DNA of 64,000 nt from Bordetella parapertussis (GTDB taxonomy: Bacteria > Pseudomonadota > Gammaproteobacteria > Burkholderiales > Burkholderiaceae_A). A program made the translations under genes and the position numbers. The stretch is taken from assembly GCA_945877235.1 (NCBI GenBank), contig CAMCRF010000002.1:1-64000 (forward strand), read 5' to 3'. Below the pieces are notes generated by a model. It was given only the letters and a program-made list of their open reading frames with translations, was not told the origin of the DNA and ran no database searches. This document shows positions 1 to 64,000 of the stretch, in pieces. Numbering within the stretch: position 1 is the first letter of the stretch; every line of letters starts with the position of its first letter.

Positions 1-38
1 TGCTCCGCATCATTCTGTTCCACACCCGAATTCTTTTG

Positions 39-124
39 TGGTGGAGGAGGTTGGATTCGAACCAACGTAGGCGTAAGCCAACAGATTTACAGTCTGCCCC
101 CTTTAGCCACTCGGGCACCCCTCC
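39..124 (-). tRNA. tRNA-Tyr (GTA)
   Basis: Read on the minus strand this is a class II tRNA. The 7-bp acceptor stem pairs GGAGGGG with CTCCTCC, followed by discriminator A and an encoded CCA at 39-41. The anticodon stem-loop has GTA in the loop ACTGTAAAT, there is a long variable arm, and the T arm reads GGTTCGAATCC. The long variable arm plus GTA identifies tyrosine. The first 38 bases of the window show nothing else recognisable. Confidence 0.97.
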
Positions 125-163
125 ACGACGAACCCATAACTATCCGTCATTCGGGTGATGCTG

Positions 164-1252
164 TCAACTCGGACCGAGGCCAGACGGCGTCGGAGCGTAC
201 GGATCGCGAATGGCGAGAAAATCGAGCACGCGCCCGCCGGGCTCCCGATATTGGATGCGAACGGGATAAAAGCGATCGGCAGGGTCCAGCCAGAGCTCAA
301 TCCTGCCCTGGCGCCGAAACTCCAGGGGGTCGCTGCCGACCCTCACAGCACTTACCAGAATGCCGCCGGGCAGCACGAGCTCCTCTGTCTCGCCCACGGT
401 GAATGCGAGCGGCTTGATCTCTTTGTTGGTTGCCATCTGCAGCACGTGACGCTGCCCTGAGACGAACTGCTCCGGTCGGGTCTGCGCAATGAACGCCAAC
501 TGAAACACCACACTGAGCCGATCTTGCAAACCTGCTGGGAGATAGATCCAAGGCGCATCGGGCGTGAGCTGTGCGCCACGCTCGGGGTCAAAGCGACTCT
601 CGGAGGCACCACGAAAGGGGGTGAACTGCGAATAGCGGCTAGGCTTCAATCCGTATGGCGAGAGCGTGCCCTCACTTTTAAACCGAACATCACCCGAGAC
701 TAAGGCAGAAACCCAGCCCGTGGCGCGGGCGGTCAGCTCAATCTCGTAGCGGTCCTGCCCAGGAAAGCTCAGGCGGATCTCTCCAATCCCGAGCGGCTTC
801 TCACCCAGTGTGTATTCCCCGAAAAAAGCTTGGATGGCGAGCCCGCCGGGGGCTGGAAGACTCTCTTGGGCGGGTCGCTGAGGCGTGGACAGTCGGCCCG
901 GCAGATCGGGCGAAGGCGCTGGCAGGCGCCCCAACCCCTCGCCTCCCTCTGGGCTGACTTGGATGCCTTGCGTCTGCGCCGCCATCGGCAACTCGGGCAC
1001 GCCCGCTTCCGAGGCTTGGGGGGGCGGTGCCGGAACAGGCGCTTGCGGCGGGGGCTTTGGCGCGGGGCGCGGCGGCTCCGGGCGCTCGATCAATGTGACC
1101 AGGATGGGAGCGCTCTGGCCCTGCTCCACCGCCTGCCGTCCCGTGAGGTGATTAAGTCCCAGGGCGAGAAACAGGTGGAATGCCAGCACCAGGGCGAGCC
1201 AGCGCCAGGCCTTGATGGCCTCCGGGGGCTTGCGGCCCGAGCTATTCGGCAT
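164..1252 (-). CDS. DUF3108 domain protein with TonB-like proline-rich N-terminus
   Basis: 362 residues. One membrane helix near residues 17-35 (WLALVLAFHLFLALGLNHL) is followed by a proline-rich stretch of about 70 residues (PEPPRPAPKPPPQAPVPAPPP), then a C-terminal domain from about residue 140 (FFGEYTLGEKPLGIGEIRLSF) that fits the DUF3108 family of beta-barrel-like periplasmic proteins. The layout of inner-membrane anchor, proline spacer and periplasmic domain suggests a protein crossing the periplasm. The biochemical function is unknown. It is divergent from phaM with only 11 bases between the two start codons, so each promoter must lie inside the other gene or its leader. Confidence 0.85.
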   Translation of the reverse strand: MPNSSGRKPPEAIKAWRWLALVLAFHLFLALGLNHLTGRQAVEQGQSAPILVTLIERPEPPRPAPKPPPQAPVPAPPPQASEAGVPELPMAAQTQGIQVSPEGGEGLGRLPAPSPDLPGRLSTPQRPAQESLPAPGGLAIQAFFGEYTLGEKPLGIGEIRLSFPGQDRYEIELTARATGWVSALVSGDVRFKSEGTLSPYGLKPSRYSQFTPFRGASESRFDPERGAQLTPDAPWIYLPAGLQDRLSVVFQLAFIAQTRPEQFVSGQRHVLQMATNKEIKPLAFTVGETEELVLPGGILVSAVRVGSDPLEFRRQGRIELWLDPADRFYPVRIQYREPGGRVLDFLAIRDPYAPTPSGLGPS

Positions 1253-1257
1253 ACACT
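1230..1257 (+). promoter_or_regulatory. candidate promoter for phaM, possibly leaderless
   Basis: TTGCGG (1230-1235) and TACACT (1252-1257) are separated by 16 bases. The expected transcription start falls near 1264, which is the A of the phaM ATG. No Shine-Dalgarno sequence precedes that ATG. Both points fit a leaderless mRNA, but the -35 match is only moderate and this is an inference. Confidence 0.3.
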
Positions 1258-1263
1258 CTCAAC

Positions 1264-1824
1264 ATGCAAAACCCTTCTGATCCATTTGCCTTTATGCGCA
1301 ACCAGTGGTCAGGCTTGGGGAGCGGGTTTCAGTTCCCCAACCAGGCCCTGCCTCCGACAAGCCTTGAGGACCTTGATCGCCGGATTTCAGACCTTAAAAC
1401 GGTTGACCAATGGCTCACGCTGAACCTCAACATGCTCAAGACCACCATCCAAGGGCTTGAGATTCAGAGGGGTACCCTGGCTGCTGTCCAGTCATTTCAG
1501 GACGCCATGGGCCAGTTCGGTCACCCCGAGAAAACGCCTGCGGAGGGTAAATCCAGCGAGTCGTCCACTGCAGGCGCAGATGAGCCCAACAGCCCCTCTC
1601 GGGCGGCCGCCGAGCAAGCCCGCCAGCAGGCGACCGCATGGTGGGAGTCCATGCAGGGGCAGTTCAACCAGCTCGTACAGCACGCCCAGTCTATGACCCA
1701 GGCTACCGCCCAAGCAGCAGATGCCGCCGTCCATGCGACGCGCCCAACGAAGCCAGAGGCCAAGGCGCCTGCCACTAAATCTCCTCCAGCCGGCCGAGCA
1801 AGGCGTCGGTCCACGCCAAAATAG
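1264..1824 (+). CDS. phaM: PhaM-family polyhydroxyalkanoate granule regulator
   Basis: 186 residues. The N-terminal part carries the helix typical of PhaM proteins (LEDLDRRISDLKTVDQWL, then LNMLKTTIQGLEIQRG at about residues 40-75). A polar linker follows, then a second helical part with WWESMQGQFNQLV, and a basic Pro/Ala/Lys tail ending RARRRSTPK. In Ralstonia, PhaM links the PHB synthase PhaC and the granule to the nucleoid through such a basic tail; that role is inferred here. No PHA synthase gene is in this window. The 3' end overlaps the convergent photolyase by 50 bases. There is no visible ribosome binding site. Confidence 0.8.
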   Translation: MQNPSDPFAFMRNQWSGLGSGFQFPNQALPPTSLEDLDRRISDLKTVDQWLTLNLNMLKTTIQGLEIQRGTLAAVQSFQDAMGQFGHPEKTPAEGKSSESSTAGADEPNSPSRAAAEQARQQATAWWESMQGQFNQLVQHAQSMTQATAQAADAAVHATRPTKPEAKAPATKSPPAGRARRRSTPK

Positions 1825-3334
1825 CATCCCGTTCTGACTCCGTGAGCCGTTCACCCTGCTTGGCCATCAGCGCGGTCCGCGGATTGCCCTTGAGGAGCGC
1901 ACCCTTGCCAATCACAAATCGCCAATAAAGGCTGGTCATGGGGCAGGCCTTAGGGCCAGTGCGCTGTTTCGGATCGTAGCGGCAGCCTCGACAGTAGTTG
2001 CTCATTTTGTCGACATACGCGCCAGAGGCAAGATAGGGCTTGCTGGTGAAGCGCCCAGCATTGGCGTAGAGCGCCATGCCCACAACATTGGGGCGCTCAA
2101 CCCAATCAATCGCATCGACATAGACCGCATGAAACCAGTCCGATAGTTCTTGCGGACGAATTTCAGCCAGAAGCCCGAATAAACCCGTGACCATTAACCG
2201 TTGGATGTGATGGGCATACCCGTAAGCGAGGGTCTGCTCGATCACCTGCGACTGACACACCATGTGGGTCTCGCCTGTCCAGAACCAAGCAGGTAACGCG
2301 CGATGCGCATCGAGGCCATTGGCCTTGGCCAGACCCGGCATCTCAAGCCAATACACGCCGCGCATGAACTCCCGCCACCCCAGAACTTGTCGAACGAATC
2401 CCTCCACACTTGCAAGATCAGCCTCGCCTCTCCGATAGGCTGCCACGACCTGATCAATGACCTCTTGGGGCTCAAGCAGGTGAAGATTCAGGCTCGAGGA
2501 GAGCAACGCATGCCAGCCAAATTGCATGCCTGTCCACATGGCGTCTTGGTGTGGACCAAAGGCCTGAAGCCGATGGGCAATGAAGTCCTCAAGCGCGAGG
2601 AGTGCCTGCTCTCGAGTGACTGGCCAACCAAACTGCTCAAGTGAACCCGGATTTGTGGGGAAAACCTGTTCAACCTCTTGCATCACCTTTCGTGTGATCG
2701 CATCCGGCGGGAAATGCGCAGGGGTTGGAATTCCCACAGGACCTTGCTTGCCAAAAGACTGCCGATTTTCGGCATCGAAGTTCCATTGGCCGCCCTCGGG
2801 TTCACCATCCGGAGCGATCAGGACCGCGTGTCGCCTGCGCATGAACCGATAAAAGTGCTCCATGCGCAGCTGCTTTCGGCCCTGAGCCCATGCTGAGAAT
2901 TCGGGTCTTGGCAGGAGAAAATGCGGGTCCTCGAGCCACTGCAGGTGCACGGCCTGAGACGCACAGGCACGCTCGATTTCGAGTGTGAGCCGCAGGTCTC
3001 CTGCTTCGACACACCAAAGCGTTTCGACTGGATTTGCCGCGAGCCAACGCGCGAGCCGCTCACCAAACGTGGGGGCCGATTGATAGCCTGGATCTTGCAG
3101 TGAAATGTACTCAACGGTGAGGCCGTGCGCCCGCCAAGCCTCGGCGGCGTGGCGCATGGCGGACAGAAAGAGGGTGGTTCGGGCCTTGTGGCTGGGCACG
3201 TGCGTCGACTCGCCCGGCGCCTCAATCATGAGCAAAGGAAAGTCGCTGGGTTCGTCCCGCATAACGGCCGGCCGGTGGGCGAGTTGATCGCCCAAAACCA
3301 ATCCGAGCCGGGACCGAGTCATTGGGGCAGTCAT
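1775..3334 (-). CDS. phrB: Fe-S bacterial cryptochrome/(6-4) photolyase (PhrB type)
   Basis: 519 residues. Starts with a Rossmann-like antenna domain (RLGLVLGDQL), followed by the helical FAD-binding domain (VLGWREFMRGVYWLEMPG, then YAHHIQRLMVTGLFGLL). Four cysteines at 360, 448, 451 and 464 have the same spacing as the [4Fe-4S] ligands of Agrobacterium PhrB (350, 438, 441, 454). The family repairs UV (6-4) photoproducts, or acts as a cryptochrome, using FAD and a lumazine antenna. It is the third gene of a litR-DUF2256-photolyase unit, 50 bases after DUF2256. Light-induced expression through LitR is the obvious inference. Confidence 0.93.
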   Translation of the reverse strand: MTAPMTRSRLGLVLGDQLAHRPAVMRDEPSDFPLLMIEAPGESTHVPSHKARTTLFLSAMRHAAEAWRAHGLTVEYISLQDPGYQSAPTFGERLARWLAANPVETLWCVEAGDLRLTLEIERACASQAVHLQWLEDPHFLLPRPEFSAWAQGRKQLRMEHFYRFMRRRHAVLIAPDGEPEGGQWNFDAENRQSFGKQGPVGIPTPAHFPPDAITRKVMQEVEQVFPTNPGSLEQFGWPVTREQALLALEDFIAHRLQAFGPHQDAMWTGMQFGWHALLSSSLNLHLLEPQEVIDQVVAAYRRGEADLASVEGFVRQVLGWREFMRGVYWLEMPGLAKANGLDAHRALPAWFWTGETHMVCQSQVIEQTLAYGYAHHIQRLMVTGLFGLLAEIRPQELSDWFHAVYVDAIDWVERPNVVGMALYANAGRFTSKPYLASGAYVDKMSNYCRGCRYDPKQRTGPKACPMTSLYWRFVIGKGALLKGNPRTALMAKQGERLTESERDAILAWTDALLGRLEEI

Positions 3335-3384
3335 CGGAGAGCGCCCGCCATCAGATGGCGGCAGCCATCAGGGCGGGGCCGGCT

Positions 3385-3555
3385 TTAGAGGCTACTCTGT
3401 GGCTTCTCACGTCGGCATCGATCAGAACAATATTTTACCTCGTCCCAATTTTTGGCCCAGTTACGCCGCCAGGTCATGGGTTTTTTGCAGGTCTGACAGG
3501 GCTTTGACGGAAGGCTGGCTTTGTTGCCGCGGTACCCGTCCCGCTCAGGCGGCAT
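3385..3555 (-). CDS. DUF2256 small zinc-finger-like protein
   Basis: 56 residues from the ATG at 3553-3555. A purine-rich AGGG lies just upstream, and the start overlaps the litR 3' end by 11 bases. A longer open frame to 3657 exists but runs deep into litR and adds nothing conserved. The core KPCQTCKKPMTWRRNW...VKYCSDRCR has two CxxC-type pairs and matches DUF2256, a short family usually found beside cryptochrome/photolyase genes. Its function is unknown; the cysteine pairs suggest one bound zinc. Its place between litR and phrB suggests co-expression with the photolyase. Confidence 0.88.
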   Translation of the reverse strand: MPPERDGYRGNKASLPSKPCQTCKKPMTWRRNWAKNWDEVKYCSDRCRREKPQSSL

Positions 3556-4471
3556 GCGCCCTGCGCCAGTCGGCGAGTGCCTGCGAGAGGTCGTCGAGCT
3601 CAACCGTGACGTCGACACCGGCCGGCGCGCGGCGAAGCAGCGCGGAACATCGCCCACCTGCCCAAATTCGAACTGCGGCGGGCACCTTTTGACGCAGCTC
3701 TGAGAGACCCTCTGCGACCGCTGTGGGATTCATGTTCTGCGAGAAAGAGAGCGCGATGATGTCGATAGACTGAGACTGGGCCGCGAGTGCAATGTCGAGG
3801 ATTGGCGTCTGAACCCCAAGGCTGACGCATCGGCACCCCTCGAGCGCGAGTAGCGCCTCGACCATCAGCAGACCCATGCCGTGCGGCTCACCTGGAAATG
3901 TTGTGAGCAGCACCTTAGGGCGTCGCGGAGAATGCGGAATGGTGCTGATTGCGTTGCGCAGGATGACCTGCATCGACTCTGTAAAAAGATGTTCTTCGTA
4001 GATCTCGAGTTGCCCGCGGGACCAGCTCTCGCCCACGCGCTGGGTCAAGGGAGCGACGACTTCGGTAACAAAAGGTGCAAGGCCCATGCGCAGCACGCGC
4101 TGGCCGAGCTCACGCCGGAGCTCATCGACCTGATGCTTGCGAATGAGCACCATAAGGCTGTCGAGGTCGGCGGCCTGCTCCTTGGACTCGCGCCCTGCGG
4201 CGCTTGGCAGGCGATCTGCCAGAGCTTGGAGCTCTTCCTGCGTGAGGGCCATGATCTTTCCCGGCCGATGACCGGCATCCATCAAGCGCCGAATCGCTCG
4301 CAATCGATCGACCTGATCCATTGGATAAATGCGCTCGCCGAACTGATCCCGCTGGGGGATTGGAAACCCATAGCGTCGCTCCCACACACGCAGGGTGTCC
4401 TTGGACAAGCCGGTGTCTCGCTCGACAGCGGCGATGCTCAGAAAGACGGGAGGTTTGACCGCTTGGTCCAT
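3545..4471 (-). CDS. litR: MerR-family, B12-dependent light-sensing repressor (LitR/CarH type)
   Basis: 308 residues. A MerR DNA-binding domain occupies about residues 10-80 (LSKDTLRVWERRYGFPIPQR). A helical cobalamin-cap region contains W150-x9-E160-H161, the signature that contacts the adenosyl group in CarH proteins. A Rossmann B12 domain from about residue 185 has E195-x-H197-x2-G200, where H197 would be the lower axial ligand. Members bind DNA as AdoCbl tetramers in the dark and release it when light breaks the Co-C bond. Thermus CarH, as I recall it, has a His immediately after the Trp that captures cobalt after photolysis; here that residue is Ser151. Divergent from the stress operon starting at 4591 and overlapping DUF2256, so probably autoregulated. 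Confidence 0.93.
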   Translation of the reverse strand: MDQAVKPPVFLSIAAVERDTGLSKDTLRVWERRYGFPIPQRDQFGERIYPMDQVDRLRAIRRLMDAGHRPGKIMALTQEELQALADRLPSAAGRESKEQAADLDSLMVLIRKHQVDELRRELGQRVLRMGLAPFVTEVVAPLTQRVGESWSRGQLEIYEEHLFTESMQVILRNAISTIPHSPRRPKVLLTTFPGEPHGMGLLMVEALLALEGCRCVSLGVQTPILDIALAAQSQSIDIIALSFSQNMNPTAVAEGLSELRQKVPAAVRIWAGGRCSALLRRAPAGVDVTVELDDLSQALADWRRAHAA

Positions 4472-4492
4472 GTGGCTCAGAGATAACCTTAT

Positions 4493-4507
4493 TTTGTCAT
4501 AGACAAA
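4493..4507. promoter_or_regulatory. candidate LitR operator (palindrome)
   Basis: TTTGTC-ATA-GACAAA is a perfect 6-bp inverted repeat with a 3-base spacer in the litR/stress-operon intergenic region. A degenerate relative, TTGACTAGGACAA, lies at 4557-4569 (9 of 13 positions shared). The region also has a direct repeat TGACTA(G/A)GAC at 4558 and 4580, 22 bases apart. That these are LitR sites is inferred from position only; they do not match the operator consensus I remember for other LitR proteins. Confidence 0.45.
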
Positions 4508-4510
4508 TGT

Positions 4511-4539
4511 TTGACGAGGCAGGATGCTGTGCTTAGTAT
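4511..4539 (+). promoter_or_regulatory. candidate sigma-70 promoter of the light-stress operon
   Basis: TTGACG (4511-4516), a 17-base spacer, then TAGTAT (4534-4539). This predicts a start near 4546 and a leader of about 45 bases before the ATG at 4591. The -35 element lies 3 bases beyond the palindrome 4493-4507, so a protein bound there could occlude RNA polymerase. Confidence 0.55.
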
Positions 4540-4563
4540 AAGAGTCATTCGCCCTGTTGACTA
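4535..4563 (-). promoter_or_regulatory. candidate litR promoter overlapping the opposite promoter
   Basis: On the minus strand TAGTCA (4563-4558), 17 bases, then TATACT (4540-4535). The -10 is strong and the -35 poor, as expected for an activated or weak promoter. Its -10 lies on the same bases as the -10 of the plus-strand promoter, so the two units probably compete or are controlled together. Confidence 0.4.
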
Positions 4564-4590
4564 GGACAAAACCCTTTTCTGACTAAGACC

Positions 4591-4860
4591 ATGTCAACCA
4601 ACACATCTGCTTCCCCCTTTTTTTTCACGCGTCACCACCGCGGGCTCTGGCTTGGATTGTTGGGCCTCATGGCACTTATGGTCTGGTGGCCAGCGCTGGC
4701 CGTTCCTGCACCCCCTCCCGGCAAAGCACCTTGCGCCGTGCAGCTGCGGGCTGAGTCGGAGCTCATTCGTCTGCACCGAGAATCGACCCTGACAGGCATG
4801 GCGCTTGTCACCGCCCAACCCGACGCAGGTCAACCCAACACAAGACCCAACGCCCCATGA
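4591..4860 (+). CDS. small exported peptide of unknown function, first gene of the light-stress operon
   Basis: 89 residues, no family recognised. Residues 17-38 form a hydrophobic helix (RGLWLGLLGLMALMVWWPALA) ending in an AxA-like signal-peptidase motif. The predicted mature part is short, proline-rich and has a single Cys (KAPCAVQLRAESELIRLHRE). Its TGA overlaps the ATG of the peroxidase gene (ATGA at 4857-4860), a pattern of translational coupling that supports expression. No strong ribosome binding site is visible. It could be a real secreted peptide or only a leader cistron. Confidence 0.5.
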   Translation: MSTNTSASPFFFTRHHRGLWLGLLGLMALMVWWPALAVPAPPPGKAPCAVQLRAESELIRLHRESTLTGMALVTAQPDAGQPNTRPNAP

Positions 4861-5498
4861 AAAATCCATGCCTTCGCCCCAGTCGCACCCTCAAAATAAA
4901 CAATTGTTTGCGCTCACTTACATTGGGGCTCTCGAGTCTGGCAATGATCATAGCCCTCAATGCCGCAAGCATCCCTTCGGCTGCTGCATCCGCATCAGCT
5001 GCTGGCATATGCCCGAGCCTCCTGAATCAGTCGTTTCCGAAACTCCAAGACGACTCTGCCCAGTCACTCTGCCAATATGCGGGTAAAGTGGTGCTCGTCG
5101 TCAACACGGCCAGCTATTGCGGGTTTACCAGTCAGTACGACGGGCTCGAAAAACTCTACAGCCAGCACAAGGACCAAGGCCTCGTGGTGCTGGGCTTCCC
5201 CTCCAACGATTTCAGCCAAGAGCCAGGCACCAACCAGGAGATCGCTGCCTTCTGCACCAACACCTTCGCGGTCAAGTTTCCGATGTTTGCCAAAACCACC
5301 GTCAAAGGCCCCAAGGCAAATCCCCTCTTTGCGGAACTCTCTCGCCTTGCGGAACCTCCGGGCTGGAATTTTCACAAGTACCTGATTGGTCGAGATGGGC
5401 GTCTTGTCGGAAGTTATTCGAGCATGGTGGGCCCCCAAAGCCGAAGCCTGCGGCGAGACCTCGACAAAGCACTCGCCGCCCCTGCGGCCATCAAGTAA
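4857..5498 (+). CDS. exported glutathione peroxidase family protein
   Basis: 213 residues. A signal peptide covers about residues 1-48 (LTLGLSSLAMIIALNAASIPSAAAS). The peroxidase fold follows, with the peroxidatic Cys88 in NTASYCGFTSQY, Gln121 in FSQEPG, a second Cys133 in the CTNTF segment and the WNFHKYLI block that supplies the catalytic Trp/Asn. Such Cys-type enzymes usually use thioredoxin and reduce lipid or alkyl hydroperoxides. Export to the periplasm would place it near membrane lipids oxidised by light. Translationally coupled to the preceding peptide gene, second gene of the operon divergent from litR. Confidence 0.93.
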   Translation: MKNPCLRPSRTLKINNCLRSLTLGLSSLAMIIALNAASIPSAAASASAAGICPSLLNQSFPKLQDDSAQSLCQYAGKVVLVVNTASYCGFTSQYDGLEKLYSQHKDQGLVVLGFPSNDFSQEPGTNQEIAAFCTNTFAVKFPMFAKTTVKGPKANPLFAELSRLAEPPGWNFHKYLIGRDGRLVGSYSSMVGPQSRSLRRDLDKALAAPAAIK

Positions 5499-5522
5499 CT
5501 CATTGAGCAAAGGACGTCCCAC

Positions 5523-6338
5523 ATGAACGCACCCGAGAAATTTGCCCCCGCTGCCCTGCCCGACATCCAGTCTTCCGTCGACCAACGCCGCCTGCCCATT
5601 CAGCGCGTGGGCATCAAGGCCATGCGGCACCCTGTCCACGTCGCGACCCCCATTGGCCCGCAGCCGACGGTTGCCATGGTCGACATGATGGTCTCGCTCC
5701 CAGCTGAGGCCAAAGGCACCCACATGTCGCGATTTATTGAAGTCTTCCAATCCCACGAACTGCCGCTGAGCCTGCACTCCATGGAATCCATGATGCAAGC
5801 CATGCTCGCGCGGCTGGAGGCCGCTGACGGATACATTCGGGTCAGCGCCCCGTACTTCGTGCGGAAAACAGCACCCGTCTCGGGTGTGGCCTCACTCATG
5901 GACTATGAAGTCACCTGGGAAGCCCAGCATCAAGGCGGCAAAACCCAGGTCTCCCTTGAGGTCGTCGTTCCGGTCACAAGCTTGTGCCCCTGCTCGAAGA
6001 ACATCTCAGACTACGGCGCCCACAACCAGCGGTCTCATGTGACGCTGAGCGTCGATCTCTCCGAGCCCAAGGCGCCCGAGTGGCTCATCGGCATTGCAGA
6101 GGCAGCGGCCTCATGTGAACTCTGGGGGCTGCTCAAACGCCCTGACGAGAAATACGTCACCGAGCGCGCTTATGACAATCCCAAGTTCGTGGAAGACCTG
6201 GTGCGTGACGTTGCCACCGCGCTGCAGCAGGACCCTTCGGTACTCGGATTCTCTGTTGCATCTGAGAACTTTGAGTCCATCCACAACCACTCGGCCTACG
6301 CTCGCATCGATCACGGCACCCGCAACCCCGGACACTGA
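5523..6338 (+). CDS. folE2: GTP cyclohydrolase I type IB (FolE2)
   Basis: 271 residues, the usual FolE2 length. Contains the block [21 protein letters not shown] (Cys155, Cys157) and [19 protein letters not shown], both typical of the type IB enzyme. It converts GTP to 7,8-dihydroneopterin triphosphate, the first step of folate and pterin synthesis. FolE2 enzymes accept metals other than zinc, and in several bacteria folE2 sits in light or singlet-oxygen regulons next to photolyase and cfa genes. Its place here, 24 bases after gpx and 2 bases before the flavoprotein gene, fits that pattern. A link to pterin antennae of photolyases is possible but unproven. Confidence 0.95.
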
Positions 6339-6340
6339 GC

Positions 6341-7666
6341 ATGCATAAACCCCATGTGGTGATCGTGGGCAGCGGCATTTCCGGGCTCTCTGCCGCATGG
6401 CATCTCCGCGAGACCGCACGCGTAACCGTGCTTGAGTCGCAGGGGCGACTCGGCGGCCACACCCACACCCGAGTCATCACCCTCGACGGCCGTGAGGGTC
6501 CTGTGGACACCGGATTCATCGTCTTTAACGACCGAACCTATCCAGAGCTTTTGGCTTGGTTTAGCGCCCTGCAGGTGCCGAGTCACCCAGCCGATATGTC
6601 GCTGAGCGTCTCTGCCAACCAGTCGCGCATCGAATGGTGTGGCAAAAACCTGCGCACCGTGTTTGCCCAGCCCAAAAACCTTGTTTCGGGTCGGTTCTGG
6701 CGCATGCTCTCTGACATTCTCACCTTCAATCGTGAGGCCACGGCGTTGCTTCACCGCGCCGAGCTTGGCCACGGAGACACCCGTAGCTTGGGAGAGGTCC
6801 TAGACACGCTGCGCCTGAGCCCAGATTTCGAATCCCTGTATTTGCTGCCCATGGCTGGGGCCATCTGGTCGTGTCCGCTCGAGCAAATGCGCGCAATGCC
6901 GTTTGCAAGCTTCGCTCGGTTCTGCGTCAATCATGGTCTGCTGCAGATCTTCAATCGGCCCCAGTGGCGCAGCGTGCGCGGCGGCAGCAACACCTACATT
7001 CAACGGCTGCAATCCCGTCTGCGCGAGGAATCCGCACCGGTGGAGTTCAAAACCCACCATGAAGTGGCCTCCATCGCACCTGCGCTGGCCCACCGAGGGC
7101 CGGTGGTCTACGGACACGATCACCTGCGAAATACAACCTTTTCGCTCGAAGCCGACGCCGTCATTCTGGCCGGACACACAGACCAATCCGCCCGCGTGCT
7201 TGCCGAGCATGCCCACCCTGCGCAGCCCTGGCTTGCCCAGTTCGAATACCAGGCAAACACGGCTTACTTGCACACCGATTGCAGCCTGATGCCAACGCGC
7301 AAGGCAGCTTGGGCCGCGTGGAATGTGCGAGCCGACGCACCCGGAGAACAGGTATCGGTCACCTACTGGATGAACCAGCTCCAGGACCTGGCCTTTGAAC
7401 GACCGGTTTTGGTGAGTCTTAACCCCAATCGTCCCCCCGACCCCTCATCTGTCCTCGAGACCATTGAGTACAGCCACCCCGTCTTTGACCGTGCGGCTCA
7501 GGACAGCGTAAACGCGCTTCAAGGACTTCAAGGTGAGGGAGCCATCTGGCTCGCAGGTGCTTGGATGGGCTACGGCTTTCATGAAGATGGTTTTCGCTCT
7601 GGTCGCGTGGCAGCCCAAGGCCTCATGCACTGGCTTGAACGCCCTGTCGCACGCCATGCCGCCTGA
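6341..7666 (+). CDS. COG2907-type FAD-dependent oxidoreductase (possible fatty-acyl desaturase)
   Basis: 441 residues. The N-terminal dinucleotide fold VVIVGSGISGLSAAWHL (G10-x-G12-x2-G15) is followed by Glu32 and the family block GRLGGHTHTR (residues 36-44), then VDTGFIVFNDRTYP. This is the flavin amine-oxidase-like family that almost always travels with DUF1365 and a Cfa-type methyltransferase, which follow directly here. In Rhodobacter a flavoprotein called UfaD introduces a second double bond in an acyl chain on the way to methylated furan fatty acids; I believe this protein is of that kind, but the assignment rests on memory of the family and on context. Overlaps the next gene by 11 bases. 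Confidence 0.85.
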   Translation: MHKPHVVIVGSGISGLSAAWHLRETARVTVLESQGRLGGHTHTRVITLDGREGPVDTGFIVFNDRTYPELLAWFSALQVPSHPADMSLSVSANQSRIEWCGKNLRTVFAQPKNLVSGRFWRMLSDILTFNREATALLHRAELGHGDTRSLGEVLDTLRLSPDFESLYLLPMAGAIWSCPLEQMRAMPFASFARFCVNHGLLQIFNRPQWRSVRGGSNTYIQRLQSRLREESAPVEFKTHHEVASIAPALAHRGPVVYGHDHLRNTTFSLEADAVILAGHTDQSARVLAEHAHPAQPWLAQFEYQANTAYLHTDCSLMPTRKAAWAAWNVRADAPGEQVSVTYWMNQLQDLAFERPVLVSLNPNRPPDPSSVLETIEYSHPVFDRAAQDSVNALQGLQGEGAIWLAGAWMGYGFHEDGFRSGRVAAQGLMHWLERPVARHAA

Positions 7667-8420
7667 TCCTGCGCATAGCCCGAGCCTGTTTGAGGGGAGA
7701 GTCCGCCATGCGCGCATCGGTGCGCACGCACACGCCTTTGAAGCCCGTAGCCTCATCGCGCAGATTCCCCTTCGCGCAACGCAAACCGCCCAATGGAGGG
7801 GGGGCTTGGGCTTTGGCCTAAACCGCCCGGCCCTCATCAATGTTCAGGATCGAGACCATGGCAATGGAATGCCGTTGCTCGACTGGGCAGAACAGCAGCT
7901 GCGTGAGTATGGCATTGATCCCGGCCAGGGTGAGATCTGGCTCTGCTGTCTGCCTCGGCTCACCGGTTTTGCTTTCAAGCCCGTGAGCTTCTGGATTTGC
8001 TGTCGAACGGATGGCTCTCCCCAGGCCATCATCGCGGAGGTAAACAACACCTTCGGCGACCGGCATGTCTACCTGCTCGAGACCCCCGAGGGATATCGCA
8101 ATGGCCAGACCCTTCGGTGCGAGAAGACTTTCTATGTCTCGCCGTTCTGTGAGGCCCGTGGCGAATATCACTTTCGGTTCTTTCACTCGGCTCAGCCCGA
8201 GAGTCCTTTTCTTGCACGAATTGACTATTTCCTAGACGGGGCCCATGTCCTCGCAACCAGCATCAGTGGCAAATCTCAACTTCTGACCCAACGAGGCGCG
8301 TTCTATTTATGGCTACGACAACCCCTAGCAAGTCTTGCGGTTCTCCTGAACATTCACTGGCAAGCGCTGCTGCTCTGGCGCAAGGGGCTGCGGCTGGTCC
8401 CCAGACCGAGTCGGGTGTAG
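7656..8420 (+). CDS. DUF1365 family protein
   Basis: 254 residues from the ATG at 7656, which overlaps the 3' end of the flavoprotein gene by 11 bases; a longer in-frame start at 7533 would lie entirely inside that gene. Family features are SLFEGRVRHAR at the start, FKPVSFWICCRTDG, AIIAEVNNTFGDRHVYLL and KTFYVSPFCEARGEYHFRF. The family is conserved but of unknown function and is typically sandwiched between COG2907 and Cfa genes, so it probably takes part in the same acyl-chain modification. Its 3' end overlaps the methyltransferase frame by 112 bases. Confidence 0.88.
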   Translation: MPPDPAHSPSLFEGRVRHARIGAHAHAFEARSLIAQIPLRATQTAQWRGGLGFGLNRPALINVQDRDHGNGMPLLDWAEQQLREYGIDPGQGEIWLCCLPRLTGFAFKPVSFWICCRTDGSPQAIIAEVNNTFGDRHVYLLETPEGYRNGQTLRCEKTFYVSPFCEARGEYHFRFFHSAQPESPFLARIDYFLDGAHVLATSISGKSQLLTQRGAFYLWLRQPLASLAVLLNIHWQALLLWRKGLRLVPRPSRV

Positions 8421-9658
8421 GCGCATGGTCGATTCCTAGCCCCCGTGCAAAGCCGGGTTTTATCGCGCGCCGGGTGCTCAAGCTGCTCTCCCAGATCAAC
8501 CTCGGAGAGCTCAAGCTCAAATGCCCCGACGGCTCCACGATGCACTTCGGTCGGCCCGACGCAGCACTTGGCCTGCAGGAGCTCTGGATCCGAGACTGGG
8601 ATGTCCTGCGCCAGGCGGGCACGAAGGGGGACATCGGATTTGGTGAGGCGTATATGCAAGGCGCTTGGTCCACCCCAAATCTGCCCGGACTGCTGCGGCT
8701 CTTAGTGAAAAACCGTTCGGCCATTCAAGCAGCGATTTCAGGCAACCCATTGCTGCTCGTGCTAGACCGACTTAGCCACATGCTGCGAGCGAACTCGCTG
8801 GCCCAGGCCAAGCGAAACATCGAGGCGCATTACGACCTTGGCAACGACTTCTACCAGCTCTGGCTCGATCCCACCATGACTTATTCGAGCGCGCTCTTTG
8901 ACCAAAAAGGCGCGTGGGGTCAGGCCGTCGACCTTCAAGCCGCTCAGATCCGCAAAATGGACCGCGTGCTTGAAGAGCTGGGGCCACTGCAGGCCAACAG
9001 CAAGACCCTTGAAATTGGCTGTGGCTGGGGAGGCCTTGCGCTTCACCGGCTTCAGAAAGCACCCGGCGAGCATGTTGGCATTACGCTCTCGCGTGAGCAG
9101 CGCAGCTGGGCGCTGGAGCAACTGACCGCAGCGGGTCTTGCCGACCGCGCAGAAATTGCGCTAACCGACTACCGACAAGTGCAAGGGCAGTTCGATGGCA
9201 TCGTCTCAGTAGAGATGATCGAGGCCGTCGGTGAAGACTACTGGCCCATTTACTTTCAGACCCTCCGAGACCGGCTCAAACCCGGCGGCAGGGCCGTGAT
9301 TCAAGCCATCGTGATTGATGAGTCCCTCTTTGACGACTACCGCAGTGGCACGGACTTCATTCAGAAGTACATCTTCCCCGGCGGCATGCTCATGAGCCCT
9401 GCCCACCTTGAGCGCCATGCCCGAGCCAAGGGCCTGCGCATTCGAAACTCATTTAGCTTTGGGCAAGACTACGGTCGCACTCTGCGCGAGTGGCTCGTGC
9501 GCTTCGATGCGCACCGAGAGGCCATTCGCTCCTTGCGGTTTGAAGAGCGATTCATCGCAATGTGGCGCTTCTATCTCGCCTACTGTGAGGCGGGTTTTTA
9601 CAGCGGCGACTTAGATGTCCTTCAGGTCACTCTTGAGCATGATTTGGCTCATGGCTAA
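8309..9658 (+). CDS. cyclopropane-fatty-acyl-phospholipid synthase family methyltransferase
   Basis: 449 residues. HYDLGNDFYQLWLDPTMTYS (174-193) and the SAM-binding LEIGCGWGG (234-242) are diagnostic of the Cfa family, as is EMIEAVGEDYWPIYF. Family members transfer a methylene or methyl group from SAM to the double bond of a membrane acyl chain. Because it follows COG2907 and DUF1365 it may methylate rather than cyclopropanate (compare UfaM). The only ATG at the N-terminal end is 8309, giving a 112-base overlap with DUF1365; a GTG near 8474 is an alternative that would remove about 55 poorly conserved residues. Ends 8 bases inside the next gene. Confidence 0.9.
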   Translation: MATTTPSKSCGSPEHSLASAAALAQGAAAGPQTESGVGAWSIPSPRAKPGFIARRVLKLLSQINLGELKLKCPDGSTMHFGRPDAALGLQELWIRDWDVLRQAGTKGDIGFGEAYMQGAWSTPNLPGLLRLLVKNRSAIQAAISGNPLLLVLDRLSHMLRANSLAQAKRNIEAHYDLGNDFYQLWLDPTMTYSSALFDQKGAWGQAVDLQAAQIRKMDRVLEELGPLQANSKTLEIGCGWGGLALHRLQKAPGEHVGITLSREQRSWALEQLTAAGLADRAEIALTDYRQVQGQFDGIVSVEMIEAVGEDYWPIYFQTLRDRLKPGGRAVIQAIVIDESLFDDYRSGTDFIQKYIFPGGMLMSPAHLERHARAKGLRIRNSFSFGQDYGRTLREWLVRFDAHREAIRSLRFEERFIAMWRFYLAYCEAGFYSGDLDVLQVTLEHDLAHG

Positions 9659-10250
9659 GCCTGCGACACCGCAATTGGGGCCCTCGCGACGCGCAGTGCT
9701 GAGCTGGGCAGGTCATGCGACTGTCCTCATGATCATGGCCAGCGTCACGCGCTCCGGTTTTGCCTCAAGCCCAATGGATCAACAGATCCGGACCCTCGGG
9801 CTTCAACTGGTCGGACGCGCGGACTTGCGCTTTTTTGGGCTCAAGGTCTATGAGGCTAGCCTCTGGGCACCCGCTCAAGCCGAGGAAGCAACCCTGCTCA
9901 ACGGGCCCTTTGCACTGGAGTTGCATTACAACCTTCGGTTCAAGGGTGGAGATATTGCGCGACGCAGCGTTGAGGAAATTGAGGGTCTTGGTCTCATGGA
10001 CCGCTCGCAGCATGACAAACGACTTCGCGAACTCACAGCACTCTTTCCCACGGTTGAGTCGGGAGATCGGCTCACCGGGGTGTATCTGCCCAAGGCACCA
10101 AGCCCTTTCTTTCTGAACGGAAAACCCATCGGTGAGATTCGTGACCCAGAGTTTGCTCAGATGTTTTTTCGGATCTGGCTAGATGCCAAGACCAGCGAGC
10201 CCCGGCTGCGTCAAGCTCTGCTTGCACCACTCTCAAAACGTGCCTCGTGA
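9651..10250 (+). CDS. chalcone-isomerase-fold periplasmic protein
   Basis: 199 residues from the ATG at 9651, which overlaps the methyltransferase stop by 8 bases. An N-terminal signal segment (AVLSWAGHATVLMIMASVTRSGFAS) precedes a domain resembling the bacterial chalcone-isomerase-like family: LVGRADLRFFGLKVYEASLW, ALELHYNLRFKGGDIARRSVEEI and DRLTGVYLPKAPSPFFLNGK. Related folds bind fatty acids in plants, so a lipid-binding role in the lipid-modification operon is plausible; this is an inference. Its stop overlaps the GTG start of the transporter gene. Confidence 0.78.
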   Translation: MAKPATPQLGPSRRAVLSWAGHATVLMIMASVTRSGFASSPMDQQIRTLGLQLVGRADLRFFGLKVYEASLWAPAQAEEATLLNGPFALELHYNLRFKGGDIARRSVEEIEGLGLMDRSQHDKRLRELTALFPTVESGDRLTGVYLPKAPSPFFLNGKPIGEIRDPEFAQMFFRIWLDAKTSEPRLRQALLAPLSKRAS

Positions 10251-11539
10251 ATGCTCCCGCGCAAGCGCCTGACACCCCCACATCAGCAGCAGTCTTGCGC
10301 TACGGCCTTGTCGGCCTCCCGCTTGCGGGTGCCGCGCTACCGCTTTATCTCCTAACCCCCCAACTCTATGCAGCGGGCCTGGGCCTTCCACTGGCCTGGG
10401 TCGGTGCGGCCTTGATGGCGAGCCGCTTGGTCGACGCCTTCATCGATCCACTGCTTGGGCAGTGGATCGATCGCACCCCTGGGCAACGCTTTCAACGCTG
10501 GATCCTGCCCGCCCTGCTCCTGCTGAGCTTGGGACTGGCCGCACTTTTTCTGCCTCCAGCCGATGCACTTGGGCAGACCGCACTGCTGGTCTGGATGACT
10601 TCAGCTGCAATTATTGTCTCTCTTGCCAACAGCGCAGCCGGCCTCGCGCATCAGGCTTGGCCCGTCGCCTGGGGGCTTGTTGAAGCCCAGCAAGCAAGGC
10701 TCGTGTCCGCACGAGAGCTCTTTACCCTTGTGGGTGTCATTCTTGCCTCAATGGCTGCCGCCTTGGGTGCCCCGCTTATCATCGTGGTACTGGTTGGATG
10801 CTCAGCCCTCGCGGGCGCGATCAGTGTCCGAGGGCTCCCCGGTCAGGTTCGCCCAAACATGGATTGGGGCCCAACTCGACTCTCCCTCTTGCGTGGCCTA
10901 TCTGCCCTCGACTCGAGGGGGAGGGCGACCTTTCTCTGCCTTTCGCTCAATGCACTGGCCAACGCCATCCCAGCAACTCTCTTTCTCTTTTTTGTCTCCG
11001 ATGGGCTTGGGCTGAGCCAGACAGCCTCAGCTGGTCTCCTGGCCCTCTACTTCGTTTGCGCACTCGCGGCAATACCGCTTTGGAATCGTGCAATTCAAGG
11101 CGGCCTCTCTGCGCAGAGAGCCTGGGTTCTGGCGCTCTCGGGCTCGATCCTTCTGTTTCTCTGCGTGCCTTGGCTTGATCCCTCGTGGGCTTGGCTGTTC
11201 GTGCTGGTCTGCGTTGGGACGGGGCTCTGCCTCGGCGCGGAACTCATCGCCCCCGCCCTCTTGATCAGCCAGAGCCTCACACGCGTCGGGCTCTCTGAGA
11301 CCCGCAATGGAGAGTTTTTTGGCCTGTGGAACCTGCTCGCCAAGCTCGCGCTCGCCCTGGCCGCTGGCGGGGCGTTACCGCTGCTTGACCTGGTTGGCTA
11401 TACCCCCGGACGCATGCCGGCACCTTTTGCACTGGGCCTGGTCTATGCAGGAATTCCGTGTGTTTTGAAACTTGCCGCCCTAACCACCTACCTCAGCCTG
11501 GAGAAACGCCATGTCCCCCTCAGCCCGTCTCATCTCTAA
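10247..11539 (+). CDS. MFS transporter, GPH/MelB-like
   Basis: 430 residues with about 12 hydrophobic segments. The loop SRLVDAFIDPLLGQWIDRT (residues 63-81) fits the cytoplasmic signature of the sugar-cation symporter branch, although operon members of this type are associated with lipid-modification clusters. The start is a GTG at 10247 overlapping the previous stop codon (GTGA). Substrate unknown. MFS carriers accompany the equivalent Rhodobacter singlet-oxygen gene cluster, so export or flipping of a lipid precursor is possible. Confidence 0.83.
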   Translation: MNAPAQAPDTPTSAAVLRYGLVGLPLAGAALPLYLLTPQLYAAGLGLPLAWVGAALMASRLVDAFIDPLLGQWIDRTPGQRFQRWILPALLLLSLGLAALFLPPADALGQTALLVWMTSAAIIVSLANSAAGLAHQAWPVAWGLVEAQQARLVSARELFTLVGVILASMAAALGAPLIIVVLVGCSALAGAISVRGLPGQVRPNMDWGPTRLSLLRGLSALDSRGRATFLCLSLNALANAIPATLFLFFVSDGLGLSQTASAGLLALYFVCALAAIPLWNRAIQGGLSAQRAWVLALSGSILLFLCVPWLDPSWAWLFVLVCVGTGLCLGAELIAPALLISQSLTRVGLSETRNGEFFGLWNLLAKLALALAAGGALPLLDLVGYTPGRMPAPFALGLVYAGIPCVLKLAALTTYLSLEKRHVPLSPSHL

Positions 11540-12083
11540 ATACCGTCACGGGCTCACCCATGGGCTCCTCATTCTTGCGCTCAGTCTGGGACTCCTCGGG
11601 TGCGCTGCCCCCGGTGTTGAGCGCTATCAAGCCCAGCAGCCAGCGCTCGATCTGGCGCGCTACTTCCAAGGCCAGACCAAGGGCTGGGGTATGGTCCAGG
11701 ACTGGAAAGGTGAGGTCACTCGGCGCTTTGTTGTCACCATTGACGGACGCTTCGAGGGCGACCAGGGTGTGCTCGATGAGTCCTTCGTCTGGAGCGATGG
11801 AGAAAAACAAAAGCGCATCTGGCGCCTCAAACGCGTGGGACCCGGCCTCTGGTCTGGTACGGCCGACGATGTTGTCGGGGAGGCCCGTGGCGAGATTCGC
11901 GGCAATGCCCTGCGCTGGCAATACACACTGGCCGTGCCTATCGACGGTCGCTCTGTTGAGCTCCAATTCGACGACTGGATGCACCTCATCGACGAAGAGG
12001 TCATGATCAACAAGGCAACCATGACGAAGTTTGGACTGCCGGTGGGCGAGGTCACCCTAGCCTTTAGACGTCCACAGCCATGA
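11511..12083 (+). CDS. DUF3833 lipoprotein
   Basis: 190 residues. The signal peptide ends in the lipobox LLGC, with Cys31 the expected lipidated residue. The mature domain (LARYFQGQTKGWGMVQDWKGEVTRRF, then FDDWMHLIDEEVMINKATMTKFG) fits DUF3833, a family of outer-membrane-anchored or periplasmic proteins of unknown function repeatedly found in light or oxidative-stress operons with cfa and SDR genes. Overlaps the transporter gene by 29 bases and the SDR start by 4 bases. Confidence 0.9.
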   Translation: MSPSARLISKYRHGLTHGLLILALSLGLLGCAAPGVERYQAQQPALDLARYFQGQTKGWGMVQDWKGEVTRRFVVTIDGRFEGDQGVLDESFVWSDGEKQKRIWRLKRVGPGLWSGTADDVVGEARGEIRGNALRWQYTLAVPIDGRSVELQFDDWMHLIDEEVMINKATMTKFGLPVGEVTLAFRRPQP

Positions 12084-12904
12084 GTTTCTTTAGCCTGCCC
12101 TGGTTTCGTCCCCCCAACACGCCCATTCGGGACTGGTCATCCAGAACGGTTTGGGTCGTTGGCGCCTCCACAGGCATTGGTCTGGCATTGGGTCAGGCGC
12201 TGGTGAGACACGGCGCACAGGTCTGTGTCTCATCCCGCCGACTCAATGCGCTCGAAGCAGGCTTTCCAGAATCTGATGTCCTCAAGGTTATTTGCGATAT
12301 ACGCGAGCCAGGTGCGGTTCGCCATGCGCTCGCACAACAGTCCGCCCGGTCTCGGCTGCCCGATGTGGTCTTTTGGGTTGCCGGGGACTACAAACCCCTT
12401 CACAGTGCGCAGTTCGATCCAGTGGCCGCCAGAGACCTCATCGAGACCAATCTCAATGCGGCCTTCGACGGCCTGAGCGCACTGGGTGAGGCCTGGGGCC
12501 TCGGCAATGCCAGATCTGGCTCACCCTCGGGGCCACCAAGGCATCTCTGCTGGTTCGGCAGCGTGGCTGCTTACCGGGGCCTGCCACAGGCTCTGGCCTA
12601 CAGCGCCAGCAAGGCAGGGCTCATGGCCATGGCCGAGACCAGCCATGTCGAGCTCAAGCCCCTCGGTGTAGACGTGTCCATCGTCAGTCCTGGCTTTGTG
12701 CAAACCCGCCTGACTGACCAGAACACCTTCGAGATGCCCGCCCTGCTCACCACGGACCAGGCGGCGCAAGAGACGCTTGCAGGCTTAGCCACGGGCGCTT
12801 TTGAAATTCACTTTCCCAAGCGATTCACCCTCGGGCTCAAGCTGCTTCGAATCCTTCCACACCGCATCGCCCTGGCGCTACTCGCGCGCACGCGTCCACA
12901 GTGA
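12080..12904 (+). CDS. short-chain dehydrogenase/reductase
   Basis: 274 residues. GASTGIG (28-34) binds the cofactor, and Ser161, Tyr174 and Lys178 (YSASK) form the catalytic set. The C-terminus has a hydrophobic, basic segment (FTLGLKLLRILPHRIALALLARTR) that could touch the membrane. The substrate is unknown; in this operon a hydroxy- or keto-acyl lipid intermediate is a reasonable guess. Joined to both neighbours by 4-base overlaps. Confidence 0.9.
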   Translation: MSFFSLPWFRPPNTPIRDWSSRTVWVVGASTGIGLALGQALVRHGAQVCVSSRRLNALEAGFPESDVLKVICDIREPGAVRHALAQQSARSRLPDVVFWVAGDYKPLHSAQFDPVAARDLIETNLNAAFDGLSALGEAWGLGNARSGSPSGPPRHLCWFGSVAAYRGLPQALAYSASKAGLMAMAETSHVELKPLGVDVSIVSPGFVQTRLTDQNTFEMPALLTTDQAAQETLAGLATGAFEIHFPKRFTLGLKLLRILPHRIALALLARTRPQ

Positions 12905-13389
12905 TCACAGATCAAGACCGGCCCATCCCACAGGCCCCATGCGAACAAAAAGACCTCTGGTGGTCCTCGTTCAAGGCTTGTGTCGAGCAGCTCAGCCTCG
13001 TGCAGGTGCCCGTGCTCGGCCAGTTCTATGCGGCCGATGCCGAGTTTCGGGATCCTTTCCATACAGTCTTCGGTCGAGAAGCCATTCTGCGCAGCTACGC
13101 AGCCATGTTCAATGGACTGCACGCCCCGCGCTTTGAGTCCCTGGCCTTGGCCACGACCGCATCACATGAGACGGTTGCTGTGCGCTGGGTTTTTTGCTTT
13201 CAGCTCAAGGCCCATACAGCCCTCATTCAGATCCCCGGGACCAGCTGGCTCACCCTCAATCAGGCTCAAGAAATTACGCTGCATGAGGACCACTGGGACG
13301 CCAGCGCCCTTCTGGCGGCTTTTCCTTTGGTGGGTGGCCTCACACGACTGACCAAGAAACTCATTGCCAAGCAGGCCCAATCCCACTGA
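12901..13389 (+). CDS. NTF2-fold (SnoaL-like) protein
   Basis: 162 residues from a GTG start that overlaps the SDR stop. The pattern FYAADAEFRDPFHTVFGREAILRSYAAMFNGL is typical of nuclear-transport-factor-2-like small-molecule-binding proteins of the SnoaL type, and EDHWDASALLAAFPLVG is the usual C-terminal part. Members act as isomerases, cyclases or binding proteins on small hydrophobic substrates. As last member of the tightly coupled operon it probably acts on the same product line. No terminator is visible before the next gene. Confidence 0.83.
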   Translation: MITDQDRPIPQAPCEQKDLWWSSFKACVEQLSLVQVPVLGQFYAADAEFRDPFHTVFGREAILRSYAAMFNGLHAPRFESLALATTASHETVAVRWVFCFQLKAHTALIQIPGTSWLTLNQAQEITLHEDHWDASALLAAFPLVGGLTRLTKKLIAKQAQSH

Positions 13390-13441
13390 AACTTGTGCGT
13401 TATGTCATCGATCCGTCTCAAATTCTCCATACAATCGAAAA

Positions 13442-14308
13442 ATGAGATCCATATCCGCCGACCAGATGCTCTACCCCGAGCTGTTTCGTGCTTTTGAGCG
13501 TGTGCGCTGGGATTTAGAGAAAGATATTGATTGGGCGCGGTTTGAGCCCTCGCAGCTCTCGGACGAGCAGGCCCAGACCATCAAAATGAATGCCATCACG
13601 GAATGGGCCGCGCTGCCCGCCACAGAAATGTTCCTGCGCGACAATCGCGCCGACAGTGATTTCTGTGCCTTTATGTCCGTTTGGTTTTATGAAGAGCAAA
13701 AGCATAGCCTCGTGCTGATGGAGTACCTGCGTCGTTTCGCGCCACAGCACCTGCCGACCGAGGCCGAACTGCATGCGGTGCGTTTCGAGTTCGATCCTGC
13801 ACCCGCACTTGAGACCCTCATGCTGCATTTCTGCGGAGAGATTCGGCTCAATCATTGGTACCGATGCGCGGCGCAATGGCACACCGAGCCGGTCATCAAA
13901 CAAATCTACGAGACCATCGCCAAAGACGAAGCTCGGCATGGGGGCGCTTACCTGCGTTACATGAAAAAAGCCCTGGCCACGATGGGCGATTCGGCTCGCG
14001 CTGCCTTTGCAAAGATTGGCGTCCTCATGGCCAGTGCGGGGCGCACCCAAAAGGCTTTGCACCCAACGAACTTACATGTCAACGAGACGCTCTTTCCGAA
14101 CGACACCGTGCAGAGCCGACTGCCCGAGCCCGGCTGGCTGGAGACCTGGCTCGACAGACAGATTCAGTTCGACTCAGACTGGGAGAAAAAGGTCTCCGAG
14201 CGCATTCTGCACAACCTCAGCCTGCTCTTTGACCGCAGCTTTGGCAATGTGCAGGAGCTCAACCGCTTTCGCAAAGAGCTCAACGCCTCACTGCAAGCCG
14301 CTGCATAG
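13442..14308 (+). CDS. acyl-ACP-desaturase-like ferritin-fold diiron protein
   Basis: 288 residues from the ATG at 13442; an upstream in-frame ATG at 13364 would overlap the NTF2-fold gene and adds no conserved sequence. The diiron ligand set is visible: Glu62, E84-E85-x2-H88 (EEQKH), Glu133 (CGEIRLNHWY) and D162-E163-x2-H166 (DEARH). This is the soluble acyl-ACP desaturase arrangement, though related oxidases and hydroxylases share it. It begins 52 bases after the light-stress operon and may be read through from it. If it is a desaturase it could supply the unsaturated chain modified by the flavoprotein and the Cfa-family enzyme; this is inference. Confidence 0.8.
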   Translation: MRSISADQMLYPELFRAFERVRWDLEKDIDWARFEPSQLSDEQAQTIKMNAITEWAALPATEMFLRDNRADSDFCAFMSVWFYEEQKHSLVLMEYLRRFAPQHLPTEAELHAVRFEFDPAPALETLMLHFCGEIRLNHWYRCAAQWHTEPVIKQIYETIAKDEARHGGAYLRYMKKALATMGDSARAAFAKIGVLMASAGRTQKALHPTNLHVNETLFPNDTVQSRLPEPGWLETWLDRQIQFDSDWEKKVSERILHNLSLLFDRSFGNVQELNRFRKELNASLQAAA

Positions 14309-14329
14309 GGCCGGCCCAGCCAACGCACT

Positions 14330-14863
14330 GTGGATTTTCTCGCCAAGAGCCTCGACGCGGCGCTCTGGCACGGGCCAGATGGGCCAAGTCTTGGGCCCCT
14401 CGCCCAAGCCGAGATCGATGCCCTACCGAGGCCCTTGGTGTTTACCAATGGGGTCTACGACCTCTTACATCCCGGTCATGTTCAGCTGCTCGCCCAAGCC
14501 CGAGGGCTCGGCGCGAGCCTCGTGCTTGCGCTCAACAGCGATGCCTCGGTCCGGACCCTGCAGAAGGGGGCGGATCGCCCTATGTGCCCCTTATCGGACC
14601 GAATGGCAGTAGCCGGCGCACTCAAGAGCGTGGACCGGGTGACCTGGTTCGAGTCCCCGACACCACTCGACCTCATCCTCGCGGTGCGGCCAGACATCCT
14701 TGTGAAGGGCGGAGACTGGCCCATCGACGAGATTGTCGGAGCCAGAGAGGTTCAGGGTTGGGGGGGCCATGTGCACTCCATCCCTTTTGCGCTCAACCGC
14801 TCAACGACCCAGTTGATTGAGAAGATTCGAGCGTCAGCGCAGCCTCGAGACCCGCAAAAATAA
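14330..14863 (+). CDS. rfaE2: D-glycero-beta-D-manno-heptose 1-phosphate adenylyltransferase
   Basis: 177 residues from a GTG. The nucleotidyltransferase signature FTNGVYDLLHPGHVQLL and the later block VRPDILVKGGDWPIDEIVGA identify the stand-alone RfaE2/HldE C-terminal enzyme, which makes ADP-heptose for the lipopolysaccharide core. The kinase partner is not in this window. Its 3' end overlaps the convergent coaX gene by 71 bases. Confidence 0.92.
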   Translation: MDFLAKSLDAALWHGPDGPSLGPLAQAEIDALPRPLVFTNGVYDLLHPGHVQLLAQARGLGASLVLALNSDASVRTLQKGADRPMCPLSDRMAVAGALKSVDRVTWFESPTPLDLILAVRPDILVKGGDWPIDEIVGAREVQGWGGHVHSIPFALNRSTTQLIEKIRASAQPRDPQK

Positions 14864-15683
14864 GTGGTACCTGCACGCAGGGCCACTGACCGCTCCAGGG
14901 ACTCTGATCAAGCGCAGCGAGCCACCATGAGGCATTGCCGCCATGCACCCAGAGCCCATCGAGGGCGCCGCAACGCTCGAGCCACAGCAAGGATCCGAGC
15001 TGAGAGGCCATAAGCCCCTCAGACACCGCGCGACGCGTTGACCCTAGACTCGGAGTGCTCGCGAGACTCAATGCGGCCTGTTCCAGCGCGGGTCTGAGCG
15101 CCGGGGCAGCGTGGCCCAACGCCTGCACGCTGCAATAGAGTCCTGGCTGAATCTGTCCGTGGCTGAGCATGCAATGCCACGCGGTTCCGTCCCAATGCGC
15201 AGACACGCGATCCACGACCGTCGCGGTCCCAGCAGAGACCAATGCGCACGAAAACTGCCCCTTGCGGCGCATCGATTCGGCATGCGACCCATGACCGACT
15301 TGGGCAACAAAGCCCAGAGCCGCCGCCCACCGATCCCGGCCAAGCTCCTCTGGCTGGACATAATCTGTCGTCAGTCGCCACTCCACGCCGTCAATCTGCA
15401 GTCGAACCACGGGCGTGACTCTAAGCTGACGGGCACCCGAGACAGAACAGAATGCCTGCAGCGCGGCCCATGCCTTTGCGGAATGAACCGCCGGAGCCAC
15501 ACTGCAGATCATGCCAATCGGATTTCGTGTGGGTAAACCCAGTTCGACCAAGGCCTGCTGCCAGTCATCCAAGAGCGCCTGAGGGTCAAACTGATCCCAA
15601 GGGACGCTCGCCTCCCGGTGCACGTCTGAGTCAACCATGCGCCACTTCAAGCGGGTGTTTCCGCAATCGACCAAAAGCTTCAT
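14793..15683 (-). CDS. coaX: type III pantothenate kinase
   Basis: 296 residues. The phosphate-binding motif LLVDCGNTRLKWR at the N-terminus, the ELGRDRWAAALGF block and SAGTATVVDRV (acetate-kinase-like fold) identify CoaX, which phosphorylates pantothenate in the first step of CoA synthesis. Its ATG overlaps the birA stop by 4 bases. The birA-coaX pairing is common in betaproteobacteria. The C-terminal 23 codons are antisense to rfaE2. Confidence 0.93.
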   Translation of the reverse strand: MKLLVDCGNTRLKWRMVDSDVHREASVPWDQFDPQALLDDWQQALVELGLPTRNPIGMICSVAPAVHSAKAWAALQAFCSVSGARQLRVTPVVRLQIDGVEWRLTTDYVQPEELGRDRWAAALGFVAQVGHGSHAESMRRKGQFSCALVSAGTATVVDRVSAHWDGTAWHCMLSHGQIQPGLYCSVQALGHAAPALRPALEQAALSLASTPSLGSTRRAVSEGLMASQLGSLLWLERCGALDGLWVHGGNASWWLAALDQSPWSGQWPCVQVPLIFAGLEAALTLESSQSTGSLSG

Positions 15684-16459
15684 GCCTGCCCACCTTGCGG
15701 CCGAGCGCTCGCCTCGCCGATCGCGACGTGTTGAGTCTCACCCTGCGGGCTCAGCAAGGCGAGCCAGCCTCTCTCGTCAATGCCTTGGGCCACACCCTGC
15801 GCCAAGGTCGCGCCCGTGATGGGGTGCAGGAGCTGAACTGGCTTGCCACGCAGCCAGTCTCTCGCTGCAAACTCCAGGCCCCAGTCACGCACCGGTTCTA
15901 CCTCCGCGGCAAGCGGCTCCATGGCCACGGCCATGGCCTGCACCAGCGCAAGCGCAAGCGGCTCATCCACCCGCAGGTGGCTTCTCTCAAGCAGGCCACT
16001 CGCCAAGAAGCCTCTCGGAGGTTCGTGCCAGCGAAGGTTTAGACCAATGCCAGCAATCAACCAGGTGACGGGCCCGCAGCGGACCTGCGTGACCAGCACA
16101 CCGCCGCACTTTCTGTCTTCGAAATAGAGGTCATTGGGCCATTTGATCGAGATCACACGCTCGGGCAGGGCCAGCGCGCGCTCCAGCGCGCTTGAAATGA
16201 AGGCACTCACGCGGATTGGCCACGGGGCCGTGGCACCTGCATTCGCAGCCGCACGCGGCAATGGCCAGGCGAGGCTGCACGCCAGTGCCTCGCCCGCATG
16301 GACCCAATAACGGCCGTGCTGTCCCACGCCAGCGCGCTGCTCCAGACTAAATAGACCAAAAGCCTGCTGCGCAGCTCCGCCCGACGGGCCCAGCAGTCGA
16401 TCTCTCACGCATTGTTGGGTAGATGCCACAGCACCCACATTCTCAAGTGGCCACATCAC
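15680..16459 (-). CDS. birA: biotin--[acetyl-CoA-carboxylase] ligase
   Basis: 259 residues. The catalytic block ISIKWPNDLYFEDRKCGGVL and the upstream AGVGQHGRYW (the GRGRxG-like adenylate loop, here GVGQHGR) define the ligase domain. A short C-terminal domain follows (GKPVQLLHPITGATLAQGVAQG). No N-terminal helix-turn-helix is present, so it should only biotinylate and not act as a transcriptional repressor. Forms a two-gene unit with coaX and diverges from the VanZ gene, with 16 bases between starts. Confidence 0.94.
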   Translation of the reverse strand: MMWPLENVGAVASTQQCVRDRLLGPSGGAAQQAFGLFSLEQRAGVGQHGRYWVHAGEALACSLAWPLPRAAANAGATAPWPIRVSAFISSALERALALPERVISIKWPNDLYFEDRKCGGVLVTQVRCGPVTWLIAGIGLNLRWHEPPRGFLASGLLERSHLRVDEPLALALVQAMAVAMEPLAAEVEPVRDWGLEFAARDWLRGKPVQLLHPITGATLAQGVAQGIDERGWLALLSPQGETQHVAIGEASARPQGGQA

Positions 16460-16475
16460 TTGGCATCATAGCGTC

Positions 16476-17603
16476 ATGGCTCGGCTGAAATCCCACTCCG
16501 CCCACGAAGATCGACGCTTTGTCCTGCGCATGCTCGCAGGCGTGTGGTGTCTGATCCTCATGAGCTTGAGTCTCTACCCTTTTGAGGGCTGGCGTTGGCC
16601 GAGCCCCGCGCCATGGGAATTTCTCACTCAGCCACTGCCGCGGTATCGCACACCCTTTGACCTCTGGACCAACCTGCTGGCGTATGTGCCTCTGGGGTTT
16701 CTGATCGCTGGCGCGCGCCCCCTTCGCAGCAGAACCTGGGTCTCCATGCTCATGGCGATCCTGCTGGCCACCTTGCTCTCCCTGAGCATGGAAATGGCTC
16801 AAACCCTGCTCCCGACGCGTCGCGCACAATGGCTCGACACCCTGGCAAACCTCTCGGGCAGCGGACTTGGGGCATTGCTCTGGCATGGGTTGTTCGGTCG
16901 GCTTAGGGCGCTACCCGTGAGCTCCAACCCCCAAGGGCTCCCCGCGGCGCCATCTTGGTACCGTCTAGGCCCGCTCTTGGGCCTGCTTTCGATCTGGACC
17001 TTTGCCCAGGCCAGCCCCATGCCAATCTGGCTCTCGATGGGGCTCAGCCCGCTCTGGGGCTTCGGGCCATGGCTCCTGGTGGCAAACGAGTCGGCTGGGC
17101 ATATCTTGCTCGAGGCCCTCTCCGTGGGATGGTCCCTGGCGGGACTCTTCCTGCTCGTTATCTGCACGGTCTCACCGCACGAGTCACGCTGGGGTCGTTG
17201 GCTCCAGCAACATCCCGCTGGGGCCATTGCCGCCACCCTTCTGGCCGCAATCGCGCTCAGACTCACTTGGGTGCTCTTGCTGGGGCCTAACCCCGGTGAG
17301 ATCCTGCTGGTCTGGATGACACCCGGGGTTCAGGCTGGCCTCGTGCTCGCGGGACTGATCTCTGCTTCCGTGATTGCCCTCGGAACGCTCTCGCGCATCC
17401 TTTTGCTCATGACCCTCGTCCTGCTCTCCTTTATCCTCAGCCAGGCCGTGACGCTTCTGGGCCCCTTGGCACAGGGGCTCTGGGCGAGCGGGCCTTGGTT
17501 CAACCTGCGGGGCCTCGCTCAAACGAGTGCAGCGCTTTGGCCCCTCTTGACACTGGGTTGGGCTGCCGTCTTGCTCTTGCACAGTCATAATCGACGTCTA
17601 TGA
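16476..17603 (+). CDS. VanZ-family integral membrane protein
   Basis: 375 residues, about ten membrane segments. The N-terminal third is a VanZ domain: FDLWTNLLAYVPLGFLIA and LSLSMEMAQTLLPTRRAQWLDTLANLSGSGLGALL. The remaining two thirds form further hydrophobic segments without a family I recognise. VanZ proteins are linked to teicoplanin resistance in Gram-positives, but the role in proteobacteria is unknown. Its stop overlaps the next gene start by 4 bases (ATGA). Confidence 0.88.
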   Translation: MARLKSHSAHEDRRFVLRMLAGVWCLILMSLSLYPFEGWRWPSPAPWEFLTQPLPRYRTPFDLWTNLLAYVPLGFLIAGARPLRSRTWVSMLMAILLATLLSLSMEMAQTLLPTRRAQWLDTLANLSGSGLGALLWHGLFGRLRALPVSSNPQGLPAAPSWYRLGPLLGLLSIWTFAQASPMPIWLSMGLSPLWGFGPWLLVANESAGHILLEALSVGWSLAGLFLLVICTVSPHESRWGRWLQQHPAGAIAATLLAAIALRLTWVLLLGPNPGEILLVWMTPGVQAGLVLAGLISASVIALGTLSRILLLMTLVLLSFILSQAVTLLGPLAQGLWASGPWFNLRGLAQTSAALWPLLTLGWAAVLLLHSHNRRL

Positions 17604-17938
17604 GTTACTTCTCTCACCATGTTTTTTTCTGTACCAATCTGCGCGAGCCGCCCACACAGTCCTGCGAGCAATGCGGTGCGAGTCAACTCGCGGATTACGC
17701 CAAGCAACGCATCAAGTCTCTGCGGCTCAATGGCGCGGGCAAGATTCGCATCAACCGCGCGAGCTGTCTTGACCGGTGCGACCTAGGTCCCGTCCTGGTG
17801 GTCTATCCAGAGGCGATCTGGTACACCGCGCTGGATCAGGCCGATATCGATGAAATCATCCAATCACACCTCATCGGGGGAAAGCCCGTCACCCGACTCA
17901 TGCTCGAGCCTGAAATCGAGCCTCCCGAGGCGCCTTGA
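17600..17938 (+). CDS. thioredoxin-like [2Fe-2S] ferredoxin
   Basis: 112 residues. The protein opens with HHVFFCTNLREPPTQSCEQCG and later has SCLDRCDLGPVLVVYPEAIWY. The Cys arrangement, C-x10-12-C followed by C-x3-C, fits the thioredoxin-fold ferredoxin family (NuoE/Fdx-like). The electron partner is unknown. It overlaps the VanZ gene and the following hydrolase gene by 4 bases each. Confidence 0.9.
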   Translation: MSYFSHHVFFCTNLREPPTQSCEQCGASQLADYAKQRIKSLRLNGAGKIRINRASCLDRCDLGPVLVVYPEAIWYTALDQADIDEIIQSHLIGGKPVTRLMLEPEIEPPEAP

Positions 17939-18621
17939 ACCCCAAGACCCTTCGGCGGCTCATTCCAGGCCCAGCAGGACAGATTGAGATCGCCATTGAC
18001 CTGCCGACCACCACCGGGGCGCTCGGAGGCCAGCCGATCGGCTACGGAGTCGTTGCGCATCCTCATCCACTTTTTGGCGGCAATCTCGACAACAAGGTGG
18101 TACAGACCGTTTGCAGAGCCTTCTTACAGCGCGAGATGATCTGTATTCGGCCTCACTTTCGTGGCGTCGGTCAAAGTGAAGGAGAACATGACCATGGCCA
18201 GGGCGAGGTCCTCGACCTCTATGCCGTCTGGGAATGGGCAGAGCATCAGCTCAAGGACACGATCAACTGCCCCTTTGGGCAGAAGCGTTGGGCAGCAGGC
18301 TTCTCCTTTGGTGCGTCCATGACCACCCATGTGCTTGCCGGATGGGCGACGCATTTCTCGCAAAGTCCGCTACTCCCGCATGCACCCAGCCGTGCCGTGC
18401 TCGTGGGTCTGCCTACGGAGCGGTTCCATCCGGCCCCACTCGATGCGCGCTGCCGGCTGATTCACGGCGAAAAGGACGAAGTCTGCGCATTAGAAGGCGC
18501 TCTGCGACATGCGCAGGCTGCTGGGCGTTGGGTGGCAACACTGCCTGGCGCGGGTCACTTTTTTCACGGCCAGCTGCAGACGCTGCGTGCAATGACAGAA
18601 GAGGCCCTCGCCGATGCCTAG
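17935..18621 (+). CDS. alpha/beta hydrolase (COG2945 type)
   Basis: 228 residues from a TTG start overlapping the ferredoxin stop (TTGA). GYGVVAHPHPLFGGNLDNKVVQT at the start, the nucleophile elbow GFSFGAS, then HGEKDEVCALEGAL and GAGHFFHGQL supply the expected Ser-Asp-His set. This family is annotated as predicted hydrolases or esterases of small substrates. No further specificity can be seen. Overlaps the dacA-like gene by 8 bases. Confidence 0.9.
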   Translation: MNPKTLRRLIPGPAGQIEIAIDLPTTTGALGGQPIGYGVVAHPHPLFGGNLDNKVVQTVCRAFLQREMICIRPHFRGVGQSEGEHDHGQGEVLDLYAVWEWAEHQLKDTINCPFGQKRWAAGFSFGASMTTHVLAGWATHFSQSPLLPHAPSRAVLVGLPTERFHPAPLDARCRLIHGEKDEVCALEGALRHAQAAGRWVATLPGAGHFFHGQLQTLRAMTEEALADA

Positions 18622-19819
18622 TCGCAGCATTGGGTTGGCGCTGGCCTTGGCCGCGCTGCTGCTGGGCCTCATCCCTGCTGACATGGCGCGTGCGGGGGGT
18701 TGGCCTCAGCCGCCGGCCCTGGCCTCGCCAAGCTTTATGCTCATCGACCTCACCACAGGCCAATCACTCACGGGGCGCCAGGAGGACATGGCCGTGAGCC
18801 CCGCCGGCCTTACCCTGCTCATGACTGCATATCTGGGGTTTCAAGCCGTTCGCGAGCGCCGATTGAGCGGGCGTCAGGTCCTTACACCGCCACCGGAGTC
18901 AGAAATCCCGCCGGGGCCGCGCATGTTTCTGGGGCCCGAAGGTGCATCGGTCCAAGACCTGCTTACGGGCGTGCTGGTGATCGGGGCACAAGACGCCGCA
19001 CTCACCCTTGCCCTTGGCATTGCCGAGTCAGAGGCCCAGTTTGTGCAGGCGATGAACCAGGCCGCCGCCCGCGTGGGCATGGCCAACACCCGATTTGTTA
19101 ACGCCACGGGGGCGCCGAACCCCGATGCCCAGACCACAGCCAGAGACATGGCCTTACTCGCAGCCCAGCTGCACAAGGAATTCCCCGAGGCCTTCGAAAA
19201 AAGCCAGCTGCGCAGCCTGCGCTTTAACGGCATCCTGCAGACCAACAAGAACCGGCTGCTCTGGCTCGATCGGTCTGTTGACGGGCTCTTTGCAACCGAC
19301 TTTGCTGGCCGCTCGTCCGGCCTCGTAACCACCAATCGGCCCCAGCCACTCGGGCCCATTGAACGCTCACAGCGTAAGCTGCTTGTGGTGCTGCTTGAAG
19401 CGCCCACTGCAGATCAGCGGTCACAAGAGACACTCAAATTACTCAATTTTGGATACCAACAGTTCGACCTCGTCCGCCTCTTTAGCGTGAGCCATCAGCC
19501 GCTCTCTCTCCCAGTCTATAAAGGGGTAACCAAGGCCCTCAAGGCGTCTTTCCGACAGGACGTAAAGGTCGCCGTGCCTCGTGGTCTTGCCAATCAGATC
19601 CGGCTTGAGCTCCAGCATCCGAAGGGCCTCGTCGCCCCGATTACCGCCGGCCAGCCCGTTGGAATCCTTCGAGTTTGGCTTGGTGACCTCGAGATCCATC
19701 GTGTCGAGGTGATTGCGGCAGAATCGGTCAAACCAGCTGGCCTCTTGGGCCGCGCCATCGATAGCCTGGCACTGCTTTGGCAGGCGCATGGACCCCAGTC
19801 GACTCCCTTGACTCCCTGA
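18614..19819 (+). CDS. DacA-family (peptidase S11) protein lacking all three catalytic motifs
   Basis: 401 residues with a signal peptide (residues 1-27) and clear PBP5/6 family sequence (SVQDLLTGVLVIGAQDAAL, NGILQTNKNRLLWLDRSVDGL, a C-terminal beta domain and a final amphipathic helix). Penicillin-binding motifs are replaced: S-x2-K is G65-LT-L68 in PAGLTLLMTAY, S-x-N is G124-A-Q126, and K-T-G is F226-A-T228. The reading frame is intact and bases match the neighbours, so it is not a decayed pseudogene. A D,D-carboxypeptidase reaction is impossible; a scaffold or peptidoglycan-binding role is inferred. It holds the place dacA normally has ahead of dat, ybeD, lipB and lipA. Confidence 0.88.
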   Translation: MPSRSIGLALALAALLLGLIPADMARAGGWPQPPALASPSFMLIDLTTGQSLTGRQEDMAVSPAGLTLLMTAYLGFQAVRERRLSGRQVLTPPPESEIPPGPRMFLGPEGASVQDLLTGVLVIGAQDAALTLALGIAESEAQFVQAMNQAAARVGMANTRFVNATGAPNPDAQTTARDMALLAAQLHKEFPEAFEKSQLRSLRFNGILQTNKNRLLWLDRSVDGLFATDFAGRSSGLVTTNRPQPLGPIERSQRKLLVVLLEAPTADQRSQETLKLLNFGYQQFDLVRLFSVSHQPLSLPVYKGVTKALKASFRQDVKVAVPRGLANQIRLELQHPKGLVAPITAGQPVGILRVWLGDLEIHRVEVIAAESVKPAGLLGRAIDSLALLWQAHGPQSTPLTP

Positions 19820-19832
19820 AAACGCACTCACT

Positions 19833-20765
19833 ATGTCTCTCTCTGATCTGCTCGACACACACGCCCAAGACCCGCTGGCGTCCATGGATGCCCCAGCCTT
19901 CCTGAATGGCCGCTGGTGCCGGCTCCAAGACGCTCAGGTCTCCGTGCTTGATCGGGGATTTGTCTTTGGTGACGGCATTTATGAGGTGGTCCCTGTGTAT
20001 GGCCGAAATCCTCTGGACTGGTCCCTGCACCGCGCTCGCCTGCTGCGCAGCCTGGAAGCGGTCCAGATCCACACGCCGCTCGCACCCCAGGACTGGGACA
20101 ACCTGGTACACGCACTCATCGCGGCAGAGCCTGCCCAAGACCAGTTCATCTACTGCCAGGTCACCCGAGGCGTTGCCAGACGCGACCACGCCTTTCCACG
20201 GCCCAGTCCAAGCCCAACCATCTTTGCGACCACCAGCCCACTCAAGCGCCCCGACGAGCGCACCAGAGCCCAAGGCGTTCGAGCACTTACCCTGCCGGAC
20301 CAGCGGTGGCAGCGTTGTGACATCAAGTCCATCGCGCTCCTGGCCAATGTACTAGCACGAGAGCAAGCCGTGGCCGCAGGGGCCCAGGAGGCCATCCTGC
20401 TGCGTGATGGCATCCTGACCGAGGGGGCGGCGTCAAATATCTGGGTGGTACGTGACGGCGCAATCCTCGCACCTAAGCCCTCGGGCCAACTCCTGGAGGG
20501 CATTCGTCGTGCAACCCTGCCGCGCTTGGCCGAGGCACTGGGCGTTGCCGTGCATTGGGTCGATGTCTCCGAACAAGCGCTACTTGAAGCCGATGAACTG
20601 CTCATGACCTCCGCCACCAAAGAGATTCTTGCGATCACAGCGCTCAATGGTCAGCCCGTGGGCACCGCAAAACCGGGCCCTGTGTATGAGGCCCTCCGGC
20701 AGGCCTACGACCAGCGCATTGAAGCCTGTATTCGCGGCGACACAGGAGGTGAAATATCCCCATGA
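19833..20765 (+). CDS. dat: D-amino acid aminotransferase (class IV)
   Basis: 310 residues. DRGFVFGDGIYEVVPVY (40-56) is the class IV start block, Lys165 in RCDIKSIALLANVLA is the expected PLP lysine, and LTEGAASNIW (195-204) binds the cofactor phosphate. The enzyme interconverts D-alanine and D-glutamate with their keto acids for peptidoglycan, or is a branched-chain-like enzyme of the same fold. The GIYEVVPVY sequence favours the D-amino acid branch. Fourteen bases after the dacA-like gene. Confidence 0.88.
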   Translation: MSLSDLLDTHAQDPLASMDAPAFLNGRWCRLQDAQVSVLDRGFVFGDGIYEVVPVYGRNPLDWSLHRARLLRSLEAVQIHTPLAPQDWDNLVHALIAAEPAQDQFIYCQVTRGVARRDHAFPRPSPSPTIFATTSPLKRPDERTRAQGVRALTLPDQRWQRCDIKSIALLANVLAREQAVAAGAQEAILLRDGILTEGAASNIWVVRDGAILAPKPSGQLLEGIRRATLPRLAEALGVAVHWVDVSEQALLEADELLMTSATKEILAITALNGQPVGTAKPGPVYEALRQAYDQRIEACIRGDTGGEISP

Positions 20766-21028
20766 CCTCCCAAGAGACCCTATTTGAGTTTCCGTGTGCC
20801 TTTCCCATCAAAATCATGGGTGCACACCGCAGCGACTTTGAGTCGGAGATTCTCAAGGCACTCACCCCCTACCTCGGCAGCCTGCCAGCCCATCAGGTCG
20901 AGCAGCGCCTGAGTCGCAACGGACACTACATCAGCCTCACCATTACCTTTGAAGCACAGTCCAAGGATCAGATCGATGAGGTCTATCATTGCCTAACGGC
21001 ACATCCATGGGTCAAGCTGGTCTTCTAG
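20762..21028 (+). CDS. ybeD: DUF493/YbeD family protein
   Basis: 88 residues. FPCAFPIKIMGAHRSDFESEIL and the C-terminal [20 protein letters not shown] match YbeD, a small ACT-like ferredoxin-fold protein. Its function is not settled; it is almost always upstream of lipB, as here. The ATG overlaps the dat stop, and lipB begins inside its last seven codons. Confidence 0.94.
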   Translation: MTSQETLFEFPCAFPIKIMGAHRSDFESEILKALTPYLGSLPAHQVEQRLSRNGHYISLTITFEAQSKDQIDEVYHCLTAHPWVKLVF

Positions 21029-21660
21029 ATATCCAGGTGCTTGGCCGTCGAGGCTACCGCGAGACGCTGCTGGAAATGCAGCGGTTCACCGAAACGCGAG
21101 ACGACCGGGTGCGGGATGCGCTATGGCTGGTCGAACATCCGCCGGTCTACACCCTCGGACTGGCCACCGACCCCTCACACCTACTCCAGACCGGCAACAT
21201 TGACGTGGTTCAGACCGATCGGGGCGGACAGGTCACCTACCATGGACCGGGGCAGGTCCTGGCCTATTTGCTGTTGGATCTGCGGCGCGCTGGCCTTCAC
21301 GTGCGCGAGACCGTCGCGATGCTTGAACAAGCCAGCATCGACCTGCTGCTCAGGCTCGGATGCCCATCCGCCTGTCGCAAGCCTGGCGCCCCTGGTGTGT
21401 ATGTTCAGGAGCCACACTGGCGCGAGCTCTCCAAGATCGCGGCTGTCGGGCTGCGCATTCGGCGTGGCTGCAGCTTTCACGGCATGAGCCTCAATGTCGA
21501 TATGGACTTGAGCCCATTTGAAGGTATACATCCCTGCGGAATGCCCGGACTGCGCACGGTGGACCTCGCTACAATCGGGCTGAACCTGAGCTGGCAGCAG
21601 GCAGCCGAGCAGCTCGGCCAGTCCATTCAGAACGTATTGCAAAGGTCTATTGCCTCATGA
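21007..21660 (+). CDS. lipB: octanoyl-[acyl-carrier-protein]:protein octanoyltransferase
   Basis: 217 residues from the ATG at 21007; a TTG at 20989 in the same frame would add six residues. [21 protein letters not shown] binds the acyl chain, and Lys143 with Cys177 (SKIAAVG and HPCGMP) form the catalytic dyad at nearly the positions known in the Mycobacterium enzyme. It moves octanoate from ACP to lipoyl domains. Overlaps ybeD by 22 bases and lipA by 4 bases. Confidence 0.95.
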
Positions 21661-22607
21661 CTCAAGACGCCATCGCCCGCAAGCAAAAAGGGGCTGACAA
21701 AACCGCCCGAATTCCAATCAAGGTGGTTGCGGCTGAGCCTTTGCCCAAGCCCGACTGGATCCGTGTAAAGGTGGCCTCGCCGAGTTCACGGTTCCTCGAC
21801 ATCAAGCGCATTCTTCGCGAGAACCAGCTGCATACCGTTTGTGAGGAGGCTTCCTGTCCGAATATTGGCGAGTGCTTTGGCAAAGGCACCGCCACGTTCA
21901 TGATCATGGGAGATCAGTGCACGCGGCGCTGCCCCTTCTGCGATGTCGGCCACGGCAGGCCAGATCCGCTGGATCCCAAAGAGCCAGAAAATCTTGCGAA
22001 GACGATTGCTGCGCTTGGGCTTCGTTATGTGGTCATCACCAGTGTCGATCGCGACGATCTGCGTGACGGGGGTGCCCAGCATTTCGTTGACTGCATTCAG
22101 GCCGTTCGTGAGGCATCACCCAGCACTCAGATTGAAGTCTTGGTCCCAGATTTTCGAGGCCGACTGGATCGTGCACTCGAGATTCTGACCAAGGCCCCAC
22201 CCGATGTCATGAACCACAATCTAGAGTCCATTGCGCGACTCTACAAGCAGGTTCGGCCTGGCTCCGATTATCAGCACTCCCTGAGGCTGCTTGAAGCCTT
22301 CAAAGACCGGGTGCCCGCGGTTCCGACCAAGAGTGGAATCATGGTGGGACTTGGCGAGACCAACGAAGAGATATTGACCGTCATGGACGACCTGCGTAGC
22401 CACCGCGTGGACATGATCACGATTGGGCAGTACCTCGCACCCTCTCAATCGCATCTTCCGGTGCTGCGCTACGTTACCCCCGACGAATTCAAATGGCTGG
22501 AGTCGGAGGCAATGAAACGCGGGTTTGCGCATGCTGCGGTGGGCGCGCTGGTTCGGTCGTCTTATCATGCGGACGAGCAGGCAGCGCTTGCTCAAGCCAA
22601 CGCTTAA
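21657..22607 (+). CDS. lipA: lipoyl synthase
   Basis: 316 residues. Auxiliary-cluster cysteines 62, 67 and 73 ([12 protein letters not shown]) and radical-SAM cysteines 88, 92 and 95 (CTRRCPFC) are all present, and RSSYHAD near the end carries the serine ligand of the auxiliary cluster. Inserts two sulfurs into the octanoyl chain made by LipB. Last gene of dacA-like/dat/ybeD/lipB/lipA. The 3' 119 bases are also read on the other strand by the TlpA-like gene. Confidence 0.97.
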
Positions 22608-23070
22608 GGTAGTTGAAGTCGGGCACGCCAACGTAGCGCTTGAGCAACTGGCCGTTGGCATCGACAAGAAAGGTGGTCGGCGTGACCCGAATATCGCCAA
22701 ACCCGCTTGCCCACTCGCCACCCAGGTCGTGAACCACCGGAAATGGAAGATTGCGTTCTTGGACGAAGCGCGAGAGGTATTCAGGCACATCGTAGGCCAT
22801 CGCCACGGCCACGACCTCAAATCCACGCTTTGAGAACTGCTGATGCAAGGCGATGAGATCGGGCATTTCTTTGACGCAGGTTACACAGCTCGTGGCCCAA
22901 AAGTTCACGAGGTAAGGACGGCCCTTGAGGCCCTCGGTTGAGACAGCCTGGCCTGAGAGCGATGTTCCGCTGACCGCGGGGACGGCAGGCGCCTTGTTCA
23001 AAAACCAGATCAACACGGCAACCAACCCCAGGGCTGCGGCCATCGCTACCACGCGCTTGATGGTCATCAA
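22489..23070 (-). CDS. TlpA-like membrane-anchored thioredoxin
   Basis: 193 residues. One N-terminal membrane helix (residues 5-24), then a thioredoxin fold with active site W58-ATS-C62-VT-C65 and the cis-Pro segment [10 protein letters not shown]. It should act in the periplasm as a thiol:disulfide reductant, for example in cytochrome maturation. The thioredoxin domain ends at about residue 165; the remaining Pro-rich tail ([17 protein letters not shown]) is encoded opposite the conserved 3' end of lipA. Confidence 0.92.
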
Positions 23071-23087
23071 GAATTCCTCACCGCACC

Positions 23088-23858
23088 TTAGCGCACCGGA
23101 ATGACCTGCGCGCCTGCTGGAGCTGGGGCTGGGGTGGGCTTGGCCGGTGCAGCTGGGGCGGGCGCCGTCATAGACTCCGGTGCGCGAGCTGCAGGCGATG
23201 CGGACTGACCCTTGACCTCAGGCCGCGGCGTACCCGCCTGACTGGCCTGATCCAAGAGCGCGCGCTGGGCCTCAGAAATGATCTCGAAGGCACGCACAAC
23301 CTTTGCAGTGCCAGGCACACGCGAACTCAAGTCAGCGGCCCGATCGGCCTCAGGTGCGGTGACCAGCCCCATGAGATACACCACACCCGACTCCGTGGTC
23401 ACCTTGATGGTATTGCCATTGATGAGCTTGTCGTCTAGCAAGGTGGCTTTAACCTTGGTCGTGAGCAGCACATCTCGGCCCAAAGTTGTCGTGGAGGCCG
23501 GCGCCCCCACCTGAAGTTCGTTGATGACCAGCCGGACATTCTCGATGCCCCCAACAACCTGGCCCACCTGTTGCCTTGTGGCCTCATTGGGGACCCAGCC
23601 TGTAATCAGGGCCGTGCGGTTGTAGCTCGTGACCCCAATGGCAACCCCACGATCGCCCTTGAGCCGATCGGGCAGTCGGGCCAGTGCCTTGAGTTCAATC
23701 GCCTGGTCCTCCGCTTGAGCACCTGTGGTTCTTCGATCCGTCAAGGACAAGGCCCCCACCACAATGCCGGTCGCAGCCAAGGGGAAGCATGCGGTGAGGC
23801 TGGTGCTCAGCAATGAGGCCCCAAAAATGAGGACGAGCGGACGGAGGGCTGCGCGCAT
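23088..23858 (-). CDS. BON-domain outer-membrane lipoprotein (DolP/YraP-like)
   Basis: 256 residues. The signal peptide ends in a lipobox-like LTAC with Cys24. Two BON domains follow at about residues 60-115 and 125-195 (GDRGVAIGVTSYNRTALITGWV and TLLDDKLINGNTIKVTTESGVVYLMG), then an Ala/Pro-rich tail. DolP-type proteins sit on the inner face of the outer membrane, bind anionic phospholipid and support envelope integrity. In related bacteria the neighbours are yraN, gmhA and rsmI; gmhA is missing here. Confidence 0.88.
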   Translation of the reverse strand: MRAALRPLVLIFGASLLSTSLTACFPLAATGIVVGALSLTDRRTTGAQAEDQAIELKALARLPDRLKGDRGVAIGVTSYNRTALITGWVPNEATRQQVGQVVGGIENVRLVINELQVGAPASTTTLGRDVLLTTKVKATLLDDKLINGNTIKVTTESGVVYLMGLVTAPEADRAADLSSRVPGTAKVVRAFEIISEAQRALLDQASQAGTPRPEVKGQSASPAARAPESMTAPAPAAPAKPTPAPAPAGAQVIPVR

Positions 23859-23903
23859 AGCAAGATACTCCTAGAGGGTAATGCCCGATTATAGAAGGCC
23901 ATC

Positions 23904-24266
23904 TCAGTCAAAGACCTGGCGATGCCAAAACAGTTCTCCGGCCTCGATCGCAATCACGTCGAATCGGCAGGGCTCTTGCCCACTGACGCGCCCCTGGCGA
24001 AGAGCCTGAGCCCACCAGCGCTTTGCCGCCTTGCGCAAGCGCCCCTGTTTGCGAGGGTCCACACTGGCCAGTGCGCCTCCAAAGCCCCGTGAAGCCCGCA
24101 TGCGAACCTCCACAAATACGATCTCGCCTCGATCGCGACACACCAGGTCGAGCTCCCCCGATCTAAAGCTAACGTTCTGATCCAAGAGCGTGAGCCCCTC
24201 TGCCCGCAGAAAAGCCAAGGCGTGGCATTCTTGTTCCCTTCCCAGTTGTTGTTTTGGACTCGGCAT
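23904..24266 (-). CDS. yraN: YraN/UPF0102 family protein
   Basis: 120 residues. The endonuclease-like core E13-x-ALAFLRAEG, RSGELDLVCRDRGEIVFVEVRMR (a PD-ExK-type set with D, E and a changed K) is typical of UPF0102. A role in Holliday-junction or repair-related DNA binding has been proposed but is unproven. Its ATG overlaps the ATG of rsmI on the other strand (CATG at 24264-24267). Confidence 0.9.
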   Translation of the reverse strand: MPSPKQQLGREQECHALAFLRAEGLTLLDQNVSFRSGELDLVCRDRGEIVFVEVRMRASRGFGGALASVDPRKQGRLRKAAKRWWAQALRQGRVSGQEPCRFDVIAIEAGELFWHRQVFD

Positions 24267-25164
24267 GCCCGTTCAATCTCCCTCGTCTGCATCAACCCTC
24301 AAGCCTGGCTTGTATGTCACCGCAACGCCAATCGGCCGCTTGGAGGATCTCAGTCCACGCGCCAAGGACACGCTCGAACAGGCAGACTGGATCTGTGCAG
24401 AGGACAGCAGAGAGACGACAAAACTCTTGCTCGCACTCGGCATCAGGCGTGCGCCACCACGCATGCTGTCTTTGCATGCCCACAATGAGGCACGCCAGAT
24501 TCCAGAAGTGCTCTCCTTGCTTGGCCAGTCGTGTAGCGTGGCACTGGTCTCTGACGCGGGAACACCGGGCATTTCCGATCCAGGAGCCCGTCTGATTCAG
24601 GCAGCGTGGGAGGAGGGCTATCGAATCTCGCCCATTCCCGGCGCAAGTGCAGTCATCGCTGCAGCGAGCGTGAGCGGGTTTCTCACGGACGCCGAGCGGC
24701 CCCTGACGTTCTGGGGATTCCTGCCCACACGAGAATCTGCTCGCCGCGCCAGATACGCGGCCATGCTGAACCACCCCGGCGTATCGGTCTGCTTTGAAGC
24801 ACCGCATCGCATCCATGAGAGCCTCGCCACCGCCGAGGCTGTGCTGGGTGATCAGTGTGAGCTCATGCTTGCAAGAGAAATGACCAAATCCTTTGAGCGA
24901 TTTATGCGCGGAAACGCCGCATCCGTTCGTGCACAGCTTGCTGAAGATCTCGCACAGGACGCACACGCTGACCGCGGTGAGATGGTCATGGTGCTCTCAC
25001 CCCATGTGCAAGCGCCGACTCGGCTCACGCCGTCACTGCACGGCCTGTGGCTGTCTTTGTTACAAGGAAAGCTCTCCAAGCCGCAGGCGGCCAAACTGCT
25101 CGCAGAGACCCTGCGTATCTCCCGTGAGGAGGCATATGACCTGATGCTAGAGGCTGGTTTATGA
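24265..25164 (+). CDS. rsmI: 16S rRNA (cytidine(1402)-2'-O)-methyltransferase
   Basis: 299 residues from the ATG at 24265; an upstream in-frame ATG at 24190 would lie inside yraN and gives unconserved sequence. LYVTATPIGRLEDLSPRA, ICAEDSRETTKLL and SDAGTPGISDPGARLI are the signature blocks of the RsmI tetrapyrrole-methylase fold. Modifies C1402 in the 16S rRNA decoding centre. Divergent with yraN; ends 6 bases inside dsbA. Confidence 0.95.
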   Translation: MPVQSPSSASTLKPGLYVTATPIGRLEDLSPRAKDTLEQADWICAEDSRETTKLLLALGIRRAPPRMLSLHAHNEARQIPEVLSLLGQSCSVALVSDAGTPGISDPGARLIQAAWEEGYRISPIPGASAVIAAASVSGFLTDAERPLTFWGFLPTRESARRARYAAMLNHPGVSVCFEAPHRIHESLATAEAVLGDQCELMLAREMTKSFERFMRGNAASVRAQLAEDLAQDAHADRGEMVMVLSPHVQAPTRLTPSLHGLWLSLLQGKLSKPQAAKLLAETLRISREEAYDLMLEAGL

Positions 25165-25839
25165 CACCTTTTGAATGAGGTGGCTCACCACTTGCAGCGC
25201 GCGCTGGTGACTGCCGCCAGCCATCGCCGGCGAAGTGATGTAGAGGCCTTGCACTGTGAACCTGGGGACTCCGTCGACGCGATGGCTGCGCATGAGCTCC
25301 GTTCCGCGGGCCATGCGAGCGGCAACCTCAGAGGAGCGCCAAGCGCGACCAAAATCGGCGTCCGACATGCCCTGCTCCTGAGCCCAGAGCGTCAGCGTTT
25401 CGAAGGTCGACATGGGCCGTTGCTTGACGTGTATCGCCTCAAAAACGCTCGGCCCGAGCTTGGACTCAAGGCCCATGAGCTGCAGAGTATAGAAGAGCTG
25501 CTGATGCACAGTGCCTCTGAAGGCGACGTGTTCCTTTCGAAACGCGACACGCGCGGGTAGCTTTTGCAGCCACGCCCTCAGGTGAGGCTCGAGAGCAAAG
25601 CAATGGCCGCAGGCATACCAAAAAAACTCGATCACTTCCACAGTTCCAGCTTTCTGAATGGGAAGGGCTTGGGGCAAACGCCCGTAGTCAATGCCTTCAT
25701 CGAATCCCATGGCGGCCTGAACGGGGCTGGTCACCGCGAGCACACACGAGGCCCCCAAAGCCTGGACCAACTTGCGACGATCCTGCGTTTGAGGCGCTGC
25801 CCACACGGGGGATTTAAACAAGGGGGGTTTCATTTCCAT
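25159..25839 (-). CDS. dsbA: thiol:disulfide interchange protein DsbA
   Basis: 226 residues from the ATG at 25837-25839, preceded by AGGAG 7 bases upstream; a TTG at 25854 is in frame but would sit on the ribosome binding site. A signal segment (residues 22-42) precedes the thioredoxin fold with C77-GH-C80 in EFFWYACGHCFALEPHL, and RVDGVPRFTVQG near the end carries the cis-Pro. It oxidises periplasmic cysteine pairs. Lies 30 bases after the SPOR gene in the common argS-SPOR-dsbA order. Confidence 0.94.
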   Translation of the reverse strand: MEMKPPLFKSPVWAAPQTQDRRKLVQALGASCVLAVTSPVQAAMGFDEGIDYGRLPQALPIQKAGTVEVIEFFWYACGHCFALEPHLRAWLQKLPARVAFRKEHVAFRGTVHQQLFYTLQLMGLESKLGPSVFEAIHVKQRPMSTFETLTLWAQEQGMSDADFGRAWRSSEVAARMARGTELMRSHRVDGVPRFTVQGLYITSPAMAGGSHQRALQVVSHLIQKVS

Positions 25840-25869
25840 ACGCTCACTCCTCAAGACGCTGTGTATCGA

Positions 25870-26463
25870 TTACTCATTGAGCACCCGCACCACGGTTGAC
25901 TCGACTCCGTTATCGGAGAGTGCCGCTTTCATTTGATTGAGGGTCTCGAACTGATCAAATGGGCCCACACGGACCCGAAAAACCTCTGACCCCTCTCGCT
26001 GGGCACGAGAAATGGTCGCCTCGAACCCCAGAATCGCCAGCCGTGCCTTCATTTGGTCCGCCTCTGAAGCAGACCGAAACGCAGCGACTTGAAGCACATA
26101 ACGCGTGCCGAGCGGCTCCACGGGTTTATCAGATTTCGTCGGCGTCGCAGATGGCAAGACCTCCGCCCGTGGGGCCTGCTGAGGCTCGGGCTCTGCAGGG
26201 CGCTCACTGGCGCGCTCTGGCTCGGCCGCGGGCTCAGTCACGTTGGATGCAGGCGCTGCCTTGCGAAGACCTTTGTCCACCAGCGGAAGCGGTGCCTGCG
26301 TGATGTAGAGCGCCAGCACCGCGCTCAGAAGACACCCTACGGCGACACCCACCGCAAACGGCACGAGGCCCAACCCACTGCGCGAAGCGACGCGAGCTCG
26401 GTTGGCGTGCCGCGAGGCGCTCGACTCGCTCGGCGAGGGGGACGGGTGCGACGGGGTGTTCAT
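25870..26463 (-). CDS. SPOR-domain cell-division protein (FtsN-like)
   Basis: 197 residues. Cytoplasmic N-terminus, one membrane helix at about residues 33-55 (GLVPFAVGVAVGCLLSAVLALYI), an Ala/Pro/Glu-rich linker and a C-terminal SPOR domain (YVLQVAAFRSASEADQMKARL...FRVRVGPFDQFETLNQMK). SPOR domains bind denuded septal peptidoglycan. Sits 9 bases after argS in the same direction. Confidence 0.92.
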   Translation of the reverse strand: MNTPSHPSPSPSESSASRHANRARVASRSGLGLVPFAVGVAVGCLLSAVLALYITQAPLPLVDKGLRKAAPASNVTEPAAEPERASERPAEPEPQQAPRAEVLPSATPTKSDKPVEPLGTRYVLQVAAFRSASEADQMKARLAILGFEATISRAQREGSEVFRVRVGPFDQFETLNQMKAALSDNGVESTVVRVLNE

Positions 26464-26472
26464 GTCCGCAAT

Positions 26473-28257
26473 TTACATCCGTTCGGGGGCAGAGACCCCG
26501 AGTCGTGCAAGGCCTTGGGCGAGGACACTGGCTGTTGCGGCCACCAACATCAACCGCCCCTCGCGGAGGATTGGGTCTTCAACCAACACCCGCTCTGCGT
26601 TATAAAAGCCGTGAAAGTCCGCTGCAAGGTCTCTCAAGTAAAAGGCCACGAGGTGTGGTGCGTGGTCCTCGGTCGCCTGAGCGAGCACCTCAGGGTATGC
26701 ATCCAAGCGCTGACAAAGTGTGGACTCTCTCGGCGCGCTCAGTCGAAGCCGCGCTTGCATGGACAGCTCCGGCGCTTCTTGCGTCCTTTGCTCACAGTGT
26801 TGAAGAGTCTGGCCTGCCTGGCTGAGCACGCTGCAGGCCCGAGCGTGGGCGTATTGGACGTAATACACCGGATTGTCATCGCTCTGCGCCAAGGCCAGAT
26901 CGAGGTCGAATACAAACTCGGAGTCGGGCTTGCGTGAGACGAGAAAAAACCGCACCGCATCACGACCCCGCTGGGCATCCCACGGCGCATCCGCGTCTTG
27001 ATCGCTCGCGCCACCGGACCACCGAATCAGATCCCTCAGGGTGACGTAGGAGCCTGCGCGCTTGGAGAGCTTGACCTCCTGACCCCCGCGCATGACCGTG
27101 ACCATTTTATGCAGAATATAGTCTGGGTATCCCTTCGGAATGGCCTCACCCAGCATCTGCAGGCCCGCTCGCACCCTGGCCACCGTCCCGTGATGGTCTG
27201 AGCCTTGGATGTTGATGGCCGAAGAGAAGCCCCGCTTGAACTTATCCCAGTGATACGCGACATCTGGCACGAAATAGGTGTAGCCGCCCTCCGACTTGCG
27301 CATCACGCGATCTTTGTCGTCGCCATGCTCGGTCGTGCGAAGCCAAAGCGCCCCCTCCTGCTCATAGGTTGCGCCTCTCTCCGTCAGGCGCTTGACCACT
27401 GCATCCACACGGCCATCCTCGTAGAGCGCAGACTCCAGCGCGAAGCGATCGAATTCAACCCCAAAGGCCTGCAGGTCGAGATCTTGCTCATGCCTGAGAA
27501 AAGCCACCGCAAACCGACGAATCGCTTGCAAGTCCTCAGGGTCGCCGCCACCTTGTATGGGCGCACCATCTCGCGCCTGCACGGTGTGCCCCTCTCGATA
27601 GGCCTGCGCAATGTCTTGAATGTATTCACCCCGATACCCGTCTGAGGGGAACTGCGGGTGCTCTGGGGACCAGCCCTTGAGTCGCGCCTGGACACTGCGC
27701 GCGAGGTTGTCAATCTGTGCACCCGCATCGTTGTAATAGAACTCCCGATGCACCCCGTATCCCTGTGACTCCATGACGCGCGCAAGGCTGTCACCGAGCG
27801 CTGCCTGACGGCCATGCCCCACATGCAAGGGCCCCGTCGGGTTGGCAGAGACATATTCGAGCAAGACCGAACCGGCGCTGCCCGCAGGCCGATGGCCATA
27901 GAGGCCCCTATGCTCGAGGACCATGCGCACCACTGTCGTTCTGGCGGCAACAGAGAGGCGGAAGTTTAAAAAGCCGGGACCCGCCACGTCGATCGCTTCG
28001 ATCAGGTCGAGGCAATTGGGCGACTCGGTCAGCTTTGCTTTGAGCGACTGCGCAATCATCTGGGGCTTTTGCCCCCAGGGCTTGGCAAGACGCAGGCAGA
28101 TCCCAGTGGCCCAGTCGCCATGGTCAGACTGCTTTGGACGGTGCAGGCTCTCGAGGACCTCGCCCATGGTCGGAGGCTGAGCCTGATCGGGGCCCGAGAT
28201 CGAGTCGAGGGCTGTGCAGATCATCTGGGACAGCGTGTGCAAAGGGTGTTCGTGCAT
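26473..28257 (-). CDS. argS: arginyl-tRNA synthetase
   Basis: 594 residues from the ATG at 28255-28257; 27 further in-frame codons upstream look unconserved. The N-terminal Arg-tRNA domain is followed by the class I catalytic block [20 protein letters not shown], the KMSK-equivalent [12 protein letters not shown] and the anticodon-binding DALR domain with [11 protein letters not shown]. Charges tRNA-Arg in the cytoplasm; a tRNA-Arg gene lies about 500 bases away. Confidence 0.96.
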
Positions 28258-28336
28258 GCCGCAAGTGTAGCGTCTTGAGCAGCGAATCTCGTGGCGAAGA
28301 TAGACGTCTGCATGGGCTTTGCGTATGGTTTCGGCC

Positions 28337-28759
28337 ATGATGTCAAAACCTTCTCTTCCTCCTTCGCGCCCCGAGGGTTACTCTCCCGGTCGCGGCGTAA
28401 GGCGGCTCTGGCCCGCGCTCAAGAATTCCATTCGTGGGCTGCGGTTTACGTTTCTCTCAGAGTCTGCATTTCGCCTTGAGGTCGGGCTCTTTGTCGTCCT
28501 CACATTGCTGCTGATCTTGGTTCCCTTCACGGCCCTCGAGCGCCTTGTGCTGATGGGTTCGATGCTCTTGGTCCTGATTGTCGAACTCCTCAATACCGGC
28601 ATCGAGCTTGCGATCGATCGCATTTCAGCCGAGCGCCATCCGCTCTCCGGGTTTGCCAAGGATGCTGGCAGCGCAGCAGTACTCTTGGCGCTGGGTTTTT
28701 GCGGGATGTGTTGGATCGTATTGCTCTGGCCACACGCCGCACAGGTTATGTTGCGCTGA
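28337..28759 (+). CDS. dgkA: diacylglycerol kinase
   Basis: About 140 residues. ATG codons at 28325, 28337 and 28340 are possible starts; 28337 or 28340 fit the family best. Three membrane helices and the active-site block [16 protein letters not shown], with the catalytic Glu, identify the trimeric membrane enzyme that recycles diacylglycerol from phosphoglycerol transfer reactions. The N-terminus has about 30 residues more than the short E. coli enzyme. Diverges from argS. Confidence 0.9.
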
Positions 28760-28786
28760 ATGTGTCGATGCACGCTTTAATTCGCG

Positions 28787-28862
28787 TGGCGCGTCTGGCA
28801 GGAATCGAACCTGCGACCCTTGGCTTCGGAGGCCAATACTCTATCCACTGAGCTACAGACGC
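28787..28862 (-). tRNA. tRNA-Arg (CCG)
   Basis: On the minus strand GCGTCTG pairs with CAGACGC in the acceptor stem, the anticodon loop CTCCGAA carries CCG, the T arm is CAGGTTCGATTCCTG and an encoded CCA lies at 28787-28789. The mature part is 73 bases plus CCA. It decodes CGG. Confidence 0.97.
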
Positions 28863-28894
28863 GAGCGGGCCGCCTTGTGCGCTGCCCGGCCCTC

Positions 28895-28900
28895 TATAAT
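28895..28900 (+). promoter_or_regulatory. consensus -10 element upstream of the cytochrome c gene
   Basis: TATAAT at 28895-28900, about 55 bases before the cytochrome start codon. No good -35 at the usual distance (GCCTTG at 28872 is the best with a 17-base spacer). The reverse complement TATTAT could also serve the tRNA-Arg gene on the minus strand. Confidence 0.45.
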
Positions 28901-28954
28901 AGTGGATTCCTGCCAACTGGCGAACCCTCATTTCATCTACTCAAAGAGCCCCCC

Positions 28955-29452
28955 ATGAGCGATCACGACACCCCCATCAAGACCCCTAAGCAGCTGATCG
29001 TTGCCATTGTTCTCTCCTTCGTTATTCCCATCGTGGTCATTGTGCTGCTCACCAAATACATTGGGGCCATGACCAAAGTGGGCGCAGGCAGCTCAGCGCT
29101 CACCCCCGAGGCCATTGCCGAGCGCATCAAGCCCGTGGGGCGCGTTCTCACGGAGGCCCCTGTCGGCGTAGCCACTTCAACCGCTGCCTCAGGCCCCAAG
29201 AAGGTGCGGGCTGGTGCTGAGGTCTATAAGGCTCAGTGCGCGGCCTGTCACGCTGCAGGCGTGCTGGGTTCGCCAAAATTTGGCGACAAGGCTGCATGGG
29301 CACCACGCATCGGCAAAGGCTACGATGCGTTGCTGCAGTCCGTGCTCAAAGGCAAGGGCGCCATGGGCGCTCAAGGGGGTGGTGCCTACTCCGACGCCGA
29401 GATCGGCGAGGCGATGAAGGTGCTGCTCAACTCGGCAGGTGGTAGCTTTTAA
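28955..29452 (+). CDS. membrane-anchored class I cytochrome c (c5-like)
   Basis: 165 residues from the ATG at 28955; an upstream frame runs through the tRNA and is not coding. One N-terminal helix (residues 14-36) anchors the protein, an Ala/Pro linker follows, and the heme domain has C95-AA-C98-H99 and a likely axial Met in GKGAMGAQGG. This is the c5 arrangement common in betaproteobacterial respiratory chains. Eight bases before coq7. Confidence 0.93.
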   Translation: MSDHDTPIKTPKQLIVAIVLSFVIPIVVIVLLTKYIGAMTKVGAGSSALTPEAIAERIKPVGRVLTEAPVGVATSTAASGPKKVRAGAEVYKAQCAACHAAGVLGSPKFGDKAAWAPRIGKGYDALLQSVLKGKGAMGAQGGGAYSDAEIGEAMKVLLNSAGGSF

Positions 29453-29460
29453 GGCTTGCG

Positions 29461-30117
29461 ATGCGTGATCTGAAGCACGCTGACCGCCTGCTTGGCGCGA
29501 TCGACCACGGGCTTCGAACGCTCACAGGTCTCAATGGGGGTACAGGCCGGCTCTGCCCCCAACCCGTGGCCCTCGCGCAGCGTGAGGGGGCCGAGGCTTC
29601 GCTTAGCCCGCCAGAGCGACGGCATGCTGCCGCGCTGATGCGCGTGAACCATTCCGGAGAGATTGCGGCCCAGGCCCTCTATCAGGGCCAAGCATTGTTC
29701 GCGCGAAATGAGGAAGAGCGCAGGTTTCTCCTTCGCGCAGGTCAGGAAGAGGCTGATCACCTTCGATGGACCCGCATGCGGGTCCAGGAGCTCGGTGGCC
29801 GCACCAGCCTTCTTGATCCCATGTGGTACGCCGGTGCCTTTGTCCTGGGGGCACTCGCTGCGCGTCTCGGTACCGCAGCATCGATGGGTTTTCTCTCTGA
29901 AACCGAAGTTCAGGTAGAGGCGCATCTCAAGGGTCACCTCGTATCCTTACCGGAATCCGATCACGCCTCTCGCGCGATCGTGCAACAGATGATGGCCGAA
30001 GAGCAAACGCACGCAGGCGCAGCCAAGCGGCGTGGCGCGGCCGACCTTCCGGTGCCGGTACCGCAGCTGATGCGGGCAAGCGCAAAGGTTATGACGTCAG
30101 CTGCATATTGGATTTGA
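29461..30117 (+). CDS. coq7: 5-demethoxyubiquinone hydroxylase
   Basis: 218 residues. Diiron ligands are visible in MRVNHSGEIAAQALYQGQ, GQEEADHL and AEEQTHAG, the double-repeat E...ExxH pattern of Coq7. Inserts the last hydroxyl in ubiquinone synthesis at the inner membrane. It follows the cytochrome c gene, so both respiratory-chain functions are probably co-transcribed, and it converges on priA with 9 bases between. Confidence 0.96.
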   Translation: MRDLKHADRLLGAIDHGLRTLTGLNGGTGRLCPQPVALAQREGAEASLSPPERRHAAALMRVNHSGEIAAQALYQGQALFARNEEERRFLLRAGQEEADHLRWTRMRVQELGGRTSLLDPMWYAGAFVLGALAARLGTAASMGFLSETEVQVEAHLKGHLVSLPESDHASRAIVQQMMAEEQTHAGAAKRRGAADLPVPVPQLMRASAKVMTSAAYWI

Positions 30118-30126
30118 GGCCCTGAC

Positions 30127-32277
30127 TCAGCTCAGGCTCAAGGGGTCCACTTCGATCTGTGCGTTAAGTTTTGCCCGATGTGCTTGCACCCATGGCTCAC
30201 AGGCATCCAATGCGTGCTGTAACGCCCGCCGCTGGTGGGACTCCAAGATGAGCTGCCAGCGCGTGCGCCCTGCAACGCGCTCGGGATAGCGCGGGACCGG
30301 TGCACTGATCTGCACCCCTTGTAAGCCAAGCGTCTTGATCTGAACAGAGAGTTCTTCCAGGGCGCGGACCACCCTAGCCTCTTCGCGATGACTCGCACAA
30401 ATCAAGGCCATGCTGCCGTAGGGAGGGAGTCCCGACTGCTCGCGCTCAAGCGCCATCTCGTTCCAATACCGCGCGAAGCCCTCCATCGGGTCGGGATCGG
30501 CTAGGGCGAGAAAGACCGGATGGTTGGGGTAGCGGGTCTGGATGAGTACACTGGCCGTGGATCGGCCGGTTGGGTCTGGGTGACGGCCTGCGCGGCCTGC
30601 AACCTGGGCAATCCCGGCGTAGAGCCATTCGGGTCCCCGAAAGTCTGGGTTCGCAAGCTGACCGTCAGCGTCAACAACCACGACCAGCCGCAGTCGCTCG
30701 AAGTCATGCCCCTTCGCAGCCATCTGAGTGCCCACCAAGATGGAGACCTCCCCGGCATGGATCTGGGTCAGCATGTTTTCTAAGTCTTTGGGGGTACGGA
30801 TCTCGTCCCGATCCATACGGGCCACGACGGAACCCGGAAAGAGGGTCGCCAATGACGCCTCGAGGCGCTGGGTACCCTGCCCCAGGGGGCTAAGGTCCTG
30901 ATGTCCGCAGTCAGGGCAGGCGCTCGGTGGCTGGCTGACCAGTCCGCAGTGATGACAGATGGTACGCCATCGGCCTTTGGGGCGGTGTAGGACGGTCGGC
31001 GCCGTGCAGTCGCGGCAGTTAGAGCGCCAGCCGCATGCATCGCAGATCAGCACCGGTGCCCAGCCCCTTCGGTTCACAAAGAGGAGCACCTGACCCTGGT
31101 CTCGGATCACCCGCTCAATGGCCTGCTGCGCAGGCGCACTCAGTCCGCTTGGGCCAGCGGGGTATTTCAGCAGATCGATTCGATCTATGCTCGGGCGCTG
31201 GGCGCCACTGGCCTGCGTCCTCATGGTTACCCTTTCGTATCGGCCTCGGGAGACCTGAGCCCAGGTCTCTAGGCTCGGCGTTGCCGAGGCTAATAGCACG
31301 GGAATGCTGCGGTCAGCGCCAAGCCACACGGCAAGATCCCGTGCGGAGTAGCGCAGGCCCTCTTGTTGCTTGTAAGAGGCATCGTGCTCCTCATCGACGA
31401 CGATCATGGCCAAGCGTGGGATTGGACTCAGGATCGCCAGTCGCGTGCCCAGAACGATCTGTGCAGCCCCAAGGCTTGCGCGCAGCCAGTTCTCCGCCCG
31501 TTGACGCTCCGTGAGCCCGCTATGCAGCAGGGCAAGGGAGCGCCGGGGAAATGCGCGCTGCATCCGCTCAACCAGCTGGGGTGTGAGCCCAATCTCGGGA
31601 ACCAGCACCAGGATCTGCGCATTCGGCTCTCGCTCCAGCAGACGCGAGATTGCCGCTTGATAGAGACGGGTTTTTCCAGTTCCCGTGAGTCCATGGAGCA
31701 GGGTCGTGGGCGGCGGCTTTCGAAGAGTAAATGCGTCAAGGGCTTCAAGCGCCTGCTGCTGCTCGGAGGTAAAGGGCATGGTGGCCTGCTCCGATTCAAG
31801 ATCGACATCCACGCCTGCGTGTTCGTCTCTGCTCGAGAAGGGCTGTCGCGTTCTGATGGTGTGCTCGAGCGCAAGCGCAAGCGAGGGTTTCTCATTCGGC
31901 CGTGGTTCATGCACCTTCAGTCGCCTGAGCCATGCGGGCACTGCACTGAGGGCTGCTGCTCCAAGGCTGCGTCGGTAATAACGTGCGACAAACGAGATTA
32001 ACCGCAGGTGGTCCGCACTCCAAGGCGGCAGCGCATAGAGTCGCTCAATGACCGCCTTGAGAGGCCCCTCATGCTCGGGCGCTGGGTGGTTCGCCCGCAC
32101 AACCAAACCGGGAACGCGTCGGCGACCCAAGGGTACGCATACCCAGTCGCCCTCCGCCAGGGGTTGGTCGAGGGTGTCAAGGTAGTCAAGGGGCCCCAAT
32201 CCAGGCATGTCGACAGCGACTGCAACACGCCGCGTGGCCTGGCTCTCAGGCTGTGGATAAGTCTGTGGGGAAGTCAT
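30127..32277 (-). CDS. priA: primosomal protein N' (PriA helicase)
   Basis: 716 residues. N-terminal DNA-binding domain, helicase Walker A LLHGLTGTGKTRLYQ, Walker B IVVDEEHDASYK, and the two-zinc cysteine region CDACGWRSNCRDC...CHHCG...CPDCG. Restarts stalled replication forks. It lies 164 bases downstream of hemE; that gap has a 6-bp hairpin GGCTTA/TAAGCC at 32368-32387 but no T-run, so it is not a convincing terminator. Confidence 0.97.
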   Translation of the reverse strand: MTSPQTYPQPESQATRRVAVAVDMPGLGPLDYLDTLDQPLAEGDWVCVPLGRRRVPGLVVRANHPAPEHEGPLKAVIERLYALPPWSADHLRLISFVARYYRRSLGAAALSAVPAWLRRLKVHEPRPNEKPSLALALEHTIRTRQPFSSRDEHAGVDVDLESEQATMPFTSEQQQALEALDAFTLRKPPPTTLLHGLTGTGKTRLYQAAISRLLEREPNAQILVLVPEIGLTPQLVERMQRAFPRRSLALLHSGLTERQRAENWLRASLGAAQIVLGTRLAILSPIPRLAMIVVDEEHDASYKQQEGLRYSARDLAVWLGADRSIPVLLASATPSLETWAQVSRGRYERVTMRTQASGAQRPSIDRIDLLKYPAGPSGLSAPAQQAIERVIRDQGQVLLFVNRRGWAPVLICDACGWRSNCRDCTAPTVLHRPKGRWRTICHHCGLVSQPPSACPDCGHQDLSPLGQGTQRLEASLATLFPGSVVARMDRDEIRTPKDLENMLTQIHAGEVSILVGTQMAAKGHDFERLRLVVVVDADGQLANPDFRGPEWLYAGIAQVAGRAGRHPDPTGRSTASVLIQTRYPNHPVFLALADPDPMEGFARYWNEMALEREQSGLPPYGSMALICASHREEARVVRALEELSVQIKTLGLQGVQISAPVPRYPERVAGRTRWQLILESHQRRALQHALDACEPWVQAHRAKLNAQIEVDPLSLS

Positions 32278-32441
32278 GCCAGCAGAGTAACTCAGAGGCG
32301 TCTGTCAAGCGGTCTTGAGGGGGTGGCACCACCTAGAAAATGATTTAGTCAACATAATCATGGGGTTGGCTTACAACCTTTTAAGCCGTTCTCAAGGGCA
32401 CTTGGTAAGCCCGTTACCCGTGTCGCTGTGAATAATTTGTG

Positions 32442-33518
32442 CTACGCGAGATCGGCCGATGCCTGAGCCACGGCTTCAACGAGGTGGTGAACATGGTCGA
32501 CTGGCGTGAACTGGGAAATCCCATGGCCGAGGTTAAAAATGTGGCCTACGCCGGGTTCTCTCTTGCCAAAGCTCTGCACAACGGCCTGAGCGTGACGACG
32601 GATTTCTGGAGGAGTGCCCAGCAACACCGCTGGATCCAAGTTGCCCTGCAGCGCAACGCGATCTCCAACTTGCGCGCGAATGTCGCCCAGCTGAACCGTC
32701 CAGTCAAGGCCAATGGCTTGGCAACCGGTCTGCTCGACAACCTGTTGGGCCCAATGACCCCCACCCTTTACAAAGACAATGATGGGGATATCGGGATTGC
32801 GCGCGCGCAATTGGCCAACAATGAGCGCCAAGGGCTGAAGGGAGAACCGAGAGACCTGGGAGGCTGGTAACAATCCGCCCCAGCTGTCAAACAGCATGAT
32901 GGTTTGTGCCCCAGCGTCGATTTGCATCTGACAGTAGGCGCTCACATGCAAGACCAATTTCGAGAGCAGTTGGTCCACGAGATCTGGCCTGCTGTAAATC
33001 CATTTTCTTGCGGTCAAGAAGTCGTCGCCGGAGCTCCCGCCTGAGAGCATGTAGCATCCCAATGTCCAGGGGCTTCCTGAGAAGCCAATCAGGGGGACAC
33101 GCCCATTGAGCGTTTTGCGAATCAGACTAACCGCATCGGGCACATAACGCAGGGATTCCATTGCATCAACGCCTGGGAGGCCTTCAATGTCTGAGGCCTG
33201 CTCGATACGACGGTGAAACCTCGGGCCCTCTCCCTCAACAAAGTGAAGGCCGAGGCCTAGCGCGTCCGGAATGGTGAGGATGTCGGAGAATAAGATGGCC
33301 GCATCAAGGCCGTAACGATCGATCGGCTGGAGGGTGACCTCGCAAGCAAGCTCTGGATTCTGGCAGAGCTGCAGAAAGCTGCCAGCTTTCTTACGGGTGG
33401 CGTTGTACTCTGGCAGATACCGACCCGCCTGGCGCATCAGCCATACCGGCAGACGCTCAACGGGCTCACGCCGCAAAGCCCGAAGGAAGAGATCGTTCTG
33501 AGGCGCTGCGTGTACCAA
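32442..33518 (-). CDS. hemE: uroporphyrinogen decarboxylase
   Basis: 358 residues. NDLFLRALRREPVERLPVWLMRQAGRYLPEYNATR is the family start, with PILFSDILTIPDALGL and GFSGSPWTLGCYML in order. The reading frame begins with a TTG at 33516-33518, 1 base after the atpC stop, with GAGGG about 11 bases upstream; no ATG or GTG precedes the conserved sequence. Decarboxylates uroporphyrinogen III in heme synthesis. It follows atpC in the same direction, the usual atpC-hemE-priA order. Confidence 0.95.
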   Translation of the reverse strand: MVHAAPQNDLFLRALRREPVERLPVWLMRQAGRYLPEYNATRKKAGSFLQLCQNPELACEVTLQPIDRYGLDAAILFSDILTIPDALGLGLHFVEGEGPRFHRRIEQASDIEGLPGVDAMESLRYVPDAVSLIRKTLNGRVPLIGFSGSPWTLGCYMLSGGSSGDDFLTARKWIYSRPDLVDQLLSKLVLHVSAYCQMQIDAGAQTIMLFDSWGGLLPASQVSRFSLQPLALIVGQLRARNPDIPIIVFVKGGGHWAQQVVEQTGCQAIGLDWTVQLGDIRAQVGDRVALQGNLDPAVLLGTPPEIRRHAQAVVQSFGKREPGVGHIFNLGHGISQFTPVDHVHHLVEAVAQASADLA

Positions 33519-33519
33519 C

Positions 33520-33936
33520 CTATCGTTGCCCTCGGAACTTCCTGAGGGCTGCTAGCTGGGCCATGGCCACTGCAAGCTCTGCCTGGGCTGCCGCGTAATT
33601 CACGTCTTCGACATTGCGCGCAAGCATTTCCTCACAGCGGCGGCGGGCCTCCTCTGCCTTCGCTTCATCGAGGTCCTTTCCACGAATCGCGGTGTCTGCG
33701 AGCACGGTGACGGCTTTAGGCTGGACCTCAAGGATTCCGCCCGCGACGAAGACGAGATCTTCCTTGCCCTCTGCGTTTTGAATGCGAACGGCTCCAGGTC
33801 GGATGCGAGTGATCAGTGGCGTGTGGCCTGGCAGGATGCCGAGTTCGCCTGTCTCTCCGGGAAGCGCCACAAAATCGGCCTCCCCAGAGAAAATGCGCTC
33901 TTCGGCACTGACAACGGTGACATGAAGCTGAGCCAT
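33520..33936 (-). CDS. atpC: F1 ATP synthase subunit epsilon
   Basis: 138 residues. [40 protein letters not shown] is the conserved beta-sandwich start, and the C-terminal helical part is [15 protein letters not shown]. Part of the rotating central stalk. Last atp gene, 23 bases after atpD and immediately before hemE. Confidence 0.97.
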
Positions 33937-33959
33937 AAGGCCTGTCCTTCCGGAATGGG

Positions 33960-36298
<2,339 letters not shown>

Positions 36299-36324
36299 GC
36301 CGTTATCCCTTTCTGTTGCCGAGC

Positions 36325-37872
36325 TTAATAGGCGCCGGTGGCCTTGAAGGCCTCAATGGCAGCACGCAATTCGGCTTCCTGCTCCTTGGTCATGTCGCCC
36401 GCTGCATCAATGGCGGACGCCAGCGCGCCATGCTTGGCCTTGATGAACTCACGCAGGGCGCGCTCAAAGGCGCCAGCCTTTGCAACCTCGACGTCGTCCA
36501 TGTAGTTGTTGTTGACCGCAAACAGGGTGAGCGCCATTTCCCAAACCCGCATGGGCTGGTACTGGGCCTGCTTCATGAGTTCTGTGACCATACGACCACG
36601 ATCAAGCTGCTTACGGGTGGCTTCATCAAGGTCAGAGGCAAACTGGGCAAATGCAGCAAGCTCTCGGTACTGCGCTAGGGCCAGACGCACCCCCGCTCCC
36701 GTATCCTTGCGCTTCATCAGTTTGGTCTGAGCAGCGCCACCCACGCGGGAAACCGAGATACCGGCGTTGATTGCTGGGCGAATGCCCGAGTTAAAGAGGT
36801 CCGTCTCGAGGAAGATCTGGCCGTCTGTAATCGAGATGACGTTGGTCGGCACGAAGGCAGATACGTCACCGGCCTGCGTCTCAATGATCGGCAGCGCAGT
36901 GAGGGATCCGGTCTTGCCCTTGATCTCGCCGTTGGTACAACGCTCGACGTACTCCGCACTCACACGTGCAGCGCGCTCAAGCAGTCGGGAGTGGAGATAG
37001 AAGACATCGCCAGGGAAAGCCTCACGACCCGGGGGGCGACGCAGCAGCAGCGAGACCTGGCGGTAGGCCACAGCCTGCTTGGAGAGGTCGTCATAAATGA
37101 TGAGGGCGTCTTCACCGCGGTCACGGAAATACTCGCCCATGGTGCAGCCGGAGTATGCGGCAAGGTACTGCATGGCGGCAGACTCTGAGGCGGATGCGGC
37201 CACAACAATGGTATATGCCATGGCGCCAGTCTCTTCAAGCTTGCGCACCACGTTGGCGATCGTTGACGCCTTCTGACCAATGGCCACGTAAACGCAGATA
37301 ACGCCCGTTTCCTTTTGGTTGATGATGGCATCGACAGCGACTGCGGTTTTGCCAGTCTGACGGTCGCCAATGATCAGCTCACGCTGGCCACGACCGATGG
37401 GCACCATCGAATCGATGGCCTTGAGACCCGTTTGAACTGGCTGAGAGACCGACTGGCGCCAAATAACGCCCGGGGCAACCTTTTCGATCACGTCCGTCAT
37501 CTTTGCGTTGATGGGACCTTTGCCGTCGATGGGCTGACCGAGCGCGTTAACGACGCGACCAATGAGTTCTGGACCGACCGGCACATCAAGAATACGACCA
37601 GTCGATTTCACCACATCGCCCTCGGAGATGCCGGTGTACTCGCCGAGCACTACAGCGCCCACGGAGTCGCGCTCGAGGTTGAGCGCAAGGCCAAGGGTGT
37701 TGTTGGGAAACTCCAACATCTCGCCTTGCATGACATCGGAGAGGCCATGGATACGGCAAATGCCGTCCGTCACGGTCACTACGGTGCCCTGATTGCGCAC
37801 ATCGGCCGAGAGGTTCAGGCCCTGGATTTTTGTTTTCAGCAGTTCACTGATTTCAGACGGGTTGAGTTGCAT
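36325..37872 (-). CDS. atpA: F1 ATP synthase subunit alpha
   Basis: 515 residues. Walker [33 protein letters not shown] and [16 protein letters not shown] are the standard alpha blocks. Non-catalytic nucleotide-binding subunit. 8 bases after atpH. Confidence 0.99.
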
Positions 37873-37880
37873 CTTGACTC

Positions 37881-38429
37881 CTAGTTCATCAGGGCAGAGG
37901 CCATCTTATTGAGCTTTCCGCTCACAGAGGCGTCGATCACTTCATCTCCAATCACCATGCTCACACCACCGATGAGTTCGGGGTGAAGGCTGACCTCAGC
38001 CTGCACGGGCTTGCCAAATTTCTGGCTTAAAAGCGCAACAATGTCATCGCGTTGAGCATCACTCAGGGGCATTGCAGACTGAATCTCGACGGAGAGACGG
38101 CCTTCACGCGCAAACCGGAGTCCGCGAAACAGATCTTTGATTTGCTCAAGTACACCCAGTCGGCCATTTTCCGCCAGCGTTTTTACAAAGGACTGCTGCG
38201 AGGCAGACAAGCCCCCGGCCGTGTCTGCATAGACCGAAGCCAACTGTGACGAGGAGAGGTGGGGGTTGCCGAGTAGCCCATGAGCGGCGGGGTCCCGCCC
38301 GACTGCCGCCAGCCGGTCCAAGGCCTGAGACCACTGCACGAGCGCTTCGGGCTGCTTGCCCAGCTCATCTTGAGCCACCCCAAAGGCGGCCTCTGCATAG
38401 GGGCGAGCGACTGTTAGAAGCTCGGCCAT
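37881..38429 (-). CDS. atpH: F1 ATP synthase subunit delta
   Basis: 182 residues. [17 protein letters not shown] at the N-terminus and the C-terminal [29 protein letters not shown] match delta. Joins F1 to the peripheral stalk. Starts one base after the atpF stop. Confidence 0.97.
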
Positions 38430-38430
38430 A

Positions 38431-38901
38431 TCAGAGCTCGTTCCTCAGGTTGGCCAAGAGTGCAGCGTGCGCCTGGGCGTCGACCTCACGCTGGAGAATC
38501 TGCCCGGCGCCCTTGACTGCGAGCGCTGCTACAGCGTCCCGAAGTTGATCCCGAGCAGCTTGCATAGCGGTTTGGGCCTCTGCCTCTGCCGCATGACGGG
38601 CTTGGGCGACAATGCGAGCGGCTTCAGCACGGGCTTGCTCAATCAGGGCGTTGGCCTGTTGCTCAGCAGAAGCTCTCACCTCACCAGCAACGGAACGGGC
38701 CTTGCCCATCTCCTCAGAGACACGGCGCTCTGAAGCAACGAGATCAGCCTTGGCCTTGTCCGCCGCAGCCAGGCCATCGGCAATCTTCTGGGCGCGCTCG
38801 TCGAGGGCCTTCATGATGGGGGGCCAGACGAACTTCATGGTGAACCAGGCCAGAATAAAGAAGACGACCAGCTGAGCAATCAGGGTGGCGTTGAGATTCA
38901 C
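38431..38901 (-). CDS. atpF: F0 ATP synthase subunit b
   Basis: 156 residues. [29 protein letters not shown] is the membrane anchor; the rest is a long Ala/Glu/Arg coiled coil that forms the peripheral stalk. A strong RNA hairpin (38940-38965) lies in the 79-base gap after atpE. Confidence 0.98.
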
Positions 38902-38939
38902 GGCGATGTCCTTTGTCGATCAAATTCTTATAGATCCCC

Positions 38940-38965
38940 TGCGGAGCGCACAGACGCGCCCCGCA
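38940..38965 (-). promoter_or_regulatory. atpE-atpF intergenic RNA hairpin
   Basis: On the minus-strand transcript TGCGGGGCGC and GCGCTCCGCA pair over 10 bp (one G-U) around a 6-base loop GTCTGT. No T-run follows, so it is not an intrinsic terminator. It lies between the c-subunit gene, needed in about 8-15 copies per enzyme, and the b-subunit gene. A processing or mRNA-protection role that raises atpE output is inferred. Confidence 0.65.
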
Positions 38966-38980
38966 AGGTCCATAGTGTCA

Positions 38981-39299
<319 letters not shown>

Positions 39300-40148
39300 T
39301 CAGTGGCCCTCATGCGCTTGGCCGATATAGACCAGCGTGAGCATCATGAAAATAAAGGCCTGAAGCACCACAATCAGAATATGGAAGATCGCCCAGACGG
39401 TGCCTGCAATCACGTGACCAACAAAACCAAAGGCCGTTGCGGTGGCACCCAGCAACGCGATGAGCATGAACACAAGCTCGCCGGCATACATATTTCCGAA
39501 AAGCCGCATGCCGAGTGAAACCGTCTTGGCAACGAACTCGATGATGTTGAGGCCCAGGTTTGCCAGCCAGAGTGCTGGATGCGAACCAAAAGGAGCGCAG
39601 AAGAGTTCGTGTACGAACCCTCCGAGCCCTTTGATTTTGATGTTGTAGTAGAGCATGAGCAGCAGCACACCCAGAGACATTCCCATTGCACCGTTCAGGT
39701 CAGCCGTGGCAACCACGCGCATGTAAGCGTCGTGCGGATCGGCAACCACGCCCGCGGCCATTAGGCCCTGGCCCCAGAGCATGGGGATCAGGTCAACGGG
39801 AATGAAGTCCATCGCATTCATGAAAACAATCCACACGAACACAGTCAGGGCCAGCGGCGCAATGAACGCCCGGTTTCCATGCACGATGCTCTTGGATTGC
39901 TCCTCGACCATCTCGACCATGAGCTCCACAAAGCCCTGAAAACGGCCCGGAACGCCGGACGTCGCCTTGCGCGCTGCCAGCCACAAAATGAAAATAGTTA
40001 ATAGGCCGAGGGAAATAGACCAGAACATCGTGTCCAGGTTGAACACAGAAAAATCGATGATGTCCTTCTGAGGTTTTCCAGTGTTGGTGAAGTGTCCAAG
40101 GTGGTGAACAATGTATTCACCTGCGGTCGGCCCGTGCTCTGATGCCAT
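39300..40148 (-). CDS. atpB: F0 ATP synthase subunit a
   Basis: 282 residues from the ATG at 40146-40148, which has AGGGAGCAGGG just upstream; an earlier in-frame ATG at 40187 would overlap atp[10 protein letters not shown] starts the protein, and the essential Arg lies in [14 protein letters not shown] with [17 protein letters not shown]. Proton-channel subunit. 19 bases after atpI. Confidence 0.97.
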
Positions 40149-40167
40149 GCACCCTGCTCCCTGTTCG

Positions 40168-40578
40168 TTAATTCCTCGATGATCCATCGCATCGCGCGAC
40201 GATCTCGTCTATTTTCTTGTCCGCCGCTCTGCGCTCGCTCCGCGCAACCAGCGCTGGAGCGAAAAGCCAAGCAACAACGACTACCGACAAACCGACCAGT
40301 GCCCACGGCCATTGAAACGCGCTCCAGGCCTGCGACCACCACACCAACCCCACCACGCTCACTACCAAGCTGGCTAATTTCCCGGCTAACAAAACAATAG
40401 GGGCCCAAGTGCTCGGCGCCCGGTTCATCAACCAAAACAAGCCCGCGTTCGGCAGTACCGCGAGCGTCGCGGCAATAATCGCAGAGCCCGCTCCCGAAAA
40501 CCCACCCACGACCCAGGCAAGCGCGCTCACTATGCTACCGACACTCGCCTGTACTGCAAAGACTAAACCCATGACCAA
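40168..40578 (-). CDS. atpI: ATP synthase subunit I
   Basis: 136 residues with four hydrophobic helices ([43 protein letters not shown]). Size, topology and position at the head of the atp operon fit AtpI, an assembly factor for the c-ring. Sequence conservation is low in this family, so context carries much of the call. Confidence 0.88.
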
Positions 40579-40586
40579 GTCCTAGT

Positions 40587-40614
40587 AAAAACCCGAGGAC
40601 GCGATGTGCGCTCG
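40587..40614 (-). terminator. candidate intrinsic terminator after parB
   Basis: On the minus strand CGAGCGC pairs with GCG(tc)CTCG around ACATC, followed by GGGTTTTT. A 7-bp stem with a 2-base bulge and five T residues. The predicted atp transcription start (about 40609) lies inside the first arm, so transcripts from the atp promoter would lack a complete hairpin while read-through from parB would form it. Confidence 0.5.
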
Positions 40615-40615
40615 C

Positions 40616-40644
40616 AGTGTAAGAGTTCAGCCAACGCTTGTCAA
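40616..40644 (-). promoter_or_regulatory. strong sigma-70 promoter of the atp operon
   Basis: On the minus strand TTGACA (40644-40639), exactly 17 bases, TACACT (40621-40616). The -35 is a perfect consensus and overlaps the parB stop codon (40641-40643). Predicted start about 40609, leader about 30 bases before atpI. Confidence 0.75.
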
Positions 40645-41552
40645 AAACCGTCCATCGTGTCCGCAGGCAAGAGCCTATGCAGCAAGCCGTCGAGCTCTGC
40701 TGGGCTGGAGAAACGAACGACCAATTCGCCAGAGCCAGTGGCCTTTGATTTCAAAACGGTCTCCAGGCCTAGATGGTCGGAGAGCAATTGTTCCATGCGC
40801 TGCCAATCCGAGAGCGCGGGGTCTTGCGAGGAAGCCTTTGACTTGCGACGTAGCGTTGCCTGGGTCAATGACGCAAGTCGTTTTGCCTGCTGCTCAACCT
40901 GCCGCACGCTCATGCGTTGAGCGACCGCGGACTCCGCTAATGCCCGCTGCTGAGCGGCTGGCAGCGCCAGCAAGGCCCTGGCATGACCCGCCTCGAGCCG
41001 CCCCGCCTCGAGATAGGCCTGAATGGCGCTGGGCAGAGACAGCAGCCGAAGCAGATTCGTTGTTGCGCTGCGGGAGCGACCCACAGCCTGAGCAGCCTGG
41101 TCATGCGTGAGGCCGAACTCTTCGATCAGGCGAGAAATGCCCTGTGCCTCCTCAAGCGCGGAGAGGTCCTGGCGCTGCAGGTTTTCAATCAGGGCGACAG
41201 CAAGTGCGGCTTGATCATCGAGGGGCTTGATGATGACCGGAATGTCCGCCAGGCCCGCCCGCTTCGCAGCTTGAAACCGCCGTTCTCCCGCGATGATTTC
41301 GTAAGGTCCATTGGCCTGAGCGTGGAGCGGTCTCACTAGGATAGGCTGAAGCACGCCCTGTTCGCGGATGCTCTGCGTGAGCTCCTCCAAGCCCTGCTCG
41401 TCCATGATTCTTCGAGGCTGATAGCGTCCGGGTTGGAGCTGCGCAAGGGGCATTGTGCTCATTGCACCCTCCTCGCCTGACCCGAGGCCAGACCCGCTGC
41501 CCAGCAGCACCTCTAACCCACGCCCCAATCCTTTTTTCTTTCCTGAAGCCAC
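40641..41552 (-). CDS. parB: chromosome-partitioning protein ParB
   Basis: 303 residues from the GTG at 41550-41552, which has GGGGAG six bases upstream; 25 more upstream codons would run into parA. KKKGLGRGLEVLLG at the N-terminus, the CTP-binding GPYEIIAGERRFQAAKRAGL, and the helix-turn-helix TRDQAA-like region (LTHDQAAQAVGRSRSATTNLLRLL). It binds parS, spreads as a clamp and loads condensin; a parS site is present at 44949. Confidence 0.96.
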   Translation of the reverse strand: MASGKKKGLGRGLEVLLGSGSGLGSGEEGAMSTMPLAQLQPGRYQPRRIMDEQGLEELTQSIREQGVLQPILVRPLHAQANGPYEIIAGERRFQAAKRAGLADIPVIIKPLDDQAALAVALIENLQRQDLSALEEAQGISRLIEEFGLTHDQAAQAVGRSRSATTNLLRLLSLPSAIQAYLEAGRLEAGHARALLALPAAQQRALAESAVAQRMSVRQVEQQAKRLASLTQATLRRKSKASSQDPALSDWQRMEQLLSDHLGLETVLKSKATGSGELVVRFSSPAELDGLLHRLLPADTMDGF

Positions 41553-41568
41553 GCTTTTCTCCCCAACG

Positions 41569-42333
41569 TTAAGCGGATCTGAGGCGGTCAACAAGCTCTT
41601 GGGCAAAGGCCGTGTAAGCCTGCGCACCCCGTGCGCTTGGATCGTAGCTCACGCCCGGTAATCCGTGGCTTGGCGCCTCCGCAAGACGGACGTTACGTGG
41701 GATTACGGTTTTGAATACCTTGTCCCCAAAGTGACGCTCGAGCTGCTCCGAAACCTGCTGGGAGAGCGTCATGCGAGGGTCGTACATCACCCTCAAGAGC
41801 CCAATAATCCGCAGATCTCGATTGAGGCCCGCATGAACTCGCTTGATGGAATTCACCAGATCAGACAAACCCTCCAAGGCAAAGTACTCACATTGCATCG
41901 GAATGATCACGCCGTGAGCAGCGCAGAGCCCATTGAGCGTCAGCAGCGAAAGCGACGGGGGACAGTCCACTAAGACGAAGTCATACTCCGCCTGCACCTC
42001 GTGGAGGATGTGCCGAAGACGACGTTCCCGGTCCTCCAGATCCACAAGCTCAACCTCAGCCCCGGCGAGTTCTCGATTTGCAGGGAGCACATCAAATCCG
42101 TCAGGTGCGCGTTGACGGACCTGTTGAATGGCACTGATCCCAACGAGCAGCTGATACACGGTATGAGTGAGCGCTGACTTATCTATTCCGGATCCCATCG
42201 TGGCATTGCCCTGCGGATCCAGATCCACCAACAGCGTGCGCCGACCGATCTTACTCAAGGCAGAGGCCAAATTCACGGCGGTCGTGGTCTTACCCACCCC
42301 ACCCTTCTGATTTGCAACCGCAAAAACCTGCAC
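41569..42333 (-). CDS. parA: chromosome-partitioning ATPase ParA
   Basis: 254 residues from the GTG at 42331-42333, preceded by AAAGGAG at 8 bases; the longer frame reading to 42510 goes through rsmG and is not family-like. Deviant Walker A KGGVGKTT at residues 10-17, LVDLDPQGNAT and DCPPSLSLLTLN identify the Soj/ParA ATPase. Separated from parB by 16 bases. Confidence 0.97.
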   Translation of the reverse strand: MQVFAVANQKGGVGKTTTAVNLASALSKIGRRTLLVDLDPQGNATMGSGIDKSALTHTVYQLLVGISAIQQVRQRAPDGFDVLPANRELAGAEVELVDLEDRERRLRHILHEVQAEYDFVLVDCPPSLSLLTLNGLCAAHGVIIPMQCEYFALEGLSDLVNSIKRVHAGLNRDLRIIGLLRVMYDPRMTLSQQVSEQLERHFGDKVFKTVIPRNVRLAEAPSHGLPGVSYDPSARGAQAYTAFAQELVDRLRSA

Positions 42334-42346
42334 CCGCCTATCTCCT

Positions 42347-43066
42347 TTACCCCAGACTGCCGTTTTTAATCTGGCCCACCCAGACCAAATGCCGTTCATT
42401 CGAGGCGCCGAGCGCCTGAACCTGAACCCAAAAGACAGGCCGGTTTGGTAACAGCGCGATTTCGACCGCGCGTCCGCTCTCGACATCGACTGCCGACGCC
42501 AGACCCTCAATGTTTTCTAAACGCCCCGCCAGGTAACCCCACTGGGTACGGGCATTCGAGAGATGGAAGGTCCAGTCAACAAACCGAGGCAATGCGGCAA
42601 ATGCACGAGAGAGAATGATCTCACAGCCCGAATCGACGTGAAGGTTCCGAACATCGGATTGGGCCACGCGCACCCGATCCGCCAGCCCGAGACGTGCAAT
42701 CGCCTGGCGAAGAAAGGCGGCCTTTCGGGCCACTCGTTCAACCAAAATCCACTCTGTATCTTCAAGCACAATCGCGAGTGGAATCCCGGGCACACCCGTC
42801 CCTGCACCAACATCTAGAATACGAGGCCTCCCCTGTGCCCCGCTCAAGGCCTCGGTAAGGCGAGGCCAAGCCCTCAAGGCGTCTACAAGATGACGATCCA
42901 CAGCCGCTTCCAGAGAGGGAACTGCGGTCAGGGAATGAACACGATTCCAGCGGTAGAGATGCTCTAGAAAATTGAGGCAGGCCTCTATTTTTTGCTCTGA
43001 CAGGGCGGCTGCCGGCCCCGCCCACTCCAAACCGCGGTGCAGACGATCCGCTAGATCAAGCCGCAC
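42347..43066 (-). CDS. rsmG: 16S rRNA (guanine(527)-N7)-methyltransferase
   Basis: 239 residues from a GTG overlapping the mnmG 3' end by 11 bases. [19 protein letters not shown] is the SAM site, followed by the [13 protein letters not shown] block. Adds m7G527 in 16S rRNA; loss is known to give low-level streptomycin resistance. Member of mnmG-rsmG-parA-parB. Confidence 0.96.
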
Positions 43067-44945
43067 GAGACTGATCTGCGGCGCGCAAGCGCTTGAGATG
43101 AATCCAGAGCAGCGAGATTGCGGCAGGTGTCACACCAGACACCCGAGACGCCTGCCCGAGACTGACTGGCCTCGCGCGGGCGAGCTTTTGTTGCACTTCC
43201 TTGGACAAACCAATCACCTGCTCATAATCCAAAGCCTCTGGAATAGGAGTCATTTCGTGGTGGGCTTGGCGCAAAACCTCGTCGCGCTGCCGAGCAATGT
43301 AGCCCTCGTACTTGACCTGAATCTCAACCTGTTGAACCACGGCCGGAGTCAGCGACCCCTCGTCCGCCGCAGGCAAATGAGGCATAAGTCCCGCATAGCT
43401 CCACTCGGGTCGCTTCAAAAGCTCTAGTGCGCTAATCCGGTGTGTAGACTCTGCCGAGGCACCCTCTGCGGCTATGAGCCTCGCAGGATTCAACAGGGTT
43501 GCAGCCAGGCGAGATTTCTCACGCTCAATTGCCTCTCGCTTTTGCTCAAACTGACGCCACTGGTCATCTGAGACCAGTCCCAAGTCCCGCCCGGCAGGGG
43601 TCAAGCGAAGGTCTGCATTGTCCTCGCGAAGGCTAAGCCGATACTCCGCTCGGCTAGTAAACATCCGATACGGCTCTGTTACCCCTCGGGTAACCAGGTC
43701 GTCGACGAGAACACCGAGGTAGCCCTCATGGCGTTGAGGCACCCAAGCCTCCCGATCGCGCACGCGCTGCGCTGCATTGATGCCCGCGAGCAGGCCTTGC
43801 GCTGCGGCCTCCTCATAACCTGTGGTGCCGTTGATCTGACCCGCAAAAAACAATCCAGAAATCGCGCGCGTTTCTAACGATGGAAGGAGTCCGCGAGGGT
43901 CAAAATAGTCGTATTCAATGGCATAACCAGGCCGAAGAATGTGGGCCTGCTCAAGCCCACGCATGGAGTGAACGATCTGCTGCTGAACGTCAAACGGCAG
44001 GCTGGTCGAGATCCCATTGGGGTATACCTCGTGGGTGGTCAACCCCTCAGGCTCTAAATAAATCTGGTGGCTCTCCCGATCCGCGAATCGATGGACCTTG
44101 TCTTCAATCGATGGGCAATAGCGCGGACCCACGCCCTCAATCACTCCCGTGAACATGGGAGAGCGATCTAGACCCGCCCGAATAAACGCGTGCGTCTGTG
44201 CATTGGTATGCGTCACATAACAGGGCACCTGCCGAGGATGAAGCGTTCGGTCCCCCCAGAAACTGAAGACAGGCTCTGGATTATCACCAGGCTGTTGCTC
44301 AAGAATGGACCAATTGATGGTCTTGCCATCTAGCCTAGGCGGCGTGCCCGTCTTGAGCCGACCTTGCCCAAGACTCAACTCGCGCAATCGCTCGGAGAGC
44401 ACCACGGCAGGCGGATCACCAGCACGCCCTGCGGAGTAATGATCCAAGCCAATGTGGACACGCCCGTTGAGGAATGTCCCCGCAGTCAAGACCACGGCAG
44501 GCGCAAAAAACTCCACCCCAGACTGCGTCCTCACCCCTCGAATCGAGTCACTGGCCAACAAGAGGTCATCAACCGCCTGGGCAAAGAGCCAGAGATTCGG
44601 TTGCTGTTCCAACACCATTCGAATGGCCTGCCGGTAGAGCACACGATCGGCCTGCGCCCGCGTGGCCTGAACCGCGGGTCCCTTAGAGCGGTTCAGGGTT
44701 CGAAACTGGATGCCGGCGTGATCTGTGGCCAGAGCCATCGCCCCACCAAGCGCATCGACCTCCTTTACCAAATGGCCTTTGCCAATCCCCCCAATCGACG
44801 GGTTGCAAGACATCTGTCCTAAGGTCTCAAGGCTGTGAGTGAGCAATAGGGTGCGGGCGCCCGAACGCGCTGCTGCGAGGCAGGCCTCGGTACCCGCGTG
44901 CCCACCTCCCACGACAATCACATCGAACTGTTGAGACCTGCTCAT
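43056..44945 (-). CDS. mnmG: tRNA uridine-5-carboxymethylaminomethyl modification enzyme MnmG
   Basis: 629 residues. FAD site [19 protein letters not shown], then [23 protein letters not shown] and the C-terminal GYIARQ and [31 protein letters not shown]. Works with MnmE (gene at 52399) on the wobble uridine. No Shine-Dalgarno is visible: a 16-bp parS site ends 3 bases before the ATG. Confidence 0.98.
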
Positions 44946-44948
44946 GAC

Positions 44949-44964
44949 TGTTTCACGTGAAACC
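44949..44964. other. parS centromere site
   Basis: TGTTTCACGTGAAACC matches the bacterial parS consensus TGTTTCACGTGAAACA in 15 of 16 positions; the central 14 bases form a perfect palindrome. It fills the leader between the mnmG ATG (44945) and the stop codon of the alcohol dehydrogenase gene, 12-13 kb from the origin. I saw no second copy. Confidence 0.93.
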
Positions 44965-46127
44965 TATTCGAATCGCACCACCTGACGAAGGGCCTGGCCC
45001 GAAGCCAAGGCATCGAGTGCATCATTCAACTCTTCGAGTGCAATAACCCGCCCCAAAAGCGCTTGGACAGGCAACTGACCAGCAAGCATGAGTGCAATAT
45101 AGCGCGGAATATCTCGTATTGGCACTGCGGAGCCCATATAGCTGCCTTTAATGGTTTTTTCCTCAGCGATAAGACTCGCTGCAGCCAACGGCCATCTCGC
45201 CGCCGGATTGGGCAAACCCGCAGACACCACCTGCCCGCCACGCTGCGCAATGGCGTAGGCCAACTCGAGCGCGGGCACAGCACCCGCCATTTCCAGCGCA
45301 ATGTCGACTCCGCCAGCTGTCAGCCGCTTCACAGCCTCAATCACATCCACGCCAGACGAGTCGAATGCATGGGTCGCGCCCAACTCCATCGCCAGTGCTC
45401 GCTTCTCCGGTACCGGATCGATAGCCACGCGGACCGTCGCACCCGCGGCGCGCGCCGCCAGAAGCGCGGAACAGCCCACACCGCCGAGCCCAACCACAGC
45501 CACCGACTGCCCTGGCCGCACCATAGCGGTATTGAACACAGCGCCCGCCCCGGTCAGCACCGCACAGCCAAAAAGCGCTGCGACCTCCCAAGGCAGACCC
45601 GCCTGGATTCGCACAGCCGAGTGCTGGGAGATGGTGACCACCTCTGAAAAGGCCGCGACACCCATATGGTGATGCAGGACTGAAGACCCCGACTGGGACG
45701 GCTGGGTCTCCAGCGGCCTAAGCCGATGATAACCGCCGAGTAACTGGGCCTTGGCATTGGAGGCACTACCGGGCTCGCAGAGCACGCCTCGGCCAATCAA
45801 GCATGGCTGACACTGACCACAGAATGGCTTGAAAACCATCACCACGGGATCGCCAATGGAGAACCGAGAAACGCCGTCTCCAATCGCGACCACCTCCCCG
45901 GAAGCCTCATGACCGATCACGAGCGGTGTTGGCCAAGGACGATCACCATTAATGGCAGAGAGGTCGGAATGACACAGGCTCGCCGCCCGAACCCTGACCT
46001 GAATCTCACCGAAACCCGGCGGATCTACCCAAACCTCCTCAAAGGACAGTGGACGTGACTCTCGAAACGGCCCTTGCTGCCCACCCTTTCGCAAGACGGC
46101 CGCTCGAACCCGGCGCGGAGCATTCAT
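44964..46127 (-). CDS. zinc-dependent alcohol dehydrogenase
   Basis: 387 residues. Catalytic-zinc residues in SLCHSDLSAINGD and GHEASGEVV, structural-zinc cysteines in CGQCQPCLIGRGVLC, NAD-binding GLGGVGCSALLAARAAGA. Closest in style to class III or aryl-alcohol enzymes with the insertion around SASNAKAQLLGG. The start overlaps the gabD-like stop by 4 bases, so alcohol and semialdehyde oxidation are co-translated. A 4-hydroxybutyrate route is one possible function; other substrates are equally possible. Confidence 0.9.
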   Translation of the reverse strand: MNAPRRVRAAVLRKGGQQGPFRESRPLSFEEVWVDPPGFGEIQVRVRAASLCHSDLSAINGDRPWPTPLVIGHEASGEVVAIGDGVSRFSIGDPVVMVFKPFCGQCQPCLIGRGVLCEPGSASNAKAQLLGGYHRLRPLETQPSQSGSSVLHHHMGVAAFSEVVTISQHSAVRIQAGLPWEVAALFGCAVLTGAGAVFNTAMVRPGQSVAVVGLGGVGCSALLAARAAGATVRVAIDPVPEKRALAMELGATHAFDSSGVDVIEAVKRLTAGGVDIALEMAGAVPALELAYAIAQRGGQVVSAGLPNPAARWPLAAASLIAEEKTIKGSYMGSAVPIRDIPRYIALMLAGQLPVQALLGRVIALEELNDALDALASGQALRQVVRFE

Positions 46128-47605
46128 GCGCTGATTCCTGCCAATGTGACGTACTTCATTTCGAGATACTCCTCAATCCCATGGCGCGAACCCTCGCGTC
46201 CCAAACCTGACTGTTTGATGCCCCCAAACGGGGCGACCTCATTTGAAAAAATCCCGCTGTTGACACAGACCATTCCCGCCTCAAGCGCACGTGCGACCCG
46301 CAAAACGCGGCCGAGATCGCGGGAGAAGAAATACGCAGCCAGACCGAACACGGAGTCATTCGCCCGCGAGATCACCTCTGCTTCCGTCTCAAACCGAAAG
46401 AGCGGCGCAACGGGACCAAAGGTCTCTTCCTGCGCGAGCTGCATGCCCTCGTGGACATCCACCAGAACCGTCGGCTGAAAGAACAACCCGCCCAATGCAT
46501 GGGCTTGGCCTCCAGTGAGAACCCGCCCCCCATGCTCAACCGCGTTTGAGATGTGCGCGCGTACTTTATCCACTGCGGCGGATTCAATCAGAGGGCCAAT
46601 CTGAACGCCAGACTCTAGGCCACTGCCAACCCGAAGGCCTGAAGCACGTTCGGACAAACGCTGGGCGAAAGCCTCGTAAATACCAGACTGCACATAGATG
46701 CGGTTGGCACACACACAGGTCTGGCCCGCATTCCGAAACTTCGATGCCAGCGCGCCCTCTACCGCGGCATCCAGATCAGCATCATCGAAAACAATAAACG
46801 GAGCATTTCCCCCCAACTCGAGGGAAAGCTTTTTGATGGTGTCCGCAGATTGCCGATAGAGGATGCGTCCCACCTCTGTTGAGCCAGTAAACGAGAGCTT
46901 GCGAACGCGCGCGTCCGCGCACAGCGCCTGCCCGATCTGGGGAGCTGCGTCTGCATCGCCCACCACCAGGTTAAAAACGCCCGCAGGAATTCCCGCGCGC
47001 ATCGCCAACTCGCCCAAAGCCAACGCGGTAAGTGGTGTTGCTTCGGCCGGTTTAACAACAACGGTGCAGCCTGCCGCAAGAGCGGGCGCACACTTTCGAG
47101 TAATCATGGCAAGCGGAAAGTTCCACGGCGTGATCGCCGCACAGACACCAATGGGCTGCTTGAGCACCAACAATTCTCGGTCGGTCGTAGGGGCCGGAAT
47201 CACCTCCCCATAAATACGCTTGGCCTCCTCAGCAAACCATTCGACAAAACTGGCTCCGTAGAGCACCTCACCCCTGGCCTCAGTCAGGGGCTTTCCTTGT
47301 TCGAGCGTCATCATGAGCGCGAGGTCGGCCTGATGCTCGAGAATGAGCCCATGCCAGGCCTTGAGCCGCGCGGCGCGCTCCTTGGCTGGCAGACGACTCC
47401 AGGCAGGCAGCGCCTGAGCAGCTGCATCTATTGCCGCCTGTGTCTCGAGCGCACCCATATTGGCCACCTCGGCAATCGGCTCGCCATTGGCGGGGTTGAC
47501 AACAGCGAATCGCGATCCAGAGAGCGACGCATGCCACTGGCCACCCCACAGACCCTGCGTCTTGAGCAGCCCCTGATCCTGAAAACCCGTCGCTACGCTT
47601 TGCAT
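46124..47605 (-). CDS. gabD: succinate-semialdehyde dehydrogenase-type aldehyde dehydrogenase
   Basis: 493 residues. GVCAAITPWNFPLAMITRKCAPALAAGCTVVVKPAE, the Glu block LELGGNAPFIVFDDADLD and the nucleophile in FRNAGQTCVCANR follow the GabD family. C-terminal FGGIKQSGLGREGSRHGIEEYLEMKYV is also typical. Oxidises succinate semialdehyde to succinate with NAD(P). Paired with the alcohol dehydrogenase; no aminotransferase gene is near, so the substrate may come from an alcohol and not from GABA. Confidence 0.92.
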   Translation of the reverse strand: MQSVATGFQDQGLLKTQGLWGGQWHASLSGSRFAVVNPANGEPIAEVANMGALETQAAIDAAAQALPAWSRLPAKERAARLKAWHGLILEHQADLALMMTLEQGKPLTEARGEVLYGASFVEWFAEEAKRIYGEVIPAPTTDRELLVLKQPIGVCAAITPWNFPLAMITRKCAPALAAGCTVVVKPAEATPLTALALGELAMRAGIPAGVFNLVVGDADAAPQIGQALCADARVRKLSFTGSTEVGRILYRQSADTIKKLSLELGGNAPFIVFDDADLDAAVEGALASKFRNAGQTCVCANRIYVQSGIYEAFAQRLSERASGLRVGSGLESGVQIGPLIESAAVDKVRAHISNAVEHGGRVLTGGQAHALGGLFFQPTVLVDVHEGMQLAQEETFGPVAPLFRFETEAEVISRANDSVFGLAAYFFSRDLGRVLRVARALEAGMVCVNSGIFSNEVAPFGGIKQSGLGREGSRHGIEEYLEMKYVTLAGISA

Positions 47606-47627
47606 ACCTTCTCCTTTAACTTCATTG

Positions 47628-48416
47628 CTAGATCCAACGCTGCACCACAGACCAGGCCATCCGAGCGATCATGACCAAGAGCACCACCAAGAAAAGGCGA
47701 CGAACCCACGCACTGCCACCGCGAATCGCCATGCGAGTGCCAAGCCAAGCTCCTGTGACATTACAGACCGCCATCAGTGCCCCAGTGAGCCAGAGCACCT
47801 GTCCTGCGGGAACGAAAAACGCGAGGGCAGAGAAGTTGGTGACCCAGTTCACCAGCTTGCTGACCGCAGAGGCATGGAGGAAATCGTACCGAAAGGCCCG
47901 AACAAAAATAAAGATGAGGAATGCCCCAGTGCCTGGACCAAAAAAGCCGTCGTAAAAACCGATACACCCTCCCGTCATGAATGCTGGAAACCAGGCCTTA
48001 CGACCTTGCCATCGCGGGCGATGTTCGAGACCCATCTCTCGGCGCCGAAGGGTTGCAGCGGCCACCACGATAAGCAGCACAAGAATGACCGGGTCCGCCC
48101 AGTGTCGGGGCATCCAAGACACCACGGCTGCACCCATCCATGAAAAACCGGCTGCCCCCAAAACCGCCGCGCTCACCACTGCGCCGTCAAGCCGCACCGC
48201 GCGCAGATAACGCCAAGCCGCCAGCGAAGTGCCTGCAATCGAGGAGAGCTTTGCCGTGCCCAGTAGGCTTGCTGCACTGGCCGAGGGCAAAGAGCTAAAC
48301 AACGCTGGAACCTGAATGAGGCCACCTCCGCCCACAACAGCATCGACAAACCCAGCGATGAGCGCCGCGAGAGCCAAGACCATCCATACCTCCAGACCCC
48401 AGGCCTCTAGCCCCAT
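47628..48416 (-). CDS. TauE/SafE family permease
   Basis: 262 residues from the ATG at 48414-48416; a longer frame to 48611 runs through the divergent pdxA. About eight helices with the signature AGFVDAVVGGGGLIQVPAL and GFYDGFFGPGTGAF. Members export sulfite, sulfoacetate or other organosulfur and organic anions. The substrate is unknown; it lies 22 bases upstream of the gabD-like gene on the same strand. Confidence 0.92.
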   Translation of the reverse strand: MGLEAWGLEVWMVLALAALIAGFVDAVVGGGGLIQVPALFSSLPSASAASLLGTAKLSSIAGTSLAAWRYLRAVRLDGAVVSAAVLGAAGFSWMGAAVVSWMPRHWADPVILVLLIVVAAATLRRREMGLEHRPRWQGRKAWFPAFMTGGCIGFYDGFFGPGTGAFLIFIFVRAFRYDFLHASAVSKLVNWVTNFSALAFFVPAGQVLWLTGALMAVCNVTGAWLGTRMAIRGGSAWVRRLFLVVLLVMIARMAWSVVQRWI

Positions 48417-48446
48417 GACCGACTCCAACTGCGCGATGATTGCAGG

Positions 48447-49442
48447 ATGACTGAAAGCCACGATTCTACGAGCAAGCCCATAAACAGAACGCTCACCATT
48501 GGCATCACCATGGGAGACCCATCGGGCATCGGGCCTGAGATCTGCCTCAAAGCGCTCCATACCCTTGAGGCGGCAGGCCATCGGTTCGTGCTCTACGGAG
48601 ACATTGCTCACCTTGAGCAGACCGCCAGATCCCTTAACCTACCCATGCCATCAGCGCTGCGCCATACGGGACCGGGAGGCCCTTATCCCATCGGCCGCAT
48701 TCACGGCCGAAGCGGAGAGGCAGCAGCGGCCGCCATCGAGGCTGCCGCACAAGACTGCCTCTCAGGAGCGCTGGATGCCATGGTCACGGCCCCGATTCAC
48801 AAGGGAGCGCTCGCACTCACAGGTCGACCCTATCCGGGACATACGGAATTCCTGGCTGCACTCAGCAGTCCCGGGCGACCACCGCCTGTTCGCATGATGC
48901 TGGTCAACCCCCATCTGCGCGTGGTGCTCAACAGCATCCACCTACCCCTTCGCATGGCGATTGATCAGCTCGACACAGAGACCCTGTTTGACACCGTCCA
49001 GATCACGCATCAAAGCCTCTCGCGCCTGATCAAACCACCACTGCGCATTGCGGTAGCGGGGCTCAATCCCCACGCATCGGATGGTGGTTTATTCGGAAGT
49101 GAAGAGGCTCAGATCATTACACCTGCGGTCGCGCGCGCACGGGAACTCGGGATCTCTGTCTCCGGGCCATGGGCCCCTGACAGCGTCTTTCGAATGGCCT
49201 GGGGTCGCACGCCCAAAGACAAATCTTTCGATGTCGTGGTTTGCCTCTATCACGACCAAGGCCTCATTCCAATCAAGCTGCTTGGCATTGATGACGGCGT
49301 GAACTGCACACTCGGACTTCCATTTATCAGAACCAGCGTGGATCACGGCACTGCTTTTGAGATTGCTGGCCAGAACCAGGCAAACTGCGCCTCACTCTTG
49401 GCCGCCATCCGGACCGCAATCGATCTCTGTGAAATGCCCTAA
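48447..49442 (+). CDS. pdxA: 4-hydroxythreonine-4-phosphate dehydrogenase
   Basis: 331 residues. ITMGDPSGIGPEICLKAL at the start; metal-binding histidines in YPGHTEFLA, NSIHLPLRMA and CLYHDQGLIPIK; VDHGTAFEIAG near the end (the family usually has DIAG). Third step of the DXP-dependent pyridoxal phosphate pathway. Divergent from the permease with 30 bases between starts. 2 bases before the MOSC gene. Confidence 0.94.
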   Translation: MTESHDSTSKPINRTLTIGITMGDPSGIGPEICLKALHTLEAAGHRFVLYGDIAHLEQTARSLNLPMPSALRHTGPGGPYPIGRIHGRSGEAAAAAIEAAAQDCLSGALDAMVTAPIHKGALALTGRPYPGHTEFLAALSSPGRPPPVRMMLVNPHLRVVLNSIHLPLRMAIDQLDTETLFDTVQITHQSLSRLIKPPLRIAVAGLNPHASDGGLFGSEEAQIITPAVARARELGISVSGPWAPDSVFRMAWGRTPKDKSFDVVVCLYHDQGLIPIKLLGIDDGVNCTLGLPFIRTSVDHGTAFEIAGQNQANCASLLAAIRTAIDLCEMP

Positions 49443-49444
49443 CC

Positions 49445-50017
49445 ATGAAGATCCATACTCTCTCCGCGGGCACGAGTCGTCTGCTGATGTTGGGCAGCGA
49501 CGCGGTGCACGGCACCCAGTCGGCCATTCGAAAAGCGCCCATCAGCACACCGCAAACACCAAAGCCGATTCCACTCACCCCACTGGGACTCGCAGGCGAT
49601 GAGCAAGCGGACCAAACCGTGCATGGAGGTCTAGACAAGGCGCTCTATGCCTTTCCAATCGAGCACTGGCCACTCTGGCGCTCGCCCGAGTGGAGCGAAC
49701 CCAGACCTGGATTGTTTGGCGAAAACCTGCTCACGCAGGGCCTTGACGAGACCACAGTCTTCATTGGAGACCGTTGGCGTATCGGGGCGGCGCTGCTTCA
49801 AGTCACAGAGCCCCGCATTCCCTGCGACAAATTCTGCGCCGTGATGGGCTCAAATCAGGCCGCTCGCCAGATGATTCATTTGGGAACGTGCGGCTGGTAC
49901 CTACGCGTCGTCTCGCCCGCCCCGCTTGCGGCAGGCATGTCCATTGAAGTGATCCCCGGCTCGCGAGACACCAATGTGGCAGCGACCTTTGCCTTCAAGA
50001 CGAAGCGGGCGCGATAG
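49445..50017 (+). CDS. MOSC-domain protein (YiiM-like)
   Basis: 190 residues. [40 protein letters not shown] and the Cys in [10 protein letters not shown] are the MOSC/YiiM blocks. YiiM-type proteins detoxify N-hydroxylated bases with a molybdenum cofactor and persulfide chemistry, the exact role here being inferred from family only. The end overlaps the convergent pckG by 23 bases. Confidence 0.9.
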
Positions 50018-51872
50018 CCACACCGAGAGCGGAACGTACGCGCAGCAGCTCGGCTGGCAAGCGCTCGCCCAGCCGCGCAAACCAAAGGTCATGCTCACGC
50101 AGTTCAGCATCCCAATCGCTCACATCAATCGCCGTAAGCTGCTCAAAAACCTGCCGATCAAATGCGAGGCCCGCCCAATCAATATCTTCAAATCGGGGGG
50201 AGACCCCTAGCGCGTGCTCGTGCCCTTGAGGCGCCGCTCCCTCGATTCGCGCAATCATCCACTCAAGGATTCTGGCATTCTCTCCAAAGCCTGGCCAAAC
50301 GAACCGCCCTTGAGCGTCGGTGCGAAACCAGTTGACCGCGAAAATCGCGGGCAAACGAGCTCCCCTTGCGCTCAGGCTCTGGCCCAACCGAAGCCAGTGG
50401 GCGAAGTAATCGCCCATGTGATAGCCGCAGAATGGGAGCATGGCGAAGGGATCTCTGCGCACAATACCCTGGGCACCCGTGGCCGCCGCTGTCGTCTCCG
50501 AGCCCATGGTGGCGGCCAGATAAACGCCCTCCTCCCAGCTCCTGGCCTGGGCCGCCAATGGCACCGTGGCAGATCGACGGCCCCCGAAAATAAACCCATC
50601 GAGCACCACCCCCTCGGGATCATCCCAAGCCGAATCGATGACTGGATTTTGTTGCGCAGAAACCGTGAATCGTGCGTTGGGATGCGCTGCTTTGCGCTTG
50701 TGTTGCGCGCCGATCTCGGGCGTCCACTCACGTCCTTGCCAGTCAAGACAATGATCGGGCGGCGTTTCAGTCATCCCCTCCCACCAGACATCCCCATCAT
50801 CTGTAAGTGCGACATTGGTGAAAATCACGTGCTCACGAAGTGATGCCATGCAGTTTGGGTTGGTCTTCTCTCCGGTCCCAGGTGCAACGCCGAAATATCC
50901 AGCCTCCGGATTGATTGCCCGCAACCGCCCCTTCTCATCGGGCTTGATCCAAGCAATGTCATCCCCAATCGTGGTGATCTTCCAGCCTTGATCCGTCATC
51001 CGCTGAGGCGGAATCAGCATCGCAAAATTGGTCTTTCCACACGCCGAGGGAAAAGCTGCAGCAAAGTGATAACGCTGACCCTGAGGCGACTCAACCCCGA
51101 GGATCAACATATGCTCGGCAAGCCACCCCATGCCATCGTGCTGCGCCTGCCGATGCCCCATGGTGGATGCAATCCGCAACGCAAAACACTTCTTCCCCAA
51201 CAGTGCATTGCCGCCATAGCCTGATCCATAAGACCAGATCTCCCGAGTCTCGGGGAAATGCACGATGTACTTCGTTTCGTTGCAAGGCCATGGGACATCC
51301 GGAGTCCCAGCTGTCAACGGACGACCGACCGAGTGCACACAGGGAACAAACTCACCGTGTTCACCCAAGTGTTCAAAGACGCGCTTACCCATGCGGGTCA
51401 TTAAGCGCATATTAACCACCACATAGGGAGAATCTGTGAGCTCAACACCGATCTGTGCAATCGGGGAACCAATCGGGCCCATAGAAAACGCAATCACATA
51501 CAGTGTGCGACCTCGCATACACCCTTCAAACAGACCATCGAGCGTATTTCGCATGTCTTGAGGCGACACCCAATTGTTGTTCGGACCTGCGTCTGCTTGA
51601 TCTTCGGTGCAGACAAAAGTCCGATCCTCTACTCGGGCTACATCAGAAGGGTCTGACCATGCCAGGTAGGAGTTCGGTCGCTTCGACGGATTGAGTCGCT
51701 TAAGGGTGCCCTGCTCCACCATGATCTGAAACAAATGCTGAGCTTCTTGTTCCGAGCCATCACACCAAACGATGTTCTTGGGCTGGGTTTTGTCCGCAAC
51801 GGATTGCACCCATTGCAGCAGCTTAGAATGGCGTGTGAGGGGCACTCCCTCGAGTATCCGTGATGCATTCAT
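49995..51872 (-). CDS. pckG: phosphoenolpyruvate carboxykinase (GTP)
   Basis: 625 residues from the ATG at 51870-51872; a longer frame to 52085 lies across the asparaginase-like gene. [16 protein letters not shown] has the reactive Cys and P-loop, [33 protein letters not shown] and GFIFGGRR follow. GTP-type enzyme that makes PEP from oxaloacetate in gluconeogenesis. Divergent from the asparaginase-like gene with 28 bases between. Confidence 0.97.
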
Positions 51873-51900
51873 GACGACATCTTTCGAAAATTGGAGTGAA

Positions 51901-52419
51901 ATGAGTCTAGCACCTGGCGTTACATTGGCTGTGCTCACCACTGGCGGCACATTCGAGAAGGTGTACAGGCCGCAAGAAGGTCGGCTTTGGTTTGACCAGA
52001 GCGGGCTAGCCAGATGGCGAGAGCAATGCCAACTCCCCGAGCGCTGCAGGCTTGAAGTTGTCATGTTGGTCGACAGCCTCGACATGACTGAAGTGCAACG
52101 AGATCACCTGGCGCAACGCATTGGCGAAGCGCCAGAGTCCCGTGTTGTGGTCATTCATGGCACGGACACCATGGTGGCCTCCGCGGCGCGCGCAACGGAG
52201 CGCCAAAGATCAGACCAAGTGGTGGTCTTCACTGGCGCCATGATTCCAGCAAGCCAGGCGAACTCCGATGCGCTTTTTAACCTGGGCATGGCTGTTGCCG
52301 CCAGCCAACTGCTAAACCCCGGCAGCTACATCTGCATGTCCGGTCAAGTCTTCCCATCCAACCGTGTTCAAAAAAACAAGACGCTGGGCCGGTTCGAATT
52401 ACTTCCCGATACAGAATGA
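51901..52419 (+). CDS. one-domain L-asparaginase family protein
   Basis: 172 residues from the ATG at 51901, with TTGGAG 6 bases upstream. [13 protein letters not shown] (Thr17), [10 protein letters not shown] (Thr88, Asp89), [13 protein letters not shown] and a Lys158 in NRVQKNK match catalytic residues of type II asparaginases. The C-terminal domain that completes the neighbouring active site in the canonical enzyme is absent, so length is half the usual 330 residues. Short homologues are known in proteobacteria. Activity cannot be assured. The 3' end overlaps mnmE by 21 bases. Confidence 0.85.
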
Positions 52420-53829
52420 ACTGAAGATCGTGCCCAACAGATCGTCAGAGTGGACTTCGCCAGTTAATTCAGACAAGGCCCCCTGCATTGCTCGAAGGTG
52501 CTCCGCACACAGCTCCAAGGCGCCCCGGGCAAGCGCCAAGCGGGCCTGTTTCAGGCTCGACTGAGCCATCGAGAGCGCCTCAAGCTGCCGCCCTCTCGCA
52601 GAGAAAACCGTCTCTCCGGATTCCTGTGTCCATCCGGCCTTTTGTTTGAGGCTCATGCGCAAAGCCTCAAGTCCAGCTCCCGTTTTGGCAGAAACCATCT
52701 GACGCTCAAACGGGAGGCACGCTGCAGAGGGCAAGCCGGCCCAACGCGCCAATTCCTCGCAGGCAGGCTCCCCCTCTAATCGATCGATTTGATTGAGAAC
52801 CATCAAAAGGGCCGGGGCAAGCCCGGTCTGCACTCTTCTCTCATGGAGCTTTTGCGCGAGACATTCAACGAGTGCCGGCTCCATGGTGTGCTGGCCCGTG
52901 GCGTCCAACACCCAAAGCACGAGATCGGCCTGAGCAAGCGTCTGCCAACTCTTCGCAATGCCCATCTGCTCGATCGGATCTTCCGAGGATCGCAGCCCCG
53001 CGGTGTCCACCACAGAAACTGGAATGCCATCTATGACAAGCTGTGAGGCAATACGATCACGAGTCGTTCCGGCCACATCGGTCACGATGGCGAGCTCTTC
53101 CTCTGCGAGCGCATTGAGCAGTGATGACTTGCCCACATTGGGTGCCCCAATCAGTGCAATGGTCAGACCTTGAGCAAGTGCGGCTCCGCGCTGTGCGGCA
53201 GCAAACACAGCCAAAAACTGCTGGTCTAGCGCCGTAAGCCTGTCATCGAGCTGCTCCTGAGAGACCACCTCGATCTCCTCCTCGGGGAAATCCAAACAGG
53301 CCTCCACGCGGACGCGAAGATCGGTCAAGCCCTGCTGTAAGGACGCAACCGAATGACTGAAGCCTCCTCTGAGCGATTGCAGGGCTGCTCTCGCAGCCTG
53401 AACACTGCTGGCGGCGATCAAATCCGCAATGCCTTGAGCCTGCAAGAGATCAAGCTTCCCGTGATGGAACGCACGCTCAGAAAACTCTCCCGGCCGCGCT
53501 TGGCGAATCAACTGATCTGGCAGGGAATATGCCAAAACTGCCCGCAACACCACCTGTAGCACCGCTGGACCGCCATGCCCTTGGAGTTCAAGCACGTCTT
53601 CGCCCGTAAAGCTGTTGGGGCCCGGAAAAAAAAGCGCAATCCCGTCGTCAACGAGCTCTCCACCGGGTGCCTTAAAAAGCACCTTTTGCGCTAAGCGCGG
53701 TGATGCAGGTGCTCCTGTCATCAGATGCAAGACCCGCACTGCTGCGGGTCCCGATACGCGCACCACCCCAATGGCCCCGGGCGCAAAACCTGAGGCAATA
53801 GCAACAATGGTGTCGCTAAACGGGGACAT
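52399..53829 (-). CDS. mnmE: tRNA modification GTPase MnmE
   Basis: 476 residues. N-terminal folate-binding domain (DTIVAIASGFAPGAIGVVRVSG), G domain with GAPNVGKSSLLNAL, DVAGTTRD and DTAGLR, and the C-terminal catalytic F-C-I-G-K. Partner of MnmG. Its start overlaps the yidC stop by 14 bases. Confidence 0.98.
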   Translation of the reverse strand: MSPFSDTIVAIASGFAPGAIGVVRVSGPAAVRVLHLMTGAPASPRLAQKVLFKAPGGELVDDGIALFFPGPNSFTGEDVLELQGHGGPAVLQVVLRAVLAYSLPDQLIRQARPGEFSERAFHHGKLDLLQAQGIADLIAASSVQAARAALQSLRGGFSHSVASLQQGLTDLRVRVEACLDFPEEEIEVVSQEQLDDRLTALDQQFLAVFAAAQRGAALAQGLTIALIGAPNVGKSSLLNALAEEELAIVTDVAGTTRDRIASQLVIDGIPVSVVDTAGLRSSEDPIEQMGIAKSWQTLAQADLVLWVLDATGQHTMEPALVECLAQKLHERRVQTGLAPALLMVLNQIDRLEGEPACEELARWAGLPSAACLPFERQMVSAKTGAGLEALRMSLKQKAGWTQESGETVFSARGRQLEALSMAQSSLKQARLALARGALELCAEHLRAMQGALSELTGEVHSDDLLGTIFSSFCIGK

Positions 53830-55462
53830 TCATCCGTTTCATGATGAACCACTGCTGGGCGATAGACACCACGTTATTCACAAGCCAATACAAGACCAGG
53901 CCCGCAGGGAAGAAGAAAAAGAACACCGAAAACACCAGTGGTAGAAACAGCATGATCTTGGCCTGCAAGGGGTCTGGTGGAGGGGGATTGAGCTTTGTCT
54001 GGAGGAACATCGTTGCCGCCATGACGACCGGCAGAATGTAATAGGGATCTGGAGCCGCCAGATCTGTAATCCATAAAATCCAAGGCGCATTGCGCATCTC
54101 GACACTGGCCAGCAGCACCCAGTAGAGCGCCAAAAAAACAGGGATCTGAATGAAGATGGGCAGGCAGCCGCCCAAAGGATTGATCTTTTCTGTCTTGTAG
54201 AGCTCCATCATGGCTTGGTTGAACTTCGCCTTGTCCTCACCATAGCGCTCACGCAATGCGGTCATTCGGGGCGCAACCGCCTTCATTTTGGCCATTGACT
54301 TGTAGCTTGCCGCTGAAAGGGGGTAGAACAACGCCTTGATGATGATGGTCAAGAGCACGATCGCCCACCCCCAGTTGGGCACCCATTGGTAGAGCAGCTC
54401 GAGCAGCCAATAGATGGGCTTGGCAATAAACGTCAGCCAGCTGTAGTCCACAACCAAGTCAAGTCCTGGAGCAAGGGTCTCTAGTACACGTTGAACCTGA
54501 GGCCCAACATACAGAATGGATTCGTGAGTCTGCTGCGCTCCAGGTGCAACGGCTGGAAAGGCTTGCAATACACCTGCCGCATATCGGTTCTCTCCGACTT
54601 TTCGGGTGTAAAACTCCCGGGCAGCCTGGTTCTGAACCACCCAAGCGCTGACAAAATAATGCTGAACGATCGACATCCATCCGTCGTTGGCTTTTTGAAC
54701 GTAGTCACGGCGACCTTTCTCAATGTCCGAAAAGTCAACCTTCTCGAACTTTCCTTGATCGGTGTACACCGCAGGTCCTGTAAAGGTCTGATAAAACGAG
54801 CTCTCTCCAGGCGCAGGATCTCCGTTGCGTAAAAACTGCAAATAAATGGTTGGCGTCACCGTATCGGCACCGGTATTGAGCACCGTATGCTGAATGCGCA
54901 CCTGATGACCAGACTCAGACAAAGAGATACGCTTGATCAACTTCAGTCCACCCGCTTCAGCAGACAGCAACAAGGTGCGCTCAGGAACATCTTCTGCGCG
55001 CAAAGGCATTGCCTGAAAAATCAGGGTGTGATTTGGAAGGCTCTTACCGTTCGGACCTGCACCAACAAGTCCCGTTTGAGCCTCATAGAATCGCTGATCA
55101 GCCTGGTCAAACAATCGAACAAATCCACCCGGATACTGATCGGATGCCTGATCTTTTAGAACTGCACCTACGAATCGAGCACCTTGACTGTCGATTTGGA
55201 GCTCCAAATCACGGTTCTTGAGCGTAAACACCTGCGAGGCAACAGCGGCTTGCGTTGCATCCACGGCTGCTGGTACCGCTTCAACTGCCGGTTTAATCGG
55301 TGTTGGCAACGCGCCCGTGGAAACGGCGGCCGGTGCATTGGTTTCAAGCGTGCTTGAAGATGACTGGGCAGCAAGAGGGTTCGATTGCCGCATCCAGGCT
55401 TCCCACAACAAGAAGACAGAACCAACAAAAACCAGCATCAAAATCGTACGGCGTGCATCCAT
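53816..55462 (-). CDS. yidC: membrane protein insertase YidC
   Basis: 548 residues. MDARRTILMLVFVGSVFLLWEAW anchors a large periplasmic domain, and the C-terminal part has the conserved helices PNWGWAIVLLTIIIKALFYPLS and INPLGGCLPIFIQIPVFLALYWVL. Inserts and folds inner-membrane proteins such as ATP synthase subunit c. Between mnmE and yidD. Confidence 0.98.
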   Translation of the reverse strand: MDARRTILMLVFVGSVFLLWEAWMRQSNPLAAQSSSSTLETNAPAAVSTGALPTPIKPAVEAVPAAVDATQAAVASQVFTLKNRDLELQIDSQGARFVGAVLKDQASDQYPGGFVRLFDQADQRFYEAQTGLVGAGPNGKSLPNHTLIFQAMPLRAEDVPERTLLLSAEAGGLKLIKRISLSESGHQVRIQHTVLNTGADTVTPTIYLQFLRNGDPAPGESSFYQTFTGPAVYTDQGKFEKVDFSDIEKGRRDYVQKANDGWMSIVQHYFVSAWVVQNQAAREFYTRKVGENRYAAGVLQAFPAVAPGAQQTHESILYVGPQVQRVLETLAPGLDLVVDYSWLTFIAKPIYWLLELLYQWVPNWGWAIVLLTIIIKALFYPLSAASYKSMAKMKAVAPRMTALRERYGEDKAKFNQAMMELYKTEKINPLGGCLPIFIQIPVFLALYWVLLASVEMRNAPWILWITDLAAPDPYYILPVVMAATMFLQTKLNPPPPDPLQAKIMLFLPLVFSVFFFFFPAGLVLYWLVNNVVSIAQQWFIMKRMNVPV

Positions 55463-55465
55463 GAC

Positions 55466-55744
55466 CTAAGTCCTATCGGATTGGCAATTAAAAGAGGGGG
55501 CCGAATGCTCAGCAGGTGGCGCTACGGGATCATAGCCACTTCCGCCACCCGGTCTACATCGACAGAGTCTTCCTGTAGTCATTCGCGCCCCAGACCAGAG
55601 GCCATGGACGCGAATCGCCTCCTGAGCATACTCTGAGCAGCTTGGGAAAAATCGACACCGTGGGCCAATGAGGGGCCGAATAAACAACTGATACAGTCGA
55701 ATCAAGAAACACACTGCAGCGGCCAATCTATGCGCAACCCTCAT
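55466..55744 (-). CDS. yidD: membrane protein insertion efficiency factor YidD
   Basis: 92 residues. LIRLYQLFIRPLIGPRCRFFPSCSEYAQEAIRVHGLWSGARMTTGRLCRC is the whole conserved core. Three bases after the yidC start-side boundary and 12 bases before rnpA, the standard rpmH-rnpA-yidD-yidC order. Confidence 0.97.
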   Translation of the reverse strand: MRVAHRLAAAVCFLIRLYQLFIRPLIGPRCRFFPSCSEYAQEAIRVHGLWSGARMTTGRLCRCRPGGGSGYDPVAPPAEHSAPSFNCQSDRT

Positions 55745-55756
55745 TGGGGCTTGCCT

Positions 55757-56119
55757 TTACTGAGTCGCATGTTCGAGCGCGCGAAATGCTTGATCGAACA
55801 ACTGCACCAGTGCACCGTAACGCTCCTTGCGTTCAGCAAGCGTTTCCCATCGCGGTTTGCCGCGACATCGAACCAACAAATGATGTGGAACAGGGAGCGG
55901 GCGAGCTTGCCAATAGGTGCGACACCAGCGACGGACTTTGTTGCGTTGAACGGCCTTTCGCAGCACTTTTTTAGGAATAATGAATCCGAGCGCCGAACCC
56001 GTGTTTTCGCTCACAGCGGGCTGAGCGTAGACCATCAACCAGTCGTTTGCCGCAATAGGTCGTCTCTGCATGAGACGAGCAAATGCGTCTGGCTGGGAGA
56101 GCCGCTCTAGTGCACCCAT
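55757..56119 (-). CDS. rnpA: ribonuclease P protein component
   Basis: 120 residues. The RNA-binding signature ALGFIIPKKVLRKAVQRNKVRRWCRTYW is complete. Supports M1 RNA in tRNA 5' processing. 97 bases after rpmH. Confidence 0.95.
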   Translation of the reverse strand: MGALERLSQPDAFARLMQRRPIAANDWLMVYAQPAVSENTGSALGFIIPKKVLRKAVQRNKVRRWCRTYWQARPLPVPHHLLVRCRGKPRWETLAERKERYGALVQLFDQAFRALEHATQ

Positions 56120-56216
56120 GAGATGGGTGCTCGAAGTACCCGAGTGGCCTTAGCGATTTCCGACATAAGGGGCTCCGCCATGTTCGTTGGCCGAGTCAGG
56201 CGCAGCTGCGCGTGAA

Positions 56217-56351
56217 CTAGACAGCGAGACGGTGACGACCTTTGGCGCGACGGGCACGGATGACAGCTCGGCCACCGCGCGTCTTCATGCGCACTAGAAA
56301 GCCATGCGTCCGTTTGCGGCGAACCACGGAAGGTTGGAAGGTCCGTTTCAT
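56217..56351 (-). CDS. rpmH: 50S ribosomal protein L34
   Basis: 44 residues, [18 protein letters not shown] at the start and [11 protein letters not shown] at the end, the exact bacterial L34 pattern. ATG at 56349-56351 with a GGAG 7 bases upstream; stop TAG at 56217. Divergent from dnaA. Confidence 0.98.
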
Positions 56352-56427
56352 GATTATTCTCCAAAAAGGGAACCTTAAATTCTAGTAGAAATTTAGATTC
56401 ATGGCTAGCACGAAAGAGCGCCCCCCC

Positions 56428-56457
56428 TGTGGATAAGTCAGCTACTTCAGGTACACT
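56428..56457 (+). promoter_or_regulatory. DnaA box over the dnaA promoter
   Basis: TGTGGATAA at 56428-56436 is the reverse complement of the consensus DnaA box TTATCCACA. A TACACT at 56452-56457 could be the -10 of the dnaA promoter, which would place the box over the -35 region. Autoregulation of dnaA is inferred. Confidence 0.6.
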
Positions 56458-56484
56458 AGGCCTCGTATTTTTCCTTCGGTACCC

Positions 56485-57900
56485 ATGCCTCATTCTCACT
56501 CCAGCCCCAACGAATCCTTCCAGCAGGCTTGGATTGAGTGTCTTGCCTTTTTTGAGCAAACACTGCCGACCCAACAGTTCAAGACTTGGGTTTCCCCACT
56601 CATATTGACGCGGGCCGAACAACACCCTGACCAGCTCAAGCTCATCATTGAGGCGCCAAACCGTTTCAAGCAGAGCTGGGCCCAAGACCAGCTCACAGCA
56701 CCCCTACAAAAATGGTGGCAAGGTCAGTTTCATCTCCCTGTCACGATCGAGTTTGCGCTCAAAGTAAGTGCCGACGGCACAGACCCTTCAATAGCAGCGC
56801 AAGACCACTTTGGTCTCCATGAACGAGACAGCCACACGGCACAAGTCCCCGCACATCAAGAACAACCCGTCCACCTTGATCAGGCACGGCTCAATAGCGA
56901 CTGGACTTTTGAAAGCTTTGTACTTGGCAAAGCGAATCAGCTCGCACGTGCTGCAGCCATTCAAGTGGCAGACAACCCAGGACGAGGCTACAACCCCCTC
57001 TTCTTGTATGGTGGGGTTGGATTGGGCAAGAGTCACCTCATTCACGCGGTCGGAAACCTCATGATCGAACGCAATCCTTCCGCCAAAATCAGGTATATCC
57101 ACGCAGAGGCTTACGTCAGTGATGTCGTTCGCGCGTATCAACGCAAATCGTTCGACGAACTCAAAACCTACTACCACTCCCTAGACTTGCTTCTGGTCGA
57201 CGACATTCAATTTTTTGCTGGTAAATCTCGAACTCAAGAAGAGTTCTTCTATACCTTTGAAGCGCTTGTTGCAGCACGCAAACAGCTCATCATCACCAGC
57301 GATACTTATCCATCAGAGCTCGGAGGCATTGATAGCCGACTCATCAGCCGATTTGGCTCTGGCCTTACCGTAGCCATTGAGCCGCCTGAACTCGAAATGC
57401 GCGTTGCAATCCTGCTCAGGAAAGCCGATCAAGAAAACCTTGCGCTGGGGGAAGATGAAGCATTTTTTATAGCACGCCAGCTCAGGTCAAACGTCCGGGA
57501 ATTGGAAGGTGCTTTGCGTAAAGTTGTGGCTTATTGTCATTTCCACCAGAAACAGCCCTCTATTGAAGTCGTCAAAGACGCCCTCAAGGATCTCCTGTCA
57601 TTGCAAAAAACGCTGATCTCCGTCGAAAACATTCAGAAAACTGTTGCAGACTTCTTCAAGATTAAAGTTGCAGATATGTATAGCAAAAAGAGGCCCGCAA
57701 ATATCGCCCTTCCACGTCAAATCGCTATGTATCTTGCGAAAGAACTGACCCAGAAAAGCCTGCCTGATATTGGTGATCTCTTTGGTGGACGAGATCACAC
57801 CACCGTGCTTCACGCTGTGCGAAAGATCACTGAAGCAAGACAGCACAACGCCGAGCTCAACCGCCAGCTTCACCTACTCGAACAACAACTCAGGGGATAA
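56485..57900 (+). CDS. dnaA: chromosomal replication initiator DnaA
   Basis: 471 residues. Domain I ([21 protein letters not shown]), a linker, the AAA+ domain with [41 protein letters not shown], and the DNA-binding domain IV with [15 protein letters not shown]. Opens oriC. A candidate oriC follows directly. Confidence 0.98.
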
Positions 57901-58095
57901 GACGTGAAAAGCTTGTGCATAAATTGTGAACAACACGGACCTAAGATCGCGCAACCACAAGTTATGCACAGCACCCCCGACCACTCGCAAGATTATCCAC
58001 ACGTTTTTTCGACCGATAACGCATTGATAAAACAACTCTTTTCTACTTGATCACAGCCTGAGGCACCCTCTAACTACGACTACTAAGAGATATTT
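57901..58095. other. candidate oriC between dnaA and dnaN
   Basis: 195 noncoding bases with three DnaA boxes: TTATGCACA in reverse (57914-57922), TTATGCACA forward (57962-57970) and a perfect TTATCCACA forward (57993-58001), plus a degenerate one at 57925-57933. An AT-richer stretch with GATAAC and TTGATAAAACAACTC (58014-58045) could be the unwinding element. Gene polarity switches at this region. The count of boxes is low for an origin, so other boxes upstream of dnaA may contribute. Confidence 0.75.
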
Positions 58096-59217
58096 ATGAT
58101 ACTAATCAAAGCTCAAAGAGACGCCCTGGTGAGACCACTTCAAACCGTCAGTGGCATTGTTGAACGCAGACATACCTTGCCAATCCTCTCCAATGTGCTC
58201 ATTCGTAAGGTTGGATCGGTCGTCTCGTTCGTTTCCACTGATATTGAAATTCAAATCACCAGCCACTCCGAGATCGGACAAGCTGGCGAAGACGCCTCCA
58301 TAACCGTGTCGGCACGAAAGCTACTCGATATCCTTAGAGCGCTACCAAACGATTCTGAGGTCACCGTGGCACTTGCAAGCCGAAAATTAACCATCACTCA
58401 GAACAAGGTTCGATTCAATCTTCAAACGCTGTCCGCTGACGAATTTCCAACCGTCAAACAGCCTGAGCAAATCAACGCTCGTATTACGATGACTCAAAGA
58501 TCACTTCGTGGACTGATGCACGCTGTTCACTTTGCGATGGCACAACAAGATATCCGATATTACTTGAATGGCCTGCTTTTAGTTGTCGAACAAAATCATT
58601 TACGTGCCGTGGCCACGGACGGACATCGGCTGGCATTTAATTCAATATCGGAAATTAGCGTTACAGAAAAAACTACTGAAGATAAAATTGAGTTGATCGT
58701 ACCTAGAAAGGCGATCATAGAATTACAAAAACTGCTTCAAGATAATGATGACCCGGTTCATGTGGAGTTTTCAAGCAACCAAGTAAAATTTCACCTAGGA
58801 ACCATTGAAATTTTATCTAAGCTCATTGAAGGTAAATTCCCAGATTATCAGCGTGTAATTCCAAAGAGCCATACAAAACATATACAAATAGCTCGAGAGA
58901 TTTTTCACGGTGCGTTGTCACGAGCTGCTATTTTAACTTCCGAGAAATTCAAGGGGGTTAGGCTAACCTTAGCCGAGCATGCCCTAAAAATTTCCTCAAC
59001 AAACGCCGAACAAGAAGAAGCTATTGAAGAGCTCGAAGTAGCGTATGAGCATGAGCCACTCGATATTGGATTTAACGTACAATATCTGATTGATGTTTTA
59101 TCGAATCAGAAAAGTCAATACATTTTGTTGTCTCTACAAGATACAAACTCGAGCGCACTCATTTCTACCCCAGAAGATTCCGAGTTTAAGTATGTTGTAA
59201 TGCCAATGAGAATTTGA
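58096..59217 (+). CDS. dnaN: DNA polymerase III subunit beta (sliding clamp)
   Basis: 373 residues. LVRPLQTVSGIVERRHTLPILSNVLI, SADEFPTVKQPEQ, ATDGHRLAF and the C-terminal YVVMPMRI are standard clamp features. Base composition is unlike the left part of the window: two 60-base lines I counted (58741 and 58861) are 40 percent GC. 25 bases before gyrB. Confidence 0.98.
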   Translation: MILIKAQRDALVRPLQTVSGIVERRHTLPILSNVLIRKVGSVVSFVSTDIEIQITSHSEIGQAGEDASITVSARKLLDILRALPNDSEVTVALASRKLTITQNKVRFNLQTLSADEFPTVKQPEQINARITMTQRSLRGLMHAVHFAMAQQDIRYYLNGLLLVVEQNHLRAVATDGHRLAFNSISEISVTEKTTEDKIELIVPRKAIIELQKLLQDNDDPVHVEFSSNQVKFHLGTIEILSKLIEGKFPDYQRVIPKSHTKHIQIAREIFHGALSRAAILTSEKFKGVRLTLAEHALKISSTNAEQEEAIEELEVAYEHEPLDIGFNVQYLIDVLSNQKSQYILLSLQDTNSSALISTPEDSEFKYVVMPMRI

Positions 59218-59233
59218 ATTTCACTGTTTTTAG

Positions 59234-64000
<4,767 letters not shown>

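Follow-up and report, generated by a model that had tools for sequence, protein, structure and literature searches.

A contiguous LitR island in Burkholderiales with a candidate palindromic operator and a predicted furan-lipid operon

Gene content and conservation of the island

The window, meaning the whole stretch of 64,000 nucleotides that was analysed, carries on its minus strand a FeS-type bacterial photolyase/cryptochrome of the PhrB/CryB group (1775..3334; Pfam DPRP, E 3e-69), an ORF with a DUF2256 domain (3385..3657; Pfam DUF2256, E 5e-20) and a LitR/CarH-type regulator (3545..4471; Pfam MerR_1, B12-binding_2 and B12-binding). The best PDB match of the photolyase is cryptochrome B (3zxs, E 2.7e-131), with which its cysteine motif CRGC...ACP aligns, and the DUF2256 ORF, whose start is uncertain, overlaps the end of LitR. 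Facing these three genes are eleven plus-strand ORFs (4591-13389), an arrangement described in a sequence-only reading of this DNA and confirmed by ORF and Pfam analysis. The same reading called the eleven genes overlapping, which is true of eight of the ten junctions but not of Gpx/FolE2 and FolE2/UfaD, which lie 24 nt and 2 nt apart. It was right in placing a contiguous island with a B12-type LitR within 1775..14308, but left unnamed a twelfth gene inside those coordinates, encoding the diiron protein FER, and missed the operator palindrome and overlapping divergent promoters described below.

The plus-strand genes begin with a small hydrophobic ORF (4591..4860), perhaps exported as judged by eye, for which a Pfam search gave no match; a counterpart with 54% identity occurs in locus L001 (tblastn), and L003 and L013 also have small ORFs in this place. 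It is followed by a Cys-type glutathione peroxidase, Gpx (4857..5498; Pfam GSHPx; PDB 6vpd), with an N terminus that by eye resembles a signal peptide, and by the type IB GTP cyclohydrolase FolE2 (5523..6338; Pfam GCHY-1, E 6e-90). Next come a UfaD-like flavoprotein of the COG2907 type (6341..7666; Pfam Amino_oxidase), a UfaO-like DUF1365 protein (about 7656..8420, start inferred; Pfam DUF1365, E 3e-64) and a UfaM-like CMAS-family methyltransferase (about 8309..9658, start uncertain; Pfam CMAS). Further Pfam assignments identify a chalcone-isomerase-fold protein (Chalcone_3; 9615..10250) whose N terminus looks exported by eye, an MFS_2 transporter (10247..11539), a DUF3833 protein with a lipobox-like LLGCAAP, also seen by eye (11511..12083), a short-chain dehydrogenase/reductase, SDR (12080..12904), and a SnoaL_2/NTF2-fold protein (12901..13389). 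FER, an acyl-ACP-desaturase-like/ferritin-like diiron protein, follows on the same strand (about 13442..14308, with an ATG at 13442 or 13466).

Conservation was followed by tblastn in 80 flavoprotein loci, the best of the 278 that were confirmed; many of the 80 are cut by contig ends. DUF1365 lies behind the flavoprotein gene in 80/80 of these loci and the CMAS gene comes next in 76, the other four (L049, L057, L066 and L079) ending there. Among the same best 80 of 278, matches were found for SDR in 63, Gpx in 59, MFS and SnoaL in 50 each, Chalcone_3 and DUF3833 in 48 each and LitR in 37, leaving 43 loci with no LitR match; FolE2 was matched in 5, DUF2256 in 4 and photolyase in 2. A gene order shared across the best 80 of 278 loci indicates that the island is not a chance assembly. 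In a survey of 150 genomes of Burkholderiales, where LitR was counted as present at E <= 1e-40, UfaO was present in 43 of 46 genomes with LitR and in 21 of 104 without it, a co-occurrence whose Fisher p of 4e-18 is overstated because the genomes are related. The LitR and UfaO genes lie within 15 kb in 35 of those 43 genomes, on different contigs in seven and far apart in one.

The LitR regulator and its candidate operator

LitR combines a MerR helix-turn-helix with both B12-binding domains, each scoring over its Pfam cut-off. When 36 LitR sequences, window included, were aligned to CarH (3whp/5c8d) after two truncated loci (L067 and L077) had been dropped, the equivalents of CarH Trp131, Glu141, His142 and the cobalt ligand His177 were kept in all 36, and a cobalamin adenosyltransferase (PF02572 or PF01923) was found in 12/12 genomes of LitR relatives examined. 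We infer that LitR binds B12 and is controlled by light and B12. T. thermophilus and B. megaterium CarH, as described in the available parts of PMC8156234 and PMC10442372, share with it the MerR and B12 domains, the Trp/Glu/His contacts and the placement of a repressor over a promoter. However, the island LitR scores 123 bits against the NCBIfam CarH equivalog model NF052513, whose cut-off is 400, and the equivalent of His132, present in T. thermophilus CarH, is absent from all 36 sequences (the window's LitR has Ser there, and the remaining 35 have Ala, Met, Leu or Val). Ligation by His132 is called critical for disassembly of the T. thermophilus CarH tetramer (PMC10442372), and this residue may not be universal among CarH proteins.

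The missing His132 would also suit a LitR that behaves like CarA, repressing without AdoB12 as photosensor until a different signal, a partner protein or redox, lifts the repression, with a photo-oxidative operon still as its output. M. xanthus CarA is reported to repress without B12 in spite of a canonical B12 motif (PMC8156234), and class II LitRs are reported to use a LOV partner (PMC9758184). With four AdoB12-contact residues invariant in 36 sequences and adenosyltransferases in all 12 genomes examined, this alternative appears unlikely, and a B12-dependent LitR is preferred.

A palindrome first noted here, TTTGTC-N3-GACAAA, lies on the LitR/operon promoter region. The first predicted LitR operator site, TTTGTCATAGACAAA (site 1, 4493..4507), is conserved in relatives and is the sole match to the palindrome at <=1 mismatch in the window. 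Downstream of it, a sigma70-like operon promoter is predicted on the plus strand (TTGACG-N17-TAGTAT, 4511..4539), whose TTGAC keeps a constant distance to site 1 in nine regions, window included. The predicted divergent litR promoter, also sigma70-like (TAGTCA-N17-TATACT, 4535..4563, minus strand), overlaps the operon's -10 with its own -10 and a second predicted LitR operator, GTTGACTAGGACAAA (site 2, 4556..4570), with its -35. Site 2 has two mismatches and lies 63 bp from site 1; among promoters with two copies, the spacing is 62-64 bp in 11 of 12.

At <=2 mismatches the palindrome occurs in 33 of 38 LitR-divergent promoters, against 0.28 in shuffles and 0.46 in controls from the same loci, and is missing from the other five. 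At the starts of homologous operons, at the same threshold, it was found in 32 of 37 with LitR vs one of 42 without, L016 being the single LitR-less locus that bears it. The palindrome is found almost only where LitR is present.

It fits neither published type of LitR/CarH operator. In T. thermophilus and B. megaterium CarH is linked to carotenoid synthesis, and its operator consists of 11-bp direct repeats (nAnnTnnACAn), three or four in number, unlike the sites predicted here; region 4472-4590 holds no full match to this repeat, and its best tandem direct-repeat score was attained by 292 of 500 shuffles. Class II LitRs, according to the available text of PMC9758184, have the helix-bundle B12 domain only, with a LOV partner in the case of PmlR2, and recognise TGTACA-N12-TGTACA, whereas the island LitR has both B12 domains. 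Since this second domain is present and no TGTACA occurs in 4472-4590, assignment to class II was rejected. The same source describes, for the pmlR1/pplR1 cluster of P. mendocina and P. putida, a comparable set of LitR-linked genes (phrB, SDR, FAD oxidoreductase and ufaM) and a comparable architecture, with a sigma70 promoter, one operator on the -35 and another between start site and start codon; in P. mendocina, ufaM and phrB were light-induced about 25-33 fold.

The predicted lipid-modifying genes

All three protein families of the furan pathway are present and clustered in the island (Pfam; tblastn). The flavoprotein, DUF1365 protein and methyltransferase would correspond to the furan-fatty-acid set UfaD/UfaO/UfaM, an orthology that draws on family, gene order and RpoE-ChrR context. 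UfaD-UfaO relatives adjoin RpoE-ChrR in alphaproteobacteria (L085 and L086); UfaD and UfaO share 34-44% identity with proteins of RpoE-ChrR loci, and 39% and 34%, respectively, with Qingshengfaniella proteins. The five bicarbonate ligands of CFA synthase we take to be, in E. coli Cfa, Cys139, Glu239, His266, Ile268 and Tyr317. In the window's CMAS protein Cys139 is replaced by Ser and His266 by Gln, and across 78 CMAS sequences these positions hold Ser 70, Ala 7 and Gly 1, and Gln 77 and Arg 1, with Glu kept in all 78 and Ile and Tyr in 77. An ordinary CFA synthase was rejected because two of the five ligands are missing; all NCBIfam Cfa models scored below cut-off.

The sequence-only reading had already seen a known trio and favoured methylated or furan-type acyl chains. 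The trio holds as the Ufa set, but the identity of the DUF1365 protein with UfaO (PMC7380195) had been missed; the acyl-chain hypothesis gains support from the UfaD-UfaO relatives that adjoin RpoE-ChrR elsewhere and from R. sphaeroides, where a furan fatty acid reportedly needs no more than UfaM, UfaD and UfaO to be made (PMC7380195). Furan chains are the likeliest product. A methylated or methylated-diene chain or other CMAS-type product, with DUF1365 and diiron proteins doing different chemistry in this lineage, would be compatible with the 34-44% identity to RpoE-ChrR-locus proteins and with the extra desaturase-like protein. We regard this as improbable, given that 76 of the best 80 of 278 loci keep the order UfaD-UfaO-UfaM, the other four being cut there, and that the R. 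palustris relatives of the three proteins are reported to make the same furan chain (PMC7380195).

The chalcone-isomerase-fold, MFS, DUF3833, SDR and NTF2 proteins had been discussed as having a joint product, a view against which two observations speak. Single deletions of RSP1087, RSP1088 and RSP1089 are reported to leave the R. sphaeroides fatty acid profile unchanged (PMC7380195), so that MFS, DUF3833 and SDR are not tied to the furan product, and in some relatives (L005, L028, L043 and L060) SDR comes after the CMAS gene and the stretch separating them matches none of Chalcone_3, MFS and DUF3833. These five proteins are probably accessory (carriers, transport, detoxification) rather than steps of one pathway.

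FER has the helix bundle of a diiron protein and carries two ExxH-type motifs; E77xxH80 and E155xxH158 are invariant, as are E46, E54 and E125. It shares the bundle and motifs with the soluble stearoyl-ACP desaturase/R2lox fold, at 10-19% identity in structural matches; sequence matches to DesA2 are weak (E 0.3 and 0.025), and the scores of R2-type proteins differ by no more than about 2 Z units. FER probably supplies or further oxidises an acyl chain. It could instead be an old rfaE2 neighbour outside the light response, where the island happens to sit: most of the 20 FER loci that were fetched have it next to RfaE2, whether or not LitR is matched in the short stretch, and in 24 of the 58 genomes that carry FER no LitR was matched at E <= 1e-40. 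This reading is credible but not the one we lean towards, since 22 of the 34 genomes that carry both FER and LitR have them less than 15 kb apart (ten more have them on different contigs), at distances falling into three classes (about 0.8-1.3, 2.6-2.8 and 9-10 kb). Moreover, ten loci (L015, L020, L038, L045, L046, L051, L052, L053, L055 and L056) have FER beside LitR, photolyase or Gpx, and the sequence fetched for them shows no match to RfaE2.

Proposed light response and its meaning

We consider it likely that the island serves photo-oxidative protection under a light-controlled repressor, joining a LitR switch, a furan-lipid operon, peroxide reduction and DNA repair. In the dark, AdoB12-bound LitR would occupy the two palindromic sites bracketing the overlapping divergent promoters and keep litR and the operon off; in light, cleavage of the cofactor would release LitR and both strands would be transcribed. 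UfaM, UfaD and UfaO would act on unsaturated acyl chains in the phospholipids of the membrane, methylating and desaturating them and then oxygenating them to furan chains, which may scavenge or report singlet oxygen. An exported Gpx would reduce lipid peroxides outside the cytoplasm, the chalcone-isomerase-fold protein, DUF3833 lipoprotein, MFS, SDR and NTF2-fold protein may move or clear modified lipid products, and the photolyase would repair DNA.

Parts of this response are known from other systems, as far as the available portions of the reports go. The R. sphaeroides RSP1091-1087 operon with ufaM has UfaD, UfaO and UfaM in common with the island, as well as singlet-oxygen protection and an operon that holds additional genes (PMC7380195, PMC3818230), but is controlled by the ECF sigma/anti-sigma pair RpoE-ChrR and has ufaM (RSP2144) outside the operon, whereas the island has a LitR repressor and one contiguous operon, and adds Gpx, FolE2, the chalcone-isomerase and NTF2 folds and the diiron protein. 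In Vibrio cholerae (VCA0056-0057) a MerR-type regulator likewise stands beside a photolyase, with a CFA-synthase-like gene among the photo-oxidative genes, but regulator and lipid gene are not in one island; its blue-light response requires both the MerR-like protein beside phr and ChrR (PMC5241685). The Shewanella RpoE2-ChrR regulon includes periplasmic Gpx, phr, cfa and SDR, but at scattered loci under ECF sigma control (PMC4336711). In Azoarcus a related module is placed under a MerR protein that carries B12 domains. Of 22 relatives, 14 have matches to ChrR-type cupins, so that singlet oxygen may act as an additional input.

More tentatively, and doubtful as a whole, betaproteobacterial LitRs could be a photoreceptor-operator class of their own, in which a B12 sensor lacking the His132 switch recognises TTTGTC-N3-GACAAA, often at two sites spaced by about six helical turns (by seven in Azoarcus), and shuts two overlapping divergent promoters by joining the sites. 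The island would then include a diiron acyl-chain enzyme not described so far, and the furan-type membrane lipid made in light would carry a further modification.

The island occurs in a freshwater bacterium, the source of the window, and in Burkholderiales from sunlit fresh waters that include Limnohabitans. It brings together a sensor of the B12 type, a single defined candidate for the DNA switch and a predicted furan-lipid operon, with related output modules standing beside either LitR or RpoE-ChrR. It offers a test case for the light reaction of a CarH relative without His132, and the uncharacterised DUF3833, Chalcone_3, SnoaL_2 and diiron proteins become testable members of one response.

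Anatomy and host of the island

The contiguous island proposed by the sequence-only reading is real, with genes for a photolyase of the FeS-bacterial group, a DUF2256 protein and LitR on the minus strand facing eleven plus-strand ORFs (4591 to 13389). These eleven had been described as overlapping, which is correct for eight of their ten junctions but not for the remaining two. A twelfth plus-strand gene, FER, encoding an acyl-ACP-desaturase-like diiron protein, starts 52 or 76 nt past 13389 and ends at 14308. Inspection of 13390-13441 by eye revealed no promoter of its own, and a terminator search was uninformative (16 found, 14.2 expected). Downstream of FER lie rfaE2, coaX and birA, names that were partly recognised by eye. 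In several lineages the operon opens with a small hydrophobic ORF whose sequence is poorly kept (window 4591-4860; locus L001 4867-5160; L003 3487-3768; L013 9099-9374), and those of the window, L003 and L013 have no Pfam match.

The dnaA-dnaN-gyrB and atp regions, recognised by eye, also lie within the window, in a chromosomal origin region about 42 kb from the island (32442-61672, with the atp operon, parAB, rsmG/mnmG, mnmE/yidC, dnaA, dnaN and gyrB). The closest relative, L001, is a MAG contig labelled Bordetella parapertussis (LitR 98%; UfaD, the COG2907-type flavoprotein, 85%), followed by L002, from a betaproteobacterial MAG, and L003, from the isolate Burkholderiales LSUCC0115. The host of the window is probably a freshwater member of the Burkholderiales. 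The label of L001 contrasts with its closest matches in other Burkholderiales and is perhaps a naming error.

The palindrome and its association with LitR

Site 1, TTTGTCATAGACAAA (4493-4507), lies between LitR and the first operon gene. When up to one mismatch is allowed, it is the sole palindrome of the TTTGTC-N3-GACAAA type in the 64-kb window, against an expectation of 0.09. In the 38 LitR-divergent promoters, window included, the palindrome occurs in 14, 23 and 33 at no more than 0, 1 and 2 mismatches, compared with 0, 0.02 and 0.28 in shuffles and 0.02, 0.02 and 0.46 in same-locus stretches. At homologous operon starts, 32 of the 37 LitR-bearing loci have it but only one of 42 without LitR (L016), one of the 80 loci being left out for missing upstream sequence. 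This co-occurrence is the best evidence that the palindrome is the operator of LitR. Site 2 (4556-4570) has two mismatches and lies 63 bp from site 1; when the next 90 nt were shuffled 2000 times, ten shuffles matched as well. Once the Azoarcus promoter is added to the 38, paired sites (one with at most one and the other with at most three mismatches, 16-89 bp apart) occur in 12 of the 39, 11 of them spaced by 62-64 bp and that of Azoarcus by 74 bp, with window/L001 and L018/L019 as near-duplicates among them. These spacings would match six and seven helical turns at 10.5 bp each.

The predicted operon promoter (TTGACG-N17-TAGTAT, 4511-4539, plus strand) and the predicted litR promoter (TAGTCA-N17-TATACT, 4563-4535, minus strand) share overlapping -10 boxes, with site 1 immediately preceding the operon -35 and site 2 overlapping the litR -35. 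Promoter-like matches in 1-16500 number three against 3.4 by chance, and two of the three fall in the LitR-operon intergenic stretch. Among the 39 promoters, TTGAC follows three bases past the palindrome in nine, a -35-like hexamer of the TAGACA/TGGACA type lies inside it in 18, and neither layout was recognised in 12. The intergenic stretch differs from the published LitR/CarH operator types described in PMC8156234 and PMC9758184: neither the CarH direct repeats nor TGTACA-N12-TGTACA are present in 4472-4590, and both readings of the palindrome were rejected.

LitR itself has a MerR and both B12 domains. In an alignment of 36 LitR sequences, two truncated ones left out, the positions of CarH Trp131, Glu141, His142 and His177 are kept in all, and that of His132 in none. 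According to PMC10442372, ligation by His132 is critical for tetramer disassembly in T. thermophilus CarH, and an earlier report had found H132A CarH still responsive. With 123 bits, the window LitR stays short of the 400 required by the NCBIfam CarH model, and all 12 LitR genomes examined have a cobalamin adenosyltransferase match. In L018 (3382-8416) two LitR genes are separated by about 4 kb, and genome G023 has four palindromes less than 150 bases from these genes.

Searching 23 genomes with the pattern TTGTCNNNGACAA gave 73 sites, island sites included, compared with 58 for its backward control, with an excess in few genomes (G007, 7 vs 1; G023, 9 vs 2). Because the palindrome is barely commoner than the control, this pattern does not support a genome-wide LitR regulon, and the regulon looks mostly local.

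Lipid enzymes and conservation of the operon

The Ufa lipid pathway is already known in Rhodobacter. According to PMC7380195, the R. sphaeroides enzymes convert cis-vaccenate to 11Me-12t-18:1, to 11Me-10t,12t-18:2 and, as the furan product, to the fatty acid 9M5-FuFA. The paper identifies UfaO as a member of the DUF1365 family, and in it single deletion of RSP1087, RSP1088 or RSP1089 caused no detectable change in fatty acid profile. One operon in the window holds all three families, UfaM (a CMAS-family methyltransferase), UfaD and UfaO. By alignment, the CMAS protein differs from cyclopropane synthases at two of the five bicarbonate ligands of E. coli Cfa (Cys139, Glu239, His266, Ile268 and Tyr317). 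Across 78 CMAS sequences the Cys139 position holds Ser in 70, Ala in seven and Gly in one, and the His266 position holds Gln in 77; Glu239 is retained in all 78, and Ile268 and Tyr317 in 77, the lone exception at His266, Ile268 and Tyr317 being the frameshifted L085.

In the best 80 of 278 confirmed flavoprotein loci, which include the apparent near-duplicates L018/L019 and L045/L046 and are often cut by contig ends, matches were found to DUF1365 in 80, CMAS in 76, SDR in 63, Gpx in 59, MFS and SnoaL in 50 each, Chalcone_3 and DUF3833 in 48 each, LitR in 37, RfaE2 in 32, FER in 16, FolE2 in five, DUF2256 in four and photolyase in two. On these match counts the common operon is Gpx-UfaD-UfaO-UfaM-(CHI-MFS-DUF3833)-SDR-NTF2, where CHI is the Chalcone_3 and NTF2 the SnoaL_2 protein, and FolE2 is a local addition.

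Among 150 sampled genomes of the order, which are non-independent through kinship, UfaO matched in 64 (all matches at E <= 0.001 kept, weakest 5e-11), LitR in 46 (E <= 1e-40) and FER in 65, of which 58 were retained (E <= 2e-66) and seven weak or partial ones dropped. LitR and UfaO occur together in 43 genomes, LitR alone in three, UfaO alone in 21 and neither in 83; for LitR and FER the figures are 34, 12, 24 and 80. The distance from LitR is at most 15 kb for UfaO in 35 of the 43 genomes (different contigs in seven, far in one) and for FER in 22 of the 34 (different contigs in ten, far in two). Eight of 24 whole-searched genomes have no LitR match, all eight with a LitR-less island, and in G004, G015, G020 and G022, also with LitR-less islands, the LitR match is distant or partial only.

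Other regulators and proposed working

Like modules occur under different regulators. In Azoarcus KH32C, UfaD, UfaO, CMAS, CHI, MFS, DUF3833, SDR and NTF2 are found under a MerR protein with B12 domains. RpoE-ChrR adjoins UfaD, UfaO, an apparently frameshifted methyltransferase, MFS, DUF3833, NTF2 and SDR in Azospirillum thermophilum, and UfaD, UfaO and MFS in Qingshengfaniella; in Burkholderia anthina a like module lies near a sigma/anti-sigma pair. By eye, the operon follows a GlnE-like gene in many LitR-less loci, with rfaE2 between or not, faces a TetR-like gene in L058, L061 and L068, and in Variovorax/Xenophilus types faces FER, past which lies a sigma factor. Mobile elements can harbour such a module, as seen in L087 (2527-13858), from a Burkholderia anthina plasmid of conjugative type whose related set includes lipocalins, GTP cyclohydrolase I, DUF2256 and two sigma-70 family factors. 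In Variovorax L038 (7111-8037), without LitR, a sigma-70 family factor adjoining FER and Gpx has a SnoaL_2-like tail (below cut-off); SnoaL_2 is a separate protein in the window operon.

RpoE-ChrR as regulator was rejected among the relatives inspected: 14 of 22 relatives have a match to ChrR-type cupins (PF12973), and in the surroundings read in G001, G012 and G020 the picked ORFs, which in G020 did not include the cupin itself, contain no sigma factor. A ChrR system may exist elsewhere. In the closest relative (L081, 5489-6698) a double-cupin gene adjoins, by eye, a BLUF-like protein, a possible other light input.

LitR-linked light-inducible ufaM/phrB clusters are already known in Pseudomonas (class II), according to PMC9758184. 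In the literature searched, outside which most subscription papers lie, we found no account of the palindromic operator, of a Ufa operon under a B12-type LitR, or of FER as its diiron member, and no paper that mentions more than one of DUF3833, DUF1365 and chalcone isomerase.

Overall, we consider it fairly probable that this is a photo-oxidative membrane island controlled by a light repressor. The analysis itself establishes the gene layout, the association of the palindrome with LitR and the conserved residues. In the dark, AdoB12-bound LitR would repress across both divergent promoters; in the light it would be released, a light response and a role for B12 that we infer. Release would then allow membrane-lipid methylation, desaturation and furan formation together with peroxide removal and DNA repair, the lipid product, export and the roles of the accessory genes being likewise putative. 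The occurrence of like modules under different regulators argues that the output of the operon is photo-oxidative protection whichever sensor controls it.
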